Source: an uncultured Eubacteriales bacterium
Lineage (GTDB): Bacteria; Bacillota; Clostridia; Oscillospirales; Oscillospiraceae
NCBI GenBank assembly: GCA_900317425.1
Contig: ONGR01000014.1
Location: 1 to 53,165 of the forward strand
Direction: 5' to 3'
DNA length: 53,165 nt
Below the pieces are notes generated by a model. It did no database searches and was not told the DNA's origin. It saw nothing but the letters and a program-made list of their open reading frames with translations. Positions 1 through 53,165 of the stretch are shown here, one piece after another. The first letter of the stretch is position 1. Every line of letters starts with the position of its first letter. A program made the translations under genes and the position numbers.

Positions 1-37
1 GCACAGGGCGGCATCCCGACCGGGACAGCGGATCAGC

Positions 38-3000
38 TTACCAGTTGTAGCTGCTCAGGCCGGCAACGACCTGGGAGATCTTGGTAGCATCCTTGTTGAG
101 CACGCCATTGCCGTCGAAGTCCACGGCCAGGGCGGCCAGCTGATCGTCGAAGGTGGCGAGACCGGCGGCGACCCGCTTGGTCAGGGTGGAATCCTTGAGC
201 GCCACGGTGCCGTTCAGGTCGGCGTCGCCCTTGAGGGCGATGGACACGGTCACGTCGGCATCCACGATGGTGACGGTGAACTGATGCTCCTTACCCTCAG
301 TGGTGCAGGGCAGCAGCGTGTAGGTGCCGTCGCCGTTGTTCACGGCCACCACGCAGGGCTCGTCGCAGGCGACGGTGAAGGTCAACTCGCCGGGGCCGAA
401 CTTGGTGCCGGATTCGATGCTGGTCGCGGCCTTGCCGCCGGTGCGGTCGTCCACCAGGAACTGATAGGCCTGGCAGACCACGTCGGCGCGGTCGCGGATG
501 CGGATGCGGGGGAAGGGACCCTCGGGGGCGTTGAAGGTGTCGTCATAGGAGGCAAGACCGGTGACGGTGATCTTGGCGCCCACCACGCAGTTCTCCACTT
601 CCTTGGCGGTGGTGATGTAACCGTCGATGAAGACGCGGGCCAGGTTGCCGGCCTCGTCCTTGACCATGATGGTCTGGATCAGACCGTTGGCCAGCTCGAA
701 GCTCTCCACGGTGCCCTTGACGGTGACCAGCTTACCCTCGGCGCTGCGGTCATTCAGCTCCGCCGCGGCGATCTCGGTGGGCTCCACGGAACCCGTGCCG
801 ATGACCTCGATGGTCTGGACCTGCAGCTCGGGCTCACCCTGGTAGAAGTCGGTGTGGCCCACGATGCGGACCTTGTCGCCCACCTTGTACTCGCCGGAGA
901 CGGGGAAGCAGCAGATGCCGGCGGTGTCGTCCTGGACGTAGATGCAGTCGAAGAAGGCGGTGTCCTTGTCATAGCCGGAGGCGTTGGAGGTGACCACGCC
1001 CTCGATGGTGAAGCGGTAGCCGGTGTCATCGGGCTTGGAGGCGTCGCGGACGTCCTTGATCGGAGTGACCTTGCCCTCGGTATCCTTATCCAGGATATCC
1101 AGCTCCACGTTGGCGCTGTAGGTGTACTCCTTGCCCTCAAACTCCACGATGGCCGTCACGGTGACGGTGGTGAGCTTGGCGGTGTCAAAGACGTGGTCGA
1201 AGGTCACGTCCAGGGTGCTGCCGGCCTTGATGGTGTAGGTCTGGCTGTCGGTGCCGATCACCGTGCCGCCCACGGTGTAGACCAGGCTCTTGACGGTGGC
1301 GTCCTGCGCCTCGCTGTTAAAGAGGTTGGTGGTCAGAGTGGCGGTCTCGCCCTTGTACACGGGCTCGGAGGCGGCCTTGATGTCGGTGATGCCGACCTTC
1401 AGGGCGTGACCCACCCAGACGGGGGAGGTGACGGCCAGGTCGCCGTCCTTTTGGGTGACGCGGACGAAGTAGTAGCTGTACTCAGGCTCCAGCTCCACGG
1501 TGAGGCTGCCTTCGGCCAGCTCGGCGGCGTTGTCCCAGGTGTGGGCCACGGCGCCGTTGTTGCACACCAGCTCCACCTTGGCGATGGAATCGCTGGCGTC
1601 GGGATCATACAGGGTGACCTCGATGTTCAGCTTCTCGGGGGCGTTCTCATCGGTGAAGATGGTGCCCATGGGCTCGCCGTTGAGGGTGTAGTTGATCTGC
1701 AGGTTCTTGTCCTCGGTGGCGTAGACCCGCAGGGCGCGGATGGCGTCGTAGATGCCCTGCTCGCTGAAGTCGTTGGTCAGGATGACGTCGCGGGCGTCGT
1801 TGGCGTTGCCCCAGCGGCCCTTGTGGTTATCCTGGTTGTTGGTGGGAGCCACGTGCCAGCCCTTGTCCAGAGCCATGGTGTACTGCTCATAGCTGGGATA
1901 GTAGCCGCCGGCGCCGATCTGGCCCTCGCCGTTGCCCACCTCCACCAGGAACATGTGCTCGTCGGTCTCCTCATCCCAGTAGGAGAAGTCGGTGAAGTTG
2001 CCGAAGGTGGTGCCGGGGTGGTTGAACTGGTTCAGGGACTCGCCCTTGTTGATGGTCTCGTAATAGAGCTTCATGCCCGCGTCGCCGGACTTGTTGTTCA
2101 GCTCGGCGTTGTTGCGGGACACCAGACCGTCGGAATCGAAGGTGTTGATGTGGCCGGGGCCGCCGGACCAGGTCATCTCGAAGCCGGCGATGGCGATGAG
2201 ACCGGTGTGCTTCTCGTTGAAGTCAGCCACCGTATTCTTATAGGTGTTCCACAGCTCGCGGCTGGCCTCGGTCATCAGGCTCTGATCGTTCAGAGCGTCG
2301 GCCGGGTTGGCGGCGCTGGTGGTATCGAAGTAGTTGGAGTGGTCGGTGAAGGCCACGAACTGGACGTTGGCGCTCTCCGGCAGGGAGGCGACGTAGTCCA
2401 GAGCGGTCTCCAGAGAGCCGGAACCGTCGGAATAGGTGGTGTGGGAGTGGAGCTGACCGAAGTACAGCTGATACTCCGCGATGCCCACGGTGAAGGTCCA
2501 GATCTTCTCGGCTGTCACGCCGTCGGCGCGGGTCACGGTGATCTTCACGGTGACGCGGCCGTCGGCCAGATCGGCGGCGGGGGTGTAGCTGAGAGTGCCG
2601 TTCTCATACCTGGCCTCCACCACCTGGTCGTTGACGGTCATGGTGAAGGTGGGATTCTCGCCCACGTTGCCGACCTTGGCGGAGATGGTGGGCTTCTTCT
2701 CGTCCCGGGTCTGAGAGTTGGGGGCGGGGGTCAGATCCGCGAAGAAGGGCTCGTCGACGATCTGAACGACCTTCTCGCCCTCGTACTCGATGCCGTAGCT
2801 GTTCTTGACGGTGACCTTAATGGTGAAGGAGGTCAGGCCGTCCGCCACGTCGATGTCGGCGGCGGGGATGGTGACGCTGTAGGCCTTGCCGTCGGCGGTC
2901 TGCTCCACCGTACCGGTCTTGGTGCCGGCGGTGTAGGTGATGGTGACGTCAGTGATCTCGGGGGCCAGATCGTCCAGGGAGAAGGACAGAACGTAATCCT

Positions 3001-6000
3001 GCTCCACGTAGCGGGAGTCCTCGCAGTCAAAGACGACGGAGGGATCCTGCACGATGTCCCCGTAGATCTTGGTGCCCTCTGCCACGGGATAGAAGTTGAA
3101 GAGGTAGATGGCCAGATCGTTCTTGGTGTTGAAGGTCCAGCCGGAGAACACGCTGGAGAAGTACTCGATGCAGACCGGGTTGCCGCCGTAGGTGGCCTCC
3201 TTGTTGTAGATGACGTAGCCACCCTCCTTGGCCTTCAGGAACCACTTGGCGGTCTCGGGCAGCTTGCCGTTTTCGTCCTTGTCCACGAAGAACAGCTCCT
3301 CTTCGTTGTTGGTGGCCAGGTACTTGCCGTCCACCTCGAAGCTGTAGTAGCGGCCCATGGTGTCCACGGTGAAGACGTAGGCGCCGTTGCCGGCCTTGGC
3401 CTTGCCGCCCTCGATGGTGGTGGGCACGGCGGTCAGAGAGTAGGTGGCCTCCTTGGCAAGACCCAGAGAGGACTCGGCGTTGGAGTTGTAGATCACGTAC
3501 TGATCGCCCTTGTTCAGGACGCCGTCCCACTCGCCGTCGTCATAGGCCTCGATGGCGTCGTCGGCGTTGACCAGATAGAACTGGAGGGCGAACTCGTTCT
3601 CCACGAACTTGTTGGAGCCGGGGTTGGTGAAGTAGCCGGAGAACACCTCGGTGTCGTTGCGGACGTAGGCCTCGATATAAGCGGGGCCGTTATTGCCGGA
3701 CACGGTGGGGCTGTTGGCATAGAAGCAGTTGGCCGTCTTGGCGGGGGTCAGGGTCCAGGTGTTGTCCGGATACTTGCCCACGTCCACGCTCAGCTCGGCG
3801 TAGTTGCCGCTGGGCCAGACGGTGATGCTGCGGCTCTCGTCGCCGTAGGCATAGAAGCTGTAGGTGTTGCTGTCGGCGTTGACCTTCACGGTCCAGATCA
3901 TGTCCTCGGTGAAGTTCTCCACCTTGCCGTCCTTGTTGACGGTGGCGGCATTGGCCTTCAGATACCAGTCGCCGTTGGGCTTGGAGCTGATGGCGGTCTT
4001 GTGGCCGGGACTGTAGATGGCCACGGTGGAGCCGTCCTTCAGGTCGGCCAGGCTGGTGATCAGATCGCCGTTCTCACCGGGCTGGTCGGGAGTCTCCGGC
4101 TCGGCACCCTGCTTGTAGAAGTTGAAGACAAAGGCGCTGTTGGTGCCGGGATTGCTGTAATCCACCAGGGAGAATTCGCTGTATTTGGCGTACCAGTCGA
4201 TGTAGATGTGGCCGCCGGTCTTGCTGCTGGGCAGCTCACCCAGATAGAGGTAGCTTCCGTTGGCGGCGCTCTCCGCCGTCCACTTGGAGGCAGCGGGGTT
4301 GTTCAGCGCGATGTTGTTGTAGATCTTGCCGGAAGTGGCGTTGGTGGACTGGACGCCGCCCAGGACCTTGCTGCCCTGGGTGAAGGTGTAGGTGCCGTCG
4401 TTGTTGACGGTCACGTCCCAGACCACGGAGGCGTCGTCGGTGGTGATCACGCCCTCGGCCGGGGTCAGATCCACGCCGGCCAGATAGTAGCTGCCGACCA
4501 CGGTGGAGCTGATGCCCTTCTTGTTGGCGTCGTTGAAGAGGATCACCTTGTCGCCGGTGGCCAGAGCGGAGGTGAGGCCGTAGGTGTTGACGGTGGGCTC
4601 TTCGGGCTGATCGGGCTCATCGGGGGAGGGCAGCAGATAGAACTGCATGCCGAAGGCAGCCTCGGTCAGAGAGCCCTCGTCGGTGGAATAGCCGCAGAAG
4701 ACCCGGGTGGTGACGTTGTTGACCTTCTTGTTGTAGACCTCCACGTAGGAAGCGCCGTATTTGGTGGTCAGGGTGTTGCTGCGCATATAGAAGGTGCTGT
4801 TGGCGGCGTTGCAGACGTCCAGCTTCCAGCCGGTGTCGGCGCCGGCATGGTTGGGATCGCTGGTCAGCTCCACGAAAGTGCCGCTGAGCCAGGCGGTCAC
4901 GGCCTTGTCGTCCTGGGTGAAGGTGTAGACGCCGTCGTCAGATACGCTGACCTTCCAGATCTGGTTGTCGGCGGGCTCGGCGACCTCACCGTTTTCAATG
5001 GTGGCCTCGCCCTTGAGCAGGTACCAGTCCTGATAGGTCTCGGAGGTCATGGCGATCTCGCTGGCGGGGTTGTAGATCACCACGTAGGAGCCGTCGGTCA
5101 GATCGGCCAGATCCGTGACCAGGCCGGTCTTGGCCTCTTTCACCTCGCCGTAGAAGTTGAACACGTAGCGCTCGGGATAGGAGGTGTTCAGGCTGTAGCA
5201 GGTGAAGTAATCGTGGTAATACTGCAGATACTGGGCCTTGCCGCTGTAGGTGGCGCTGTCGCACTTCACGTAGTAGCCGCCCTCAGCGGTTTCCAACTGG
5301 AACAGGGTGTTGGCGGATGCCGCGTCCACGAACTGCACGTTGGTGCCGTCCACCTCCAGGTACTTGCCGTCCTTGTTGACGAAGGAGTACTTGCCGTCCT
5401 TGTCCACCTTCACGGTGAGATAGGCGATCGTCTCGTCGGAGACGGACATCTGATCGTTCTCGATGGTGACATTTACGGGGCTGAGCTCGTGCTTCTTGTT
5501 GTTAAAGAGGTAGTCCGTCAGACTCATGACGACGGAGCTGGCCGGGTTGCAGATGACGACCTGATCGCCGTCAGCGGGAGCCTCGGTCAGCTTGGTCAGG
5601 GTGACGGCCTGGGGATCGTCGGGGGTGGGATCGTCGGGCTGGGGATCCACCGGGGTCTCGGAGCCGGAGAGCTTCCAGATGCCCAGGGTCTGGCCGGCGG
5701 TGTTGCCGGTGGTGTTGTTGTAGGCGCGCCAATCCGGCTTGTCCACGTAGACGCCCAGATAGCGCTGTGTGCCGTCGGTATCCTTGGCGGTCAGATAGCC
5801 GCTGGCGGTGTCCACCGTCCAGGAGGCCGCGGTGTCACCCACCCGGACGCAGTTGTTCTTGCCCTTGCTGTCCAGGTAGAGGGACTTGCCATCCTTGTTT
5901 TGGATGGTGTAGCCGTCGGTAACGGCGGAAATGGTCCAGCCATAGTTGCCGGAGTCGGTGGTCAGCGTGTCGCCGCTGACGGTGGCCACGATGGCAGCGG

Positions 6001-6217
6001 GGCCGGTGGTGGCCGCGTTCGCGGGCAGTACCCAGGTGGTATCGCCCTTGGTCATGGTGATGGCCACGGTGTCCTCAGACGTGATCTGACTGAGATCCGT
6101 CTTTGTCCACGTGGCGGTGGCGGGCTCCGCCGCCCAGATGCTCGCCGGAAGCAGGCTGAAAACCATGCATAGGGAGAGCAGGAGGGAGAGGAGCTTGTGG
6201 GCGTTGCGTGTTCTCAT
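38..6217 (-). CDS. Very large secreted PHP-domain metallohydrolase with repeated N-terminal modules and dockerin-like C-terminus
   Basis: About 2059 aa. I chose the ATG at 6217 because AGAAGGAGGA precedes it; an in-frame ATG 36 nt upstream has no such site. A signal peptide (MRTRNAHKLLSLLLSLCMVF) opens the protein. Residues about 35-1060 hold six diverged modules of about 160-175 aa; they typically open like GDQVVICNPASSVVMS and five close with an F-FY strand such as YVFNFY. Ig-like segments follow. A PHP/CehA-McbA-type phosphoesterase domain sits at about 1250-1600, with metal-binding His in QLHSHTTYSDGS (H1257, H1259) and TDHSN. Then come a CARDB-like Ig domain (about 1605-1700), an OB-fold-like domain (about 1710-1850) and a dockerin-like pair of calcium loops (GDADLNGTV, DFDGNGVL) at the end. 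Family knowledge suggests an exported phosphoesterase or nuclease; the substrate is unknown. It is monocistronic with its own promoter. Confidence 0.85.
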   Translation of the reverse strand: MRTRNAHKLLSLLLSLCMVFSLLPASIWAAEPATATWTKTDLSQITSEDTVAITMTKGDTTWVLPANAATTGPAAIVATVSGDTLTTDSGNYGWTISAVTDGYTIQNKDGKSLYLDSKGKNNCVRVGDTAASWTVDTASGYLTAKDTDGTQRYLGVYVDKPDWRAYNNTTGNTAGQTLGIWKLSGSETPVDPQPDDPTPDDPQAVTLTKLTEAPADGDQVVICNPASSVVMSLTDYLFNNKKHELSPVNVTIENDQMSVSDETIAYLTVKVDKDGKYSFVNKDGKYLEVDGTNVQFVDAASANTLFQLETAEGGYYVKCDSATYSGKAQYLQYYHDYFTCYSLNTSYPERYVFNFYGEVKEAKTGLVTDLADLTDGSYVVIYNPASEIAMTSETYQDWYLLKGEATIENGEVAEPADNQIWKVSVSDDGVYTFTQDDKAVTAWLSGTFVELTSDPNHAGADTGWKLDVCNAANSTFYMRSNTLTTKYGASYVEVYNKKVNNVTTRVFCGYSTDEGSLTEAAFGMQFYLLPSPDEPDQPEEPTVNTYGLTSALATGDKVILFNDANKKGISSTVVGSYYLAGVDLTPAEGVITTDDASVVWDVTVNNDGTYTFTQGSKVLGGVQSTNATSGKIYNNIALNNPAASKWTAESAANGSYLYLGELPSSKTGGHIYIDWYAKYSEFSLVDYSNPGTNSAFVFNFYKQGAEPETPDQPGENGDLITSLADLKDGSTVAIYSPGHKTAISSKPNGDWYLKANAATVNKDGKVENFTEDMIWTVKVNADSNTYSFYAYGDESRSITVWPSGNYAELSVDVGKYPDNTWTLTPAKTANCFYANSPTVSGNNGPAYIEAYVRNDTEVFSGYFTNPGSNKFVENEFALQFYLVNADDAIEAYDDGEWDGVLNKGDQYVIYNSNAESSLGLAKEATYSLTAVPTTIEGGKAKAGNGAYVFTVDTMGRYYSFEVDGKYLATNNEEELFFVDKDENGKLPETAKWFLKAKEGGYVIYNKEATYGGNPVCIEYFSSVFSGWTFNTKNDLAIYLFNFYPVAEGTKIYGDIVQDPSVVFDCEDSRYVEQDYVLSFSLDDLAPEITDVTITYTAGTKTGTVEQTADGKAYSVTIPAADIDVADGLTSFTIKVTVKNSYGIEYEGEKVVQIVDEPFFADLTPAPNSQTRDEKKPTISAKVGNVGENPTFTMTVNDQVVEARYENGTLSYTPAADLADGRVTVKITVTRADGVTAEKIWTFTVGIAEYQLYFGQLHSHTTYSDGSGSLETALDYVASLPESANVQFVAFTDHSNYFDTTSAANPADALNDQSLMTEASRELWNTYKNTVADFNEKHTGLIAIAGFEMTWSGGPGHINTFDSDGLVSRNNAELNNKSGDAGMKLYYETINKGESLNQFNHPGTTFGNFTDFSYWDEETDEHMFLVEVGNGEGQIGAGGYYPSYEQYTMALDKGWHVAPTNNQDNHKGRWGNANDARDVILTNDFSEQGIYDAIRALRVYATEDKNLQINYTLNGEPMGTIFTDENAPEKLNIEVTLYDPDASDSIAKVELVCNNGAVAHTWDNAAELAEGSLTVELEPEYSYYFVRVTQKDGDLAVTSPVWVGHALKVGITDIKAASEPVYKGETATLTTNLFNSEAQDATVKSLVYTVGGTVIGTDSQTYTIKAGSTLDVTFDHVFDTAKLTTVTVTAIVEFEGKEYTYSANVELDILDKDTEGKVTPIKDVRDASKPDDTGYRFTIEGVVTSNASGYDKDTAFFDCIYVQDDTAGICCFPVSGEYKVGDKVRIVGHTDFYQGEPELQVQTIEVIGTGSVEPTEIAAAELNDRSAEGKLVTVKGTVESFELANGLIQTIMVKDEAGNLARVFIDGYITTAKEVENCVVGAKITVTGLASYDDTFNAPEGPFPRIRIRDRADVVCQAYQFLVDDRTGGKAATSIESGTKFGPGELTFTVACDEPCVVAVNNGDGTYTLLPCTTEGKEHQFTVTIVDADVTVSIALKGDADLNGTVALKDSTLTKRVAAGLATFDDQLAALAVDFDGNGVLNKDATKISQVVAGLSSYNW

Positions 6218-6275
6218 AGGGTGTCCTCCTTCTAAAATATCCACGTCGTGCAAATAGCTACAACATAACAGTATA

Positions 6276-6304
6276 ATTATACCAGGAAAAACCCGATAAA
6301 TCCA
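6276..6304 (-). promoter_or_regulatory. Probable sigma-A promoter of the PHP protein gene
   Basis: On the minus strand TGGATT (6304-6299) and TATAAT (6281-6276) are separated by 17 nt, about 60 nt upstream of the chosen start. The -10 is perfect and the -35 is weak. Confidence 0.5.
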
Positions 6305-6340
6305 GCATTATTTCCGTTTTCTCCCATAAAAATCCGCGCA

Positions 6341-6369
6341 TTGACACCGGTGGCCAAAGTTGATATGCT
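6341..6369 (+). promoter_or_regulatory. Sigma-A promoter of the YibE/F gene
   Basis: TTGACA (6341-6346), 17-nt spacer, TATGCT (6364-6369), 48 nt before the ATG at 6418. Confidence 0.75.
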
Positions 6370-6417
6370 ACATATATATCAATCGATCAATCATTCCGTG
6401 GAGCGGGAGGCCCGAAC

Positions 6418-7593
6418 ATGAAAAAGCCACAGGCAAGACCGGACGTTTCCGGCTGGCTGAAAAGGGAAAAATGGAGCATCGCGGTGCTGTGTACGGCGGC
6501 GGTGCTGTTCGTTGCGGCCTGCCTGTGGCTGCGCCCGGAGGGGGCGGGTGAGCAGGCGGCGGAGTACGTGGAATATGAAAAGGCCGTGGTCACCTCCGTC
6601 CTCACCGACAACACCCAGGCCGATCCCGCCTCTGATGGCGCCTGGCGGGGCGAGCAGACCCTGCTGGCGGAGGTGAAGAGCGGGCAGTATGCCGGGGAGA
6701 CCATGATGGTCTACAACTACGTGGGTCCGGTGTACGGCGCCCCGGTGGGGGAGGGGGACGGCGTGTCCCTGACCATCTCCACCTATGCCGACGGACACCA
6801 CAGCGCCACCGTCTATGAGTACAACCGCATCCCGGCCCTGGTGGCGGTGATCGCCGTCTTCTTCCTGGTGACGGCCCTGGTGGGCCGCAGGACCGGCGTC
6901 AAGTCGCTGCTGGGTCTGGTCATCACGGTGCTGTGCCTGTTCCGGATCCTGCTGCCCCTGCTGATGCGCGGCGCGCCCACGCTGCCGGCGGTGTTTCTGG
7001 TCTGCGCCTATATCGCGGTGGTCAGCTTCACCATTTTGGGCGGCCTGCACCGCAAGAGCGTCTGCGCCATCCTGGGCACCGTGGCCGGCACGGCGGCGGC
7101 CCTGCTCTTCGGCCTGCTGGCCCAGGCTCTGGCCCGGGTGGACGGCCTGCGTCTGGCCGATGTGCAGCCCCTGCTGCAGCTGAGGCAGACCGGCACACCC
7201 ATCGGTCTGCGGGGCCTTCTGGTGGGCGGCGTGGTCATCAGCGCCTTGGGCGCGGTGATGGACGTGGCCATGAGCATCTCCTCCGCCCTGGAGGAGGTCC
7301 ACGGCGCCAACCCCGCCCTGGGACGCCGGGAGCTGTTCCGCTCCGGCATGAACATCGGACGGGACATGGTGGGCACCATGACCAACACGCTGATCCTGGC
7401 CTTCCTGGGCAGCGGCTTTACCCTGATCCTCTATCTCTACTCCCTGGGCCTGGCCAGATATCAGCTGTTCACCTCCGCCTACGCGGCCATCGAGATCATC
7501 AGCGGCGTGGCCAGCAGCATCGGCATGATCCTGGCCATCCCCGTCACGGCCCTGATCAGCGCCGCCATGATCGCCCGGCGGGGAGAGAAATAA
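6418..7593 (+). CDS. YibE/F family membrane protein
   Basis: 391 aa. An N-terminal transmembrane helix (about 20-40) is followed by a roughly 85-residue extracytoplasmic domain and then about seven hydrophobic helices from residue 140 to 385. The loop GAVMDVAMSISSALEEV and the later NIGRDMVGTMTNTLILAF are characteristic of the YibE/F family, which is a predicted permease/exporter without a settled substrate. The start follows GGAGCGGGAGG. The gene is alone between its own promoter and a strong terminator. Confidence 0.85.
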   Translation: MKKPQARPDVSGWLKREKWSIAVLCTAAVLFVAACLWLRPEGAGEQAAEYVEYEKAVVTSVLTDNTQADPASDGAWRGEQTLLAEVKSGQYAGETMMVYNYVGPVYGAPVGEGDGVSLTISTYADGHHSATVYEYNRIPALVAVIAVFFLVTALVGRRTGVKSLLGLVITVLCLFRILLPLLMRGAPTLPAVFLVCAYIAVVSFTILGGLHRKSVCAILGTVAGTAAALLFGLLAQALARVDGLRLADVQPLLQLRQTGTPIGLRGLLVGGVVISALGAVMDVAMSISSALEEVHGANPALGRRELFRSGMNIGRDMVGTMTNTLILAFLGSGFTLILYLYSLGLARYQLFTSAYAAIEIISGVASSIGMILAIPVTALISAAMIARRGEK

Positions 7594-7615
7594 AAGAAAA
7601 GTACGACGAAACAGG

Positions 7616-7647
7616 AAAGGGAGCACCCCGACAGGGTGCTCCCTTTT
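7616..7647 (+). terminator. Intrinsic terminator after YibE/F
   Basis: Hairpin with arms GGGAGCACCC and GGGTGCTCCC followed by TTTT, 25 nt after the stop codon. Confidence 0.85.
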
Positions 7648-7665
7648 GAATGCGGATGAGCGACG

Positions 7666-7685
7666 TGGAACAGGATACGGGAGTC
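7666..7685 (-). repeat. Duplicated 3' end of tRNA-Gly
   Basis: This 20-nt stretch matches the last 20 nt of the tRNA-Gly gene at 7824-7843 at 19 of 20 positions, in the same orientation and 158 nt away. It covers CCA, the 3' acceptor strand and the 3' half of the T arm. There is no upstream tRNA body, so it is a detached tRNA end. See findings. Confidence 0.8.
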
Positions 7686-7786
7686 TTTTCTCGCTGCGCA
7701 AACAGTCCACCGGACTGTTTGCTGCCGGTTTTGTTCACTCGCCTTGCTCGTGCAAAACCGAAGTTCGTTTCGACTACCGATTTTCC
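7686..7786. repeat. Hairpin-rich noncoding insert between the tRNA-Gly end and its copy
   Basis: About 100 nt with a perfect 11-bp hairpin (GCAAACAGTCC / GGACTGTTTGC, 7698-7722) and a second stem-loop (CGGTTTTG / CAAAACCG, 7726-7760). I see no credible gene. On the minus strand it contains GAGCAAGGCGAGTG, which resembles GAGCGAAGCGAGTG in the repeat at 42402-42564, so it may be a distant member of that repeat class. Confidence 0.55.
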
Positions 7787-7823
7787 AAAAAGGAAGGACG
7801 CCTCATGTGGCGTCCTTCCTTTT
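7787..7823 (-). terminator. Terminator of tRNA-Gly
   Basis: Long perfect hairpin (AAGGAAGGACGCC, 7-nt loop, then its complement) flanked by A5 and T5, so it can work in both directions. It abuts the tRNA 3' end and serves the minus strand. Confidence 0.85.
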
Positions 7824-7897
7824 TGGAGCAGGATACGGGAGTCGAACCCGCCTCCTCGGCTTGGGAAGCCGATGTACTACCGATGTACGAATCCTGC
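7824..7897 (-). tRNA. tRNA-Gly (anticodon CCC)
   Basis: On the minus strand a full cloverleaf can be drawn: acceptor GCAGGAT/ATCCTGC, D arm GTAC-loop-GTAC, anticodon stem TCGGC/GCCGA around loop TTCCCAA (anticodon CCC), T arm with loop TTCGACT, and an encoded CCA end. The length is 74 nt including CCA. Confidence 0.93.
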
Positions 7898-7908
7898 GGA
7901 ACAAAATG

Positions 7909-7937
7909 ATTATAGCAGACGGAGGGGCGGTTTGCAA
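7909..7937 (-). promoter_or_regulatory. Promoter of tRNA-Gly
   Basis: Minus-strand TTGCAA (7937-7932), 17-nt spacer, perfect TATAAT (7914-7909), 11 nt before the mature 5' end. Confidence 0.75.
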
Positions 7938-8013
7938 CCGAAAATTCTGTCGAAGCCGTCATAACCGCCCCGGCCGGGCCATACCATGAGAAAAAACGAG
8001 GGGGAGAACGACA

Positions 8014-9165
8014 ATGAAACGCTGCGCTACTCTGTTCACGGCCATGCTGCTGCTGATATCTCTGCTGCCGGTGGAGGCCCGGGCGGTGGACCTGCCCATC
8101 CACTCCCGGGCGGCGGTGCTGATGGAGAAGGAGACGGGCCAGGTGCTCTACGCCCAAAACGAGCACGAGCAGCTGGAGCCGGCCAGCGTCACCAAGGTGA
8201 TGACGCTGCTGCTGGTGATGGAGGCCATCGACAGCGGCACCCTGCACTACGACGACATGGTCACCGCCAGCGACTATGCCAGCTCCATGGGCGGCAGCCA
8301 GATCTTCCTGAAGGCCGGGGAGCAGATGACCGTGGAGGACCTGCTCAAGGGTGTGTGCGTGGCCTCGGGCAACGATGCCTGCGTGGCGCTGGCGGAGCAT
8401 CTGGCCGGCGTGACGGAGCTGTTCGTGGCCCAGATGAACAACCGGGCCCGCGAACTGGGCATGAACGACACCAACTTCGTCAACTGCAACGGCCTGCCGG
8501 CGGAGGGCCACGTCACCAGCGCCTACGACATCGCCCTGATGAGCCGGGAGCTGATCCTGCACCACCCGGATATCCGGCGTTTCACCACCATCTGGATGGA
8601 CACCCTCCGGGGCGGGGAGTTCCAGCTGAGCAACACCAACAAGCTGATCCGGTTTTATGACGGCGCCACCGGCCTCAAGACCGGCTCCACCGATTCGGCG
8701 GGCTACTGCATCAGCGCCACCGCCGAGAAGGAGGGCATGGAGCTCATCGCCGTCACGCTGAAGGCGGACACCTCCAACGAGCGCTTTGAGGACGCCAAGG
8801 CCCTGCTGAACTACGGCTTTTCCACCTACACGGTGCTGGACGCCGGAGAGGGCGTGACGCTGGAGCCGGTGCCGGTGGAGCTGGGCACGGCGGAGACGGT
8901 GACGCCGGTGCTGTCCGACCAGGGCCGGCGGCTGCTGGTGGAGCGCTCCCAGGCCGCCGGTGTGGAGCGGACGGTGGAGCTTGCCGAGTCGGTGGAGGCG
9001 CCGGTGGAGGCGGGCCAGCAGCTGGGTCAGGTCACCGTCACCGCCGGGGACACGGTGGTGGCCACGGTGCCCATCCTGGCCGGAGAGGCGGTGCCGCGGC
9101 TGACCTGGAGCGACATGTTTTTGCGGATGCTGCGGTGGGCTGTGACGGGAGGAACGGCGGAATAG
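8014..9165 (+). CDS. D-alanyl-D-alanine carboxypeptidase (PBP5/DacF-type)
   Basis: 383 aa. It has a signal peptide (about 1-25, cleavage near AVD) and the three serine DD-peptidase motifs in order: SVTK (S58, K61), SGN (118-120) and KTG (222-224). This is the S11 peptidase that trims the terminal D-Ala of peptidoglycan stem peptides outside the membrane. A beta-rich C-terminal domain (about 270-355) is followed by a short amphipathic or hydrophobic end (MFLRMLRWAV) that probably holds it to the membrane, as in PBP5. The start follows GAGGGGGAGAAC. Sporulating Firmicutes often have several paralogues, so I do not assign a specific symbol. Confidence 0.93.
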   Translation: MKRCATLFTAMLLLISLLPVEARAVDLPIHSRAAVLMEKETGQVLYAQNEHEQLEPASVTKVMTLLLVMEAIDSGTLHYDDMVTASDYASSMGGSQIFLKAGEQMTVEDLLKGVCVASGNDACVALAEHLAGVTELFVAQMNNRARELGMNDTNFVNCNGLPAEGHVTSAYDIALMSRELILHHPDIRRFTTIWMDTLRGGEFQLSNTNKLIRFYDGATGLKTGSTDSAGYCISATAEKEGMELIAVTLKADTSNERFEDAKALLNYGFSTYTVLDAGEGVTLEPVPVELGTAETVTPVLSDQGRRLLVERSQAAGVERTVELAESVEAPVEAGQQLGQVTVTAGDTVVATVPILAGEAVPRLTWSDMFLRMLRWAVTGGTAE

Positions 9166-9190
9166 GTCGAATATTCGGACATTTTTTCCC

Positions 9191-9219
9191 TTGTATTTTC
9201 CCCCCGCTGGCCTTATGAT
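9191..9219 (+). promoter_or_regulatory. Promoter of pgi
   Basis: TTGTAT, 17-nt spacer, TATGAT, 45 nt before the start codon. Confidence 0.65.
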
Positions 9220-9263
9220 TAAACTATCAGAATAATTGTGTTTTACCATAGGAGGCGGCACGT

Positions 9264-10601
9264 ATGATCCAGGTCAATCTGTCCAACATCCACCAGTTCA
9301 TCTCCCTGCCCTACGAGGCGGCTTTGGCCCCCCGTCTGCACATCGCCCACAAGCATCTGCAGAATCAGGACGGCGTGGGCTGTGACTTCACCGGCTGGGT
9401 CCATCTGCCGGAGAACTATGACCGGGAGGAGTTTGCCCGCATCCGGGCGGCGGCGAAGCGGATCCAGAGCGATTCCCAGGCGCTGGTGGTCATCGGCATC
9501 GGCGGGTCCTATCTGGGCGCCCGGGGCGTGATCGAGTGCCTTTGCTCCGCCAACTATAATCTGAAAAAGAAAAACACCCCCAACATCTACTTCGTGGGCA
9601 ACGGCCTCAGCTCCGATCAGCTCAGCGAGGTGATGGAACTGCTGGAGGGCGTGGATTTCTCCGTCAACGTGATCTCCAAGTCCGGCACCACCACGGAGCC
9701 GGCGGTGGCTTTCCGCTTCTTCCGCCGCCGCCTGGAGGAGAAGTACGGCGCCGAGGGCGCCGCCCGCCGCATCTACGCCACCACCGACCGGGCCCGGGGC
9801 GCCCTGAAGTCCCTGGCCGACAGCGCCGGATACGAGACCTTCGTGGTGCCTGACGACGTGGGCGGCCGCTACAGTGTGCTCACCGCCGTGGGCCTGCTGC
9901 CCATCGCCGTGGCCGGCGTCGATATCGAGGAGCTGATGGACGGCGCCGCGGAAATGATGAACGTCTGCGCCGCCGACGACATGGCGGCCAACCCGGCCTG
10001 GCAGTACGCCGGCGCCCGGTATCAGCTCTACCGCACCGGCAAGAAGATCGAGATCCTGGCGGCCTATGAGCCCAATTTCCGCTTCATGGCCGAGTGGTGG
10101 AAGCAGCTCTACGGCGAGTCCGAGGGCAAGGAGAACAAGGGCCTGTTCCCCGCCAGCGTGGAGTTCACCGCCGACCTCCACTCCATGGGCCAGTACATCC
10201 AGCAGGGCGAGCGCCATCTCCTGGAGACGGTGGTGCGCTTCGGCCCCTCCGCCCACGAGAACCCCGTGCCCTATGACGAGACCGACGGCGACGGACTGAA
10301 TTTCCTGGCCGGCAAGCCCATGGATTTCATCCGCCAGCAGGCCATGGACGGCACCCTCCTGGCCCACGTGGAGGGCGGCGTGCCCAACATCATCATCCAG
10401 ACCGGCTCCATCAACCCCTTCACCCTGGGCGAGCTGATCTATTTCTTCGAGTACGCCTGCGGCCTCAGCGGCTATCTGCTGGACGTGAATCCCTTCGATC
10501 AGCCCGGCGTGGAGGCCTATAAGAAGAACATGTTCGCCCTGCTGGGAAAGCCCGGCTATGAGGAGCTGCGCCAGACGCTGACGGAGAAGCTGGGACGGTA
10601 A
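9264..10601 (+). CDS. pgi: Glucose-6-phosphate isomerase
   Basis: 445 aa, the usual length for the shorter Gram-positive PGI. It interconverts glucose 6-phosphate and fructose 6-phosphate in the cytoplasm. Seen in the sequence are the sugar-phosphate isomerase segment [13 protein letters not shown] (about 75-90), the phosphate-binding [10 protein letters not shown] (about 139-148), [14 protein letters not shown] (about 208-221) and the C-terminal catalytic region around [16 protein letters not shown]. The start follows AGGAGGCGGCACGT. It has its own promoter and no clear terminator before the next promoter. Confidence 0.96.
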
Positions 10602-10633
10602 AAATCCACAAAAAATATCCAGCTTTTTCGGCA

Positions 10634-10662
10634 TTGCCATTTTTGCCGGGATATGATATCTT
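10634..10662 (+). promoter_or_regulatory. Probable promoter of the small P-loop gene
   Basis: TTGCCA (10634-10639), 17-nt spacer, TATCTT (10657-10662), 51 nt before the ATG. Confidence 0.5.
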
Positions 10663-10712
10663 ATAGACAGGAGCAGAACCGACTCCCATTTATGAAGAAG
10701 GAGTGATTTCTT

Positions 10713-11123
10713 ATGGTTAGACTGATTATGGGCGGAAACGGTGCCGGTAAGACCAAGCAGCTTATCGAGCAGGTCCACAACGCGGTGGAGACCGAGGCCG
10801 GCAGCGTGGTGTGCATCGAGCCCAATTCGGATATGAAGTTTGACATCAGCTACAACGCCCGCCTGGTCAACGCCAGCGAGTATGGCCTGAATTCTTTTGA
10901 GTGCCTGCGGGGCTTCCTGTGCGGCCTGTACGCCGGCAATTACGATATTTCCCACGTGTTTGTGGACAACCTGTGCAAGATCGTCGGCAGCAACGATTTC
11001 GTCCAGGTGGAGAAGCTGCTGAACTGGCTGGATCGCTTCAGCGAGAAGAACGCCGTCAAGTTCACCGTCACCATCAGCGGCGAGGCGGACGACCTCACCG
11101 AGGACATGAAGCGCTTCCTGTAA
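10713..11123 (+). CDS. Small P-loop NTPase-like protein
   Basis: 136 aa starting after AGAAGGAGTGATTTCTT. A Walker A motif lies at the very N-terminus (GGNGAGKT, residues 7-14), and VFVDNL at about 83-88 could serve as Walker B. The protein looks like a minimal P-loop domain: it is shorter than ABC or kinase families and shows no ABC signature. I do not recognise a specific family and assign no function. It is transcribed alone, between a promoter after pgi and a strong terminator. Confidence 0.75.
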   Translation: MVRLIMGGNGAGKTKQLIEQVHNAVETEAGSVVCIEPNSDMKFDISYNARLVNASEYGLNSFECLRGFLCGLYAGNYDISHVFVDNLCKIVGSNDFVQVEKLLNWLDRFSEKNAVKFTVTISGEADDLTEDMKRFL

Positions 11124-11143
11124 ATCGCCATATCAAGCATATG

Positions 11144-11180
11144 AAAAGCACCCGCTCTTTGGAAAGAGCGGGTGCTTTTT
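11144..11180 (+). terminator. Strong intrinsic terminator
   Basis: 17-bp perfect stem (arms contain AGCACCCGCTCTTT and AAAGAGCGGGTGCT) with a 2-nt apex; the 3' arm ends in T6. It lies 20 nt after the stop codon at 11123. The A-run on the other side makes it potentially bidirectional. Confidence 0.92.
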
Positions 11181-11191
11181 TCCATAAGTTA

Positions 11192-11317
11192 GCCGGCCGG
11201 GGAGGGGGGCTCACCCGGCCGGCGATCATTTCAGCGAAATCGTCAGGAAGGAAGGTTTGACGAGGAGATGGGGGCGCTGAAATGAGAGGAACAGCGCCGC
11301 CGGAAAGAACGCGGCGC
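11192..11317. other. Unassigned intergenic region with four nested or consecutive hairpins
   Basis: No credible gene lies between 11181 and 11448. Hairpin 1 has arms GCCGGCCGGG (11192-11201) and CCCGGCCGGC (11214-11223). Then CATTTCAGCG (11227-11236) pairs perfectly with CGCTGAAATG (11275-11284), enclosing CGTCA (11241-11245) with TGACG (11258-11262) around a GGAAGGAAGGTT loop. A further hairpin has GCGCCGC (11294-11300) with GCGGCGC (11311-11317). It could be a structured RNA on either strand or a palindromic repeat; it matches no RNA family I know. Confidence 0.45.
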
Positions 11318-11405
11318 CCGTATCCACGAAAACACTTTACCACGCTTTTTTGAAAAAAACAATGGCAATTTTGACAAGTTCAAGGTTTTTTTACATTAAA
11401 TTGAG

Positions 11406-11441
11406 AAAAAGCGCCGGATCCCGGCTGCACGGGACCCGGCG
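11406..11441 (-). terminator. Terminator of the 67-aa gene
   Basis: On the minus strand a 12-bp stem (CGCCGGGTCCCG / CGGGATCCGGCG) with a 6-nt loop lies 8 nt past the stop codon and is followed by a short T-run. Confidence 0.8.
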
Positions 11442-11448
11442 GGGGGAT

Positions 11449-11652
11449 TCAGTTGCTCTGGCGATATACGGGATTGTCAAAATCCCGGACGATCTCGCCC
11501 CGGACCTCGTCCCAGACGTAGACCCAGTTGGTCTCGTCGAAGGCCAGGCGCATGGCAAAGTCCTTGGCCTCATAGATGTCGTTGGTCTGGAAAAAATCAC
11601 GGTAGGCGTCCTCCGGCTCGTTGATCCGGCGCCACATGATATGAAAACGCAT
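11449..11652 (-). CDS. Small conserved-looking protein of unknown function (67 aa)
   Basis: The ATG at 11652 is preferred over one 15 nt upstream because GGAGGG sits 5-6 nt before it. The protein is rich in aromatic and charged residues (MRFHIMWRRINEPEDAYRDF near the start, WVYVWDEVRGE in the middle). It has no signal peptide or membrane segment. It has a textbook promoter and terminator of its own, which argues for a real gene. I do not recognise the family. Confidence 0.75.
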   Translation of the reverse strand: MRFHIMWRRINEPEDAYRDFFQTNDIYEAKDFAMRLAFDETNWVYVWDEVRGEIVRDFDNPVYRQSN

Positions 11653-11690
11653 AGGGTCCCTCCGCATATCTTAAAAATGGGGTATTTTTC

Positions 11691-11719
11691 AGTATACCCG
11701 AAACAGCGGCAAAAATCAA
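11691..11719 (-). promoter_or_regulatory. Promoter of the 67-aa gene
   Basis: Minus-strand TTGATT (11719-11714), 17-nt spacer, TATACT (11696-11691), 39 nt before the start. Confidence 0.75.
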
Positions 11720-11811
11720 CGGTGGCTTTGGCCAAAAAAGGCAGGCAAATTTCGGCGAAAAATCCACGGGGAAAATGGGGAAAATGTCTTTTTCCCGGGG
11801 GCCGCCTGTTG

Positions 11812-11817
11812 TATAAT
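11812..11817 (+). promoter_or_regulatory. -10 element for the DUF1846 gene
   Basis: Perfect TATAAT 43 nt before the start at 11861. The matching -35 region (TTTTTC, 17 nt upstream) is poor. Confidence 0.45.
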
Positions 11818-11860
11818 ATCATTTGATATTTGTATTTGGGAAGAGAGCGAGGGATCTGCC

Positions 11861-13345
11861 TTGAAACTGGGATTTGACAACGAGAAATACCTGAAGCTGC
11901 AGGCGGAGCACATCCGGGAGCGGCGGGCCCAATTCGGCGGCAAGCTGTACCTGGAGTTCGGCGGCAAGCTGTTTGACGACTACCATGCCTCCCGTGTCCT
12001 GCCGGGCTTCGAGCCGGACAGCAAGATCCGCATGCTGGCCACCATGCGGGACGAGGTGGAGATCGTCATCGCCATCTGTGCCGCAGACATCGAGAAGAAC
12101 AAGATCCGGGGCGACCTGGGCATCAGCTATGACGACGACGTGCTGCGGCTCATCGACGTGTTCCGGGAGCTGGGCTTCTACGTGGGCAGCGTGGTCATCA
12201 CCCAGTACGCCGGACAGGCCGCCGCGGACACCTTCATCGCCCGGCTCACCCAGCTGGGCATCCGCAGCTACAAGCACTATCCCATCGCAGGCTATCCCTC
12301 CAACGTGGCCCACATCGTCAGCGACGAGGGCCTGGGCAAGAACGACTATATCGAGACCAGCCGCTCCGTGGTGGTGGTCACCGCCCCGGGCCCCGGCAGC
12401 GGCAAGATGGCCACCTGCCTGAGCCAGCTCTATCACGAGAACAAGCGGGGCATCCGGGCCGGCTACGCCAAGTACGAGACCTTCCCCATCTGGAACCTGC
12501 CGCTGAAGCACCCGGTGAACCTGGCCTATGAGGCCGCCACCGCCGACCTCAACGACGTGAATATGATCGACCCCTTCCATCTGGAGGCCTACGGTCAGAC
12601 CACTGTCAACTACAACCGGGACGTGGAGATCTTCCCGGTGCTGGCCACCATGTTTGAGAAGATCCAGGGCAAGTGCCCCTACCGGTCCCCCACGGACATG
12701 GGGGTGAACATGGCGGGCTTTGCCATCGTGGACGACGAGGCCTGTCAGGAGGCCAGCCGCATGGAGATCCTGCGGCGGTACTATGCCGGTCTGGTGGACC
12801 GGGCCAAGGGAAACTGCGACGACACCGTGGTCACCAAGCTGGAGCTGGTGATGCAGCAGGCGGGCGTCACGGCGGACATCTGCCCGGCGGTGCAGGTGAG
12901 CCTGGACAAGGCCGCCGAGACCGGCGCTCCCGCCGGCGCCATGGAGCTGTCCGACGGCACCATCGTCACCGGCCGGACCTCGTCCCTGCTGGGACCCAGC
13001 GCGGCGCTGCTGCTGAACGCCCTGAAGTATATGGCGGGCATCGACCACCGGCTGGAGCTGATCCCCGCCCACGTGATCGAGCCCATCAGCACCATGAAGA
13101 CCGGCTATCTGGGCCACCGCAATCCCCGCCTCCACTCCGACGAGGTACTCATCGCCCTGACCATCTCCGCCCTCAGCAATCCCCTGGCCGCCATGGCCCA
13201 GCAGCAGCTCACCGCCTTGCGGGGCTGCGACGCCCACTTTACGGTGATCCTCTCCGAGGAGGACGCCAAGCTCTATAAGCGCCTGGGCATCCACGTCAGC
13301 TGCGAGCCCAAGTACGAGATGCGCCGGCTGTATCACAGGAAGTAA
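11861..13345 (+). CDS. DUF1846 domain protein
   Basis: 494 aa, starting at a TTG after GAGCGAGGGATCTGCC; no in-frame ATG lies nearby upstream, and the N-terminus [13 protein letters not shown] is typical of the family. DUF1846 proteins are conserved across Firmicutes and Actinobacteria and have no firm function. A glycine-rich P-loop-like segment, [16 protein letters not shown], lies at about residues 177-192. The body includes long conserved stretches such as [19 protein letters not shown]. It is cytoplasmic and lies directly upstream of tex, with a GC-rich hairpin in between. Confidence 0.9.
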
Positions 13346-13359
13346 TATGAACAACGCGG

Positions 13360-13391
13360 AAATGACCCCGCCGCGGCGGGGTCATTTCTTG
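13360..13391 (+). terminator. Possible terminator between the DUF1846 gene and tex
   Basis: 13-bp perfect hairpin AAATGACCCCGCC / GGCGGGGTCATTT with a GC apex, followed by only a broken T-run (CTTGTCC). It could attenuate rather than stop transcription. Confidence 0.5.
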
Positions 13392-13410
13392 TCCACGAAA
13401 GGAAACGATT

Positions 13411-15564
13411 ATGACCGATATCATCACCACCCTGGCCCGGGAGCTGAAGCAGCCGGAGCAGTATGTACGCAACGTGGTGCAGCTCTTAGACGAGGGCAAC
13501 ACCATCCCCTTCATCGCCCGGTACCGCAAGGAGCTCCACGGCTCCATGGACGACACCACCCTGCGAACGCTGGCTGACCGGCTCACCTATCTGCGGAATC
13601 TGGCGCAGCGGAAGGAGGAGGTCAAGAACGCCGTCGCCGGTCAGGAGAAGCTGACCGACGAGCTCGCCGCCGCCATCGACGCCGCCAAGACGTTGGCCGA
13701 GGTGGAGGACCTCTACCGCCCCTACAAGCAGAAGCGCCGCACCCGGGCCACCATGGCAAAGGAGAAGGGCCTGGAGCCGCTGGCCCTGGCCATCTTTGCC
13801 CAGGAGAAGGGCAACGACCCCGCCGCTCTGGCTGTGGATTATATCGATCCGGAGAAGGGCGTGGAGACGGCGGAGGACGCATTGGCCGGCGCCAGCGACA
13901 TCATTGCCGAGATGCTGTCCGACGACGCCGCCATCCGCAAGGAGCTGCGCCAGCTGATCGGCCGCAAGGGCACCCTCCGCACCGTCGCCGCCAGGGAGGA
14001 GGACAGCGTCTACCGGCTGTACTACGATTTTGAGCAGGCCATCCCCAAGCTGGCGGGCCACCAGATCCTGGCCATCAACCGGGGCGAGAAGGAGGAGTTT
14101 TTGAAGGCCTCCGTGGCTATTGACCGCTCCTGGGCTCTGGGGCTGCTGTGGAACCGGTGCGTCAAGGGAAACAGCCCTTGCGCCGCCTTCGTGCAGACCG
14201 CCGCCGAGGACGCCTACGACCGGCTGATCTTCCCCTCCCTGGAGCGGGAGACGCGCTCCGGCCTCACCGACACGGCGGCGGAGGGGGCCATCCGCAACTT
14301 CGCCCTGAACCTGAAGCCCCTGCTGATGCAGCCGCCGGTAAAGGGCCACGTGACCATGGGCCTGGATCCCGGCTACGCCCACGGCTGCAAGGTGGCGGTG
14401 ATCGACGGCACCGGCAAGGTGCTGGACACCGCCGTGGTCTACCCCACCTACGGCCAGCGCCAGAAGGACGAGGCCATTCGGAAGCTGTCCGCCATGATCC
14501 GCCGCCACGGCGTGACCCACATCGCCATCGGCAACGGCACCGCCAGCCGGGAGACGGAGCAGATGGCGGTGGAGATGATCCGGGATCTGCCCGGCGTCAG
14601 CTATATGATCGTCAACGAGGCCGGTGCCTCGGTGTACTCCGCCAGCAAGCTGGCGGCGGAGGAGTTCCCGGAGTACGACGTGAACCTGCGCAGCGCCGTG
14701 TCCATCGCCCGGCGGATGCAGGACCCGCTGGCGGAGCTGGTGAAGATCGACCCCAAGGCCATCGGCGTGGGCCAGTATCAGCACGATATGCCCCAGAAGC
14801 GGCTGGACGAGACGCTGGCCGGCGTGGTGGAGGACTGCGTCAACGCCGTGGGCGTGGACGTGAACACCGCCAGCCCCAGTCTGCTGGGCCGGGTCTCCGG
14901 CCTGACGGCCGCCACGGCCAGGAATATCGTCAAATACCGGGAGGAGAACGGCGCCTTCACCACCCGCAAGCAGCTTTTGAAGGTGCCCAAGCTGGGGCCC
15001 AAGGCTTTTGAGCAGTGCGCCGGCTTCCTGCGGGTGCCGGAGAGCAAGGCCATCCTGGACAACACCGGCGTCCACCCGGAGAGCTACGGCGCCGCCGGGG
15101 AGCTGTTGACCCTGTGCGGCTATACCCTCTCCGACGTGGCGGCGGGGGAGATCGCCCTGCTGGAGCAGAAGGTGAAGCTGCTGGGGGAGGAGAAGGTGGC
15201 GGCAAAGCTGGGCATCGGCGTGCCCACCCTCCGGGACGTGGTGAAGGAGCTCCTCAAGCCGGGCCGTGACGTCCGTGACGACCTGCCCGCCCCCATCCTG
15301 CGCACCGACGTGCTGGACATGAAGGACCTGAAGCCCGGCATGGTCCTCAGCGGTACCGTCCGCAACGTGGTGGACTTCGGCGTGTTCGTGGACATCGGCG
15401 TCCACCAGGACGGCCTGGTCCACATCTCCCAGGTGTGCAATAAGTTTATCCGCCACCCCAGCGAGGTGGTGTCCGTGGGCGACGTCGTGAAGGTGGTGGT
15501 GCTGGACGTGGACGAGAAGAAGCACCGCATCAGCCTGTCCATGAAGCAGGTGCCCAAGAGCTGA
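13411..15564 (+). CDS. tex: Tex family nucleic-acid-binding protein
   Basis: 717 aa, full length for Tex. The order is the expected one: N-terminal helical Tex domain (QYVRNVVQLLDEGNTIPFIA at about 18-37, then ARYRKELHGSMDDTTLR), a YqgF/RNase H-like domain near 315 (MGLDPGYAHGCKVAVIDG), helix-hairpin-helix elements at about 480-550 (VDVNTASPSLLGRVSGLT), and a C-terminal S1 RNA-binding domain at about 638-712 (GMVLSGTVRNVVDFGVFVD). Tex associates with RNA/ribosomes and the transcription machinery; its precise role is still loosely defined. The start follows CGAAAGGAAACGATT. Confidence 0.95.
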   Translation: MTDIITTLARELKQPEQYVRNVVQLLDEGNTIPFIARYRKELHGSMDDTTLRTLADRLTYLRNLAQRKEEVKNAVAGQEKLTDELAAAIDAAKTLAEVEDLYRPYKQKRRTRATMAKEKGLEPLALAIFAQEKGNDPAALAVDYIDPEKGVETAEDALAGASDIIAEMLSDDAAIRKELRQLIGRKGTLRTVAAREEDSVYRLYYDFEQAIPKLAGHQILAINRGEKEEFLKASVAIDRSWALGLLWNRCVKGNSPCAAFVQTAAEDAYDRLIFPSLERETRSGLTDTAAEGAIRNFALNLKPLLMQPPVKGHVTMGLDPGYAHGCKVAVIDGTGKVLDTAVVYPTYGQRQKDEAIRKLSAMIRRHGVTHIAIGNGTASRETEQMAVEMIRDLPGVSYMIVNEAGASVYSASKLAAEEFPEYDVNLRSAVSIARRMQDPLAELVKIDPKAIGVGQYQHDMPQKRLDETLAGVVEDCVNAVGVDVNTASPSLLGRVSGLTAATARNIVKYREENGAFTTRKQLLKVPKLGPKAFEQCAGFLRVPESKAILDNTGVHPESYGAAGELLTLCGYTLSDVAAGEIALLEQKVKLLGEEKVAAKLGIGVPTLRDVVKELLKPGRDVRDDLPAPILRTDVLDMKDLKPGMVLSGTVRNVVDFGVFVDIGVHQDGLVHISQVCNKFIRHPSEVVSVGDVVKVVVLDVDEKKHRISLSMKQVPKS

Positions 15565-15574
15565 ATGACAACAG

Positions 15575-15605
15575 AAAAGGGGGACGCTCCACGAGCGTCC
15601 CTCTC
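15575..15605. repeat. Left copy of a 31-nt inverted repeat (terminator-like palindrome)
   Basis: It contains the palindrome GGGACGCTCCACGAGCGTCC after tex. It is the reverse complement of 15806-15836, with about 28 of 31 positions matching, and the loop sequence CCACG becomes CGTGG in the other copy. Here the hairpin is followed by CTCTCGG rather than a T-run, so it is a poor terminator for tex. Confidence 0.7.
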
Positions 15606-15619
15606 GGCTTATGAAAAAG

Positions 15620-15797
15620 TCTCACAGAGTTCCGCCGCCGCAGCGGCAGAAGACATCAGATCGTCATTTCTGACGACATGTGCGTCAGAAATGACACTTC
15701 TCAGACCACGCAGTGTGCGAATGGTACGCCAGGGGACGTACCATGAGTGCGCGGAGTGGGCTGCAAGCCCCCTCGAAAAAGTGGCACACTTTTTCGA
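15620..15797. repeat. Multi-hairpin interspersed repeat, copy A
   Basis: No gene is credible here. In order: GCCGC-CGCA-GCGGC; TCATTTCTGACG-7 nt-CGTCAGAAATGA; a conserved linker CTTCTCAGACC; a hairpin ending in TGGTACG/CGTACCA; GGGCT-GCA-AGCCC; and TCGAAAAAGT-GGCAC-ACTTTTTCGA. The same architecture with conserved linkers and re-paired stems occurs at 42402-42564. See findings. Confidence 0.75.
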
Positions 15798-15800
15798 CAA

Positions 15801-15836
15801 TAAAAAAGAGGGACGCTCGTGGAGCGTCCCTCTTTT
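15801..15836 (-). terminator. Terminator of spoIIID (right copy of the inverted repeat)
   Basis: On the minus strand the hairpin GAGGGACGCT-CCACG-AGCGTCCCTC is followed by TTTTTTA, starting right at the spoIIID stop codon. It is also the right-hand partner of the inverted repeat at 15575-15605. Confidence 0.85.
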
Positions 15837-16083
15837 ATTCTCCTTTGTACTTCCGCCGGGTGGCCATGCCGCCCCGGATATGGCGCTGGGCCTTGTTCTC
15901 GTCCAGGATCTCCTTCACCTGCAGCCACAGCGCCCGGTTGTAAAGGGGCAGCCGCTCGGAAAGGTCCTTGTGTACCGTGGATTTGCTGATGCCGAACTTC
16001 TTGGCGGCGGCACGCACCGTCGTGCGGTTTTCTATGAGGTAAAGGGCCAGCTGCTCGGCCCGTTGTTCCAGATTTTCTTTGAT
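15835..16083 (-). CDS. spoIIID: Stage III sporulation protein D (SpoIIID), non-canonical start
   Basis: 82 aa if read from the first codon with a spaced Shine-Dalgarno. SpoIIID is the small DNA-binding regulator of the sporulation mother cell, acting after sigma-E. The recognition helix region VRAAAKKFGISKSTVHKDLS (about 23-42) and the C-terminal RHIRGGMATRRKYKGE are diagnostic. In frame, a TAG stop lies only two codons before ATC-AAA-GAA-AAT, so no ATG, GTG or TTG can start the full N-terminal helix. GGGGAG lies 9 nt before the ATC. Either ATC is used as start, or 2 nt are missing relative to an ancestor. A GTG start at 16017 would remove a needed helix. Confidence 0.85.
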   Translation of the reverse strand: MKENLEQRAEQLALYLIENRTTVRAAAKKFGISKSTVHKDLSERLPLYNRALWLQVKEILDENKAQRHIRGGMATRRKYKGE

Positions 16084-16236
16084 AGCCTACCACTCCCCAC
16101 ATGTGCTTTGACGGTACATATATATGCAGAGGGGGCAGGGGATAGAAGGTCAGAAGGACCCACAGGCACCCTTTCTTCCGCCGCATCCCGGTGACGGCGC
16201 AGATTCCGGGCAGGCCGCGATACTTGCACAAAAGCA

Positions 16237-16265
16237 TTGGAAAACCCCGTAAGTTATGGTACAAT
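16237..16265 (+). promoter_or_regulatory. Promoter of the PAS/AAA+ regulator gene
   Basis: TTGGAA (16237-16242), 17-nt spacer, TACAAT (16260-16265), 87 nt before the start at 16353. Confidence 0.6.
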
Positions 16266-16352
16266 CTGTTTATGAAATCAACCGCGCATAGATAAAACCG
16301 GAGAGACGAGAGAGACGGGCCGTTTGGCCCCGGGAGCCGGAGGTGCAAGAGA

Positions 16353-17699
16353 ATGACTCTGTCAAAGGAACTGAGGCAGATATTCAATGCCATGCGGGAG
16401 GGCATCCTGATCATTGACACGGACGGCGTGATTGTCTTCGGCAACGAGGCCTACCGGCGCTTTCTGAACCGGGAGGGCGGCGGCGAGGATATCGGCGATA
16501 TCGCCGGCTACTACCTCCGGGATCTGCGGCCCGGTGCGCGCCTGCCGGAGGTGCTCAGGACGGGCCGCCCCATCCTCCAGGAGCCCCGCCAGGAGGTGGA
16601 GGACGTGTACTTCGTCAACATGTACCCCATCTTCGCTGACGACGGCAAGACCATGCTGGGCGGCCTGTCGGTGGTCACCTTTATGGAGGACGCCACCACC
16701 TTTCAGAAGCTGCTCCAGGGCGCGGAGCAGAGAGGACGTCAGATGCTGCACCGCATCAGTAAGGCGGAGAGCACCTTCCACACCGTGGTGGCCCGGGGCG
16801 AAAAATCCGTGGCGTGCAAGGAATTTGCCCAGCGGGTGGCCGCCAGCGACGCGCCGGTATTGCTGACGGGGGAGAGCGGCGTGGGAAAGGACATCTACGC
16901 CCAGGCCATTCACAACGCCAGTCCCCGCAGCCACGGGGTGTTCACCGCCATCAACTGCGCCACCTTCAACCCCGAGACGCTGAACAGCGAGCTGTTCGGC
17001 TATGTGGGCGGCGCCTTCCCCGGCGCCAACCCCAACGGGAAAATCGGCCTGTTTGAAGCCGCGGAGGGCGGCACGCTGCTGCTGGATGAGATCGGCGAAA
17101 TGCGGCCGGATGTTCAGTCCAAGCTGCTGCGGACCCTCCAGGAGCGGACCATCCGCCCGGTGGGCGGCGTGACGGAGATCCCCGTTGACGTGCGGATCAT
17201 CGCCGCCACCAGCGCCGATCTGGATCAGTATATCCGGGAGGGACGGTTCCGCGCCGATCTCTATTACCGGCTCAATATCTTCCGGGTGGCCATTCCGCCC
17301 CTGCGGGAGCGGATGGAGGATCTGCCCTTCCTGACCCGTCAGTTCCTGGGAGAGATATCCTCGACCATGAAGCGCACCATCTCCATCAGCCCCGAAGCCA
17401 TGAACCAGCTGAAGCTCCATGACTGGCCGGGCAACGTCCGGGAGCTGCGGAACGTGCTGGAATTCTCCGCCTTTCTCTCCTCCGACGGCATCATCCACCG
17501 GGAGAGCCTGCCGCCCCACGTGGGCGCTGCCAAGTGGCGGGATACCACCAGCCTCTATGAGCGGGTGAAACGCTACGAGCGCTCGGAGATCCAGAAGGCC
17601 CTCCAGTACTACGGCGACGATCTGAAAGGCAAAAAGGCGGCAGCGGCGGAGCTGGGCATTTCCCTGGCAAGCCTGTACAGCAAGCTAAAAGAGGAATAA
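16353..17699 (+). CDS. PAS/AAA+/Fis-type transcriptional regulator with altered GAFTGA loop
   Basis: 448 aa. A PAS sensor domain (about 5-120) is followed by a sigma-54-activator-type AAA+ domain (about 145-375) with Walker A GESGVGKD (173-180) and Walker B LLLDEIGEM (242-250). A Fis-like helix-turn-helix closes the protein (GKKAAAAELGISLASLYSKL, about 425-444). The sigma-54 contact loop reads GAFPGA (220-225) instead of GAFTGA. From TyrR-like relatives lacking this motif, it may act at sigma-70-type promoters; that is inference. It probably responds to a small ligand at the PAS domain and controls the transporter/AtuA operon just downstream, where three identical-type palindromes lie. Confidence 0.88.
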   Translation: MTLSKELRQIFNAMREGILIIDTDGVIVFGNEAYRRFLNREGGGEDIGDIAGYYLRDLRPGARLPEVLRTGRPILQEPRQEVEDVYFVNMYPIFADDGKTMLGGLSVVTFMEDATTFQKLLQGAEQRGRQMLHRISKAESTFHTVVARGEKSVACKEFAQRVAASDAPVLLTGESGVGKDIYAQAIHNASPRSHGVFTAINCATFNPETLNSELFGYVGGAFPGANPNGKIGLFEAAEGGTLLLDEIGEMRPDVQSKLLRTLQERTIRPVGGVTEIPVDVRIIAATSADLDQYIREGRFRADLYYRLNIFRVAIPPLRERMEDLPFLTRQFLGEISSTMKRTISISPEAMNQLKLHDWPGNVRELRNVLEFSAFLSSDGIIHRESLPPHVGAAKWRDTTSLYERVKRYERSEIQKALQYYGDDLKGKKAAAAELGISLASLYSKLKEE

Positions 17700-17709
17700 T
17701 TTTTCTGAA

Positions 17710-17747
17710 ATTCCAGAAATCTGCAAACGATTCCAGAAATCTGGAAT
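17710..17747. promoter_or_regulatory. Two palindromic operators O1 and O2
   Basis: O2 (17730-17747) is ATTCCAG-AAAT-CTGGAAT, a perfect 7-bp inverted repeat. O1 (17710-17727) is the same with a degenerate right half (ATTCCAG-AAAT-CTGCAAA). Their starts are exactly 20 bp apart, about two helical turns. Likely bound by the regulator encoded immediately upstream. Confidence 0.7.
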
Positions 17748-17796
17748 ACAGAAAACCGTTTAAAATCAAAGGTTTAGAAGAAGTAAGCACCACCGT

Positions 17797-17814
17797 ATTC
17801 CAGAAAGCTGGAAT
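17797..17814. promoter_or_regulatory. Palindromic operator O3
   Basis: ATTCCAG-AAAG-CTGGAAT, the third copy of the same 18-bp motif, ending 9 bp before the TTGACG -35 box. Confidence 0.7.
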
Positions 17815-17823
17815 GCGGTGGTG

Positions 17824-17851
17824 TTGACGTTTGCGGAGGGTTTGTTAAAAT
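17824..17851 (+). promoter_or_regulatory. Sigma-70-like promoter of the transporter/AtuA operon
   Basis: TTGACG (17824-17829), 16-nt spacer, TAAAAT (17846-17851). A sigma-54 reading (TGG...TTTGC at 17818-17833) has GG-to-GC spacing one nucleotide too long, so I favour the sigma-70 form. Confidence 0.5.
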
Positions 17852-17918
17852 GTAAACATAGAAAGCGGTGAGGAGTGTTTGCCGAGCCGCAAATAAAATA
17901 AATAGGGAGGAAACCACT

Positions 17919-19289
17919 ATGACCACTGCATTGGCAATTCTTGGTTTCGTCACCGTGGTCGCCATGATCGCGCTGATTATGACCAAAAAGCTGTCCCCCA
18001 CCGTGGCACTGATCATCATCCCCATCATCACCGGCATCATCGCCTGCTTCTTCATGGTGACGGATCCGGAGAACGCACCCGGCGTGGTAAACTTTGCCGC
18101 CAACTTCAAGAATCTGGGCAAGTTCATCACCGGCTCCAAGGGCATCGGCTCCGTGGCAGCCACCGGCGTCATGTTCATTTTCTCCATCCTGTTCTTCGGC
18201 ATCCTGACTGACGCAGGTACCTTCCGCCCCATCATCGGCGGCATCACCAAGATGATGGGCACCGACCCCATCAAGGTCTGCATCGGCACCGCCATCCTGG
18301 CCATGATCGTCCATCTGGACGGCTCCGGCGCTGTCACCTTCCTGATCTGCGTGCCCCCGCTGGTTCCCCTGTATGACGCGCTGAAGATGCGCCGCACCAC
18401 CCTGGCCACCTGCGTGGCCCTGTCCGCCGGCGTCATGAACATCATGCCCTGGGGCGGCCCCACCATCCGTGCCGCCAAGGCCATGGGCGTGGAGAACGTC
18501 AACGACCTGTTCCTGCCGGTTCTGCCTGCTGTCATCGTGGGCCTGGTCTGCGTGCTGGTCATCGCCTTCCTGCTGGGCCGCTCCGAGAAGCGCCGCATCG
18601 GTGACGTGCAGGTTGCCGCCGCCGAGTACATCGCCGCCGAGCTCTCCGACGAGCAGAAGGCGCTGCTGCGTCCCAAACTGTTCTGGGTCAACGTGCTGCT
18701 GATCGTGGCTGCCATCGCCAGCCTGCTGTTCTCCGGCTTCGCCCCCGCTGTGGTCTTCATGTTCTTCTACGTGCTGGCCACCCTCATCAACTATCCCAAC
18801 GTCAAGGACACCAAGGCCCGTGTGGATGCCCACGCCAAGAGCGCTCTGATGATGTGCTCCGTGCTGTTTGCCGCCGGCTGCTTCACCGGTATCATGAAGG
18901 AAACCGGTATGATCACCGAGATGGCCACCGCTCTGACCAACATCATCCCCGAGTCCATGGGCAAGCTGTTCCCCACCATCGTCGGTGTGATCTCCATGCC
19001 CGCGTCCCTGCTGTTCGACCCCGACTCCTTCTACTTCGGCGTGCTGCCTGTCCTGTCTGAGACCGCTGCCCGCTTCGGTGTGGAGGGCATGAGCGTTGGC
19101 CGTGCCGCTATCCTGGGCCAGATGACCACCGGCTTCCCCGTCTCCCCGCTGACCCCCGCCACCTTCCTGCTGCTGGGTCTGGCCGGCGTGGATCTGGGCG
19201 AGCACCAGAAGCACACCATCCCCTGGGCCTTCGGCCTGACCATCGTCATGCTGATCGTCTCCATCGTCATCGGCGCTGTCGCCATCTGA
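17919..19289 (+). CDS. CitMHS-type carboxylate transporter
   Basis: 456 aa. The ATG at 17919 follows AGGGAGGAAACC. There are about 12 hydrophobic helices and family features of the citrate-Mg2+/H+ symporter group of the ion-transporter superfamily, such as [19 protein letters not shown] (about 129-147) and a related second half around [18 protein letters not shown]. It should import an organic acid, perhaps as a metal complex, driven by protons or sodium. It is first in an operon with an AtuA-like protein and a small partner, under the palindromic operators, so its substrate is probably what those proteins process. Confidence 0.85.
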
Positions 19290-19333
19290 TCTGTATCTGA
19301 AACACTGTATTATCGCAGAGAGGAGTACTGTTT

Positions 19334-20677
19334 ATGAAAACGATTCGCATCGGATCCGGCGCCGGTTATGCCGGTGACCGTCTTGAGCCCTCCCTGGAGC
19401 TCATCGAGAAGGGCAACCTGGACTACATCAGCTATGAGTGCCTGGCTGAGCGCACCATCGCCATCGGCCAGCAGGCCAAGCTGAAGGACCCCAACAAGGG
19501 CTATAACGGCCTGCTGGAGCACCGCATGGAGAAGGCTCTGCCCCTGGCCTGGAAGCACAAGGTGAAGATTATCACCAACATGGGTTCCGCCAACCCCGAG
19601 GCCGCCGCCCGCAAGTGCGTGGAGATCGCCCGCAAGCACGGCCTGGACGGCATGAAGATCGCCTGCGTCACCGGCGATGACATCCTGCCCATCATCGACC
19701 GCTACGCCGACACCGAGGTGTGGGAGACCCACGAGCCCCTCAGCAAGCTGCCCGGCAAGATCGTCTCTGCCAACGCCTACATGGGCGTGGAGGGCATCGT
19801 GAAGGCACTGGAGCAGGGCGCCGACGTGGTCATCACCGGCCGTGTGTCCGACCCCGCCATCTTCATGGCCCCCATGATCCACGAGTTCGGCTGGAAAGAG
19901 GACGACTGGGATCTGTTGGGCAAGGGCACCATGGTGGGCCACCTGCTGGAGTGCGGCGGCCAGGTCACCGGCGGCTACTTCGCCGAGCCCGGCAAGAAGG
20001 ACGTGCCCGGCGTGGGCCATCTGGGCTTCCCCCTGGTGGAGGTGTCCGAGGACGGCAGTTTCTTCGTCACCAAGGTAGAGGGCTCCGGCGGCATGGTCAC
20101 GCCCGACACCTGCGCCGAGCAGATCTGCTATGAGATCCACGATCCCGAGAACTATCTGACCCCCGACGTGGTGGCCAATTTCAAGCAGGTGAAGTTCGTC
20201 CAGGACGGCCCGGACAAGGTGGTCGTCTCCGGCGCCACCGGCAAGGCCCGCACCAATACCTTCAAGTGCTCCATCGGCTATAAGGACTGCTTCATCGGCG
20301 ACGGTGAGATCTCCTACGGCGGCCCCGGCTGCCTGGCGCGTGCCAAGCTGGCTCTGGAGATCCTGAAGGAGCGCCTGGAGCTGGTGGCCCCCGGCCAGTT
20401 CGATGAGATGAAGTTCGACCTCATCGGCTGCAACAGCATCTACTGGAACCCCGACTATCAGTACAATGAGCCCAGCGAGGTCCGGGTCCGCGTGGCCGGC
20501 CGGGCCAAGACCAAGGAGATCGCCGATCTGGTCCCCAACGAGGTGGAGGCCCTGTACACCAACGGCCCCGCCGGCGGCTGCGGCGCTGTGAAGCGCACCC
20601 GCGAGATCGTCTCCGTGGCATCCATTCTGATCGACCGCAACGACGTCCATCCCGCCGTGCAGGTCTACACCGTTTGA
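19334..20677 (+). CDS. AtuA-like (DUF1446) protein
   Basis: 447 aa, starting after AGAGAGGAGTACTGTTT. The N-terminus IRIGSGAGYAGDRLEPSLEL and ITNMGSANPEAAARKC are typical of the acyclic terpene utilisation AtuA/DUF1446 family. The family is linked by gene neighbourhoods to carboxylic-acid catabolism, but its reaction is not established. It is cytoplasmic. The next gene encodes the small domain that is fused to this protein in some homologues, so the two probably form one complex. Confidence 0.85.
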   Translation: MKTIRIGSGAGYAGDRLEPSLELIEKGNLDYISYECLAERTIAIGQQAKLKDPNKGYNGLLEHRMEKALPLAWKHKVKIITNMGSANPEAAARKCVEIARKHGLDGMKIACVTGDDILPIIDRYADTEVWETHEPLSKLPGKIVSANAYMGVEGIVKALEQGADVVITGRVSDPAIFMAPMIHEFGWKEDDWDLLGKGTMVGHLLECGGQVTGGYFAEPGKKDVPGVGHLGFPLVEVSEDGSFFVTKVEGSGGMVTPDTCAEQICYEIHDPENYLTPDVVANFKQVKFVQDGPDKVVVSGATGKARTNTFKCSIGYKDCFIGDGEISYGGPGCLARAKLALEILKERLELVAPGQFDEMKFDLIGCNSIYWNPDYQYNEPSEVRVRVAGRAKTKEIADLVPNEVEALYTNGPAGGCGAVKRTREIVSVASILIDRNDVHPAVQVYTV

Positions 20678-20696
20678 GAAAGGAGCGAGTACTGCT

Positions 20697-20996
20697 ATGA
20701 AACTCTGGGAAATCGCCCACAGCCGCACCGGCGACAAGGGCAACATCTCCAACGTCTCCCTGATCGCCTATGATCCCAAGGATTTCGAGATGCTGAAGGA
20801 AAAGGTCACCCCCGAGCGGGTGAAGGAGCACTTCAAGGGCATCGTCAAGGGTGAGGTGGTTCGTTACGAGCTGCCCAACATCTGCGCGCTGAACTTCGTC
20901 ATGTACGCCGCTCTGGGCGGCGGTGTGACCCGCTCCCTGTCCGTGGATATGCACGGCAAGGGCCTGTCCTCCTATCTGCTGGATATGGAGATCTGA
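20697..20996 (+). CDS. AtuA-associated small protein
   Basis: 99 aa, starting 19 nt after the AtuA-like gene behind AAAGGAGCGAGTACTGCT. The opening WEIAHSRTGDKGNISNVSL is the signature of the small AtuA-related domain found C-terminal to, or next to, DUF1446 proteins. It is likely the partner subunit of the preceding gene product and is the last gene of the operon before a terminator. Confidence 0.82.
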   Translation: MKLWEIAHSRTGDKGNISNVSLIAYDPKDFEMLKEKVTPERVKEHFKGIVKGEVVRYELPNICALNFVMYAALGGGVTRSLSVDMHGKGLSSYLLDMEI

Positions 20997-21018
20997 GGGA
21001 CCCCTTTAGAAGAAAAAG

Positions 21019-21055
21019 CAGCGGCGCCGTGAGAAATCACGGTGCCGCTGTCTTT
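21019..21055 (+). terminator. Terminator of the AtuA operon
   Basis: 14-bp stem (CAGCGGCGCCGTGA / TCACGGTGCCGCTG) with a GAAA tetraloop, followed by TCTTTG. Confidence 0.8.
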
Positions 21056-21136
21056 GCCGCCGTTCCTGCTTATTCCGGCAAAAGGGGGCCGTACCCGGGC
21101 ATTTGAGCCCCGGCAGAAATATATTTTCATATTCTA

Positions 21137-21166
21137 TTCCCACAGATCGCCATTGTGTGATATACT
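21137..21166 (+). promoter_or_regulatory. Promoter of the NhaC-type gene
   Basis: TTCCCA (21137-21142), 18-nt spacer and an extended -10, TGA-TATACT (21158-21166). Confidence 0.55.
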
Positions 21167-21171
21167 CGCAG

Positions 21172-21210
21172 GGAGGTTCCCCGGCGGCATTGCCCGGGAG
21201 GGGGACCTCC
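21172..21210 (+). promoter_or_regulatory. 5' leader hairpin of the NhaC-type gene
   Basis: GGAGGTTCCCC (21172-21182) pairs with GGGGGACCTCC (21200-21210), with an inner GGC/GCC mini-stem. It starts within about 6 nt of the -10 box, so it forms the very 5' end of the mRNA, 32 nt before the start codon. Confidence 0.5.
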
Positions 21211-21242
21211 GAAATCAAAAGACTTTTGTATTGAGGTGGATT

Positions 21243-22631
21243 ATGGACAACATGGGTTGGATCTCTCTCATCCCGATCATTGTGGCGGTGACGCTGGCGC
21301 TGATCACAAAAAACACGGTGCTGTCGCTGGCGGTGGCCTGCATCATCGGCTGCTTTGCCTCCGGCATGGGCGTCTGGGGCTTCCCGTCCCTGTTGCTGGA
21401 GGCCCTGGGCACCCCGGACTTTATCTGGACGGCCCTCATCATCCTGTTCTTCGGCGTGATGGTGTCCTACTATGAGAAGAGCGGCGCCATCGACGGCTTT
21501 ACGCGGCTGGTCCAGCAGAGACATCTGACCCGCAAGGGCGTGCAGCTGCTGTCCTGGTTTTTGGGGCTGTTCTGCTTTGCCGACTCCATGTCCGGCCTGT
21601 TTGTGGGCTCCGTGATGCGCCGGCTCTCCGACAAGGCGAAGATCTCCCGGGAGAAGCTGGCCTACATCGCCGACGCCACCGCCTCGCCTCTGGCCAACAT
21701 CTGTCCCTACTCCAGCTGGCCCTCCTACGTGGGCGGCCTCATCATCGGCATCGGCTGCATTGCCGACCGGGAGAGCGCCCTGAAGCTGGTGTTCCGCTCC
21801 ATCCCCCTGAACTTCTACGCCATCCTCAGCGTGGTGCTGGTGGCGTTGGTCGCCCTGGGCATCGTGAAGGACTTCGGCCCCATGCGGAAGGCCGAGGAGC
21901 GGGCTCAGACCACCGGCAAGCTGATCCGGGACGGCGCCCAGCCCCTGTCCGCCACCTCCGCCCCCGCCAAGTCCTCCATCAAGGAGCGGATCGTGCTGAA
22001 CTTCATCGCCCCCACCGTGCTGCTGGTGCTCATCACCGTGCTGACGGAGTTCGTGGGCGGCGAGATGCGGATCCTGGAGGCTGTGACCATCATCGTGATC
22101 CTCATGTCCGCCTCCTTCCTGCTGCAGGGCATGCCCCTGCGGGAGCTGAACGAGGCCTTTACCGACGGCATCAAGGGCTCCATGCCCGCGCTGATGGTGC
22201 TGGCGGTGGCCTATCCGCTGAACACCCTCAGCGCCCAGATGGGCACCGCCAACTTCATCGTGCAGATGACGGAGGGCTTCCTGACCCCCGCCGTGCTGCC
22301 GGTGGGCATCTTCCTCATCTGCACGGTGCTGTCCTTCGCCACCGGCACCTCCTGGGGCACCTACGCCATCTGCCTGCCCCTGGCCATGCCCATGGCCTTC
22401 AACGCCACCGGCGGTGAGGCCACGCTGCTGGTGGTGGCCTGCCTGGCGTCGGTGCAGGGCGGCGGCGTCTTCGGCGACCACTGCTCTCCCGTCAGCGACA
22501 CCACCATCATGGCCTCCATGGGCGCCGGTGCCGACCACATCGACCACGTGAAGACCCAGCTGCCCTATGCCCTCCTGTGCGCGGGCATCGCGGCGGTGCT
22601 GTATCTCATCATCGGCATCGTGGCGGCGTGA
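21243..22631 (+). CDS. NhaC family Na+/H+ antiporter
   Basis: 462 aa. The ATG at 21243 follows GAGGTGGATT. About 11-12 transmembrane helices are visible. The motif ATGTSWGTYAICLPLAMPMA in the C-terminal half and VQGGGVFGDHCSPVSDTTIM are hallmarks of the NhaC/ArcD-like IT group. It may exchange sodium or an organic ion for protons; assignment inside the family is not possible by eye. It is monocistronic, with a structured leader and a strong terminator. Confidence 0.85.
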   Translation: MDNMGWISLIPIIVAVTLALITKNTVLSLAVACIIGCFASGMGVWGFPSLLLEALGTPDFIWTALIILFFGVMVSYYEKSGAIDGFTRLVQQRHLTRKGVQLLSWFLGLFCFADSMSGLFVGSVMRRLSDKAKISREKLAYIADATASPLANICPYSSWPSYVGGLIIGIGCIADRESALKLVFRSIPLNFYAILSVVLVALVALGIVKDFGPMRKAEERAQTTGKLIRDGAQPLSATSAPAKSSIKERIVLNFIAPTVLLVLITVLTEFVGGEMRILEAVTIIVILMSASFLLQGMPLRELNEAFTDGIKGSMPALMVLAVAYPLNTLSAQMGTANFIVQMTEGFLTPAVLPVGIFLICTVLSFATGTSWGTYAICLPLAMPMAFNATGGEATLLVVACLASVQGGGVFGDHCSPVSDTTIMASMGAGADHIDHVKTQLPYALLCAGIAAVLYLIIGIVAA

Positions 22632-22673
22632 CGCAGTCCGCGGCAAAGCACCAGGGAATATATCGAAAAACGA

Positions 22674-22709
22674 AAAGGGCAGGAGCCTCGGCTCCTGCCC
22701 TTTCTTTTT
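22674..22709 (+). terminator. Terminator after the NhaC-type gene
   Basis: Stem AAAGGGCAGGAGCC / GGCTCCTGCCCTTT followed by CTTTTT. It is symmetric, with A-runs on the left, and so also terminates the convergent minus-strand dehydratase operon. Confidence 0.9.
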
Positions 22710-22724
22710 GTGAGAGATGGCTCT

Positions 22725-22892
22725 TTACAGATGGGTATCCCGCTCGATCTTGTCGTAGTGCTTGAGCAGGAAGGGCTCGATGAGAGCCGTGAGCTTCATG
22801 TCCAGATTGAAGATATAGACGGTGAAGGTCACGACGAAAAAGCCCACAGCCACCAGCAGGAGCCGCAGAAGGATCGTTGCAGCTTTAGACAT
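22725..22892 (-). CDS. Small single-pass membrane protein (55 aa)
   Basis: On the minus strand an ATG follows AAAGGAGGAAAACC. The 55-residue product has one hydrophobic helix (about 6-28: TILLRLLLVAVGFFVVTFTV) and a charged tail ending KHYDKIERDTHL. It is the last gene of the dehydratase operon, 19 nt after the larger subunit. I do not recognise a family. The good ribosome site and operon position support a real gene, possibly a small membrane tether or transport accessory. Confidence 0.75.
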   Translation of the reverse strand: MSKAATILLRLLLVAVGFFVVTFTVYIFNLDMKLTALIEPFLLKHYDKIERDTHL

Positions 22893-22911
22893 GGTTTTCC
22901 TCCTTTATCCC

Positions 22912-24477
22912 TTACCAGGATTCCTCGTCATGCAGCACCTCCAGGGAGGGGTCGATGGGCTCCTCACGCATCACGGTGCGCATATAGTTGTTGATCTGAT
23001 CGCGGACGCCCTGACGGGAGATGATGCGGGGATCGAACAGGTCGTGGCCCACCCAGACCAGGTGGATGCCCAGTTCCCGGGCCCGGTCCTCGAACATGCC
23101 GTGCATGCCGTCCAGGGCCTTGCAGCTCATGTGCTCCCAGAGGATGACCATGTCGGCGTTGAACTGCTGGGTGAACTCCCACAGCTCGTCCAGCAGGACC
23201 TTGTAGCCGCCGTGGGTGCGGTTGCGCATGATCATGTTCTCCGTCAGCCAGGCCATGTCGTAGATGGCAGTCTCCCGGTTCTCGGGGGTGTCCTCCTCCG
23301 CCAGACGGCGGGTGGAGACCATGGACAGCATATCCGTCAGAGGCACGATGCCCCAGCAGTTCAGCAGCCAGACCAGGAAGTCCATGTAATAGTGGGACTG
23401 CACGCCCCAGACGATGGCCCGGTGGCGGTACTCCTTGGCGGCCATCTTCTTGGCCTTGAAGGCCTTCTCCGCCAGTTTGGTGATGCGGCGGTCCGCCTTC
23501 TCAAATTCCGGGATCTTGCCGCAGATGGCCATGTAGTTGGTCTCGGTATAGAGGGCCAGGTTGGAGCCAAAGACCTGGGGATAGGGGGTGCGGTTCATCT
23601 CCAGCCACTCCTGGCGGCAGCGGGTGGCGTAGTTGACCCGGCGGGCGCACTCAAAGTAGTGCTTCCAATCCCACTTCTCGCCGGTGTGCTTTTCGATGAA
23701 GGCGATGGCGTTGCGGATCTCCTGGGCGGCGTACTCCTGTACGTCGTCCTCCCGGTGGCGCAGGGGAGCGGCCAGCTGGAACACAGGGATGCCGTCCTCC
23801 AGCTCCAGGCGGCGGGAGATGACGCCGTTGCCCAGCAGGGAGCCGTCGCAGGTGGTGTTGCACTGGATGGCGCAGGCGCCCAGAACGGGTGCGTCGTCGT
23901 CGATGGAGACGCCGGCCTCGGCCTCGGGCATGGGACATACGTCACCGGCCAGACCGAAGGACTGGGCCACGTCGATGTAGTGCTCGGCGGCGTGCTGGTT
24001 CAGCAGCACGGACACGTAGGTGGAGGGAGTCTCGCGGCTGAGGCCCTTCAGTGTGGGGAAGCCCATCATGACGGCGGTCATCTCGTTCTCATCCACCAGG
24101 ACCACCTTCTTGGAAAACTCCGTGTCGTTGCCGATGCGGCGGTCGCCCCGGAAGAGGTTGTCCAGCAGCTTGGCCACGTCGTCGATGATCAGGTCCTGCT
24201 CCGTGTGGCAGATGCGGAGGTATTCGCCCCGCAGGCCCTGGGTGTGGCGGTCCACCATCATGGGAACGGCCAGATAGTTGGCCATCCAGCGGTAGCGGAA
24301 CATGGCCTTCACGTTCCGGGGCTTCATGACGAACTTGCCCAGGGTGGCCATGATGGTCAGCCAGCGGGAATAATCGTACAGGGTGTCCGCCAGGCCGCGC
24401 CACTCGCGGCGCTTGCGGACCTTGCCGCCGTCGATATAAAAGTCGCCGAAGCGATCGGCTCCGATCTCCTTAGCCAT
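22912..24477 (-). CDS. 2-hydroxyacyl-CoA dehydratase family subunit (larger, 521 aa)
   Basis: The protein belongs to the D-component family of 2-hydroxyacyl-CoA dehydratases / benzoyl-CoA reductase BcrB-C-like proteins, which hold a [4Fe-4S] cluster and remove water from 2-hydroxyacyl-CoA after ATP-driven one-electron activation. Family-like segments include AIQCNTTCDGSLLGNG (about 199-214) and WEHMSCKALDGMHGMFEDRA near the end, with likely cluster cysteines. At 521 aa it is longer than the usual 380-480. It overlaps the preceding gene by 8 nt (its ATG lies inside the upstream stop region), so the two are translationally coupled. No activator (HgdC-type) gene is in the window. Confidence 0.87.
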   Translation of the reverse strand: MAKEIGADRFGDFYIDGGKVRKRREWRGLADTLYDYSRWLTIMATLGKFVMKPRNVKAMFRYRWMANYLAVPMMVDRHTQGLRGEYLRICHTEQDLIIDDVAKLLDNLFRGDRRIGNDTEFSKKVVLVDENEMTAVMMGFPTLKGLSRETPSTYVSVLLNQHAAEHYIDVAQSFGLAGDVCPMPEAEAGVSIDDDAPVLGACAIQCNTTCDGSLLGNGVISRRLELEDGIPVFQLAAPLRHREDDVQEYAAQEIRNAIAFIEKHTGEKWDWKHYFECARRVNYATRCRQEWLEMNRTPYPQVFGSNLALYTETNYMAICGKIPEFEKADRRITKLAEKAFKAKKMAAKEYRHRAIVWGVQSHYYMDFLVWLLNCWGIVPLTDMLSMVSTRRLAEEDTPENRETAIYDMAWLTENMIMRNRTHGGYKVLLDELWEFTQQFNADMVILWEHMSCKALDGMHGMFEDRARELGIHLVWVGHDLFDPRIISRQGVRDQINNYMRTVMREEPIDPSLEVLHDEESW

Positions 24478-25675
24478 TTACGGCGCCTCCTTTCTGGATC
24501 TTCTTGATCTCCACGCTCTCCACGAAGGCCTGGACGCGGGTGCGCATTTGGCCGGAGGTGGCGATGGCATAGGGACGGTCCACCGCCAGAACGGGATAGC
24601 CGAACTCCTGGCGCAGGATGTGGGAGCCCAGCATCTTCTCATAAGCCCAGGGGTCGCAGAACTTCATCTGCTCGTAGATGATGCCGTCGGCGTTGTACTC
24701 CTTGGCAAGCTGTGCCACATACTCCCGGCGGCCGATCATCTTGGGCATATCCATGTAACGCGGGCACTGGCCCCGCCGGAGGTACTGGCGGCAGATCTGG
24801 GTCAGGGTGTCCTCCTCGTCGGTGAGACAGATGGGATCCCGGCCGGGGAGGGAGCCGTAGCAGTAGCGGTCGGCGCAGACGTAGGCGCCGGAATCCTCCA
24901 CCAGCTTGATGAAGTCCAGATCGTCCACCTCGGAGCCCACCACCAGGACCCGGGCACGGTAGGCCTTGGGGTCCAGAGGCTCCCGGGCCTTCAGCTCCTC
25001 CAGCGTCTCCTCCAGCTTGTCGATGAGGAGATACTTGGGGCAGGCGTAGGTAGCCAGGGTGATGACGTGGAACTCATAGCCGGTGATGGCGGGGCGGTCG
25101 CCCTTGCGGAACTCGCCGATGGCCCGGATCAGCTCGCACACCCGGTTGTGCTCCGCCACGGCACGGCGGATGGCATCGTCGGACACGTCGATGCCGTAGT
25201 GCTCCTGCAGGGGCTTGAGGATGTGGTTTTTGCACTGGAGCGTGTACAGGTTCAGACCGTTTTCGTCCCCCTTCATGGGGATCTCCATGTACTCGAAGAA
25301 GAAGTGCTCCTTGCCCTGGCCCATGGCCTTCAGCAGCTCCATGTTCTCCACGCAGCGGTTCATCATGGAGCAGCCGTCCGGCGTGATGATGCAGTCGGCG
25401 AAGTTGTAGCCGCCCTCCACGGCCCGCTCCAGCAGGGCGCGGCTGTACTCGCACAGGAAGCTGGTCAGATAGTAGGTGGCGATCTCCATGGAGCCGGTGC
25501 GGGGGGCCCGCAGACGGGCGGAGAAGGTACCGGGCAGGTTCAGCAGCGGCTCCGGCGTGTTCTCACACACGTAGCCCACGCAGACCTTACCGTCCTTCTG
25601 CGCCTGCTGGACCAGCTCGTTGTTGGCCTCCAGCAGGAGCTTTTCAAAGTAGATCAGGTGCTTTAGATCTTTCAA
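24470..25675 (-). CDS. 2-hydroxyacyl-CoA dehydratase family subunit (smaller, 401 aa)
   Basis: I chose a TTG at 25675 (MKDLKHLIYFEKLLLEANNE), preceded by GAGAGAGGGATGTC; an ATG 108 nt upstream has no site and yields a non-homologous tail. Conserved features include VCENTPEPLL (about 37-46), CSMMNRC (about 103-109) and KFCDPWAYEK near the C-terminus, which is typical of dehydratase D-component cluster ligands. It pairs with the overlapping 521-aa subunit to form the likely heterodimer. The substrate cannot be told from sequence alone; candidates are amino-acid-derived 2-hydroxyacyl-CoAs. Confidence 0.87.
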   Translation of the reverse strand: MKDLKHLIYFEKLLLEANNELVQQAQKDGKVCVGYVCENTPEPLLNLPGTFSARLRAPRTGSMEIATYYLTSFLCEYSRALLERAVEGGYNFADCIITPDGCSMMNRCVENMELLKAMGQGKEHFFFEYMEIPMKGDENGLNLYTLQCKNHILKPLQEHYGIDVSDDAIRRAVAEHNRVCELIRAIGEFRKGDRPAITGYEFHVITLATYACPKYLLIDKLEETLEELKAREPLDPKAYRARVLVVGSEVDDLDFIKLVEDSGAYVCADRYCYGSLPGRDPICLTDEEDTLTQICRQYLRRGQCPRYMDMPKMIGRREYVAQLAKEYNADGIIYEQMKFCDPWAYEKMLGSHILRQEFGYPVLAVDRPYAIATSGQMRTRVQAFVESVEIKKIQKGGAVNG

Positions 25676-25754
25676 TTGACATCCCTCTCTCAACAGATTC
25701 TCTCTCGGCGGGTGGTCGTGGCTTTCCGCGGAAGTGGAATTACTACACTTTATT

Positions 25755-25783
25755 ATTTTAATGCATGAGAGGAGGGAAGTCAA
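25755..25783 (-). promoter_or_regulatory. Promoter of the dehydratase operon
   Basis: Minus-strand TTGACT (25783-25778), 17-nt spacer, TAAAAT (25760-25755), 80 nt before the TTG start. Confidence 0.75.
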
Positions 25784-25881
25784 TTTTTCCTTTTATTTCG
25801 ACTTTTTTCACGAAAAAGCCTGAGGGTTTTTGTGAAAATGTTGGATTATATCCTCCCCCGGGGGATCGATCGACACAATTC

Positions 25882-25911
25882 TTGACACTTTCCCCCGATC
25901 TATGGTAGATT
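25882..25911 (+). promoter_or_regulatory. Promoter of the oxidoreductase-hypA operon
   Basis: TTGACA (25882-25887), 18-nt spacer, extended -10 TGG-TAGATT (25903-25911). It is divergent from the dehydratase promoter about 100 nt away. Confidence 0.65.
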
Positions 25912-25975
25912 TAGCATGAGGATATGTAAACTGGCTCAGAATGTCTGAGGCAAAACGAGAATGGAGGAAAGATAT

Positions 25976-28759
25976 ATGGCCCAAATGACCCGCGACGAAA
26001 AGATCTTCAAACTCGGCAAGATCATTACCGACCGCAAGGAGATCCTTCTCGGCCTGGAGAAGATGTCCACCGATTCCCCCGAGTACTGGGGCATCGACTG
26101 CGGCATGCAGTACGCCGAGCGCAGGTACGGCAAGGAGATCGCCGACGACTGCCTGGATCTGGCCCTGAAGATGGGCAAGCGCAAGCCCAAGACCTTCGCC
26201 CAGCTGCAGAAGCTCAGCGGCTATGACGACAAGCATCTGGAGACGGTGCTGGAGGCCCTGTGCCAGGCCAGCCTGGTGGAGTGGCACTTCGAGAATCTGG
26301 ACGGCAAGAACCCCAACCACGAGAAGCGCTGGGTGCTGGATATGTTCGTGCCCGGCAGCGCCGAGATCATGGTCATGCGGCCGGAGATCTCCCCGGTGAC
26401 GCCGAAGGTGGCCGACTTCTTCGAGCGCATGACCTACCTGCCCCTGGCGGGCATCACCCAGATGGTGCCTCCCGGCGGCGCCGGCATCGGCATGCACGTC
26501 ATCCCCGTGGAGCAGGCCATCCCCGCCAACTGCGAGTCCCTGGATATCGAGCACCTGAGCCACTGGCTGAAGAAGTACGAGGGCCACATCGGCGTGGGCA
26601 TCTGCTCCTGCCGCAAGCAGCAGCGCATCCGGGGCGAGGGCTCCGGCGACATCGAGCAGTACTGGTGCATCGGCGTGGGCGATTTCGCCGACTACTGCCG
26701 CGAGACCGGCATGGGCCACGATATCACCTACGACGAGGCCATGGAGATCCTCCACAAGGCCGAGGAGAAGGGCTACGTCCACCAGATCACCAACATCGAC
26801 GGTGAGAACAAGATCTTCGGTCTGTGCAACTGCGCCGTGGGCGTTTGCAATGCTCTGCGTACTTCTCAGCTGTTCAACACCCCCAATATGTCCCGCTCCG
26901 CCTATACCGCCGAGGTCAACGCCGAGAACTGCGTGGCCTGCGGCAAGTGTGTGGAGGTCTGTCCCGCCGGCGCCGTCCGCCTGGGCCAGAAGCTGTGCAC
27001 CAAGAACGGCGAGATCGAGTATCCCAAGCACGAGCTGCCCGACGACACCGTCTGGGGCGAGGACAAGTGGAACTGGAACTACAAGAACGAGAACGGCGTC
27101 ATCCAGACCTGGCCCACCGGCACGGCCCCCTGCAAGGCCGCCTGCCCCCTCCACATCGCCATCCAGGGCTACATCAAGCTGGCCAGCGAGGGCAAGTACC
27201 GGGAGGCCCTGGAACTGATCAAGAAGGACAACCCGTTCCCCGCCGTCTGCGGCGCCATCTGCCGCAAGTACTGCGAGGACGAGTGCACCCGCGGCACCGT
27301 GGACGAGGCCCTGGCCATCGACGATATCAAGCAGTTCATCGCCGCCCAGGATCTCAACGCCGAGCACCGCTACGTGCCGCCCATGTGCTCCACCACCCGG
27401 GAGCCCTTCGACCAGAAGATCGCCATCATCGGCTCCGGCCCCGCGGGCCTGGCCTGCGCCTACTTCCTGGCCATCGAGGGCTATTCCCCCGTGGTGTTTG
27501 AGAAGGACGCCGTCCCCGGCGGCATGATGGTCACCGGCATTCCCAACTTCCGCCTGGAGAAGGACGTGGTCAACGCGGAGATCGAGATCCTCCGTGAGAT
27601 GGGCGTCCAGTTCAAGTGCGGCGTGGAGGTCGGCAAGGACGTCACCATCCAGCAGCTGCGCGACGAGGGATACAAGGGCTTCTTCGTGGCCGTGGGCCTT
27701 CAGTACGGCGGCAAGCTGAACATCCCCGGCGAGGACGCCGAGAACGTGATGGCCGGCGTGGATTACATCAAGACCGTCAACGCCGGCACCGCCAAGCCCC
27801 TCAGCGGCAACGTGGTGGTCATCGGCGGCGGCAATATCGGCGCCGACGTGGCCCGCACCGCCATCCGCCAGGGCGCCGACAGCGTGAAGCTGTACTGCCT
27901 GGAGTCCTATGACGAGATGCCCATGGGCGAGGAGGACCAGGAGCTGTGCAAGGCCGACGGCGTGGAGATCCACGACGGCTGGGGCCAGACCGAGATCGAC
28001 GTGGTGGACGGCAAGTGCGCCGGCATCCACTTCCGCAAGTGCCTGAGCGTGAAGAACGCCGAGGGCCGCTTCGATCCCAAGTTCGACGACAGCGAGACCG
28101 CCGTCGAGGCGTGCACCACCGTGCTCTACTGCATCGGCCAGAAGGTCCAGTGGAAGGAGCTGCTCGCCGGCACCAAGGTGGAGTTCAACCGCAACGGCAC
28201 CGCCATCGCCGACCCCGTCACCCTCCAGACCGCCGAGCCCGACATCTTCGTGGGCGGCGACGCCTATTCCGGCCAGAAGTTCGTGGTGGACGCCCTGGCC
28301 ATGGGCCGCGAGGGCGCCGTGTCCCTGCACCGCTTCGTCAACGAGGGCCAGTCCCTGACCATCCACCGCAACACCCGTCACTTCACCCCCCTGGACAAGG
28401 ACGACGTGGTCCTGCCGGTGGACGCCTACAAGAAGCCCCGCCGCGCCGTCAAGGGCGTGGACAAGACCAAGGTCCGCACCATGAGCGATGAGCGGATGAT
28501 CCTCACCGAGGAGCAGATCAAGTCCGAGGCCTCCCGCTGCCTGAGCTGCGGCCGCAGCGTGGTGGACACCAACAAGTGCCTGGGCTGCGGCATGTGCACC
28601 GTCCAGTGCAAGTTTGACGCCATCCACCTGGTCCGCAACATGGGCGACGCCTACTCCAAGATGATCCCGGCCGAGGACAAGTTCAAGGCCATCGGCGCCT
28701 ACGCCGCCAAGCGCAGCGTCAGGATCCTCAAGAAGAAGGCCGCCAAGACCGGCAAGTAA
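25976..28759 (+). CDS. Multi-domain Fe-S / FAD-dependent oxidoreductase (GltD/NfnB-like core)
   Basis: 927 aa; the ATG at 25976 follows ATGGAGGAAAGATAT. Residues 1-300 form a separate N-terminal domain with CSCRKQQ and further Cys pairs (about 208-290). Then come a ferredoxin-type cluster CVACGKCVEVCP (about 319-330), an NfnB/GltD-type helical Fe-S domain (CKAACPLHIAIQGY through CGAICRKYCEDEC), an FAD-binding IIGSGPAGLACAY (about 484), an NAD(P)-binding VVIGGGNIGADVA (about 614), and a C-terminal CLGCGMCTVQC cluster (about 868-878). It should move electrons between NAD(P)H and ferredoxin-like or bound acceptors. Its position opposite a ferredoxin-dependent dehydratase suggests, but does not prove, a redox link. 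Confidence 0.88.
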   Translation: MAQMTRDEKIFKLGKIITDRKEILLGLEKMSTDSPEYWGIDCGMQYAERRYGKEIADDCLDLALKMGKRKPKTFAQLQKLSGYDDKHLETVLEALCQASLVEWHFENLDGKNPNHEKRWVLDMFVPGSAEIMVMRPEISPVTPKVADFFERMTYLPLAGITQMVPPGGAGIGMHVIPVEQAIPANCESLDIEHLSHWLKKYEGHIGVGICSCRKQQRIRGEGSGDIEQYWCIGVGDFADYCRETGMGHDITYDEAMEILHKAEEKGYVHQITNIDGENKIFGLCNCAVGVCNALRTSQLFNTPNMSRSAYTAEVNAENCVACGKCVEVCPAGAVRLGQKLCTKNGEIEYPKHELPDDTVWGEDKWNWNYKNENGVIQTWPTGTAPCKAACPLHIAIQGYIKLASEGKYREALELIKKDNPFPAVCGAICRKYCEDECTRGTVDEALAIDDIKQFIAAQDLNAEHRYVPPMCSTTREPFDQKIAIIGSGPAGLACAYFLAIEGYSPVVFEKDAVPGGMMVTGIPNFRLEKDVVNAEIEILREMGVQFKCGVEVGKDVTIQQLRDEGYKGFFVAVGLQYGGKLNIPGEDAENVMAGVDYIKTVNAGTAKPLSGNVVVIGGGNIGADVARTAIRQGADSVKLYCLESYDEMPMGEEDQELCKADGVEIHDGWGQTEIDVVDGKCAGIHFRKCLSVKNAEGRFDPKFDDSETAVEACTTVLYCIGQKVQWKELLAGTKVEFNRNGTAIADPVTLQTAEPDIFVGGDAYSGQKFVVDALAMGREGAVSLHRFVNEGQSLTIHRNTRHFTPLDKDDVVLPVDAYKKPRRAVKGVDKTKVRTMSDERMILTEEQIKSEASRCLSCGRSVVDTNKCLGCGMCTVQCKFDAIHLVRNMGDAYSKMIPAEDKFKAIGAYAAKRSVRILKKKAAKTGK

Positions 28760-28777
28760 GACCGTCCGGGAGGCAGT

Positions 28778-29122
28778 ATGCACGAGCTCGGATTGGTGAA
28801 TTACGTGGTCAAGCAGGTCACCAAGATCGCGGAGGAGAACCGGATCGACAAGGTCTGCTCGGTGACGCTGGAATTCGGCGAGGTATCGGGCATCGTGACC
28901 TCGTATCTCTACAGCTATTGGGACTGGTACACCAAGAAGTTCCCCCTGTTTGACGGGGCCAAGCTGCTGTGCGAGACGATCCCCGCCGTCACCTGGTGTG
29001 ACAACTGCAAAAAGACCTACCCCACCGTACAATACGGGAAGACCTGCCCCTACTGCGGCAGCGGCAACACCTGGCTGCAGCAGGGGAACGAGATGAACAT
29101 CAAGCAGATCGAGGTGGAATAG
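28778..29122 (+). CDS. hypA: HypA/HybF-type nickel metallochaperone
   Basis: 114 aa with the invariant MHE N-terminus that binds nickel and a C-terminal zinc site, CDNC...CPYC (about 74-93). HypA delivers nickel for [NiFe]-hydrogenase or urease maturation. It starts 18 nt after the oxidoreductase in the same operon. No hypB, hydrogenase or urease gene is present in this window, so the client is unknown. Confidence 0.88.
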   Translation: MHELGLVNYVVKQVTKIAEENRIDKVCSVTLEFGEVSGIVTSYLYSYWDWYTKKFPLFDGAKLLCETIPAVTWCDNCKKTYPTVQYGKTCPYCGSGNTWLQQGNEMNIKQIEVE

Positions 29123-29153
29123 ACCGGATCTGCCGAATCGTTAGGAGGATTCT

Positions 29154-29339
29154 ATGGACAATCAGGAAATGCGCAGACTGAAGGAGCAGCTGGGGCTGAT
29201 CGACTATAAGATCAACTACAAGACCGGCGTCCACCTGGGCGTGATCGAGGATTTCTTCTCCGGCAAGACCGATGAGCTGGATCCCGAGGACCGCCGGAAG
29301 ATCGAGGCCCTGCTGGAGGCGGAGGCCAGGAAGCACTGA
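29154..29339 (+). CDS. Small charged protein of unknown function (61 aa)
   Basis: Starts after TTAGGAGGATTCT, 31 nt past hypA, and is the last gene before a terminator. The sequence is highly charged and probably helical (MRRLKEQLGLIDYKINYKTG near the start, then a DELDPEDRRKIEALLEAEA helix). It has no membrane segment. It is probably co-transcribed with hypA and the oxidoreductase. I do not recognise a family. Confidence 0.7.
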   Translation: MDNQEMRRLKEQLGLIDYKINYKTGVHLGVIEDFFSGKTDELDPEDRRKIEALLEAEARKH

Positions 29340-29360
29340 GCGGAAAACTTACATCAAGCG

Positions 29361-29393
29361 AGGGCGGGAGCGTATGCTCCCGCCCTTTCCTTG
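29361..29393 (+). terminator. Terminator of the oxidoreductase-hypA operon
   Basis: GGGCGGGAGC-GTAT-GCTCCCGCCC followed by TTTCCTTG. Confidence 0.85.
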
Positions 29394-29493
29394 TCGCCGG
29401 AGCCGGCGGCACAGGAAAAGAGAAACGGCTGCAAACAGTGAAAAAAGATCGCTTTCGAAAAAGATTTTTCGTGCAAATTGAGGAGAAGGGGTG

Positions 29494-29499
29494 TATAAT
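29494..29499 (+). promoter_or_regulatory. -10 element of the YitT gene
   Basis: Perfect TATAAT 57 nt before the start. The expected -35 position reads GTGCAA, a weak match. Confidence 0.5.
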
Positions 29500-29555
29500 A
29501 AAAAAGTTGCGGCGCTGCCGCGTTTTTATAGTTGATCCAAGGAGGTTTCTTTTTT

Positions 29556-30443
29556 ATGTTGAGACAGCTGAGTTCATCCAAGTGGATGCGTCTTGTGCGC
29601 AACGGGCTCTATTTGATCGTCGGCAACATCCTGGTTGCCATGACGGTGAAGTTTTTCTACATACCCAACAATCTGATGATCGGCGGCGCCACCGGCGTGG
29701 CGCTGATCCTGTACCGGCTCTTCTCCGTCGATACGGCCCTGACTATCTTCATCATCAACCTGGTGCTGATGATCCTGGGTGCCATCTTTGTGGGCAAGCA
29801 GTTTCTGATCTACACCGCCCTCAGCTCCATGCTCTACCCCCTGTGCCTGAAGCTGCTGGACCTGCTGTCCCTGTCGGCGCCGGAGATCGAGGACACCATG
29901 GTGCGCATCGCCTGCGGCGCCATTCTGGCGGGCGTGGGCATCGGCTTCGTGATCCGGGGCGGCGGCTCCACCGGCGGCAGCGACGAGCTGGCGGTGATCC
30001 TGAACAAGCTGTTCTCCACCCCGGTGACCACGGTCATCTCCGTCTTTGATATCGGCGTGCTGCTGATCTCCTTCCTGTTCTCCGACGTGCAGGGCGTGAT
30101 CTACAGCATCATCGCCTTGATGATCGAGATGCTGGTGATGAACCGGGTGCTGATGATCGGCCAGAGCCAGACCCAGCTGTTCATCGTCACCGGCAAGCCC
30201 GACGAGGTGCGGGAGATCCTGCTGAAGAAGGCCAACGCCGGCGTGACCCGCATCAAGATCCAGACCGGCTATCTGGGCGACGAGACCGACGCCCTGCTGT
30301 GCGTCATCCCCAAGCGGAAGCTCCGCAAGACGGAGGAGTACATCCACCAGATCGACGAGCGGGCCTTCATCACCATCACCGAGATCAACGAGGTCAAGGG
30401 CAACGGCTTCTCCTACGCCCGGATGGAGATGGCGGAGGAATAA
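29556..30443 (+). CDS. YitT/DUF2179 family membrane protein
   Basis: 295 aa. The ATG at 29556 follows AAGGAGG, and an upstream TTG frame extension overlaps that site and is rejected. Five or so transmembrane helices (about 18-190) include the family motif VIRGGGSTGGSDELAVIL (about 144-161). A cytoplasmic DUF2179 domain follows (about 205-285). YitT proteins are widespread in Firmicutes and their function is not settled. It is monocistronic and shares a bidirectional terminator with the convergent lpdA. Confidence 0.9.
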   Translation: MLRQLSSSKWMRLVRNGLYLIVGNILVAMTVKFFYIPNNLMIGGATGVALILYRLFSVDTALTIFIINLVLMILGAIFVGKQFLIYTALSSMLYPLCLKLLDLLSLSAPEIEDTMVRIACGAILAGVGIGFVIRGGGSTGGSDELAVILNKLFSTPVTTVISVFDIGVLLISFLFSDVQGVIYSIIALMIEMLVMNRVLMIGQSQTQLFIVTGKPDEVREILLKKANAGVTRIKIQTGYLGDETDALLCVIPKRKLRKTEEYIHQIDERAFITITEINEVKGNGFSYARMEMAEE

Positions 30444-30457
30444 ACCGAATCAAACAG

Positions 30458-30496
30458 AAAAAACCGGAGGATACGAACCGTATCCTCCGGTTTTTT
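30458..30496. terminator. Shared bidirectional terminator of YitT and the glycine cleavage operon
   Basis: Perfect stem AAACCGGAGGATACG / CGTATCCTCCGGTTT with flanking A and T runs on both sides, located between convergent genes. Confidence 0.92.
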
Positions 30497-30513
30497 GTTG
30501 TCCCGAAAGGGGG

Positions 30514-31902
30514 TTATTTTGCCAGCTTGGCCTGCAGGTCCAGCAGGGCCTCGGTGAGGGCCTCCTCGAAGGTGGGGTGGGGCCGCATGGCCAGCAGCAG
30601 CTGCGCCACGGTCATGTGGTTGGCCATGGCCTCGCTGATCTGGGAGATCATGTCGGTGCTGTTGGGGCACATCAGATGGGCGCCCAGAATCTCGCCTGTC
30701 TCGGCGTGGGCCACGATCTTCATGAAGCTGCGGCCGGGATCGGCGATGAGGGTGCGGGCGTTGCCGCCCATGACACACTTGCCCACCTTGACGGGGATGC
30801 CGTTGGCCTTGGCCTCGGCGTCGGTGATGCCCACCACGGCGATCTCCGGGCGGCAGTAGATGCAGCTGGGCACCACGTTCATGTCCACGTGGTTCTCCAC
30901 GCCGGCCAGCATCTCCACGCAGGCAGTACCCTGGGCGGCGGCCACGTGGGCCAGCTGGATCCGGGAGGACACGTCGCCGATGGCGTACACGCCGGGGATG
31001 CTGGTCTGATAGTGCTCGTCCACCCACAGGGATTTGCCGTTCATCTGCGGGTTCAGATCCTCGGCGAACACGCCCTGGTGATAGGGCTTGCGGCCGATGG
31101 CGCACAGCACCACCTCGCCGGTGACGGCGTTGGCCGCGCCCTTGGTGGTGAAGTTGACGGTGAGGCCGTCCTCGCTCTGCTCCACGTTCTGCACCATGGA
31201 GCCCGTGAAGATGTGGACGTTCTGCTTCTTCAGGATCAGCGCCAGGTTCTGGCCCAGCTCACGGTCCAGCGTGGGCATCAGGCGGTCCAGACCCTCGATG
31301 ATGGTCACGTCGCAACCCAGCTCGGCATAGAAGGTGGCAAACTCCACGCCGATGACGCCGCCGCCGATGACGATGATGGAGCGGTACAGATGATCGGCGC
31401 CCTCCAGCAGCTCGTCGGAGGTCATGACGCCGGGCAGATCCAGACCGGGGATGGGGGGACGGGCCGGCACGGAGCCGGTGGCCACCAGGATGTTGTCGGC
31501 GGTATAGGTGTTCTGATTGCCCTCGGCATCCGTCACCACCACGGTGTGAGGGGCGGTGATCCGGGCGGTGCCGTGGAGCAGGGGCACCTTGGCGCCCTTC
31601 AGCAGGCTCTCCACGCCGGAGGACAGGGTCTGGGAGATGTGGCGCTTATAGGCGAAGATCTCCTCCATGTCGGGGCGGATATCCTCGGTGTGGATACCGA
31701 TGGCGGCGCCGTTCTTGGCGCTGTGATAGACCTCGGAGGAGTGGAGCAGGGTCTTGGTGGGCACGCAGCCCCGGTTCAGGCAGGTGCCGCCGGCCTCGCG
31801 GTTTTCCACCACGGCGGTCTTCAGACCCAGCTTGGCGGCCCGGAGGGCAGCGGTATAGCCGCCGGGACCGGCGCCGATGACGATGAGTTGATAGTCGTTC
31901 AT
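30514..31902 (-). CDS. lpdA: Dihydrolipoyl dehydrogenase (glycine cleavage L protein)
   Basis: 462 aa, ATG at 31902 behind TTGGAGAAATACT. It has an FAD-binding GAGPGG (10-15), the redox-active disulfide GGTCLNRGCVPTK (C41, C46), an NAD-binding IIVIGGGVIGVEFA (about 170-183) and the catalytic HPTFEE His near the C-terminus. It reoxidises the lipoyl arm of GcvH with NAD+. It is the last gene of the operon, just before the terminator, and probably serves the glycine cleavage system, since no other lipoyl complex is in the window. Confidence 0.95.
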   Translation of the reverse strand: MNDYQLIVIGAGPGGYTAALRAAKLGLKTAVVENREAGGTCLNRGCVPTKTLLHSSEVYHSAKNGAAIGIHTEDIRPDMEEIFAYKRHISQTLSSGVESLLKGAKVPLLHGTARITAPHTVVVTDAEGNQNTYTADNILVATGSVPARPPIPGLDLPGVMTSDELLEGADHLYRSIIVIGGGVIGVEFATFYAELGCDVTIIEGLDRLMPTLDRELGQNLALILKKQNVHIFTGSMVQNVEQSEDGLTVNFTTKGAANAVTGEVVLCAIGRKPYHQGVFAEDLNPQMNGKSLWVDEHYQTSIPGVYAIGDVSSRIQLAHVAAAQGTACVEMLAGVENHVDMNVVPSCIYCRPEIAVVGITDAEAKANGIPVKVGKCVMGGNARTLIADPGRSFMKIVAHAETGEILGAHLMCPNSTDMISQISEAMANHMTVAQLLLAMRPHPTFEEALTEALLDLQAKLAK

Positions 31903-31989
31903 AGTATTTCTCCAATCTGCCGCGTGGTGCGGTAGGAAAGGCGTGATCCCCGACGCGGCGCCGGAGATCACGGATCTGTTCTTAATTTG

Positions 31990-32970
31990 TTATACGTCCT
32001 GCCGCTTCAGCAGGGCGATGACGTCCTCCCGCTCCGCAAAATCGCAGGCGGAGAGGCGCCGGCACAGGTCCGCCGCCGTGAAGCGGCAGCCGGTGAGGGC
32101 CGTTTCCAGCTTTTGGCCCAGGGACCAGTCCATGGCGTCGGTATAGACGGCGGCGCGGCATACCACGCCCCGGTCCACCTGCAGCTCCAGCCGCAGCTCG
32201 CCCCAGGGGAACCGGTCCTCGCAGGAGAACTGGAAGGGCATGCGGCGGCCGTAGAGCCAGTCCCAGCTGCGGTTGCGCTCGGCGAGAGCGTCCACGGCGG
32301 CCCGGTCCAGATCCCCGGCGGTCATGGTCTCCACCGGGAGGCCGTAGACCCGGGAAAAGGCCGGCGGCAGCTGCTCGGCCAGAGCCTCCACCGTGAGATC
32401 CGGCTGCAGCTCGGTGAGATTCACCACCCGGGACCGCACCGAATCCACCCCCTTGGCCCGCAGTTTGGCGGGGGAGGGGTTCAGATAGCGGCTCAGCTTG
32501 TCCATGTCCACGTTCACCAGCAGCGTGCCGTGGTGATAGGACCGGCCCATGTTGTGGTAGAAAGCGCTGCCGGAGAATTTCCGCCCGGCGGAGAGAAGAT
32601 CGTTCCGGCCGGAGCGCTCCGTCTCCACGCCCAGGCACGAGCAGGCCTCGGCGATGACCGCCAGCTGACGGTCCAGATCATAGTCGGCGTCGTGAGCCAG
32701 GAAGGTGAAGTTCAGATTCCCCAGATCGTGGAACACGGCGCCGCCGCCGGAGAGACGGCGGGCCAGATGCCCGCCGTCTTCCTGCAGCTGCGTGGTGCGG
32801 CACTCCTTCCAGGCGTTCTGGTTGCGGCCGATCACCACGGTGTTTTGATTCTGCCACAGATAGAGGATGCAGCAGCCGTCCTCTACCGTCTCCAGCAGGT
32901 GCTGTTCCACCGCCAGATTGTCATAGGGATCGAACCCCCGGCCGCGGTACAGCTTCAGCTGCCGGATCAT
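31990..32970 (-). CDS. lplA: Lipoate-protein ligase
   Basis: 326 aa. The motif RRLSGGGAVFHDLGNLNFTF (about 70-89) and the catalytic-Lys region GRKFSGSAFYH (about 128-138) mark the LplA family, which attaches lipoate to acceptor lysines. A C-terminal accessory domain is present. Its ATG overlaps the stop of gcvPB by 4 nt, so it is coupled to the P protein. It most likely charges GcvH encoded in the same operon using scavenged lipoate. Confidence 0.93.
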   Translation of the reverse strand: MIRQLKLYRGRGFDPYDNLAVEQHLLETVEDGCCILYLWQNQNTVVIGRNQNAWKECRTTQLQEDGGHLARRLSGGGAVFHDLGNLNFTFLAHDADYDLDRQLAVIAEACSCLGVETERSGRNDLLSAGRKFSGSAFYHNMGRSYHHGTLLVNVDMDKLSRYLNPSPAKLRAKGVDSVRSRVVNLTELQPDLTVEALAEQLPPAFSRVYGLPVETMTAGDLDRAAVDALAERNRSWDWLYGRRMPFQFSCEDRFPWGELRLELQVDRGVVCRAAVYTDAMDWSLGQKLETALTGCRFTAADLCRRLSACDFAEREDVIALLKRQDV

Positions 32971-34370
32971 CCCTTCTGCCAGCGGACGATGGGATGACGG
33001 GCGGCCTGGACCTCATCGGGACGACCGATGGGGGAGTTGTGGGGGGAGTTGTGCATGTACTCGGGATCCTTGTAGCCCAGCTCGTAGAGCTGACGGAACA
33101 CGTCGGCGGCCCAGTCCAGGGTCTCCTTGCTCTCGGTCTCGGTGGGCTCCAGCATCAGCGCCTCGTGGACGATCAGGGGGAAGTACATCGTTGGCGGATG
33201 CATGCCGTAGTCGATGAGGCACTTGGCCACGTCCAGAGCGGACACGCCGGTGGCCTTCTTGTACTCGCCCAGATCCAGCACGAACTCGTGCATGCAGACC
33301 CGGTCGAAGGCGGGGGTGAAGGTGCCCTTCATGGCGTGCATCAGGTAGTTGGCGTTGAGCACGGCGTTCTGGGAGGCCTCGGGCACGCCCTCGCGGCCCA
33401 GGGTCAGCAGATAGGCCAGCGCTTTGACCACCACCAGGAAGTTGCCGGCGAAGCCGCGGACCTGGATGTGGCCGGGGCCCTCCATCAGAGCGGAGTGGGG
33501 CAGGAACTCCCGGAGGAACGCCTTGCAGCCCACGGCGCCTGCGCCGGGACCGCCGCCGCCGTGAGGCGTGGCGAAGGTCTTGTGGAGGTTCAGATGGATG
33601 CAGTCAAAGCCCATGTCGCCGGGACGGACCACGCCCATGACGGCGTTGAGGTTGGCGCCGTCGTAGTAGCACAGACCGCCGCACTCGTGGACCAGACGGG
33701 TGATCTCCAGGATGTTCTCATCGAAGATACCCACGGTGTTGGGGTTGGTCAGCATGAGGCCGGCCACGTCGGGACCCAGAACGGCCTTCAGCGCCTCCAG
33801 ATCCACACAGCCGTCGGGGGCGGAGGGGATGTTCACCACCTGGAAACCGCACATGGCGGCGGTGGCGGGGTTGGTGCCGTGGGCGGAGTCGGGGACGATG
33901 ATCTTGGCGCGGGCCGTATCGCCGCGGGAGGCGTGGTACTGCTTGATGAGCATCACGCCGGTGAACTCACCGTGGGCGCCGGCGGCGGGCTGGAAGGTCA
34001 TGTCCTCCATGCCGGTGATCTCGCACAGATACTTCCGGGCGGTGTCCAGCACCTCCTGGCAGCCGGTCACGGTGTGGGCGGGAGCCAGGGGATGGATGGC
34101 GGTGAAGCCGGGCAACGCCGCCATATCCTCGTCGATGCGGGGATTGTACTTCATGGTGCAGGAGCCCAGGGGATAGAAGCCGCAGTTGACGCCGTGCACC
34201 TGCTGGTTCAGCTCGGTGTAGTGGCGGCTCAGATCCACCTCGCTCATCTCCGGCAGAGCGGGGGCCACGTCACGGCGCAGGCTCTCCGGCAGAGCGACGG
34301 TCTCCACGTCGCACTTGGGCAGCAGATCGCAGTGCCGGCCGGGAACGCTCTTCTCAAAAATCAGCTTCAT
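32967..34370 (-). CDS. gcvPB: Glycine dehydrogenase (decarboxylating) subunit 2
   Basis: 467 aa, normal for the split bacterial P protein. The PLP-binding lysine lies in HLNLHKTFATPHGGGGPGAG (around 262-275). It forms a heterotetramer with GcvPA that decarboxylates glycine and passes the aminomethyl group to lipoyl-GcvH. It overlaps gcvPA by 4 nt (ATGA) and lplA likewise, a tightly coupled arrangement. Confidence 0.96.
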   Translation of the reverse strand: MKLIFEKSVPGRHCDLLPKCDVETVALPESLRRDVAPALPEMSEVDLSRHYTELNQQVHGVNCGFYPLGSCTMKYNPRIDEDMAALPGFTAIHPLAPAHTVTGCQEVLDTARKYLCEITGMEDMTFQPAAGAHGEFTGVMLIKQYHASRGDTARAKIIVPDSAHGTNPATAAMCGFQVVNIPSAPDGCVDLEALKAVLGPDVAGLMLTNPNTVGIFDENILEITRLVHECGGLCYYDGANLNAVMGVVRPGDMGFDCIHLNLHKTFATPHGGGGPGAGAVGCKAFLREFLPHSALMEGPGHIQVRGFAGNFLVVVKALAYLLTLGREGVPEASQNAVLNANYLMHAMKGTFTPAFDRVCMHEFVLDLGEYKKATGVSALDVAKCLIDYGMHPPTMYFPLIVHEALMLEPTETESKETLDWAADVFRQLYELGYKDPEYMHNSPHNSPIGRPDEVQAARHPIVRWQKG

Positions 34371-35680
34371 TTTGCCAGCACCTCCTTCACGATTTCAATG
34401 GCACGATCCAGCTCGGCCTTGCCCACCTTCTCGGTGGCGCACCACAGCACGCCGCCCTCGATGGGCAGACCGCCCAGGATGCCGGCCTTCTCCAGAGCGG
34501 TCAGCACCTCGTCCTGACGGGGCAGGGTGGTGACGAACTCATGGAAGAACTCGCCGGTGTAGACCAGCTCCACGCCCTCGATGGCGGTGAGTCCGCGGCA
34601 GAGGTAGTGGGCCTTGGCCATGGACTGGCGGGCGGCCTCGGCCAGACCCTCGGGACCCATGGCGGCCAGATAGACGCCGGCGGTCAGGGCGCACAGGGCC
34701 TGGTTGGAGCAGATGTTGCTGCTGGCCTTCTCGCGGCGGATGTGCTGCTCGCGGGCCTGCAGGGAAAGGACATACGCGCGGCGGCCGTCGTGATCGGTGG
34801 TCTCACCCACGATACGGCCGGGCAGCTTGCGCATGTGCTTGGTGAGGGTGGCCATGAAGCCCAGGTACGGGCCGCCGTAGCTCAGGGGCATGCCCAGAGG
34901 CTGGCCCTCGCCCACGGCCACGTCGGCGCCGCAGGCGGCGGGGGTCTTCATGATGCCCAGAGCGATGGGGTTGCAGCCCATCACGTACATGGCGCCGGCC
35001 TCGTGGACCAGAGCGCCGATGGCGTCCGCGTCCTCCAGCTGGCCGAAGAAGTTGGGCTGCTGGACGTAGAAGGAGGCCACGTCGGGCGTCAGCATCTCAC
35101 GCAGGGCGTCCAGATCGGTCTTGCCGTCCTTGGCGGGCACGACGCGCAGCTCGTCGCCGGTGCCGTAGCAGTAGGTGCGGACGGTGTTGATGGTGTCGGG
35201 GTGGGCCGCGGCGCTGATGAGGGTCACGCGGCGCTTGCGGTCGCGGCACATGGCGGCGGCCTCGGCGGCGGCGGTGGCGCCGTCATAGACGGAGGCGTTG
35301 GACACGTCCATGCCGGTCAACTCGCAGATCATGGTCTGATACTCAAAAATGGACTGGAGCACGCCCTGGCTCATCTCCGCCTGATAGGGGGTATAGGCGG
35401 TGAGGAACTCCTCCTTGGACGTGACAGACTTGACGATGCTGGGGATATAGTGGTCATAGGCGCCGGCACCGCGGAGCACCGTGGGGAACACGGTGTTCCG
35501 GGCGGCCATGGCGGTCATGGCACGGGTAACCTCCAGCTCGCTCATCCCCTCGGGGATGTTCAGCGGGCGATCCAGAATCATGTCCGCGGGCACGTCGCGA
35601 TACAGGTCACGGAAGTCCTGCATCCCGAGCGCGTGGAGCATTTCCTGGCGCTGCTCGCCGGTGGAAGGTACGTAGCTCAT
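34367..35680 (-). CDS. gcvPA: Glycine dehydrogenase (decarboxylating) subunit 1
   Basis: 437 aa, N-terminal half of the split P protein. The opening YVPSTGEQRQEMLHALG and the segment MDVSNASVYDGATAAAEAAA are typical. It lies 20 nt after gcvH and overlaps gcvPB by 4 nt. It acts with GcvPB in the cytoplasm as described there. Confidence 0.96.
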   Translation of the reverse strand: MSYVPSTGEQRQEMLHALGMQDFRDLYRDVPADMILDRPLNIPEGMSELEVTRAMTAMAARNTVFPTVLRGAGAYDHYIPSIVKSVTSKEEFLTAYTPYQAEMSQGVLQSIFEYQTMICELTGMDVSNASVYDGATAAAEAAAMCRDRKRRVTLISAAAHPDTINTVRTYCYGTGDELRVVPAKDGKTDLDALREMLTPDVASFYVQQPNFFGQLEDADAIGALVHEAGAMYVMGCNPIALGIMKTPAACGADVAVGEGQPLGMPLSYGGPYLGFMATLTKHMRKLPGRIVGETTDHDGRRAYVLSLQAREQHIRREKASSNICSNQALCALTAGVYLAAMGPEGLAEAARQSMAKAHYLCRGLTAIEGVELVYTGEFFHEFVTTLPRQDEVLTALEKAGILGGLPIEGGVLWCATEKVGKAELDRAIEIVKEVLAK

Positions 35681-35700
35681 TCGTTATTCCTCCGTGTTAA

Positions 35701-36078
35701 TCAGCCCTCGGTGGCGCAGAAAGCCTCGTAGGCGGCGGCGTCCAGCAGCTCCTCGGTGCCGGTGAGACCCTCAACCTTGATGATCCAGGCGCCGTAGGGA
35801 TCCTGGTTCAGCATCTCGGGGGCGTCCAGCAGCTCCTCGTTGACGGCGCACACGGTGCCGGACACGGGGCTGACCAGATCGCTGACGGCCTTGACGGACT
35901 CCACGTCGCCGAAAGCCTCGCCGGCGGTGCACTCGTCGCCCTCCTGGGGCAGGTTGATGAACACCACGTCGCCCAGAGCGTCCTGGGCAAAGTCGGAGAT
36001 GCCGATGACGGCGACGTTGCCTTCCATGCGGATCCACTCGTGGGACTTGGAATACTGCAGATCAACGGGATAGTTCAT
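35701..36078 (-). CDS. gcvH: Glycine cleavage H protein
   Basis: 125 aa. The ATG at 36078 follows TTTTTGGAGGTAATCACT; a start 15 nt upstream would place the site inside the gene. The lipoylated lysine is K63 in [15 protein letters not shown]. GcvH shuttles the aminomethyl and reduced lipoyl arms between P, T and L proteins. It lies between the T-SHMT fusion and gcvPA. Confidence 0.96.
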
Positions 36079-36133
36079 AGTGATTACCTCCAAAAAGTAT
36101 TTTTAATGGGTTTTGGAATTTCAGCAGGGGGGA

Positions 36134-38782
36134 TCAGAAGCCCACCTTGGCGGCGAACCCCTCCAGAGCGGTTTCGAACTCGTCGTCGGAGAAGCAGTAC
36201 TTCATCTCGGTGAAGTTGCTGCGCAGGCGGATGACGTCCTCCTTGACGTCCTTGCCGCGGAGGATGCAGTCGGCCATGATGGCGGCCAGCTGCTCGAACT
36301 CCTTCTTGCCGAAGCCGAAGCGGGTCATCTCGCTCATGCCCATGCGCAGGGCGCCGGAGGCGGTGAAGCCCTCCTCGTCCGGGGTGGCCTGATAGTTGAC
36401 GATGATGTTGTTGCGCTCCAGACGCTCGGCGATCTCGGCACCCTGGGCGTAGCCCACGGAGACGATGACCTGGTGGGTCTCGGTGTAGTCGATGGCGGGG
36501 TCGCCGCACACGTTCAGGCCCTGGGCCTTCAGGCACTTGGCGAAGTACTTGGCGTTTTCGATGATGGCCTTCTGGTACTCGTCCTTGAAATAGTTCATCT
36601 CATAGGCGGCCATCAGCAGACCCAGCTGGGTGCCCAGGTGGTGGTTGGAGACGCTGCCGGGGAAGGCGCGGCGCTCGATGGTCTCCCACAGGCCGTACTT
36701 CAGGTCGTCTTCCTTGTAGTTCACAGCCACGACACCGCGCTGGGGACCGAAGAAGGTCTTGTGGGTGGAACCGGTGACGATCTCGGCGCCCTCGGCGAAG
36801 GGCTGCTGGAAGTAGGGACCCACCAGACCCAGGACGTGGGCCATATCGTACATGATGGTGGTGGGGATCTTCTGCTCGTCCACGAACTGGCGGATGGCAG
36901 CCACGGGCTCCTTGTGCAGCACCATGCTCTTGCCGAAGATGATGAACTCGGGGCGATACTGCTCGATGACCTTCTTGGTCTCCTCCACGTCGATCTTGAA
37001 GATGTTGTCCTTGCAGACGGGGAAGTTCACCACGGCGCTGCGCTCGGTGACGGGGTCAACGGCGATGTAGTCGTGGAGAGCGCCCATGGGCTGAGCGGAC
37101 AGGTGGCCGCCCTTGATGATGTGGTTGTTCAGCACGTAGCCCAGACGCTTGGGATCATGCTTGCGGTCCAGACGGTTCTTCCAGTCCATCAGAGCGGAGA
37201 ACACGGCCATGTTGGACATCTGGCCGCTGATGACGCGGGTCTCCACCTCGGTGCAGCCGAAGTACTTGCGCAGCTCTTCCACGGCAAGCTGCTCCACCTC
37301 GTCGATAAACTTGGTGCCCTGATAATAGAAGATGTCCTTGTCATAGAAGGGGACGACCTTCTTGTGCTCGGCGTAGCGGCAGGAGGGATCGGAGGAGCAC
37401 AGCAGCTGCACGGCGCGGCTGGGGGTGTTCTCGGAGGGGATCAGGTTGATGCACTGCTTCTGGCGCCAGATGTGGTTCTCCTCGGCCTTCTTCAGCAGCT
37501 CCAGCGCCCGGACGGGACGCTCGTCGGTGCTGACCTCACGCTCAGCCAGCTCCACGCCGTAGATCAGGGGACGGGCGTAGGGAGGCGCGGTGACGCTCAT
37601 GTGGCGGGCGGGGATGGCGGCCTTCAGGCGCTTGCCGCGGATGTCCACCTCCACGACGTCGTCCACCAGCACGTCGCTGGCGATGTAGCAGGTGCCGATG
37701 GCGCGCTTGGCCACCTCGTCGGTGATGACGGTCTCCAGACCCTCACCCTCGGAGCGGTAGTAGGGCACCATGGTGCCGCTGGTGACCCAGCCGATCTGCT
37801 CGTCGCCGCGATAGATGGGCATGCCGGCGCGCATGACGCCGCGGTCCAGCAGGACGATGGGCTTGATGACCTTGGGCAGGTCGGTCAGATCGGAGAAGTC
37901 GCGGTTCTGGATGCGCTTGAAGGCCTCGCTCTGCTTCTCCAGAGGGGCGCGGCCGATGAAGCTGCCCTTGCGCTCGGAGAAGCTGACGGCAAACTTGGCC
38001 AGAGGCACGGCGAAGATCGGCATGGGCACGCCGTCGGGGTCGACGCCCATCTCGTGGCCGTACAGAGGCATACCGGCCTCCAGACGCAGGGTGTCGCGGG
38101 CACCGAGGCCGGCGGGCTTGGCGCCCAGCTCGATCAGGCGGTTCCACAGCCAGGCGGCGTCGGCGGAGGGGATGAACACCTCATAGCCCAGAGGCTCGCC
38201 GGTGTAGCCGGTCTTGGCCACGCGGACCAGGTGACCCTCGAACTCCAGGGTGTTCAGGGCGTTCTTCATGGGCTCGGTGACAGCCTCGCCGCCGGAGAGG
38301 ATCATGAGCAGCTCCTTACTCTTGGGACCCTGAACGGCAATGGAAGCCCAGTCGGCGGTGATATCGGTGATGGTGCAGTCAAAGTCCTTGACCACGTTCA
38401 TCAGGTGCTTGAGGTCCTTCTCGGTGTTGGCGGCGTTGACCACCAGCAGGAAGCGCTCCTCTTCATAGCGATAGAGGTAGGCGTCGTCCACGGCGCTGCC
38501 GTCCTCGGCGGGGATGATGCAGTACTGGGCCATGTTCAGGTCCAGGGATTCCACGTTGCTGCTGAGCACGTGCTGCAGGAAGGCCACGCGGTCGGGACCG
38601 TCGATCAGCAGACGGCCCATGTGGGACACGTCAAACAGGGAGCAGAAGTGACGGGTGTACAGATGCTCGGCGACGATGCCGGTGGGGTACTGGACGGGCA
38701 TGTCCCATCCGCCGAAATCCACCATGGTGGCGCCTGCCGCCACATGGACATCGTAGAGTTGGGTGCGCTTCAGTTCGCTCAT
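36134..38782 (-). CDS. Bifunctional aminomethyltransferase (GcvT) - serine hydroxymethyltransferase fusion
   Basis: 882 aa in one uninterrupted frame; the ATG follows AAGAAGGAGGAATATT. Residues 1 to about 405 are GcvT (DFGGWDMPVQY, VSHMGRLLIDGPDRVAFLQ, GYTGEPLGYEVF, GLGARDTLRLEAGMPLYGHE). Residues about 425-882 are a divergent SHMT with LIPSENTPSRAV (448-459), the PLP-contacting DMAH (646-649) and the Schiff-base lysine K675 in GSTHKTFFGPQRG. GcvT makes 5,10-methylene-THF from the GcvH-bound group, and SHMT adds it to a second glycine to give serine. The fusion may pass methylene-THF or THF directly between sites, in either direction. It leads the gcv operon. Confidence 0.94.
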   Translation of the reverse strand: MSELKRTQLYDVHVAAGATMVDFGGWDMPVQYPTGIVAEHLYTRHFCSLFDVSHMGRLLIDGPDRVAFLQHVLSSNVESLDLNMAQYCIIPAEDGSAVDDAYLYRYEEERFLLVVNAANTEKDLKHLMNVVKDFDCTITDITADWASIAVQGPKSKELLMILSGGEAVTEPMKNALNTLEFEGHLVRVAKTGYTGEPLGYEVFIPSADAAWLWNRLIELGAKPAGLGARDTLRLEAGMPLYGHEMGVDPDGVPMPIFAVPLAKFAVSFSERKGSFIGRAPLEKQSEAFKRIQNRDFSDLTDLPKVIKPIVLLDRGVMRAGMPIYRGDEQIGWVTSGTMVPYYRSEGEGLETVITDEVAKRAIGTCYIASDVLVDDVVEVDIRGKRLKAAIPARHMSVTAPPYARPLIYGVELAEREVSTDERPVRALELLKKAEENHIWRQKQCINLIPSENTPSRAVQLLCSSDPSCRYAEHKKVVPFYDKDIFYYQGTKFIDEVEQLAVEELRKYFGCTEVETRVISGQMSNMAVFSALMDWKNRLDRKHDPKRLGYVLNNHIIKGGHLSAQPMGALHDYIAVDPVTERSAVVNFPVCKDNIFKIDVEETKKVIEQYRPEFIIFGKSMVLHKEPVAAIRQFVDEQKIPTTIMYDMAHVLGLVGPYFQQPFAEGAEIVTGSTHKTFFGPQRGVVAVNYKEDDLKYGLWETIERRAFPGSVSNHHLGTQLGLLMAAYEMNYFKDEYQKAIIENAKYFAKCLKAQGLNVCGDPAIDYTETHQVIVSVGYAQGAEIAERLERNNIIVNYQATPDEEGFTASGALRMGMSEMTRFGFGKKEFEQLAAIMADCILRGKDVKEDVIRLRSNFTEMKYCFSDDEFETALEGFAAKVGF

Positions 38783-38846
38783 AATATTCCTCCTTCTTGT
38801 TCACAGGATTGTCTGCAGCGTGATGTGCAGATATCTTGCTGAGTAT

Positions 38847-38875
38847 ATTATAGGAGTAAGCGGTGCCAAAGTAAA
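38847..38875 (-). promoter_or_regulatory. Promoter of the glycine cleavage operon
   Basis: Minus-strand TTTACT (38875-38870), 17-nt spacer, perfect TATAAT (38852-38847). The leader to the ATG at 38782 is only about 60 nt, too short for a tandem glycine riboswitch, and I see none. Confidence 0.72.
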
Positions 38876-38961
38876 GGGAGAAGTTGGGGAATTTTTTTGT
38901 AGAATCCGGCAGAAAATTTTTCGCCGGAAAGGTGCACATACTATGCACGGAGGTGAGACCC

Positions 38962-39174
38962 GTGAAAAAGGGAATGCCCTTCGACGCCGCGCCGGACGTG
39001 AACGCCTTTCCCGGCGATCCGGACAACTGCTTCGACATGGTGAACAAGTACGGCACCTACAACATCCAGCCCACCTCGGACGGGGATCATCTGTTCCCAC
39101 TGATCGGGCCGGGCCTGCCCCGTCCCTGGCGGCAGATGAAGCTGGATAAGTACGATCTGGAGCAGCGGCAATAA
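38962..39174 (+). CDS. Small protein of unknown function (70 aa), GTG start
   Basis: The GTG at 38962 follows CGGAGGTGAGACCC; an internal ATG five codons later is the alternative. The sequence is rich in Pro, Asp and aromatic residues (MPFDAAPDVNAFPGDPDNCF after the first four residues, then NKYGTYNIQPTSDGDHLFPL). It has no signal or membrane segment. It is transcribed alone, divergent from the gcv operon, and has a strong terminator. A 12-nt-loop hairpin (TCCGGC/GCCGGA) lies in its leader at 38905-38929. Family not recognised. Confidence 0.7.
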   Translation: MKKGMPFDAAPDVNAFPGDPDNCFDMVNKYGTYNIQPTSDGDHLFPLIGPGLPRPWRQMKLDKYDLEQRQ

Positions 39175-39179
39175 AAAGA

Positions 39180-39214
39180 GCGGCAGACCGCGTCGGCGGT
39201 CTGCCGCATTTTAT
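39180..39214 (+). terminator. Terminator of the 70-aa gene
   Basis: 12-bp stem GCGGCAGACCGC / GCGGTCTGCCGC with a 4-nt loop, then ATTTTAT. Confidence 0.88.
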
Positions 39215-39331
39215 GCGACTTAAAAAAGTGGCGAATCCCCTCCGGCTTGCTTGCAAAAAGGGGAGAGGACGCCCGGCGGGGCGTCCTCTCCCGATGGGGG
39301 GAAATCCATCCCGGCGCACCGGCGCCGCGGA

Positions 39332-39514
39332 TCAGACCTTGTGACAGGCGGTGCAGCCGGCACAACTGCCGCAGCTTCCGCCGCAGCTGCCGCCGCAGGA
39401 GGAACGGCCGGAGCGCTTGTCGCTGACGATCTTCCGGACGACGGCATATATGACGGCGGCCAGCAGGGCGGCCACCAGAATGGTGCCCCAGTTGGCACTC
39501 AGCCACAGAAGCAT
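39332..39514 (-). CDS. FeoB-associated Cys-rich membrane protein
   Basis: 60 aa: one transmembrane helix (WGTILVAALLAAVIYAVVRK, about 9-28) and a C-terminal tail with repeated CGGSC units and CTAC. This is the small Cys-rich partner commonly found after feoB in Firmicutes; a role in handling ferrous iron at the FeoB exit is presumed, not shown. It lies 25 nt after feoB and is the last gene of the feo cluster. Confidence 0.88.
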   Translation of the reverse strand: MLLWLSANWGTILVAALLAAVIYAVVRKIVSDKRSGRSSCGGSCGGSCGSCAGCTACHKV

Positions 39515-39539
39515 GACGATCCCTTCCTTTCCGATGGGT

Positions 39540-42041
39540 TTACTTGACCATCACGTTGGCGGTCAGCTTGGTGGCCTCCTTGTAGGGGCGGAAGAGCAGG
39601 TACAGCATACCCGCCACGATGGCCGCGGAGACGATGACGCCCAGGATATTGCCGCTGCCCATAAACAGGCTGGCGAGCTGATAGACGCACAGGGCCACCA
39701 GATAGGCAAAGCAGCACTCATAGCCGATGGCGAACCAGGTCCAGCGGGTGTTGTTCATCTCCCGCTTGATGGCGCCGATGGCGGCAAAGCAGGGGGCGCA
39801 CAGCAGGTTGAACACCAGGAAGGAGTAGCCGCTGGCGCCGTTGAAGGTCTGGGCCAGGTTCTGCCACACGCTGCCCTCGCCCGCACCGTAGAGAATGCCC
39901 ATGGTGCCCACGATGTTCTCCTTGGCCACAAGACCGGTGATGGAGGCCACAGCGGCCTGCCAGTTGCCCCAGCCCAGGGGGATGAACAGCCAGGCGATGG
40001 CCCGGCCCACGGTGGCCAGGATGCTCATGTCGATCTCATCCTCGGCCAGCATGCGGAAGCCGTCGGGGGTGGAGCCGAAGAAGCTGAGGAACCAGATGAC
40101 GATGGTGGACAGCAGGATGATGGTGCCGGCCTTCTTGATGAAGGACCAGCCCCGCTCCCACATGCTGCGCAGCACGTTGCCCAGAGTGGGCCAGTGGTAG
40201 GCGGGCAGCTCCATGACGAAGGGGGCGGGCTCGCCGGCGAACATCTTGGTCTTCTTCAGGATGATGCCGGAGATGATGATGGCGGCCAGACCCACGAAGT
40301 AGGCGGAGGTGGCCACCCAGGCGCTGCCGCCGAAGATGGCGCCGGCGATCATGGCGATGAAGGGCACCTTGGCGCCGCAGGGGATGAAGGTGGTGGTCAT
40401 GATGGTCATGCGGCGGTCCCGCTCATTTTCTATGGTACGGGACGCCATGACGCCGGGGATCCCGCAGCCGGTGCCGATCAGGATGGGGATGAAGGACTTG
40501 CCGGACAGGCCGAAGCGGCGGAAGATGCGGTCCAGCACGAAGGCGATGCGGGCCATGTAGCCGCAGGCCTCCACGAAGGCCAGCAGGAAGAACAGCACCA
40601 GCATCTGGGGCACAAAGCCCAGCACGGCGCCCACGCCAGCCACGATGCCGTCCAGGATCAGGCCCTTCAGCCAGTCGGCACAGCCGATCTTGTCCAGCAG
40701 GCCCTCGATGAGAACGGGGACGCCGGGCACCCACACGCCGTAGTCGGCGGGATCCGGCTCGTCCAGACCGTTCTCCTCCAGATAGGCCACGGCCTCACGG
40801 AAGGACATGGAATTGGTGGTCTCCCCGTCGGCGTCCTCCGGGACGGCGTCAAAGTAGACGGTCAGCTCGCTCTCGGCCAGCGTCTCCTCGTCCTCCACGG
40901 TGACCTGGGCGGTGGCGGGGCCGGAGGTGACGGACTTGATCTGCGCCATAATGGCATGGGGATCATAGTCATCGGCCTCGGGGTCGATCTCCAGATCGGC
41001 CACGAAGGCGTCCACGGCGTTCCTGGCGGCGGTGTAGTCGTCGCTGACCTCCTCATATGCCTTGGAGCCGATCCCGAACAGGTGCCAGCCGTCGCCGAAG
41101 AGACCGTCGTTGGCCCAGTCGGTGGCGGCGGCGCCAACGGTGACCATGGAGATGTAGTAGATCAGGAACATGACCAGAGCGAAGATGGGCAGGCCCAGCC
41201 ACCGGTTGGTGACGATCTTGTCGATCTTGTCGGAGGCAGACAGCTGACCGGAGGCCTTCTTCTTGTAGCAGGCCTTCAGGACGTCGGCGATGTAGACGTA
41301 GCGCTCGTTGGTGATGATGGACTCGGCGTCGTCGTCCAGCTCGGCCTCAGCGGCCTTGATGTCCTCGTCGATGTGGGCCAGGGTATCTGCGGGGATGTTC
41401 AGCCGGCTGAGCACCTTGTCGTCCCGCTCGAAGATCTTGACGGCGTACCAGCGCTGCTGCTCGGCCGGCAGGCCGTGGACCGCCGCCTCCTCGATGTGGG
41501 CCAGAGCGTGCTCCACCGGGCCGGAGAAGGTGTGCATGGGCACGGTCCTGGCGCCTCTGGCAGCTTCGATGGCGGCCTCGGCGGCCTCCATGACGCCGTC
41601 GCCCTTCAGGGCGGAGATCTCCACGATCCGGCAGCCCAGCTGGCGGCTCAGCTCTTCGGTGTTGATGGTGTCGCCGCTCTTGCGGACCACGTCCATCATG
41701 TTGATGGCCAGCACCACGGGGATGCCCAGCTCCGTCAGCTGGGTGGTCAGGTACAGGTTGCGCTCCAGGTTGGTGCCGTCGATGATGTTGAGGATGGCGT
41801 CGGGCCGCTCGCCGATCAGGTAGTTTCGGGCCACCACCTCCTCCAACGTGTAAGGGGACAGGGAGTAGATGCCGGGCAGGTCGGTGATGATGACGCCGTC
41901 GTGCTTTTTCAGCCGGCCCTCCTTCTTCTCCACGGTGACGCCGGGCCAGTTGCCCACGAACTGGTTGGAGCCGGTCAGGGCGTTGAACAGCGTGGTCTTT
42001 CCGCTGTTGGGGTTGCCCGCCAGGGCAATTCTCAGATCCAT
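39540..42041 (-). CDS. feoB: Ferrous iron transporter FeoB
   Basis: 833 aa; the ATG at 42041 (MDLRIALAGNPNSGKT) follows AGAAAGGAACGTTTGTT. It has an N-terminal GTPase with G1 GNPNSGKT (9-16) and G3 DLPG, a helical GDI domain (about 170-265), then membrane segments with two Gate domains, including LIGTGCGIPGVMASRTIENE and TFIPCGAKVPFIAMIAGA. An acidic insertion of about 110 residues (about 310-430; for example DLEIDPEADDYDPH) splits the first membrane segments and should face outside. FeoB imports Fe2+ under anaerobic conditions. Confidence 0.95.
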   Translation of the reverse strand: MDLRIALAGNPNSGKTTLFNALTGSNQFVGNWPGVTVEKKEGRLKKHDGVIITDLPGIYSLSPYTLEEVVARNYLIGERPDAILNIIDGTNLERNLYLTTQLTELGIPVVLAINMMDVVRKSGDTINTEELSRQLGCRIVEISALKGDGVMEAAEAAIEAARGARTVPMHTFSGPVEHALAHIEEAAVHGLPAEQQRWYAVKIFERDDKVLSRLNIPADTLAHIDEDIKAAEAELDDDAESIITNERYVYIADVLKACYKKKASGQLSASDKIDKIVTNRWLGLPIFALVMFLIYYISMVTVGAAATDWANDGLFGDGWHLFGIGSKAYEEVSDDYTAARNAVDAFVADLEIDPEADDYDPHAIMAQIKSVTSGPATAQVTVEDEETLAESELTVYFDAVPEDADGETTNSMSFREAVAYLEENGLDEPDPADYGVWVPGVPVLIEGLLDKIGCADWLKGLILDGIVAGVGAVLGFVPQMLVLFFLLAFVEACGYMARIAFVLDRIFRRFGLSGKSFIPILIGTGCGIPGVMASRTIENERDRRMTIMTTTFIPCGAKVPFIAMIAGAIFGGSAWVATSAYFVGLAAIIISGIILKKTKMFAGEPAPFVMELPAYHWPTLGNVLRSMWERGWSFIKKAGTIILLSTIVIWFLSFFGSTPDGFRMLAEDEIDMSILATVGRAIAWLFIPLGWGNWQAAVASITGLVAKENIVGTMGILYGAGEGSVWQNLAQTFNGASGYSFLVFNLLCAPCFAAIGAIKREMNNTRWTWFAIGYECCFAYLVALCVYQLASLFMGSGNILGVIVSAAIVAGMLYLLFRPYKEATKLTANVMVK

Positions 42042-42063
42042 AACAAACGTTCCTTTCTCTCTT

Positions 42064-42079
42064 GTTAGCAAAAACTAAC
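42064..42079. promoter_or_regulatory. Putative metalloregulator operator S4 upstream of feoB
   Basis: GTTAGCAAAAACTAAC, a perfect GTTAG-N6-CTAAC inverted repeat, 23 nt before the feoB start. Same motif as three sites upstream of the first feoA gene. Confidence 0.65.
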
Positions 42080-42128
42080 TTGTCGTTTCAAAAAGAGGAG
42101 AGGACAGACCCCTCCGGGATCGGGTTTC

Positions 42129-42356
42129 TTACAGCTCCACTTCGATCATCTCCGCGTCGGCCTTGCGCAGACTCAGCTCATAGCCCCGGACGGTGACCTC
42201 GATGGGATCGCCCAGCGGCGCCACCTTGCGGACGTAGACCTCCACGCCCCGGGTGATGCCCATGTCCATGATGCGGCGCTTGACGGCGCCCTCGCCGTGG
42301 AGACGGACCACCTTGCAGGTGTGGCCCACGCCCACTTCTCTCAGATTGGTGTTCAT
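42129..42356 (-). CDS. feoA: FeoA domain protein (second)
   Basis: 75 aa, an SH3-like FeoA fold (VKRRIMDMGITRGVEVYVRK, then PLGDPIEVTVRGYELSLRK). FeoA proteins assist FeoB on the cytoplasmic side. It starts after AGGAGGGAATCAC and lies 87 nt upstream of feoB. The gap to the other feoA gene is filled by the multi-hairpin repeat. Confidence 0.92.
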   Translation of the reverse strand: MNTNLREVGVGHTCKVVRLHGEGAVKRRIMDMGITRGVEVYVRKVAPLGDPIEVTVRGYELSLRKADAEMIEVEL

Positions 42357-42401
42357 GTGATTCCCTCCTTACATTTGTTGTATGTACTGCCCGCCAAATA
42401 G

Positions 42402-42564
42402 CCTCGCAGAGCTCGCGGCCCGCAAGCCGCGACGATATGAAATCTTCTTTTCTGACGACGTGTGCGTCAGAAAAACCTTCTCAGACCGCGCAGTGTGCGA
42501 GCGAAGCGAGTGTGCGGAGCGGGCTGCAGGCCCTTCTCGCTCAAAATTCACAAAGTTTTGAGCG
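42402..42564. repeat. Multi-hairpin interspersed repeat, copy B
   Basis: Noncoding. It has the same order of parts as copy A at 15620-15797: GCGGC-loop-GCCGC type hairpin; TTTTCTGACG-7 nt-CGTCAGAAAA; conserved CTTCTCAGACC; short hairpin; GGGCT-GCA-GGCCC; and TCGCTCAAAA-loop-TTTTGAGCGA. It is flanked by AAATAG on both sides (42396-42401 and 42565-42570), a possible target-site duplication. Confidence 0.75.
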
Positions 42565-42570
42565 AAATAG

Positions 42571-42783
42571 TCATACCATAATCTTCTGTGCCATCTCGCG
42601 GCTGATGGCGATGCGGGCTTCCTTCACGTTGACGATCACGTTGCCGTTCAGCGTGGTGACCACCGTCACCGTGCCGCCGGCCACGAAGCCCAGATCCTCC
42701 AGGTGCTTCTTGACCTCCGGCTTGCCGCCGATGCGCTTGATCACGTTCTCCTCGCCCTCATTGACCAACGTCAGAGGCATCAT
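42571..42783 (-). CDS. feoA: FeoA domain protein (first of operon)
   Basis: 70 aa (MPLTLVNEGEENVIKRIGGK near the start, then VKKHLEDLGFVAGGTVTVVT). It is the promoter-proximal gene of the feo cluster; a second FeoA lies downstream after the repeat. Two M codons open the frame (MMPLT), and either could be used after GAAAGGACGTGGCGCGAT. FeoA-like proteins bind or regulate FeoB. Confidence 0.9.
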   Translation of the reverse strand: MMPLTLVNEGEENVIKRIGGKPEVKKHLEDLGFVAGGTVTVVTTLNGNVIVNVKEARIAISREMAQKIMV

Positions 42784-42816
42784 ATCGCGCCACGTCCTTT
42801 CGTTCTGCTGCCGGAG

Positions 42817-42832
42817 ATTAGCATCAGCTAAC
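42817..42832. promoter_or_regulatory. Putative metalloregulator operator S3
   Basis: ATTAGCATCAGCTAAC (ATTAG-N6-CTAAC), in the feoA leader. Confidence 0.6.
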
Positions 42833-42854
42833 CCGCCGGGAAAATAAAAGAGGT

Positions 42855-42870
42855 ATTAGCCACCTCTAAC
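42855..42870. promoter_or_regulatory. Putative metalloregulator operator S2
   Basis: ATTAGCCACCTCTAAC (ATTAG-N6-CTAAC), just downstream of the -10 box. Confidence 0.6.
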
Positions 42871-42880
42871 TGCGATGTAT

Positions 42881-42909
42881 ATTATAGTTAGCCTAAGATA
42901 ACTTGTCAA
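42881..42909 (-). promoter_or_regulatory. Promoter of the feo cluster
   Basis: Minus-strand perfect TTGACA (42909-42904), 17-nt spacer and perfect TATAAT (42886-42881). A fully consensus promoter with an operator in its spacer fits tight iron repression. Confidence 0.9.
42887..42902. promoter_or_regulatory. Putative metalloregulator operator S1 inside the feo promoter
   Basis: GTTAGCCTAAGATAAC fills the spacer between -35 and -10. It resembles DtxR/IdeR-type boxes (TTAGGTTAGNCTAACCTAA from memory). Confidence 0.65.
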
Positions 42910-43001
42910 GAGGCGTTCCGAAAAAATTTTCAAAGGAGAGGAAATGCGTCAAAGGACGGCGGAAAACCCGGCAAACCGGCGGAAAACACCCCATTTCGGT
43001 G

Positions 43002-43030
43002 TTGAAATCGGAGGGAGAATCGGGTATAAT
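43002..43030 (+). promoter_or_regulatory. Promoter of the degV gene
   Basis: TTGAAA (43002-43007), 17-nt spacer, perfect TATAAT (43025-43030), 35 nt before the start. Confidence 0.75.
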
Positions 43031-43065
43031 CATTTTTATGACTCTACCGGACAGGAGGATGTCCT

Positions 43066-43911
43066 ATGGATAAAATCAAAGTGACCTGTGATTCCACCTG
43101 CGATCTGACGCCGGAGCTGTATGAGGGCTACGGTGTGCAGGTGCTGCCCCTGGGTATTACGCTGGGGGAGGAGCTGTATTACGACGGCGTGAACGTGACG
43201 GCGGAGGATCTGTTTGCCTTTGCCGACCGCACCGGCACCCTGCCCAAGACGTCGGCCCTCAGCCCGGCGGAGTATGAGAAGGCCTTCGCCCCCTGGGTGG
43301 AGCAGGGCTACAAGGTGATCCACATCAACATCTCCTCGGAGTTTTCCGCCTGCTATCAGAACGCCTGCCTGGCGGCGGCGGAGCTGGGGAACGTGTACCC
43401 TGTCGACAGCCGGAACCTGTCCAGCGGCTCGGGCCATCTGGTGCTGCTGGCGGTGGAGCTGGCCCGGGCGGGCAAGAGCGCGGAGGAGATCGTGGAGATC
43501 CTCAACGAGCGCAAGGAGAAGCTGGACGTCAGCTTCGTGCTGCAGCACCTGGACTATCTGCGCATGGGCGGCCGCTGCTCCGGCGTGGCGGTGCTGGGCG
43601 CCAATCTGCTGAAGCTGCGGCCCGAGATCCGGGTCCAGGACGGCAAGATGAACGTGGGCACCAAGTATCGCGGCAGCATGGAGCGCTCCGTGCTGGACTA
43701 CGTGAAGGGCCGCCTGGCCGGCCGGGACGACGTGGACACCGGCCGCATCTTCGTGACCCATTCCCCCATGCCCCAGGAGCTGGTGGACAAGGTGGTGGCT
43801 CTGGTGAAGGAGCTCCATCCCTTCCGGGAGGTGCTGGTGACCTCCGCCGGCTGCACCGTCTCCAGCCATTGCGGCCCGGAGTGCCTGGGCGTGCTGTTCT
43901 TCAAGAAGTGA
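43066..43911 (+). CDS. DegV family fatty-acid-binding protein
   Basis: 281 aa, starting after GGACAGGAGGATGTCCT. It has the DegV N-terminus with DSTCDLTPEL, the middle LPKTSALSPAEYEKAF, and the C-terminal domain with LDYLRMGGRCSG. Members bind a fatty acid and some (FakB) present it to the FakA kinase for phosphorylation. Without a fakA neighbour, a FakB role is only possible. Monocistronic. Confidence 0.92.
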   Translation: MDKIKVTCDSTCDLTPELYEGYGVQVLPLGITLGEELYYDGVNVTAEDLFAFADRTGTLPKTSALSPAEYEKAFAPWVEQGYKVIHINISSEFSACYQNACLAAAELGNVYPVDSRNLSSGSGHLVLLAVELARAGKSAEEIVEILNERKEKLDVSFVLQHLDYLRMGGRCSGVAVLGANLLKLRPEIRVQDGKMNVGTKYRGSMERSVLDYVKGRLAGRDDVDTGRIFVTHSPMPQELVDKVVALVKELHPFREVLVTSAGCTVSSHCGPECLGVLFFKK

Positions 43912-43945
43912 GAGGGAAATATACCGTTTAACGATCTATGTATGT

Positions 43946-43994
43946 AGCCGGGCGGAAAGGGGCGGCCTTTCCGTCCGGCTGTTCGTTCTGTTTT
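43946..43994 (+). terminator. Terminator of the degV gene
   Basis: 15-bp stem AGCCGGGCGGAAAGG / CCTTTCCGTCCGGCT followed by GTTCGTTCTGTTTT. Confidence 0.8.
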
Positions 43995-44014
43995 GACAAA
44001 TTTCTGAAAAAACC

Positions 44015-44043
44015 TTGCAAACGGCAAAGGGCGTTGGTATAAT
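44015..44043 (+). promoter_or_regulatory. Promoter of the cobalamin uptake operon
   Basis: TTGCAA (44015-44020), 17-nt spacer, perfect TATAAT (44038-44043), about 25 nt before the riboswitch. Confidence 0.78.
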
Positions 44044-44065
44044 ATTTCTGTTACAATATTTTTCA

Positions 44066-44232
44066 GTGCTTCGGGGCGGAACGCCCCGTTGAAAGAGGGA
44101 ATCAGGTGCAAATCCTGAACGATCCGGTCACTGTGAGCGGGGAGTCCCGGCGAGAGGGGTGCCATTGTGCCGCGTGCATGAGAAGGCGTTGCCGGGGTGA
44201 TGATCCGCAAGTCAGGAAACCTGCTGAAAAAG
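44066..44232 (+). ncRNA. Cobalamin riboswitch 1
   Basis: The leader contains the expected series: AGGTGCAAATCC, GGTCACTGTGAGCGGGGAG, GCCATTGTGCC, CATGAGAAGGCG and the B12 box AAGTCAGGAAACCTGC. These match the core of adenosylcobalamin-class riboswitches as I know them. The same core is repeated at 48849-49008. It should lower expression of the downstream operon when cobalamin is plentiful, through the terminator at 44308-44341. Confidence 0.92.
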
Positions 44233-44291
44233 TGGTTGGGACCTCCGAAGAAGGCTAATTCCACAATAAGAAGGCTGCGCGGGGTGTCTGC

Positions 44292-44341
44292 GCAGGCTTG
44301 TCGTTGTGCCTGCTTTCCCGGGAGAGCGGGCCTTTATTTTT
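44292..44341 (+). terminator. Riboswitch expression platform: terminator with overlapping antiterminator
   Basis: Terminator stem GCCTGCTTTC (44308-44317) / GAGAGCGGGC (44322-44331) with a CCGG loop, followed by CTTTATTTTT. An alternative stem GCAGGC (44292-44297) / GCCTGC (44308-44313) uses the same left arm and would block it. Confidence 0.8.
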
Positions 44342-44381
44342 GGAATCGGAGCAACAATATATGATAAAGGAGTATTGGAAC

Positions 44382-45443
44382 ATGAAGCGAGTGAAGAGAT
44401 TGCTGTGTGCCGCGCTGGCGGCGGTGACCCTGCTGGCCGCGGCGGCCCTTGCCGCTCCCCGGGCCTACGCCGCCGACTATGAGGACGGCACCTATACGGT
44501 GAGTATCGATCTGGGAAGCAGCGGTATGAACCACAATACGCTGGTATCCCCCGCCACGGTATATATTGAAGGCGGCGATATCTATATCGACCTGGTGTTC
44601 AAGCGGGTGAAGTCGGCAAGCCATGCGCCGCAGTATACGCAGCTGACCACAGCCTGCGGCACCTATACCGACCCTGAACTTGATGACAACGCGCTGACCT
44701 GCACCTTCTATCACGTGCAGGTGCCCAGCCTGGGCAGCGTGTCCATTTCCACCGTTACCGAGGCCATGTCCCAGCCCTATGAGGTGTCGTATACCATCAC
44801 CATCGACGACTCTGGCATCCCGGTGAAGCAGGCTCAGCAGCCCTCTACGCCCAGCACACCGTCCACGCCCAGTGCACCGTCTACGCCCAGCACGCCGTCC
44901 ACGCCCAGTACACCGTCCACGCCCGGCACGCCGTCCACCCCCAGCGCACCGTCCACCCCCGGTACGCCGTCGACTCCCGCCGCCCCCTCTACCCCGGGGA
45001 CCACGGAGCCCACAAAGCCCGACACACCGACAGCGCCGGAGGATGCCGCCGCCTTTGAGCGGTTCAAGGCCGAGCAGAAGGCGGCCATGGACAAGCTGGC
45101 GGAGGACGGCGACAGCGAGGCCGCCGCGAAGCTCATCGAGGAGGCTGGCAAAGCCATCGACGCACTGACCTACGACGAGAGCAAGTCCCTGGAGGAGAAC
45201 GAGAAGGCCGCCGCCGAGCTGCTGACCAAGCTGGAGGCGGATCTGGCCGCCCAGCGCCAGAAGGACGGCAAAGATGACAAGAAGGACGAGTCCGCCACCA
45301 CCGAGACCACCGGCGAGGTGACCGTCACCGCCGCCCCGGCGAAGAAGCTGAGCACCGGCGCCATCATCGGCATCGCGGCCGCCGCTGCGGCGGTCATCGG
45401 CGCAGGCATTTGGCTGGTGCTGAAGCAGCGCAAGACGAAGTAA
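44382..45443 (+). CDS. Membrane-anchored surface protein with NEAT-like domain, cobalamin-riboswitch controlled
   Basis: 353 aa; the ATG at 44382 follows AAAGGAGTATTGGAAC. A signal peptide (1 to about 31, AYA-AD) is followed by a NEAT-like beta domain (about 33-145: EDGTYTVSIDLGSSGMNHNT, SPATVYIEGGDIYIDLVFK) that ends with a YEVSY motif (Y133, Y137), the YXXXY spacing used for haem in NEAT domains. Next are about 60 residues of Pro-Ser-Thr repeats (PSTPSTPSAP), a helical segment (about 225-310) and a C-terminal transmembrane helix with a KQRKTK tail. NEAT domains usually bind haem; here the riboswitch and the following ABC genes suggest a corrinoid ligand. That change of ligand is inference. 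Confidence 0.82.
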   Translation: MKRVKRLLCAALAAVTLLAAAALAAPRAYAADYEDGTYTVSIDLGSSGMNHNTLVSPATVYIEGGDIYIDLVFKRVKSASHAPQYTQLTTACGTYTDPELDDNALTCTFYHVQVPSLGSVSISTVTEAMSQPYEVSYTITIDDSGIPVKQAQQPSTPSTPSTPSAPSTPSTPSTPSTPSTPGTPSTPSAPSTPGTPSTPAAPSTPGTTEPTKPDTPTAPEDAAAFERFKAEQKAAMDKLAEDGDSEAAAKLIEEAGKAIDALTYDESKSLEENEKAAAELLTKLEADLAAQRQKDGKDDKKDESATTETTGEVTVTAAPAKKLSTGAIIGIAAAAAAVIGAGIWLVLKQRKTK

Positions 45444-45458
45444 CCGAGGTATCACAGC

Positions 45459-46616
45459 ATGAAGAAAAACCTGTCATTCCGCGCGCCGGCCCTGCTGCTG
45501 GCGCTGTGCATGGCGTTGAGCCTGCTGCTTACCGGCTGCGGCGGAAAGGGAAATAGCAATGGCGAAGCCCCAACCGTCGGCAACCTGAAGTACGAGAGTA
45601 CCATGCCCCTGGAATATGCCGACCAGTTCGCCGTCTATCGGTACGAGGGCGGCTACTCCCTCATCGATATGGTGGACAGCGACCGGATCCTGGTGGTGCC
45701 GGAGGGGAAGGAGATCCCCGACGGACTGGACGATGACATCGTGGTGGTGCAGCAGCCCCTGGACCACATCTACATGGCCGCCACCTCCGCCATGGCCCTG
45801 TTCGACGCCATTGACGCTCTGGACACCATCGCTTTTGTGGGTACCCAGCACTGGTATATCGAAAACGCCATCCAAGCCATGCAGGACGGGAAATTTATCT
45901 ATGCCGGCAAATACAACACTCCCGACTATGAGATGCTCATCAACCAGGGCTGCCAGCTGGCCATCGAGTCCACCATGATCCTCCATAACCCTGAGGTCAA
46001 GGAGAAGATGATGGAGCTGGGCATCAAGACCGTGGTGGAGCGCTCCAGCTACGAGGATCACCCCCTGGGCCGTACCGAGTGGGTGAAGCTCTACGGGGTC
46101 CTTTTGGGCAAAGAGGAGGAGGCGGAGGCCGCCTTCCGTACGGAGGTGGACAAGATCAAGGCCCTGGAGGGTACGGAGAGCACCGGCAAGACCGTGGCAT
46201 TCTTCTATGTCAATTCCAACGGCAATGTGGTTACCTACAAGACCAACGGTTATGTGCCGTCCATGATCCGCATCGCCGGCGGCGAGTACATCTTCACCGA
46301 TCTGGGGCTGGACGAGGACAGCAAGCTCAGCACCGTCAACATGAATATGGAGGAGTTCTACTACACCGCCAAGGACGCCGACATCATCATCTATAACTGC
46401 AGCATTGTTTCCCAGCTCCACACGCTGGAGGACTTCTTTGATCAGAGCCCCGTGCTGAAGGATTTCAAGGCCGTGCAGGAGGACAACGTCTGGTGTACCA
46501 GCCGCAGTATGTTCCAGCAGACCGATAAGATGGGCAGTATTATAGAGGAGATGCACGCCATTTTCACCGGCGAGGCGGAGGGGGAGGATCTCCACTATAT
46601 CTTCAAACTGCAGTAA
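45459..46616 (+). CDS. btuF: Cobalamin-type ABC importer substrate-binding lipoprotein
   Basis: 385 aa with a lipoprotein signal (LLLTGC, C27). The body is a FepB/BtuF-type binding protein: AATSAMALFDAIDALDTIAF, NTPDYEMLINQGCQLAIEST, ERSSYEDHPLGRTEWVKLYG. It should bind the ligand outside the membrane and deliver it to the permease. It lies 15 nt after the surface protein gene and 15 nt before the permease gene, in one operon under riboswitch 1. The BtuF label follows from that context, as the family also takes siderophores and haem. Confidence 0.85.
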   Translation: MKKNLSFRAPALLLALCMALSLLLTGCGGKGNSNGEAPTVGNLKYESTMPLEYADQFAVYRYEGGYSLIDMVDSDRILVVPEGKEIPDGLDDDIVVVQQPLDHIYMAATSAMALFDAIDALDTIAFVGTQHWYIENAIQAMQDGKFIYAGKYNTPDYEMLINQGCQLAIESTMILHNPEVKEKMMELGIKTVVERSSYEDHPLGRTEWVKLYGVLLGKEEEAEAAFRTEVDKIKALEGTESTGKTVAFFYVNSNGNVVTYKTNGYVPSMIRIAGGEYIFTDLGLDEDSKLSTVNMNMEEFYYTAKDADIIIYNCSIVSQLHTLEDFFDQSPVLKDFKAVQEDNVWCTSRSMFQQTDKMGSIIEEMHAIFTGEAEGEDLHYIFKLQ

Positions 46617-46631
46617 ACGAGGAGAAATCGT

Positions 46632-47672
46632 ATGAGCCAGAAGGCAACTGACAATCCGAATATGCGCCTGGCCCGGTATGGCGCGGTGTTTCTCGGCCTG
46701 GCCGTGGCCTTCGTGCTGCTGACGGTGTGGAACATCAACTCCGGCAGCGTCAAGATCCCCGTGGGGGACATCGCCCGGATCCTGCTGACCCGGACCGGCG
46801 ACGAGACACAGGTGGGCATCATCTGGAAGCTGCGCCTGCCCCGGATCATCGCCGCGGCGGTGCTGGGCGGCGGCCTGGCCCTGTCCGGCTTTCTGATGCA
46901 GACCTTCTTCGGCAACCCCATCGCCGGACCCTTCGTGCTGGGCATCTCCTCCGGCTCCAAGCTGTTCGTGGCGCTGGTGATGATCGTGGCGCTGCAGTAC
47001 GTGTCCTTCGTCTCCTCGTGGATGATGGTCATCGCCGCCTTTGCCGGCGCTCTGATCGCCATGGGCTTCGTGCTGCTGGCGGCCCGGTCCATCAAGCAGA
47101 TGTCCATGCTGCTGGTGGCGGGCATCATGATCAGCTATATCTGCTCGGCCATCACCGAGTTCCTCATCACCTTTGCCAAGGATTCCGACATCGTGAACCT
47201 CCATAGCTGGTCCCAGGGCAGCTTTTCCGGCACCAAGTGGGACGACGTGAAGGTGTTCACCTTCATCATTCTGGCCTGCTTCGTGGCGGTGTTCTGTATG
47301 TCCAAGCCCATCGGCGCCTACCAGATGGGCGAGGCCTACGCCCAGAGCATGGGCGTCAACGTCAAGCGCTTCCGGGTGGTGCTGATCCTCATGTCCAGCC
47401 TCATCGCCGGCTGCGTCACCGCCTTCGCCGGGCCCATCTCCTTCGTGGGCATCGCCGTGCCCCATCTCATCAAGATGCTGATGAAGACCGCCAAGCCCAT
47501 CGTGGTGATCCCGGCCTCCTTCCTGGGGGGCGGCGTGTTCTGCCTGCTGTGCGACTACATCGCCCGCACCGCCTTCGCCCCGGTGGAGCTGACCATCAGC
47601 ACCGTGACAGCCCTGTTCGGCGCCCCGGTGGTCATCGGCATGCTGATCCGCCGCCACGGCGGCAGAGCGTAA
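46632..47672 (+). CDS. btuC: Cobalamin-type ABC importer permease (FecCD family)
   Basis: 346 aa, about nine or ten helices. Family segments include LRLPRIIAAAVLGGGLALSG (about 64-83), QTFFGNPIAGPFVLGISSGS and GPISFVGIAVPHLIKMLM (coupling region). It starts after AACGAGGAGAAATCGT. It forms the membrane channel with the neighbouring ATPase. Ligand assignment rests on the riboswitch. Confidence 0.9.
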   Translation: MSQKATDNPNMRLARYGAVFLGLAVAFVLLTVWNINSGSVKIPVGDIARILLTRTGDETQVGIIWKLRLPRIIAAAVLGGGLALSGFLMQTFFGNPIAGPFVLGISSGSKLFVALVMIVALQYVSFVSSWMMVIAAFAGALIAMGFVLLAARSIKQMSMLLVAGIMISYICSAITEFLITFAKDSDIVNLHSWSQGSFSGTKWDDVKVFTFIILACFVAVFCMSKPIGAYQMGEAYAQSMGVNVKRFRVVLILMSSLIAGCVTAFAGPISFVGIAVPHLIKMLMKTAKPIVVIPASFLGGGVFCLLCDYIARTAFAPVELTISTVTALFGAPVVIGMLIRRHGGRA

Positions 47673-47684
47673 GGAGGGCAGGCC

Positions 47685-48785
47685 ATGAACGAGTACTATT
47701 TCCGGACGGAGGACCTGTCCGTCGGCTACAACGGCAATACCCTCATCCATAGCATCGATATCCGTATCAAGGCCGGAGAGATCCTGACCCTCATCGGGCC
47801 CAACGGCTCCGGCAAGTCCACTATATTGAAGAGCATCACCAAGCACCTCGCCGCCATCCATGGCGACAGCTATATCGCCGACGCCTCGGTGAAGGCCATG
47901 AGCTACAAGGAGCTGTCGAAGAAGCTGGCGGTGGTGCTGACGGAGCGCATCAAGGGCGAGCTGCTGACCTGCTACGACGTGGTGGCCACCGGCCGCTATC
48001 CCTATACCAATACCCTGGGCCTGCTGTCTCCCGAGGACCGGGCCAAGGTCTACGCCGCCATGGAGCGGGTCCACGCGGCGGACCTGGCGGATCGGGACTT
48101 CACCGCCATCAGCGACGGACAGCGCCAGCGGATCCTGCTGGCCCGGGCCATCTGCCAGGAGCCGGAGATCATCGTGCTGGACGAGCCCACCTCCTTCCTG
48201 GATATCCGCCACAAGCTGGAGCTTTTGAGCATCCTCCGGTCCATGGCCAAGGAGAAGGGCATCACCGTCATCATGTCCCTCCACGAGATCGATCTGGCCC
48301 AGAAGATCTCCGATAAGGTCATGTGCGTCCGGGGCGAGACCATCGAGCACTTCGGCGCGCCGGAAGAGATCTTCCGGGAGGATATCATCGCCCCTCTCTA
48401 CGGCATCACCCGGGGCTCCTACAACATCACCTTCGGCAGCGTGGAGCTGCCCCGGCCGGAGGGGGAGCCCAAGGTGTTCGTCATCTCCGGCTGCGGCAGC
48501 GGCGTGGACACCTTCCGCCGCCTGCAGAAGGAGGACCGGCCCTTCTACGCCGGTATCCTCTATGAAAACGACGTGGACTGTCAGGTGGCCCGGAATCTGG
48601 CGGCGGAGGTCATCACGGAGAAACCGTTCCTGCCCATCCGCGACGAGACCTATGACCGGGCGCTGGAGCGAATGAAAACGTGCGACACCGTCATCTGTAC
48701 CGGCGTCCCCATCGGGGAGACCAACCGGCGCGTGGCGGAGCTGATAGAAGAAGCGAGGTCCCTGGGACTTCTGCGGGAGGAATGA
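47685..48785 (+). CDS. btuD: Cobalamin-type ABC importer ATPase with extra C-terminal domain
   Basis: 366 aa, about 100 longer than a plain BtuD/FecE. Walker A GPNGSGKST (38-46), signature ISDGQRQR (142-149, with SDGQ in place of SGGQ), Walker B IIVLDEPTS (162-170) and switch His (H200) are intact. Residues about 262-366 form a separate alpha/beta domain (KVFVISGCGSGVDTFRRLQK, YAGILYENDVDCQVARNLAA, DTVICTGVPIGETNRRVAEL) with a Rossmann-like look; I cannot name it. It may sense a ligand or regulate the transporter. RBS TAAGGAGGGCAGGCC. Confidence 0.9.
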   Translation: MNEYYFRTEDLSVGYNGNTLIHSIDIRIKAGEILTLIGPNGSGKSTILKSITKHLAAIHGDSYIADASVKAMSYKELSKKLAVVLTERIKGELLTCYDVVATGRYPYTNTLGLLSPEDRAKVYAAMERVHAADLADRDFTAISDGQRQRILLARAICQEPEIIVLDEPTSFLDIRHKLELLSILRSMAKEKGITVIMSLHEIDLAQKISDKVMCVRGETIEHFGAPEEIFREDIIAPLYGITRGSYNITFGSVELPRPEGEPKVFVISGCGSGVDTFRRLQKEDRPFYAGILYENDVDCQVARNLAAEVITEKPFLPIRDETYDRALERMKTCDTVICTGVPIGETNRRVAELIEEARSLGLLREE

Positions 48786-48848
48786 ATGCGGACCGCCCAG
48801 GCGCAGGGGGCGGGATAGAAGGGACCTGCCGGGAAACACAGTTCTCCC

Positions 48849-49008
48849 AGTGCCGCGCAGGCGGGTAAAAGGGAACCGGGTGCAAATCCCGGGCGATCCG
48901 GTCACTGTGAGCGGGGAGCGGCGCAGCAAAGGCCATTGTGCCTGCGGGCATGAGAAGGCGCTGCCGCCGCGCAGACCCGCAAGCCAGGAAACCTGCCGGG
49001 AAACTGCA
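48849..49008 (+). ncRNA. Cobalamin riboswitch 2 (operon-internal)
   Basis: It repeats the core of riboswitch 1 almost base for base: GGTGCAAATCC, GGTCACTGTGAGCGGGGAG, GGCCATTGTGCC, GCATGAGAAGGCG and the B12 box AAGCCAGGAAACCTGCC. It lies between the ATPase gene and the 718-aa surface protein gene. I see no clear promoter in the 63-nt gap, so it may be transcribed by read-through. No U-tract terminator follows; a GGGGCTG/CAGCCCC hairpin sits just before the ribosome site, so control may be translational. Confidence 0.92.
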
Positions 49009-49050
49009 GAGCAAGTGGGGCTGCCGAGTACAGCCCCGGAAGGAGGAAAC

Positions 49051-51207
49051 ATGAAGAAAACAACCAACAAGCTGCTGTCGCTGCTGCTGGCACTGACCAT
49101 GATCTTCTCGTGCGTCATGCCGGTGTTCGGCGAAGGCACCAAGACGGTGGACGAGGTCAGAACTGAGATCCAGGCCCTGTCCGCCGACGCCAGAGAGTAC
49201 ACCGCCGCGGACCGGCAGCGGGTGGAGGCCATCAAAGCCGATTATGACGCCCTGAGCGCAGCCGACCAGGAAACCCTGGACAAGGAATGCAGCCATGATG
49301 GAACGGGCCAACCCCTTGGCCGCGTGCTGGAGTCCGCGCTGTGGACGGTCTGGTCCTTTGATCCCGCCGACAACAGCACCACTCTGCCCGACGGCACCTA
49401 TGACAAGAGCAGCAATCCTGCCTTGAGCTCCGCGTACAGCAAGGGCAAGAGCACCTCTTCCCGCCAAAAGGCCTGGAGCGTGAAGGACGTCACGGTGAAG
49501 GACGGCAAGGCCACCGCTACCATTGCCGTGGAAAGCGGCTCCTATACCGGTATCATGCTCTACGGCACCACCTATGAGAGGACCGGCGGGACCAACAAGA
49601 CCAGTGAGTTTGCCAACGTGCCCATCGACCTGAACAGCACGTTCTATTTCAACGGCATCTCCAGCAGCATGCCTACGCCCATCGCCTTCTCCCTGACCAC
49701 TACCATCGAGGAACCGGCCGAGGAGCAGCCCGCCGAGCCGGAGCGGATCGACCTGACCATCACCAACAACACCGGCATGTTCAAGGCCGTGACGGCCTGG
49801 CTGGAGATCCAGGACGGTAAGACCGATCTGGTGATGGCCCTGTCCGGCAGCGGCTACAAGGAGCTGTTCATGGGCACCTATGAGGAGGCTGTGGCCAATG
49901 GCGACGGCACGGCCGACAAGGGCAACGACAGCTGGATCCATGGCTATACCAACGAGGCCGGCAAGCTGGAGTTCCGCATTCCCGTGGAGGACGGCGTGAC
50001 CTATATGCCGGTGGTGGCCGTGTCCAACAGCTACTACAACAAGTATCTGGACGGCAAGAACGCCCTGGCGCGGGCTTTCTATCCCCGGCAGATGGAGCTG
50101 GACCGCGAGGCCAAGACCCTGGTGACCGGCGACTATGAGTTCAGCCAGGAACTGACCGTCACCAATAACGTGAAGATGTTCAAGGTATCCGGGGCTACGC
50201 TGGATACCGTGGGCGGGCCCAACAGCAACAACTACAAGGTCAGCCTGGTGCTGACCATGGGCAGCGACTCCTTCGACAAGGCGTACGTGGGCCGGGCTGC
50301 CGAGGCCAATGATAAGGCTGCCGTTTCCCTGGGCGAGGGCAGAGTGTTTGACCTGCCCATGAAGTGGGTGCAGGAGTTCGGCCAGCCGGAGACGCTGGTG
50401 AGCCTGCTGGGCGAGCCCTTTGTGGTGAGCTTCCACTCCGTGAAGAACGACGCCTGGTATGAGCGGCAGTTCACCGTCAGCGAGAAGGACGGCACCCTGG
50501 TCATCGACGAGGTGGCCGCCGACTACACCGCCGTGGACGAAGCGCTGGCCAAGGTCCCCTCCGACGAGGAGCTGGCCAACTACACCGACGAGAGCGTCCA
50601 GGCCCTGAAGGACGCCATCGCCGCCGTGGAGCGTGGCCTGACCAGCAAGGACCAGAGCAAGGTGGACGCCATGGCCAAGGCCATTGAGGACGCCCTGTCC
50701 GGTCTGGTGAAGAAGGACGAGGAAGCCCAGGATGAGGTCACCTACACCTTTGTGGTGGGAGGTGACGGTCAGTGGACCAAGGGCTCCGGCGAGACCTTCG
50801 TGGTCACCGTGAAGCGCAGCGTCGATGACGAGACCACCTTCGGCCGCTTTGCCGGCGTCGAGGTGGACGGCAAGACCGTGGATCCCGCCAACTACGAGGC
50901 CGTGGCCGGCAGCGTGAAGATCACCCTGAAGAGCGCTTATCTGGAGACGCTCTCCGCCGGTGAGCATACCGTCACCGTCAAGTTTGACGACGGTCAGGCG
51001 GAGACCAAGCTGACCGTTCTGGCTGCCGCCGGCGAGACCCCCGTCAAGCCTGATGACGGCAAGCCCGTTGATCCCGCCAAGCCTGTTGACGGCAAGGAGA
51101 CCCCCAAGACCGGCGACAGCGGCGTGATGCTGTGGGCGGTTCTGGGCTGCGTGTCCGCCGCCGGCGCCGCCGTGGTGCTGGGCCGCAAGAAGGAGACCGC
51201 CCGGTAA
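49051..51207 (+). CDS. Wall-anchored multi-domain surface protein under a cobalamin riboswitch
   Basis: 718 aa; ATG after GGAAGGAGGAAAC. A signal peptide (about 1-27) and a helical segment (30-80) are followed by a beta domain (about 85-220: AWSVKDVTVKDGKATATIAV). Two copies of a module come next (about 231-350 and 365-487), each starting near MFK-V and containing G-AxEA-like turns (FMGTYEEAV; YVGRAAEAN), the second ending WYERQFTV. Then a FIVAR-like helical bundle (490-553), an Ig/X2-like domain (563-656), a Pro/Asp/Lys linker and a sorting-like end: TPKTG (684-688), hydrophobic helix, RKKETAR. It probably captures corrinoid or its carrier at the wall and passes it to the ABC system; that is inference from the riboswitch. 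Confidence 0.82.
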   Translation: MKKTTNKLLSLLLALTMIFSCVMPVFGEGTKTVDEVRTEIQALSADAREYTAADRQRVEAIKADYDALSAADQETLDKECSHDGTGQPLGRVLESALWTVWSFDPADNSTTLPDGTYDKSSNPALSSAYSKGKSTSSRQKAWSVKDVTVKDGKATATIAVESGSYTGIMLYGTTYERTGGTNKTSEFANVPIDLNSTFYFNGISSSMPTPIAFSLTTTIEEPAEEQPAEPERIDLTITNNTGMFKAVTAWLEIQDGKTDLVMALSGSGYKELFMGTYEEAVANGDGTADKGNDSWIHGYTNEAGKLEFRIPVEDGVTYMPVVAVSNSYYNKYLDGKNALARAFYPRQMELDREAKTLVTGDYEFSQELTVTNNVKMFKVSGATLDTVGGPNSNNYKVSLVLTMGSDSFDKAYVGRAAEANDKAAVSLGEGRVFDLPMKWVQEFGQPETLVSLLGEPFVVSFHSVKNDAWYERQFTVSEKDGTLVIDEVAADYTAVDEALAKVPSDEELANYTDESVQALKDAIAAVERGLTSKDQSKVDAMAKAIEDALSGLVKKDEEAQDEVTYTFVVGGDGQWTKGSGETFVVTVKRSVDDETTFGRFAGVEVDGKTVDPANYEAVAGSVKITLKSAYLETLSAGEHTVTVKFDDGQAETKLTVLAAAGETPVKPDDGKPVDPAKPVDGKETPKTGDSGVMLWAVLGCVSAAGAAVVLGRKKETAR

Positions 51208-51240
51208 GGCAGGTCTATCCCCTTAAAAACGAATAAAAAA

Positions 51241-51281
51241 AAGAGCAGGCGCCTTCCGAGGCGTCTGCTCCTTTCGTTTTG
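51241..51281. terminator. Terminator after the 718-aa gene
   Basis: Stem GAGCAGGCGCCT / AGGCGTCTGCTC with a TCCG loop, then CTTTCGTTTT; A8 on the left side makes it usable from the other strand too. Confidence 0.85.
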
Positions 51282-51350
51282 TGTGCCGGCCGATCAGTTG
51301 TCGGAGGAATGCGGCTGGCGCAACGGAGTGGGGCAGGGAGTATGGGCATA

Positions 51351-51380
51351 AGAAAAGAGAGCACCGAAACGGTGCTCTCT
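51351..51380 (-). terminator. Terminator following rpsI-end copy 1
   Basis: Minus-strand hairpin AGAGAGCACCG / CGGTGCTCTCT with a 3-nt loop, followed by TTTTCT. It lies 19 nt after the S9 stop codon, as a native rpsI terminator would. Confidence 0.82.
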
Positions 51381-51398
51381 TCGGATGCCAAATAGAAG

Positions 51399-51446
51399 TT
51401 AGCGCTTGGAGAACTGAGGAGCACGTCTCGCTGCTTTGAGACCGTA
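51399..51446 (-). repeat. rpsI (S9) 3'-end copy 1, att-like
   Basis: On the minus strand it reads YGLKAARRAPQFSKR-stop, the conserved C-terminus of ribosomal protein S9. Upstream the frame continues as KAIMLLE, not S9, so only the last 16 codons are present. See the finding on serial integration. Confidence 0.85.
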
Positions 51447-51509
51447 CTCAAGCAGCATTATTGCCTTTTCCCAAGGTTTTTCAAGGCATTCCGGGGATCA
51501 ACTTCCAAT

Positions 51510-51530
51510 TTTCCCCCACGAGTTAACCCA
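51510..51530 (+). repeat. 21-nt direct repeat, left copy (possible recombinase arm site)
   Basis: TTTCCCCC-N4-GTTAACCCA. The same 17 fixed positions recur at 52688-52708. Both lie inside the segment bounded by rpsI-end copies 1 and 2. Confidence 0.55.
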
Positions 51531-51561
51531 ACCAGGAAGCTGGATTATCCTCATTGCGTTT

Positions 51562-52461
51562 TTATTTCTTACAAAACTCAAATGAAAAATAATACACGAA
51601 ATCATTCAAACCAAGAGAATCCGTCTGTCCGCTCATAAGGTCGTTTATATCAAGCACCCGCATTTCGTTGTTATCGTATATAAGCGCAATCAGCGCCTGC
51701 TCCTCATTATACCTGATGTCTGTTTTCTCGCTAATCTCTGTTGCTGATCTTCCGTAATACTCTCTATCCGCTACATTTTCCAGAATAGGAATTTCAGTTG
51801 AAAGCTTGGAACCTTCGGATGCGATAATGATCTTGATCACGAACCTCTCAAAATCCGGTATGATCAGAATCTCACCATATTCCGGCGAGCCCACACCTGC
51901 AAATCCGAGTTCCATGTTTTCTTTGTCCTGAAGAACTCCTGAATAGTATTTGGAAATGTATAATCTAAGACTTTTATATTCGTCCGTGGTGGTAAATTTG
52001 TATATATATGCTCCATCAGGACCAGAAAGCAGCTTCGCGGTTTCCATTTCAATGCTGTCTTTTTCAACGGGAGCTATGAAGTTCTGAGGCTTGTTTGCGC
52101 GATACACAGATATGCTAATAAAAATTATTGCCAAGATAGATATTGCCAGCAACAAACAGATTATCGCCTTCAGTAGATTCTGCTTGCGTTTGCTCTCCGC
52201 AGCAATTCCGATAATGTTTTCCTCGGATTTTTGGATCAGATCCTCATGGACAATATCTTCTCCGGCAAAAAACTCATTAAGGCTGATGCCAAGGATCCGA
52301 CACAATTCAGAATAAATAGATACATCAGGAAGGCAAATTCCTCGTTCCCACTTGGAAACTGACTTATCACTCATACCGAGTTTTTCAGCAAGTTGCCTTT
52401 GAGTCAAACCAAGGCCTTTTCTTTTCCCAGCAATGTACTTTCCTATTTTGATCAAATCCAC
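51562..52461 (-). CDS. Membrane-anchored XRE-family regulator
   Basis: 299 aa; the GTG at 52461 follows AAAGAGGTGATCCAT and gives the typical start MDLIKIGKYIAGKRKGLGLT. A helix-turn-helix (about 5-60: QLAEKLGMSDKSVSKWERG) is followed by a linker, one transmembrane helix (about 97-117: IICLLLAISILAIIFISISV) and a roughly 180-residue extracytoplasmic domain with no family I know. The layout suggests signal sensing outside coupled to DNA binding. Base composition is clearly more AT-rich than the rest of the window, and it lies between rpsI 3'-end copies, so it is probably acquired cargo. Confidence 0.85.
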   Translation of the reverse strand: MDLIKIGKYIAGKRKGLGLTQRQLAEKLGMSDKSVSKWERGICLPDVSIYSELCRILGISLNEFFAGEDIVHEDLIQKSEENIIGIAAESKRKQNLLKAIICLLLAISILAIIFISISVYRANKPQNFIAPVEKDSIEMETAKLLSGPDGAYIYKFTTTDEYKSLRLYISKYYSGVLQDKENMELGFAGVGSPEYGEILIIPDFERFVIKIIIASEGSKLSTEIPILENVADREYYGRSATEISEKTDIRYNEEQALIALIYDNNEMRVLDINDLMSGQTDSLGLNDFVYYFSFEFCKK

Positions 52462-52491
52462 ATGGATCACCTCTTTCGTTTGGGGTAATTG

Positions 52492-52539
52492 TACTCGATT
52501 ACCGAGAGTATGTACACCTCCCGGAAGTAGAATCGAGTA
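52492..52539 (-). promoter_or_regulatory. Inverted repeat over the XRE gene promoter
   Basis: TACTCGATT (52492-52500) and AATCGAGTA (52531-52539) are 30 nt apart. On the minus strand the proximal half overlaps a possible -10 TACAAT preceded 17 nt upstream by TGTACA. This fits autoregulation. Confidence 0.5.
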
Positions 52540-52687
52540 TAAATGTGGATAAACTTCGCCAAAAGATTTCAAACCGATACAAATATGCCAGGGAGGTGAA
52601 TAATCGTCTCGTAGAGATCAACTTGTCGGGCATAAATTGAGATAGTCATTCCCCTATTATTTATCCCTTTCAAGGTCACAAACCTGG

Positions 52688-52708
52688 TTTCCCCCTATGG
52701 TTAACCCA
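52688..52708 (+). repeat. 21-nt direct repeat, right copy (possible recombinase arm site)
   Basis: TTTCCCCC-N4-GTTAACCCA, matching 51510-51530 in the same orientation. Confidence 0.55.
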
Positions 52709-52767
52709 TCAGAAATGGGATATAGTGCATCAGATTTCCTCAAAGGGAAACAGACGGAGCAATAAAG

Positions 52768-52802
52768 AAAACCCCGGAAAACCGCATGGTTCCGGGGTTT
52801 TT
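52768..52802 (-). terminator. Terminator following rpsI-end copy 2
   Basis: Minus-strand CCCCGGAA / TTCCGGGG stem then TTTTCTTTA, 20 nt after the S9-type stop. Confidence 0.8.
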
Positions 52803-52821
52803 GGGCATTTTGAAGTCTCGA

Positions 52822-52854
52822 TCAGCGCTTGCTGAACTGAGGAGCCCGGCGGGC
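52822..52854 (-). repeat. rpsI (S9) 3'-end copy 2, shorter
   Basis: Minus strand reads ARRAPQFSKR-stop (TGA here). Upstream residues (GAPPCGVS) are unrelated to S9. It has its own terminator downstream. Confidence 0.75.
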
Positions 52855-52947
52855 GGAGACGCCGCACGGCGGCGCTCCGGGGTTATATGGCCTTTCGCTC
52901 GCCGCTGACGCGGCAACCGCGAAAGATGCCGCAAGGCCGCCCGCCGC
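52855..52947. other. Hairpin-rich GC insert between rpsI-end copies 2 and 3
   Basis: About 95 nt that differ sharply in GC from the flanking AT-rich DNA. CTTTCGC pairs with GCGAAAG around an inner GCCGC/GCGGC stem, and CGCCGC/GCGGCG elements lie nearby. No gene. It resembles in style, not in sequence, the hairpin insert next to tRNA-Gly. Confidence 0.45.
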
Positions 52948-52983
52948 ATAAAAAACAAGCACCCGCGGTCGCAGGTGCTTGTA
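52948..52983 (-). terminator. Terminator following rpsI-end copy 3
   Basis: Minus-strand ACAAGCACC-centred stem with its complement GGTGCTTGT, one internal mismatch, followed by TTTTTTA; 12 nt after the S9 stop. Confidence 0.82.
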
Positions 52984-52994
52984 AAAGAAACCTT

Positions 52995-53042
52995 TTAGCG
53001 CTTGGAGAACTGAGGTGCGCGACGGGCGGCCTTCAGACCGTA
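52995..53042 (-). repeat. rpsI (S9) 3'-end copy 3, att-like
   Basis: Minus strand reads YGLKAARRAPQFSKR-stop, the same 16 codons as copy 1 but with different synonymous codons. Upstream the frame gives AILAQ, not S9. Confidence 0.85.
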
Positions 53043-53165
53043 CTGCGCTAAAATCGCACTCAGAAACCCTTGATATTACTGGCTTTGCGAGCTTTTCGAA
53101 ATTTGGTGCCCCACCACTTAACTACTGTCTTTTTTTCTACTTGCCCTTCTGCTTCTTACTCTTCA
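53043..53165. other. AT-richer window end, probable start of another integrated element
   Basis: About 120 nt beyond rpsI-end copy 3 with no complete gene and no S9 coding sequence. Short repeats suggestive of recombinase sites may be present but cannot be confirmed before the window ends. Confidence 0.3.

Follow-up and report, generated by a model that had tools for sequence, protein, structure and literature searches.

NEAT domains are known for binding haem; in Isd, the haem relay found in Staphylococcus and Bacillus, a lipoprotein and a FecCD-type channel are supplied by NEAT-fold proteins of the wall and the membrane. The locus analysed here resembles this relay in the same types of protein and in the YxxxY motif of its membrane-anchored NEAT protein, but differs from it by its cobalamin riboswitch, by its co-occurrence with CbiC, by not reaching the IsdC and IsdE models, and by a histidine in place of the first tyrosine of the motif in most of its relatives. 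Its binding protein, permease and ATPase are of the same families as those of the corrinoid importer BtuFCD, with which it also shares the cobalamin riboswitch; here, however, the importer is preceded by NEAT-fold surface proteins, the equivalog cut-offs are missed, and the system is absent from the CbiC-negative genomes among the 148 surveyed. A parallel in function is offered by BtuG, BtuH and BtuJ of Bacteroides, surface proteins that capture B12 ahead of the importer (for BtuH, the available text of PMC8941943); BtuJ, a beta-jelly-roll protein, binds B12 with tyrosine round the corrin (available text of PMC12751083). These are Gram-negative proteins, however, and they bind finished cobamides.

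Periplasmic or surface homologues of CbiK, such as Desulfovibrio CbiK and Porphyromonas FetB, likewise place this protein beside tetrapyrrole transport. One B12 element regulates both cbiK-cbiL and btuCDF in Desulfovibrio (PMC545781), and a source that covers NEAT and Isd proteins also takes up FetB, in connection with metal exchange on porphyrins (PMC13402209), although the available portions of these texts mention no NEAT domain alongside either homologue. Tetrapyrrole-precursor salvagers, mostly Firmicutes, possess corrin genes and lack the early ring-building genes; the class was predicted from genomes, with 5-aminolevulinate dependence verified in three species, but it is a metabolic class for which the available text names no importer (Shelton et al., PMC6461909). 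In the literature searched, outside which most subscription papers lie, we found no NEAT domain tied to cobalamin riboswitches or cobalamin uptake, in agreement with an earlier note on this DNA, made from the sequence alone, which knew of no described system of this composition.

The window, i.e., the whole stretch of 53,165 nucleotides analysed, carries the five genes that the earlier note had described, together with the two cobalamin riboswitches said to bracket them (Table 1). Both riboswitches were recovered by Rfam covariance search at scores far above the curated cut-off of 31.5 bits; they flank the genes of the NEAT membrane protein and of the BtuF/C/D-type importer, and the gene of the sortase-type wall protein lies 3′ of aptamer 2. 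The promoter-like site ends immediately 5′ of aptamer 1, and the same consensus scan listed none directly 5′ of aptamer 2. A terminator-like hairpin 3′ of aptamer 1, ahead of the first gene, suggests transcriptional control, and the consensus scans make it plausible that the locus is read as a single transcript with one leading and one internal riboswitch. On the other strand, a gene for the ferrous iron transporter FeoB (window 39540-42071, − strand) adjoins the locus; FeoB is also found beside the system in a related genome, G121 (L049).

Table 1. Features of the locus, in window coordinates.
Feature	Position	Strand	Basis
Promoter-like site TTGCAA-17-TATAAT, TG before hexamer 2	44015..44043	+	Consensus scan only
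Cobalamin riboswitch aptamer 1 (RF00174)	44046..44242	+	97.7 bits
Terminator-like hairpin between aptamer 1 and first gene	44308..44331	+	Consensus scan and fold
Membrane-anchored NEAT-fold protein, 353 aa	44382..45443	+	
Modelled segment: NEAT-fold domain with Y133xxxY137	44466..44837	+	pLDDT 93.3; structure search
Lipoprotein-type substrate-binding protein (SBP), Peripla_BP_2	45459..46616	+	Pfam; lipobox read by eye from translation
FecCD/BtuC-type permease	46632..47672	+	
BtuD-type ATPase with C-terminal extension	47685..48785	+	PRK09536 aligns over 9-355
Cobalamin riboswitch aptamer 2 (RF00174)	48831..49013	+	97.0 bits
Multi-module wall-anchored protein, 718 aa, TPKTG anchor	49051..51207	+	
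NEAT-fold module, residues 112-222 of wall protein	49384..49716	+	
Beta modules 2 and 3 of wall protein (residues ~235-331 and ~360-476)	49753..50478	+	NEAT-like by iterated profile only
FIVAR-like three-helix module, residues 488-555	50512..50715	+	
Ig-like X2/Shr-HID-like module, residues 565-660	50743..51030	+	Pfam, sub-threshold
Terminator-like hairpin 3′ of last gene	51243..51270	+	Consensus scan

The NEAT-like domain and YxxxY motif that had been claimed for the membrane-anchored protein find clear support in the predicted structure: all 42 best PDB entries retrieved with the model of its modelled segment are NEAT proteins, and Y133 and Y137 lie on the last strand (residues 103-113 of the model). 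On this model the NEAT beta-sandwich fold is real. Pfam does not follow the structure search here, as the NEAT family (PF05031) scores 15.0 and 18.3 bits on this protein against a curated cut-off of 32.8; a relative (L131) reaches 34.9 bits, and 33 of 59 aligned domains match PF05031 at E 0.1. Across these 59 domains the first position of the motif, which we take to have a functional role in NEAT domains, is histidine in 48, tyrosine in 10 and valine in one, and the second is invariably tyrosine (59/59). The wall-anchored, multi-module character proposed for the 718-aa protein was also confirmed, its sortase-type anchor scoring 22.2 bits with the LPXTG anchor model (cut-off 15.9). This protein holds at least one NEAT-fold module, its first, the two further modules being unproven. 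The idea that all of its modules are NEAT domains was dropped, since modules 2 and 3 fail hhalign; module 2 had no PDB match by profile search, and in the structure searches with a 633-residue model Ig-like and FIVAR hits took up the lists, so that modules 2 and 3 could still be NEAT folds.

The importer proved to be of BtuF/BtuC/BtuD type, as had been proposed, at the level of families: Peripla_BP_2, FecCD and ABC_tran components are all present, and the best NCBIfam models are BtuC (PRK03784) for the permease, at 208 bits against an equivalog cut-off of 334, and the corrinoid ABC ATPase (PRK09536) for the ATPase, at 204 bits against 537. Isd equivalog models remain far below their cut-offs (IsdC, 13.1 against 155.85 bits; IsdE, 23.6 against 298.65 bits).

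The order NEAT protein-SBP-permease-ATPase-wall protein recurs in relatives, as does the second riboswitch 3′ of the ATPase gene. The first 152 residues of the NEAT protein match in 24 of 149 genomes, that of the window included, and one genome (G010) has a single frame of 1274 aa that combines a NEAT domain with wall-type modules. A scan of genome contigs with an SBP profile gave at least 588 relatives, of which the best 80, taken as loci, belong to Oscillospiraceae metagenome-assembled genomes from rumen and gut, to Blautia and other Lachnospiraceae, and to [Eubacterium] infirmum. Among these best 80 of at least 588, a sample biased by the fact that the profile was made from NEAT-linked loci, 75 have a NEAT-like domain and 62 a same-strand riboswitch no more than 7 kb 5′ of the SBP gene; for the 61 loci with at least 3.5 kb of upstream sequence the corresponding counts are 59 and 57. 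RF00174 occurs somewhere in 79 of the 80 genomes behind these loci. Applied without this selection of loci, a NEAT domain profile, itself built from loci of the SBP profile, gave 51 matches in 28 of 148 related genomes, and at least 37 of the 51, on at least 27 of 37 contigs and in at least 20 of 28 genomes, follow a same-strand riboswitch at a distance of 5 kb or less. The co-occurrence with cobalamin riboswitches for which the earlier note had proposed a survey is thus found in most loci and most matches. The same note had raised Fur-type iron control of homologues; most of those examined lie under cobalamin riboswitches, the control element searched for in these loci.

No riboswitch was found around the system in the stretches scanned of G060, G080, G141, G139 (at a contig end) and G078. 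A reading of the distant NEAT relatives as possible haem systems, originally based on a riboswitch in only one of 15 short fetched loci, was undercut when whole-genome searches located one further upstream in seven of 13 contigs outside G076 and G013; none was located on the other six, of which that of G139 is cut by its contig end. Pfam NEAT matches only four of the 148 genomes, one of them above the cut-off, which is too few for a haem-NEAT control. Note also that two loci (L071 and L119) have an importer and a riboswitch near the SBP gene with no NEAT-like gene detected 5′ of it, and that a pyrrolysine insertion element, PYLIS_2 (L130:6895-6994), lies near a copy of the system for which no riboswitch was detected.

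The system occurs together with B12 ring synthesis. CbiC was found in 44 of the 148 related genomes, namely in all 28 with the NEAT profile vs. 16 of the 120 without it (Fisher p 3e-19, kinship ignored); within the genus of the window, the counts are 15/15 and 0/17, and RF00174 nevertheless matches in 13 of these 17 NEAT-less members (E 0.001 or better), in some cases weakly. None of the 104 CbiC-negative genomes among the 148 has the NEAT profile; at least 57 of these 104 have a cobalamin riboswitch match, as such matches occur in 101 genomes. NEAT and CbiC lie at most 20 kb apart in 15 of the 28 genomes. In the window's genome, Pfam places CbiD, CbiG, CbiJ, CbiC, an aminotransferase, two tetrapyrrole methylases and two CobB/CobQ-type amidotransferases in one cluster, which we read as probably running CbiD-F-G-H-J-ET-A-B-CobD-P-C. 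Met_synt_B12 was also tried and proved uninformative.

HemB (ALAD) was detected in 20 of the 148 genomes, but in no member of the window's genus (32 genomes); 22 of the 28 NEAT-profile genomes gave no HemB, including that of the window, whose assembly is 96.37% complete. As regards the marks of precursor salvagers, CbiC and HemB were compared, and the window's genome has CbiC and no detected HemB. Judged by HemB, the carriers without it apparently cannot build the tetrapyrrole ring. The NEAT profile occurs in 22 of 26 CbiC-positive genomes without HemB (it is missing from the other four) vs. 6 of 18 with it (p 0.001). Counted by genus, over 27 CbiC-positive genera, this contrast fades to 6 of 10 vs. 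6 of 17, and the link with HemB therefore rests largely on one genus, which is not so for the link with CbiC.

CbiK is a sirohydrochlorin cobaltochelatase, and it lies within the operon of 47 of the best 80 of at least 588 loci. A cultured commensal, Blautia caecimuris DSM 29492 (L107), has the operon in its CbiK-NEAT-BtuFCD form. A signal-like segment precedes the domain in 39 of the 50 CbiK proteins encoded at these 80 loci, with a lipobox-like motif in 21; among the remaining 11, five are truncated by the start of a contig, three resemble signal peptides yet are sub-threshold, and three look cytosolic. These counts follow the stricter of two rules, as a looser one gave 47 of 50 but passed cytosolic copies. 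The operon of the window itself has no CbiK, and the nearest rumen clade mostly lacks it in this operon. Elsewhere in the same genome the NEAT-like domain is found at two other riboswitch sites. On contig C17 (L055:2224-4025) a riboswitch precedes a CbiK lipoprotein, after which comes a NEAT-like lipoprotein; this CbiK, aligned with PDB 1qgo (CbiK), 9b86 (FetB) and 2xvx (putative chelatase), keeps the GHG, VE and GDH motifs, to which we presume a catalytic role. On contig C37 (L056:9675-15379) a riboswitch locus codes for CbiK, a two-NEAT membrane protein, a NAD_binding_7 protein, which we read as probably precorrin-2 dehydrogenase-like, and a second importer composed of binding protein, FecCD permease and ATPase.

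In G121 (L049, L148) one strand carries, in order, a riboswitch, an exported CbiK, a double NEAT lipoprotein, SBP, permease, ATPase, CbiA, CbiC, CbiD and CbiF; further 3′, reading from frame starts without a model scan gives CbiG, CbiH, CbiJ-ET, CbiB, CobD and CbiP, and finally an adenosyltransferase, CobT, CobU and CobS. No HemA-D was seen by this reading in the run up to CobS. Here the import module looks like the head of a long cbi/cob operon. In G078 (L146:2096-4241), CbiH, CbiJ, a CbiK with an export signal, a NEAT lipoprotein, a CbiA-like frame and CbiC follow one another, with no ABC importer between.

A surface relay, in which capture at wall and membrane would hand over to the importer, is well supported. 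The earlier note had proposed such a relay for corrinoids, and its NEAT fold, wall placement, cobalamin control and gene order stand; corrinoid cargo is not established, and the presence of CbiC in 28 of 28 genomes, the missing HemB in 22 of 28, the exported CbiK and the cbi operon of G121 point to a precursor instead. We tentatively propose, at a confidence only just below even, a surface system that captures and imports tetrapyrroles for B12 synthesis, with a precursor as cargo, likely sirohydrochlorin or cobalt-sirohydrochlorin. By analogy with Isd, the wall protein would catch the tetrapyrrole outside the cell and pass it via the membrane NEAT protein and the lipoprotein to the ABC channel, and the riboswitches would close this route once B12 suffices. 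In many relatives cobalt would be inserted outside the cell, by the exported CbiK; the genome of the window has such a CbiK lipoprotein at a different riboswitch locus, where a separate NEAT-like lipoprotein accompanies it. From these genomic patterns, a B12-pathway precursor is favoured over finished B12 or haem because the system is confined to CbiC genomes, because a sirohydrochlorin chelatase is exported and because HemB was not found in most carriers; sirohydrochlorin or its cobalt form is the best candidate because the chelatase fits it best. Against this stand the weakness of the HemB link across genera and the lack of CbiK in the window operon. A wider proposal is a NEAT importer of sirohydrochlorin or cobalt-sirohydrochlorin, working in many species with an extracellular CbiK. 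The surface would then be the site of the first committed step of B12 synthesis, and gut clostridia would use the rings of others; this proposal is possible but leans toward doubtful.

A corrinoid relay, with cobamides or cobinamide captured by the NEAT proteins for delivery to a true BtuFCD, the view of the earlier note, would account for the riboswitches and for the BtuC and corrinoid ATPase models being the best ones; B12 producers may also salvage corrinoids, and the CbiK-less operon of the window keeps this reading alive. We nevertheless consider it rather doubtful, given that the profile is missing from the CbiC-negative genomes of the 148, where scavenging should matter most and of which many possess a cobalamin riboswitch, that the exported chelatase has no obvious part in it, and that both the BtuC and BtuD equivalog cut-offs are missed. 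Uptake of haem or porphyrin, serving iron supply or metal exchange and brought under cobalamin control, appears improbable. The fold and YxxxY motif are those of haem NEATs, the CbiK relative 9b86 is named heme-binding protein FetB in the PDB, and FeoB adjoins the locus; yet riboswitch control and CbiC co-occurrence, which weaken a plain haem-NEAT reading, the histidine at the first motif position of most aligned domains and the distant IsdC and IsdE models all speak against it, and we know of no way to convert haem back into a corrin precursor. That a general set of adhesins or surface proteins stands by chance beside a B12 importer is very improbable: FIVAR-like and Ig-like wall modules are common in surface proteins, but the NEAT-like domain accompanies the importer in nearly all of the best 80 of at least 588 loci and reappears at the other riboswitch sites of the window's genome.

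A widespread NEAT branch under cobalamin riboswitches would widen the range of cargo of this fold. If precursor import is true, the system would be a candidate importer for the tetrapyrrole-precursor salvagers and would imply that ring precursors are traded among bacteria of the rumen and the gut; if corrinoids are carried instead, it would be a Gram-positive counterpart of the surface B12 capture of Bacteroides. We also would like to record two open frames on the − strand of the window: a very long one at 41-6253, itself without Pfam match at E 1e-10 and overlapped by a + strand frame, and one at 36137-38782, in which an aminomethyltransferase (GCV_T) domain is fused to a serine hydroxymethyltransferase domain.
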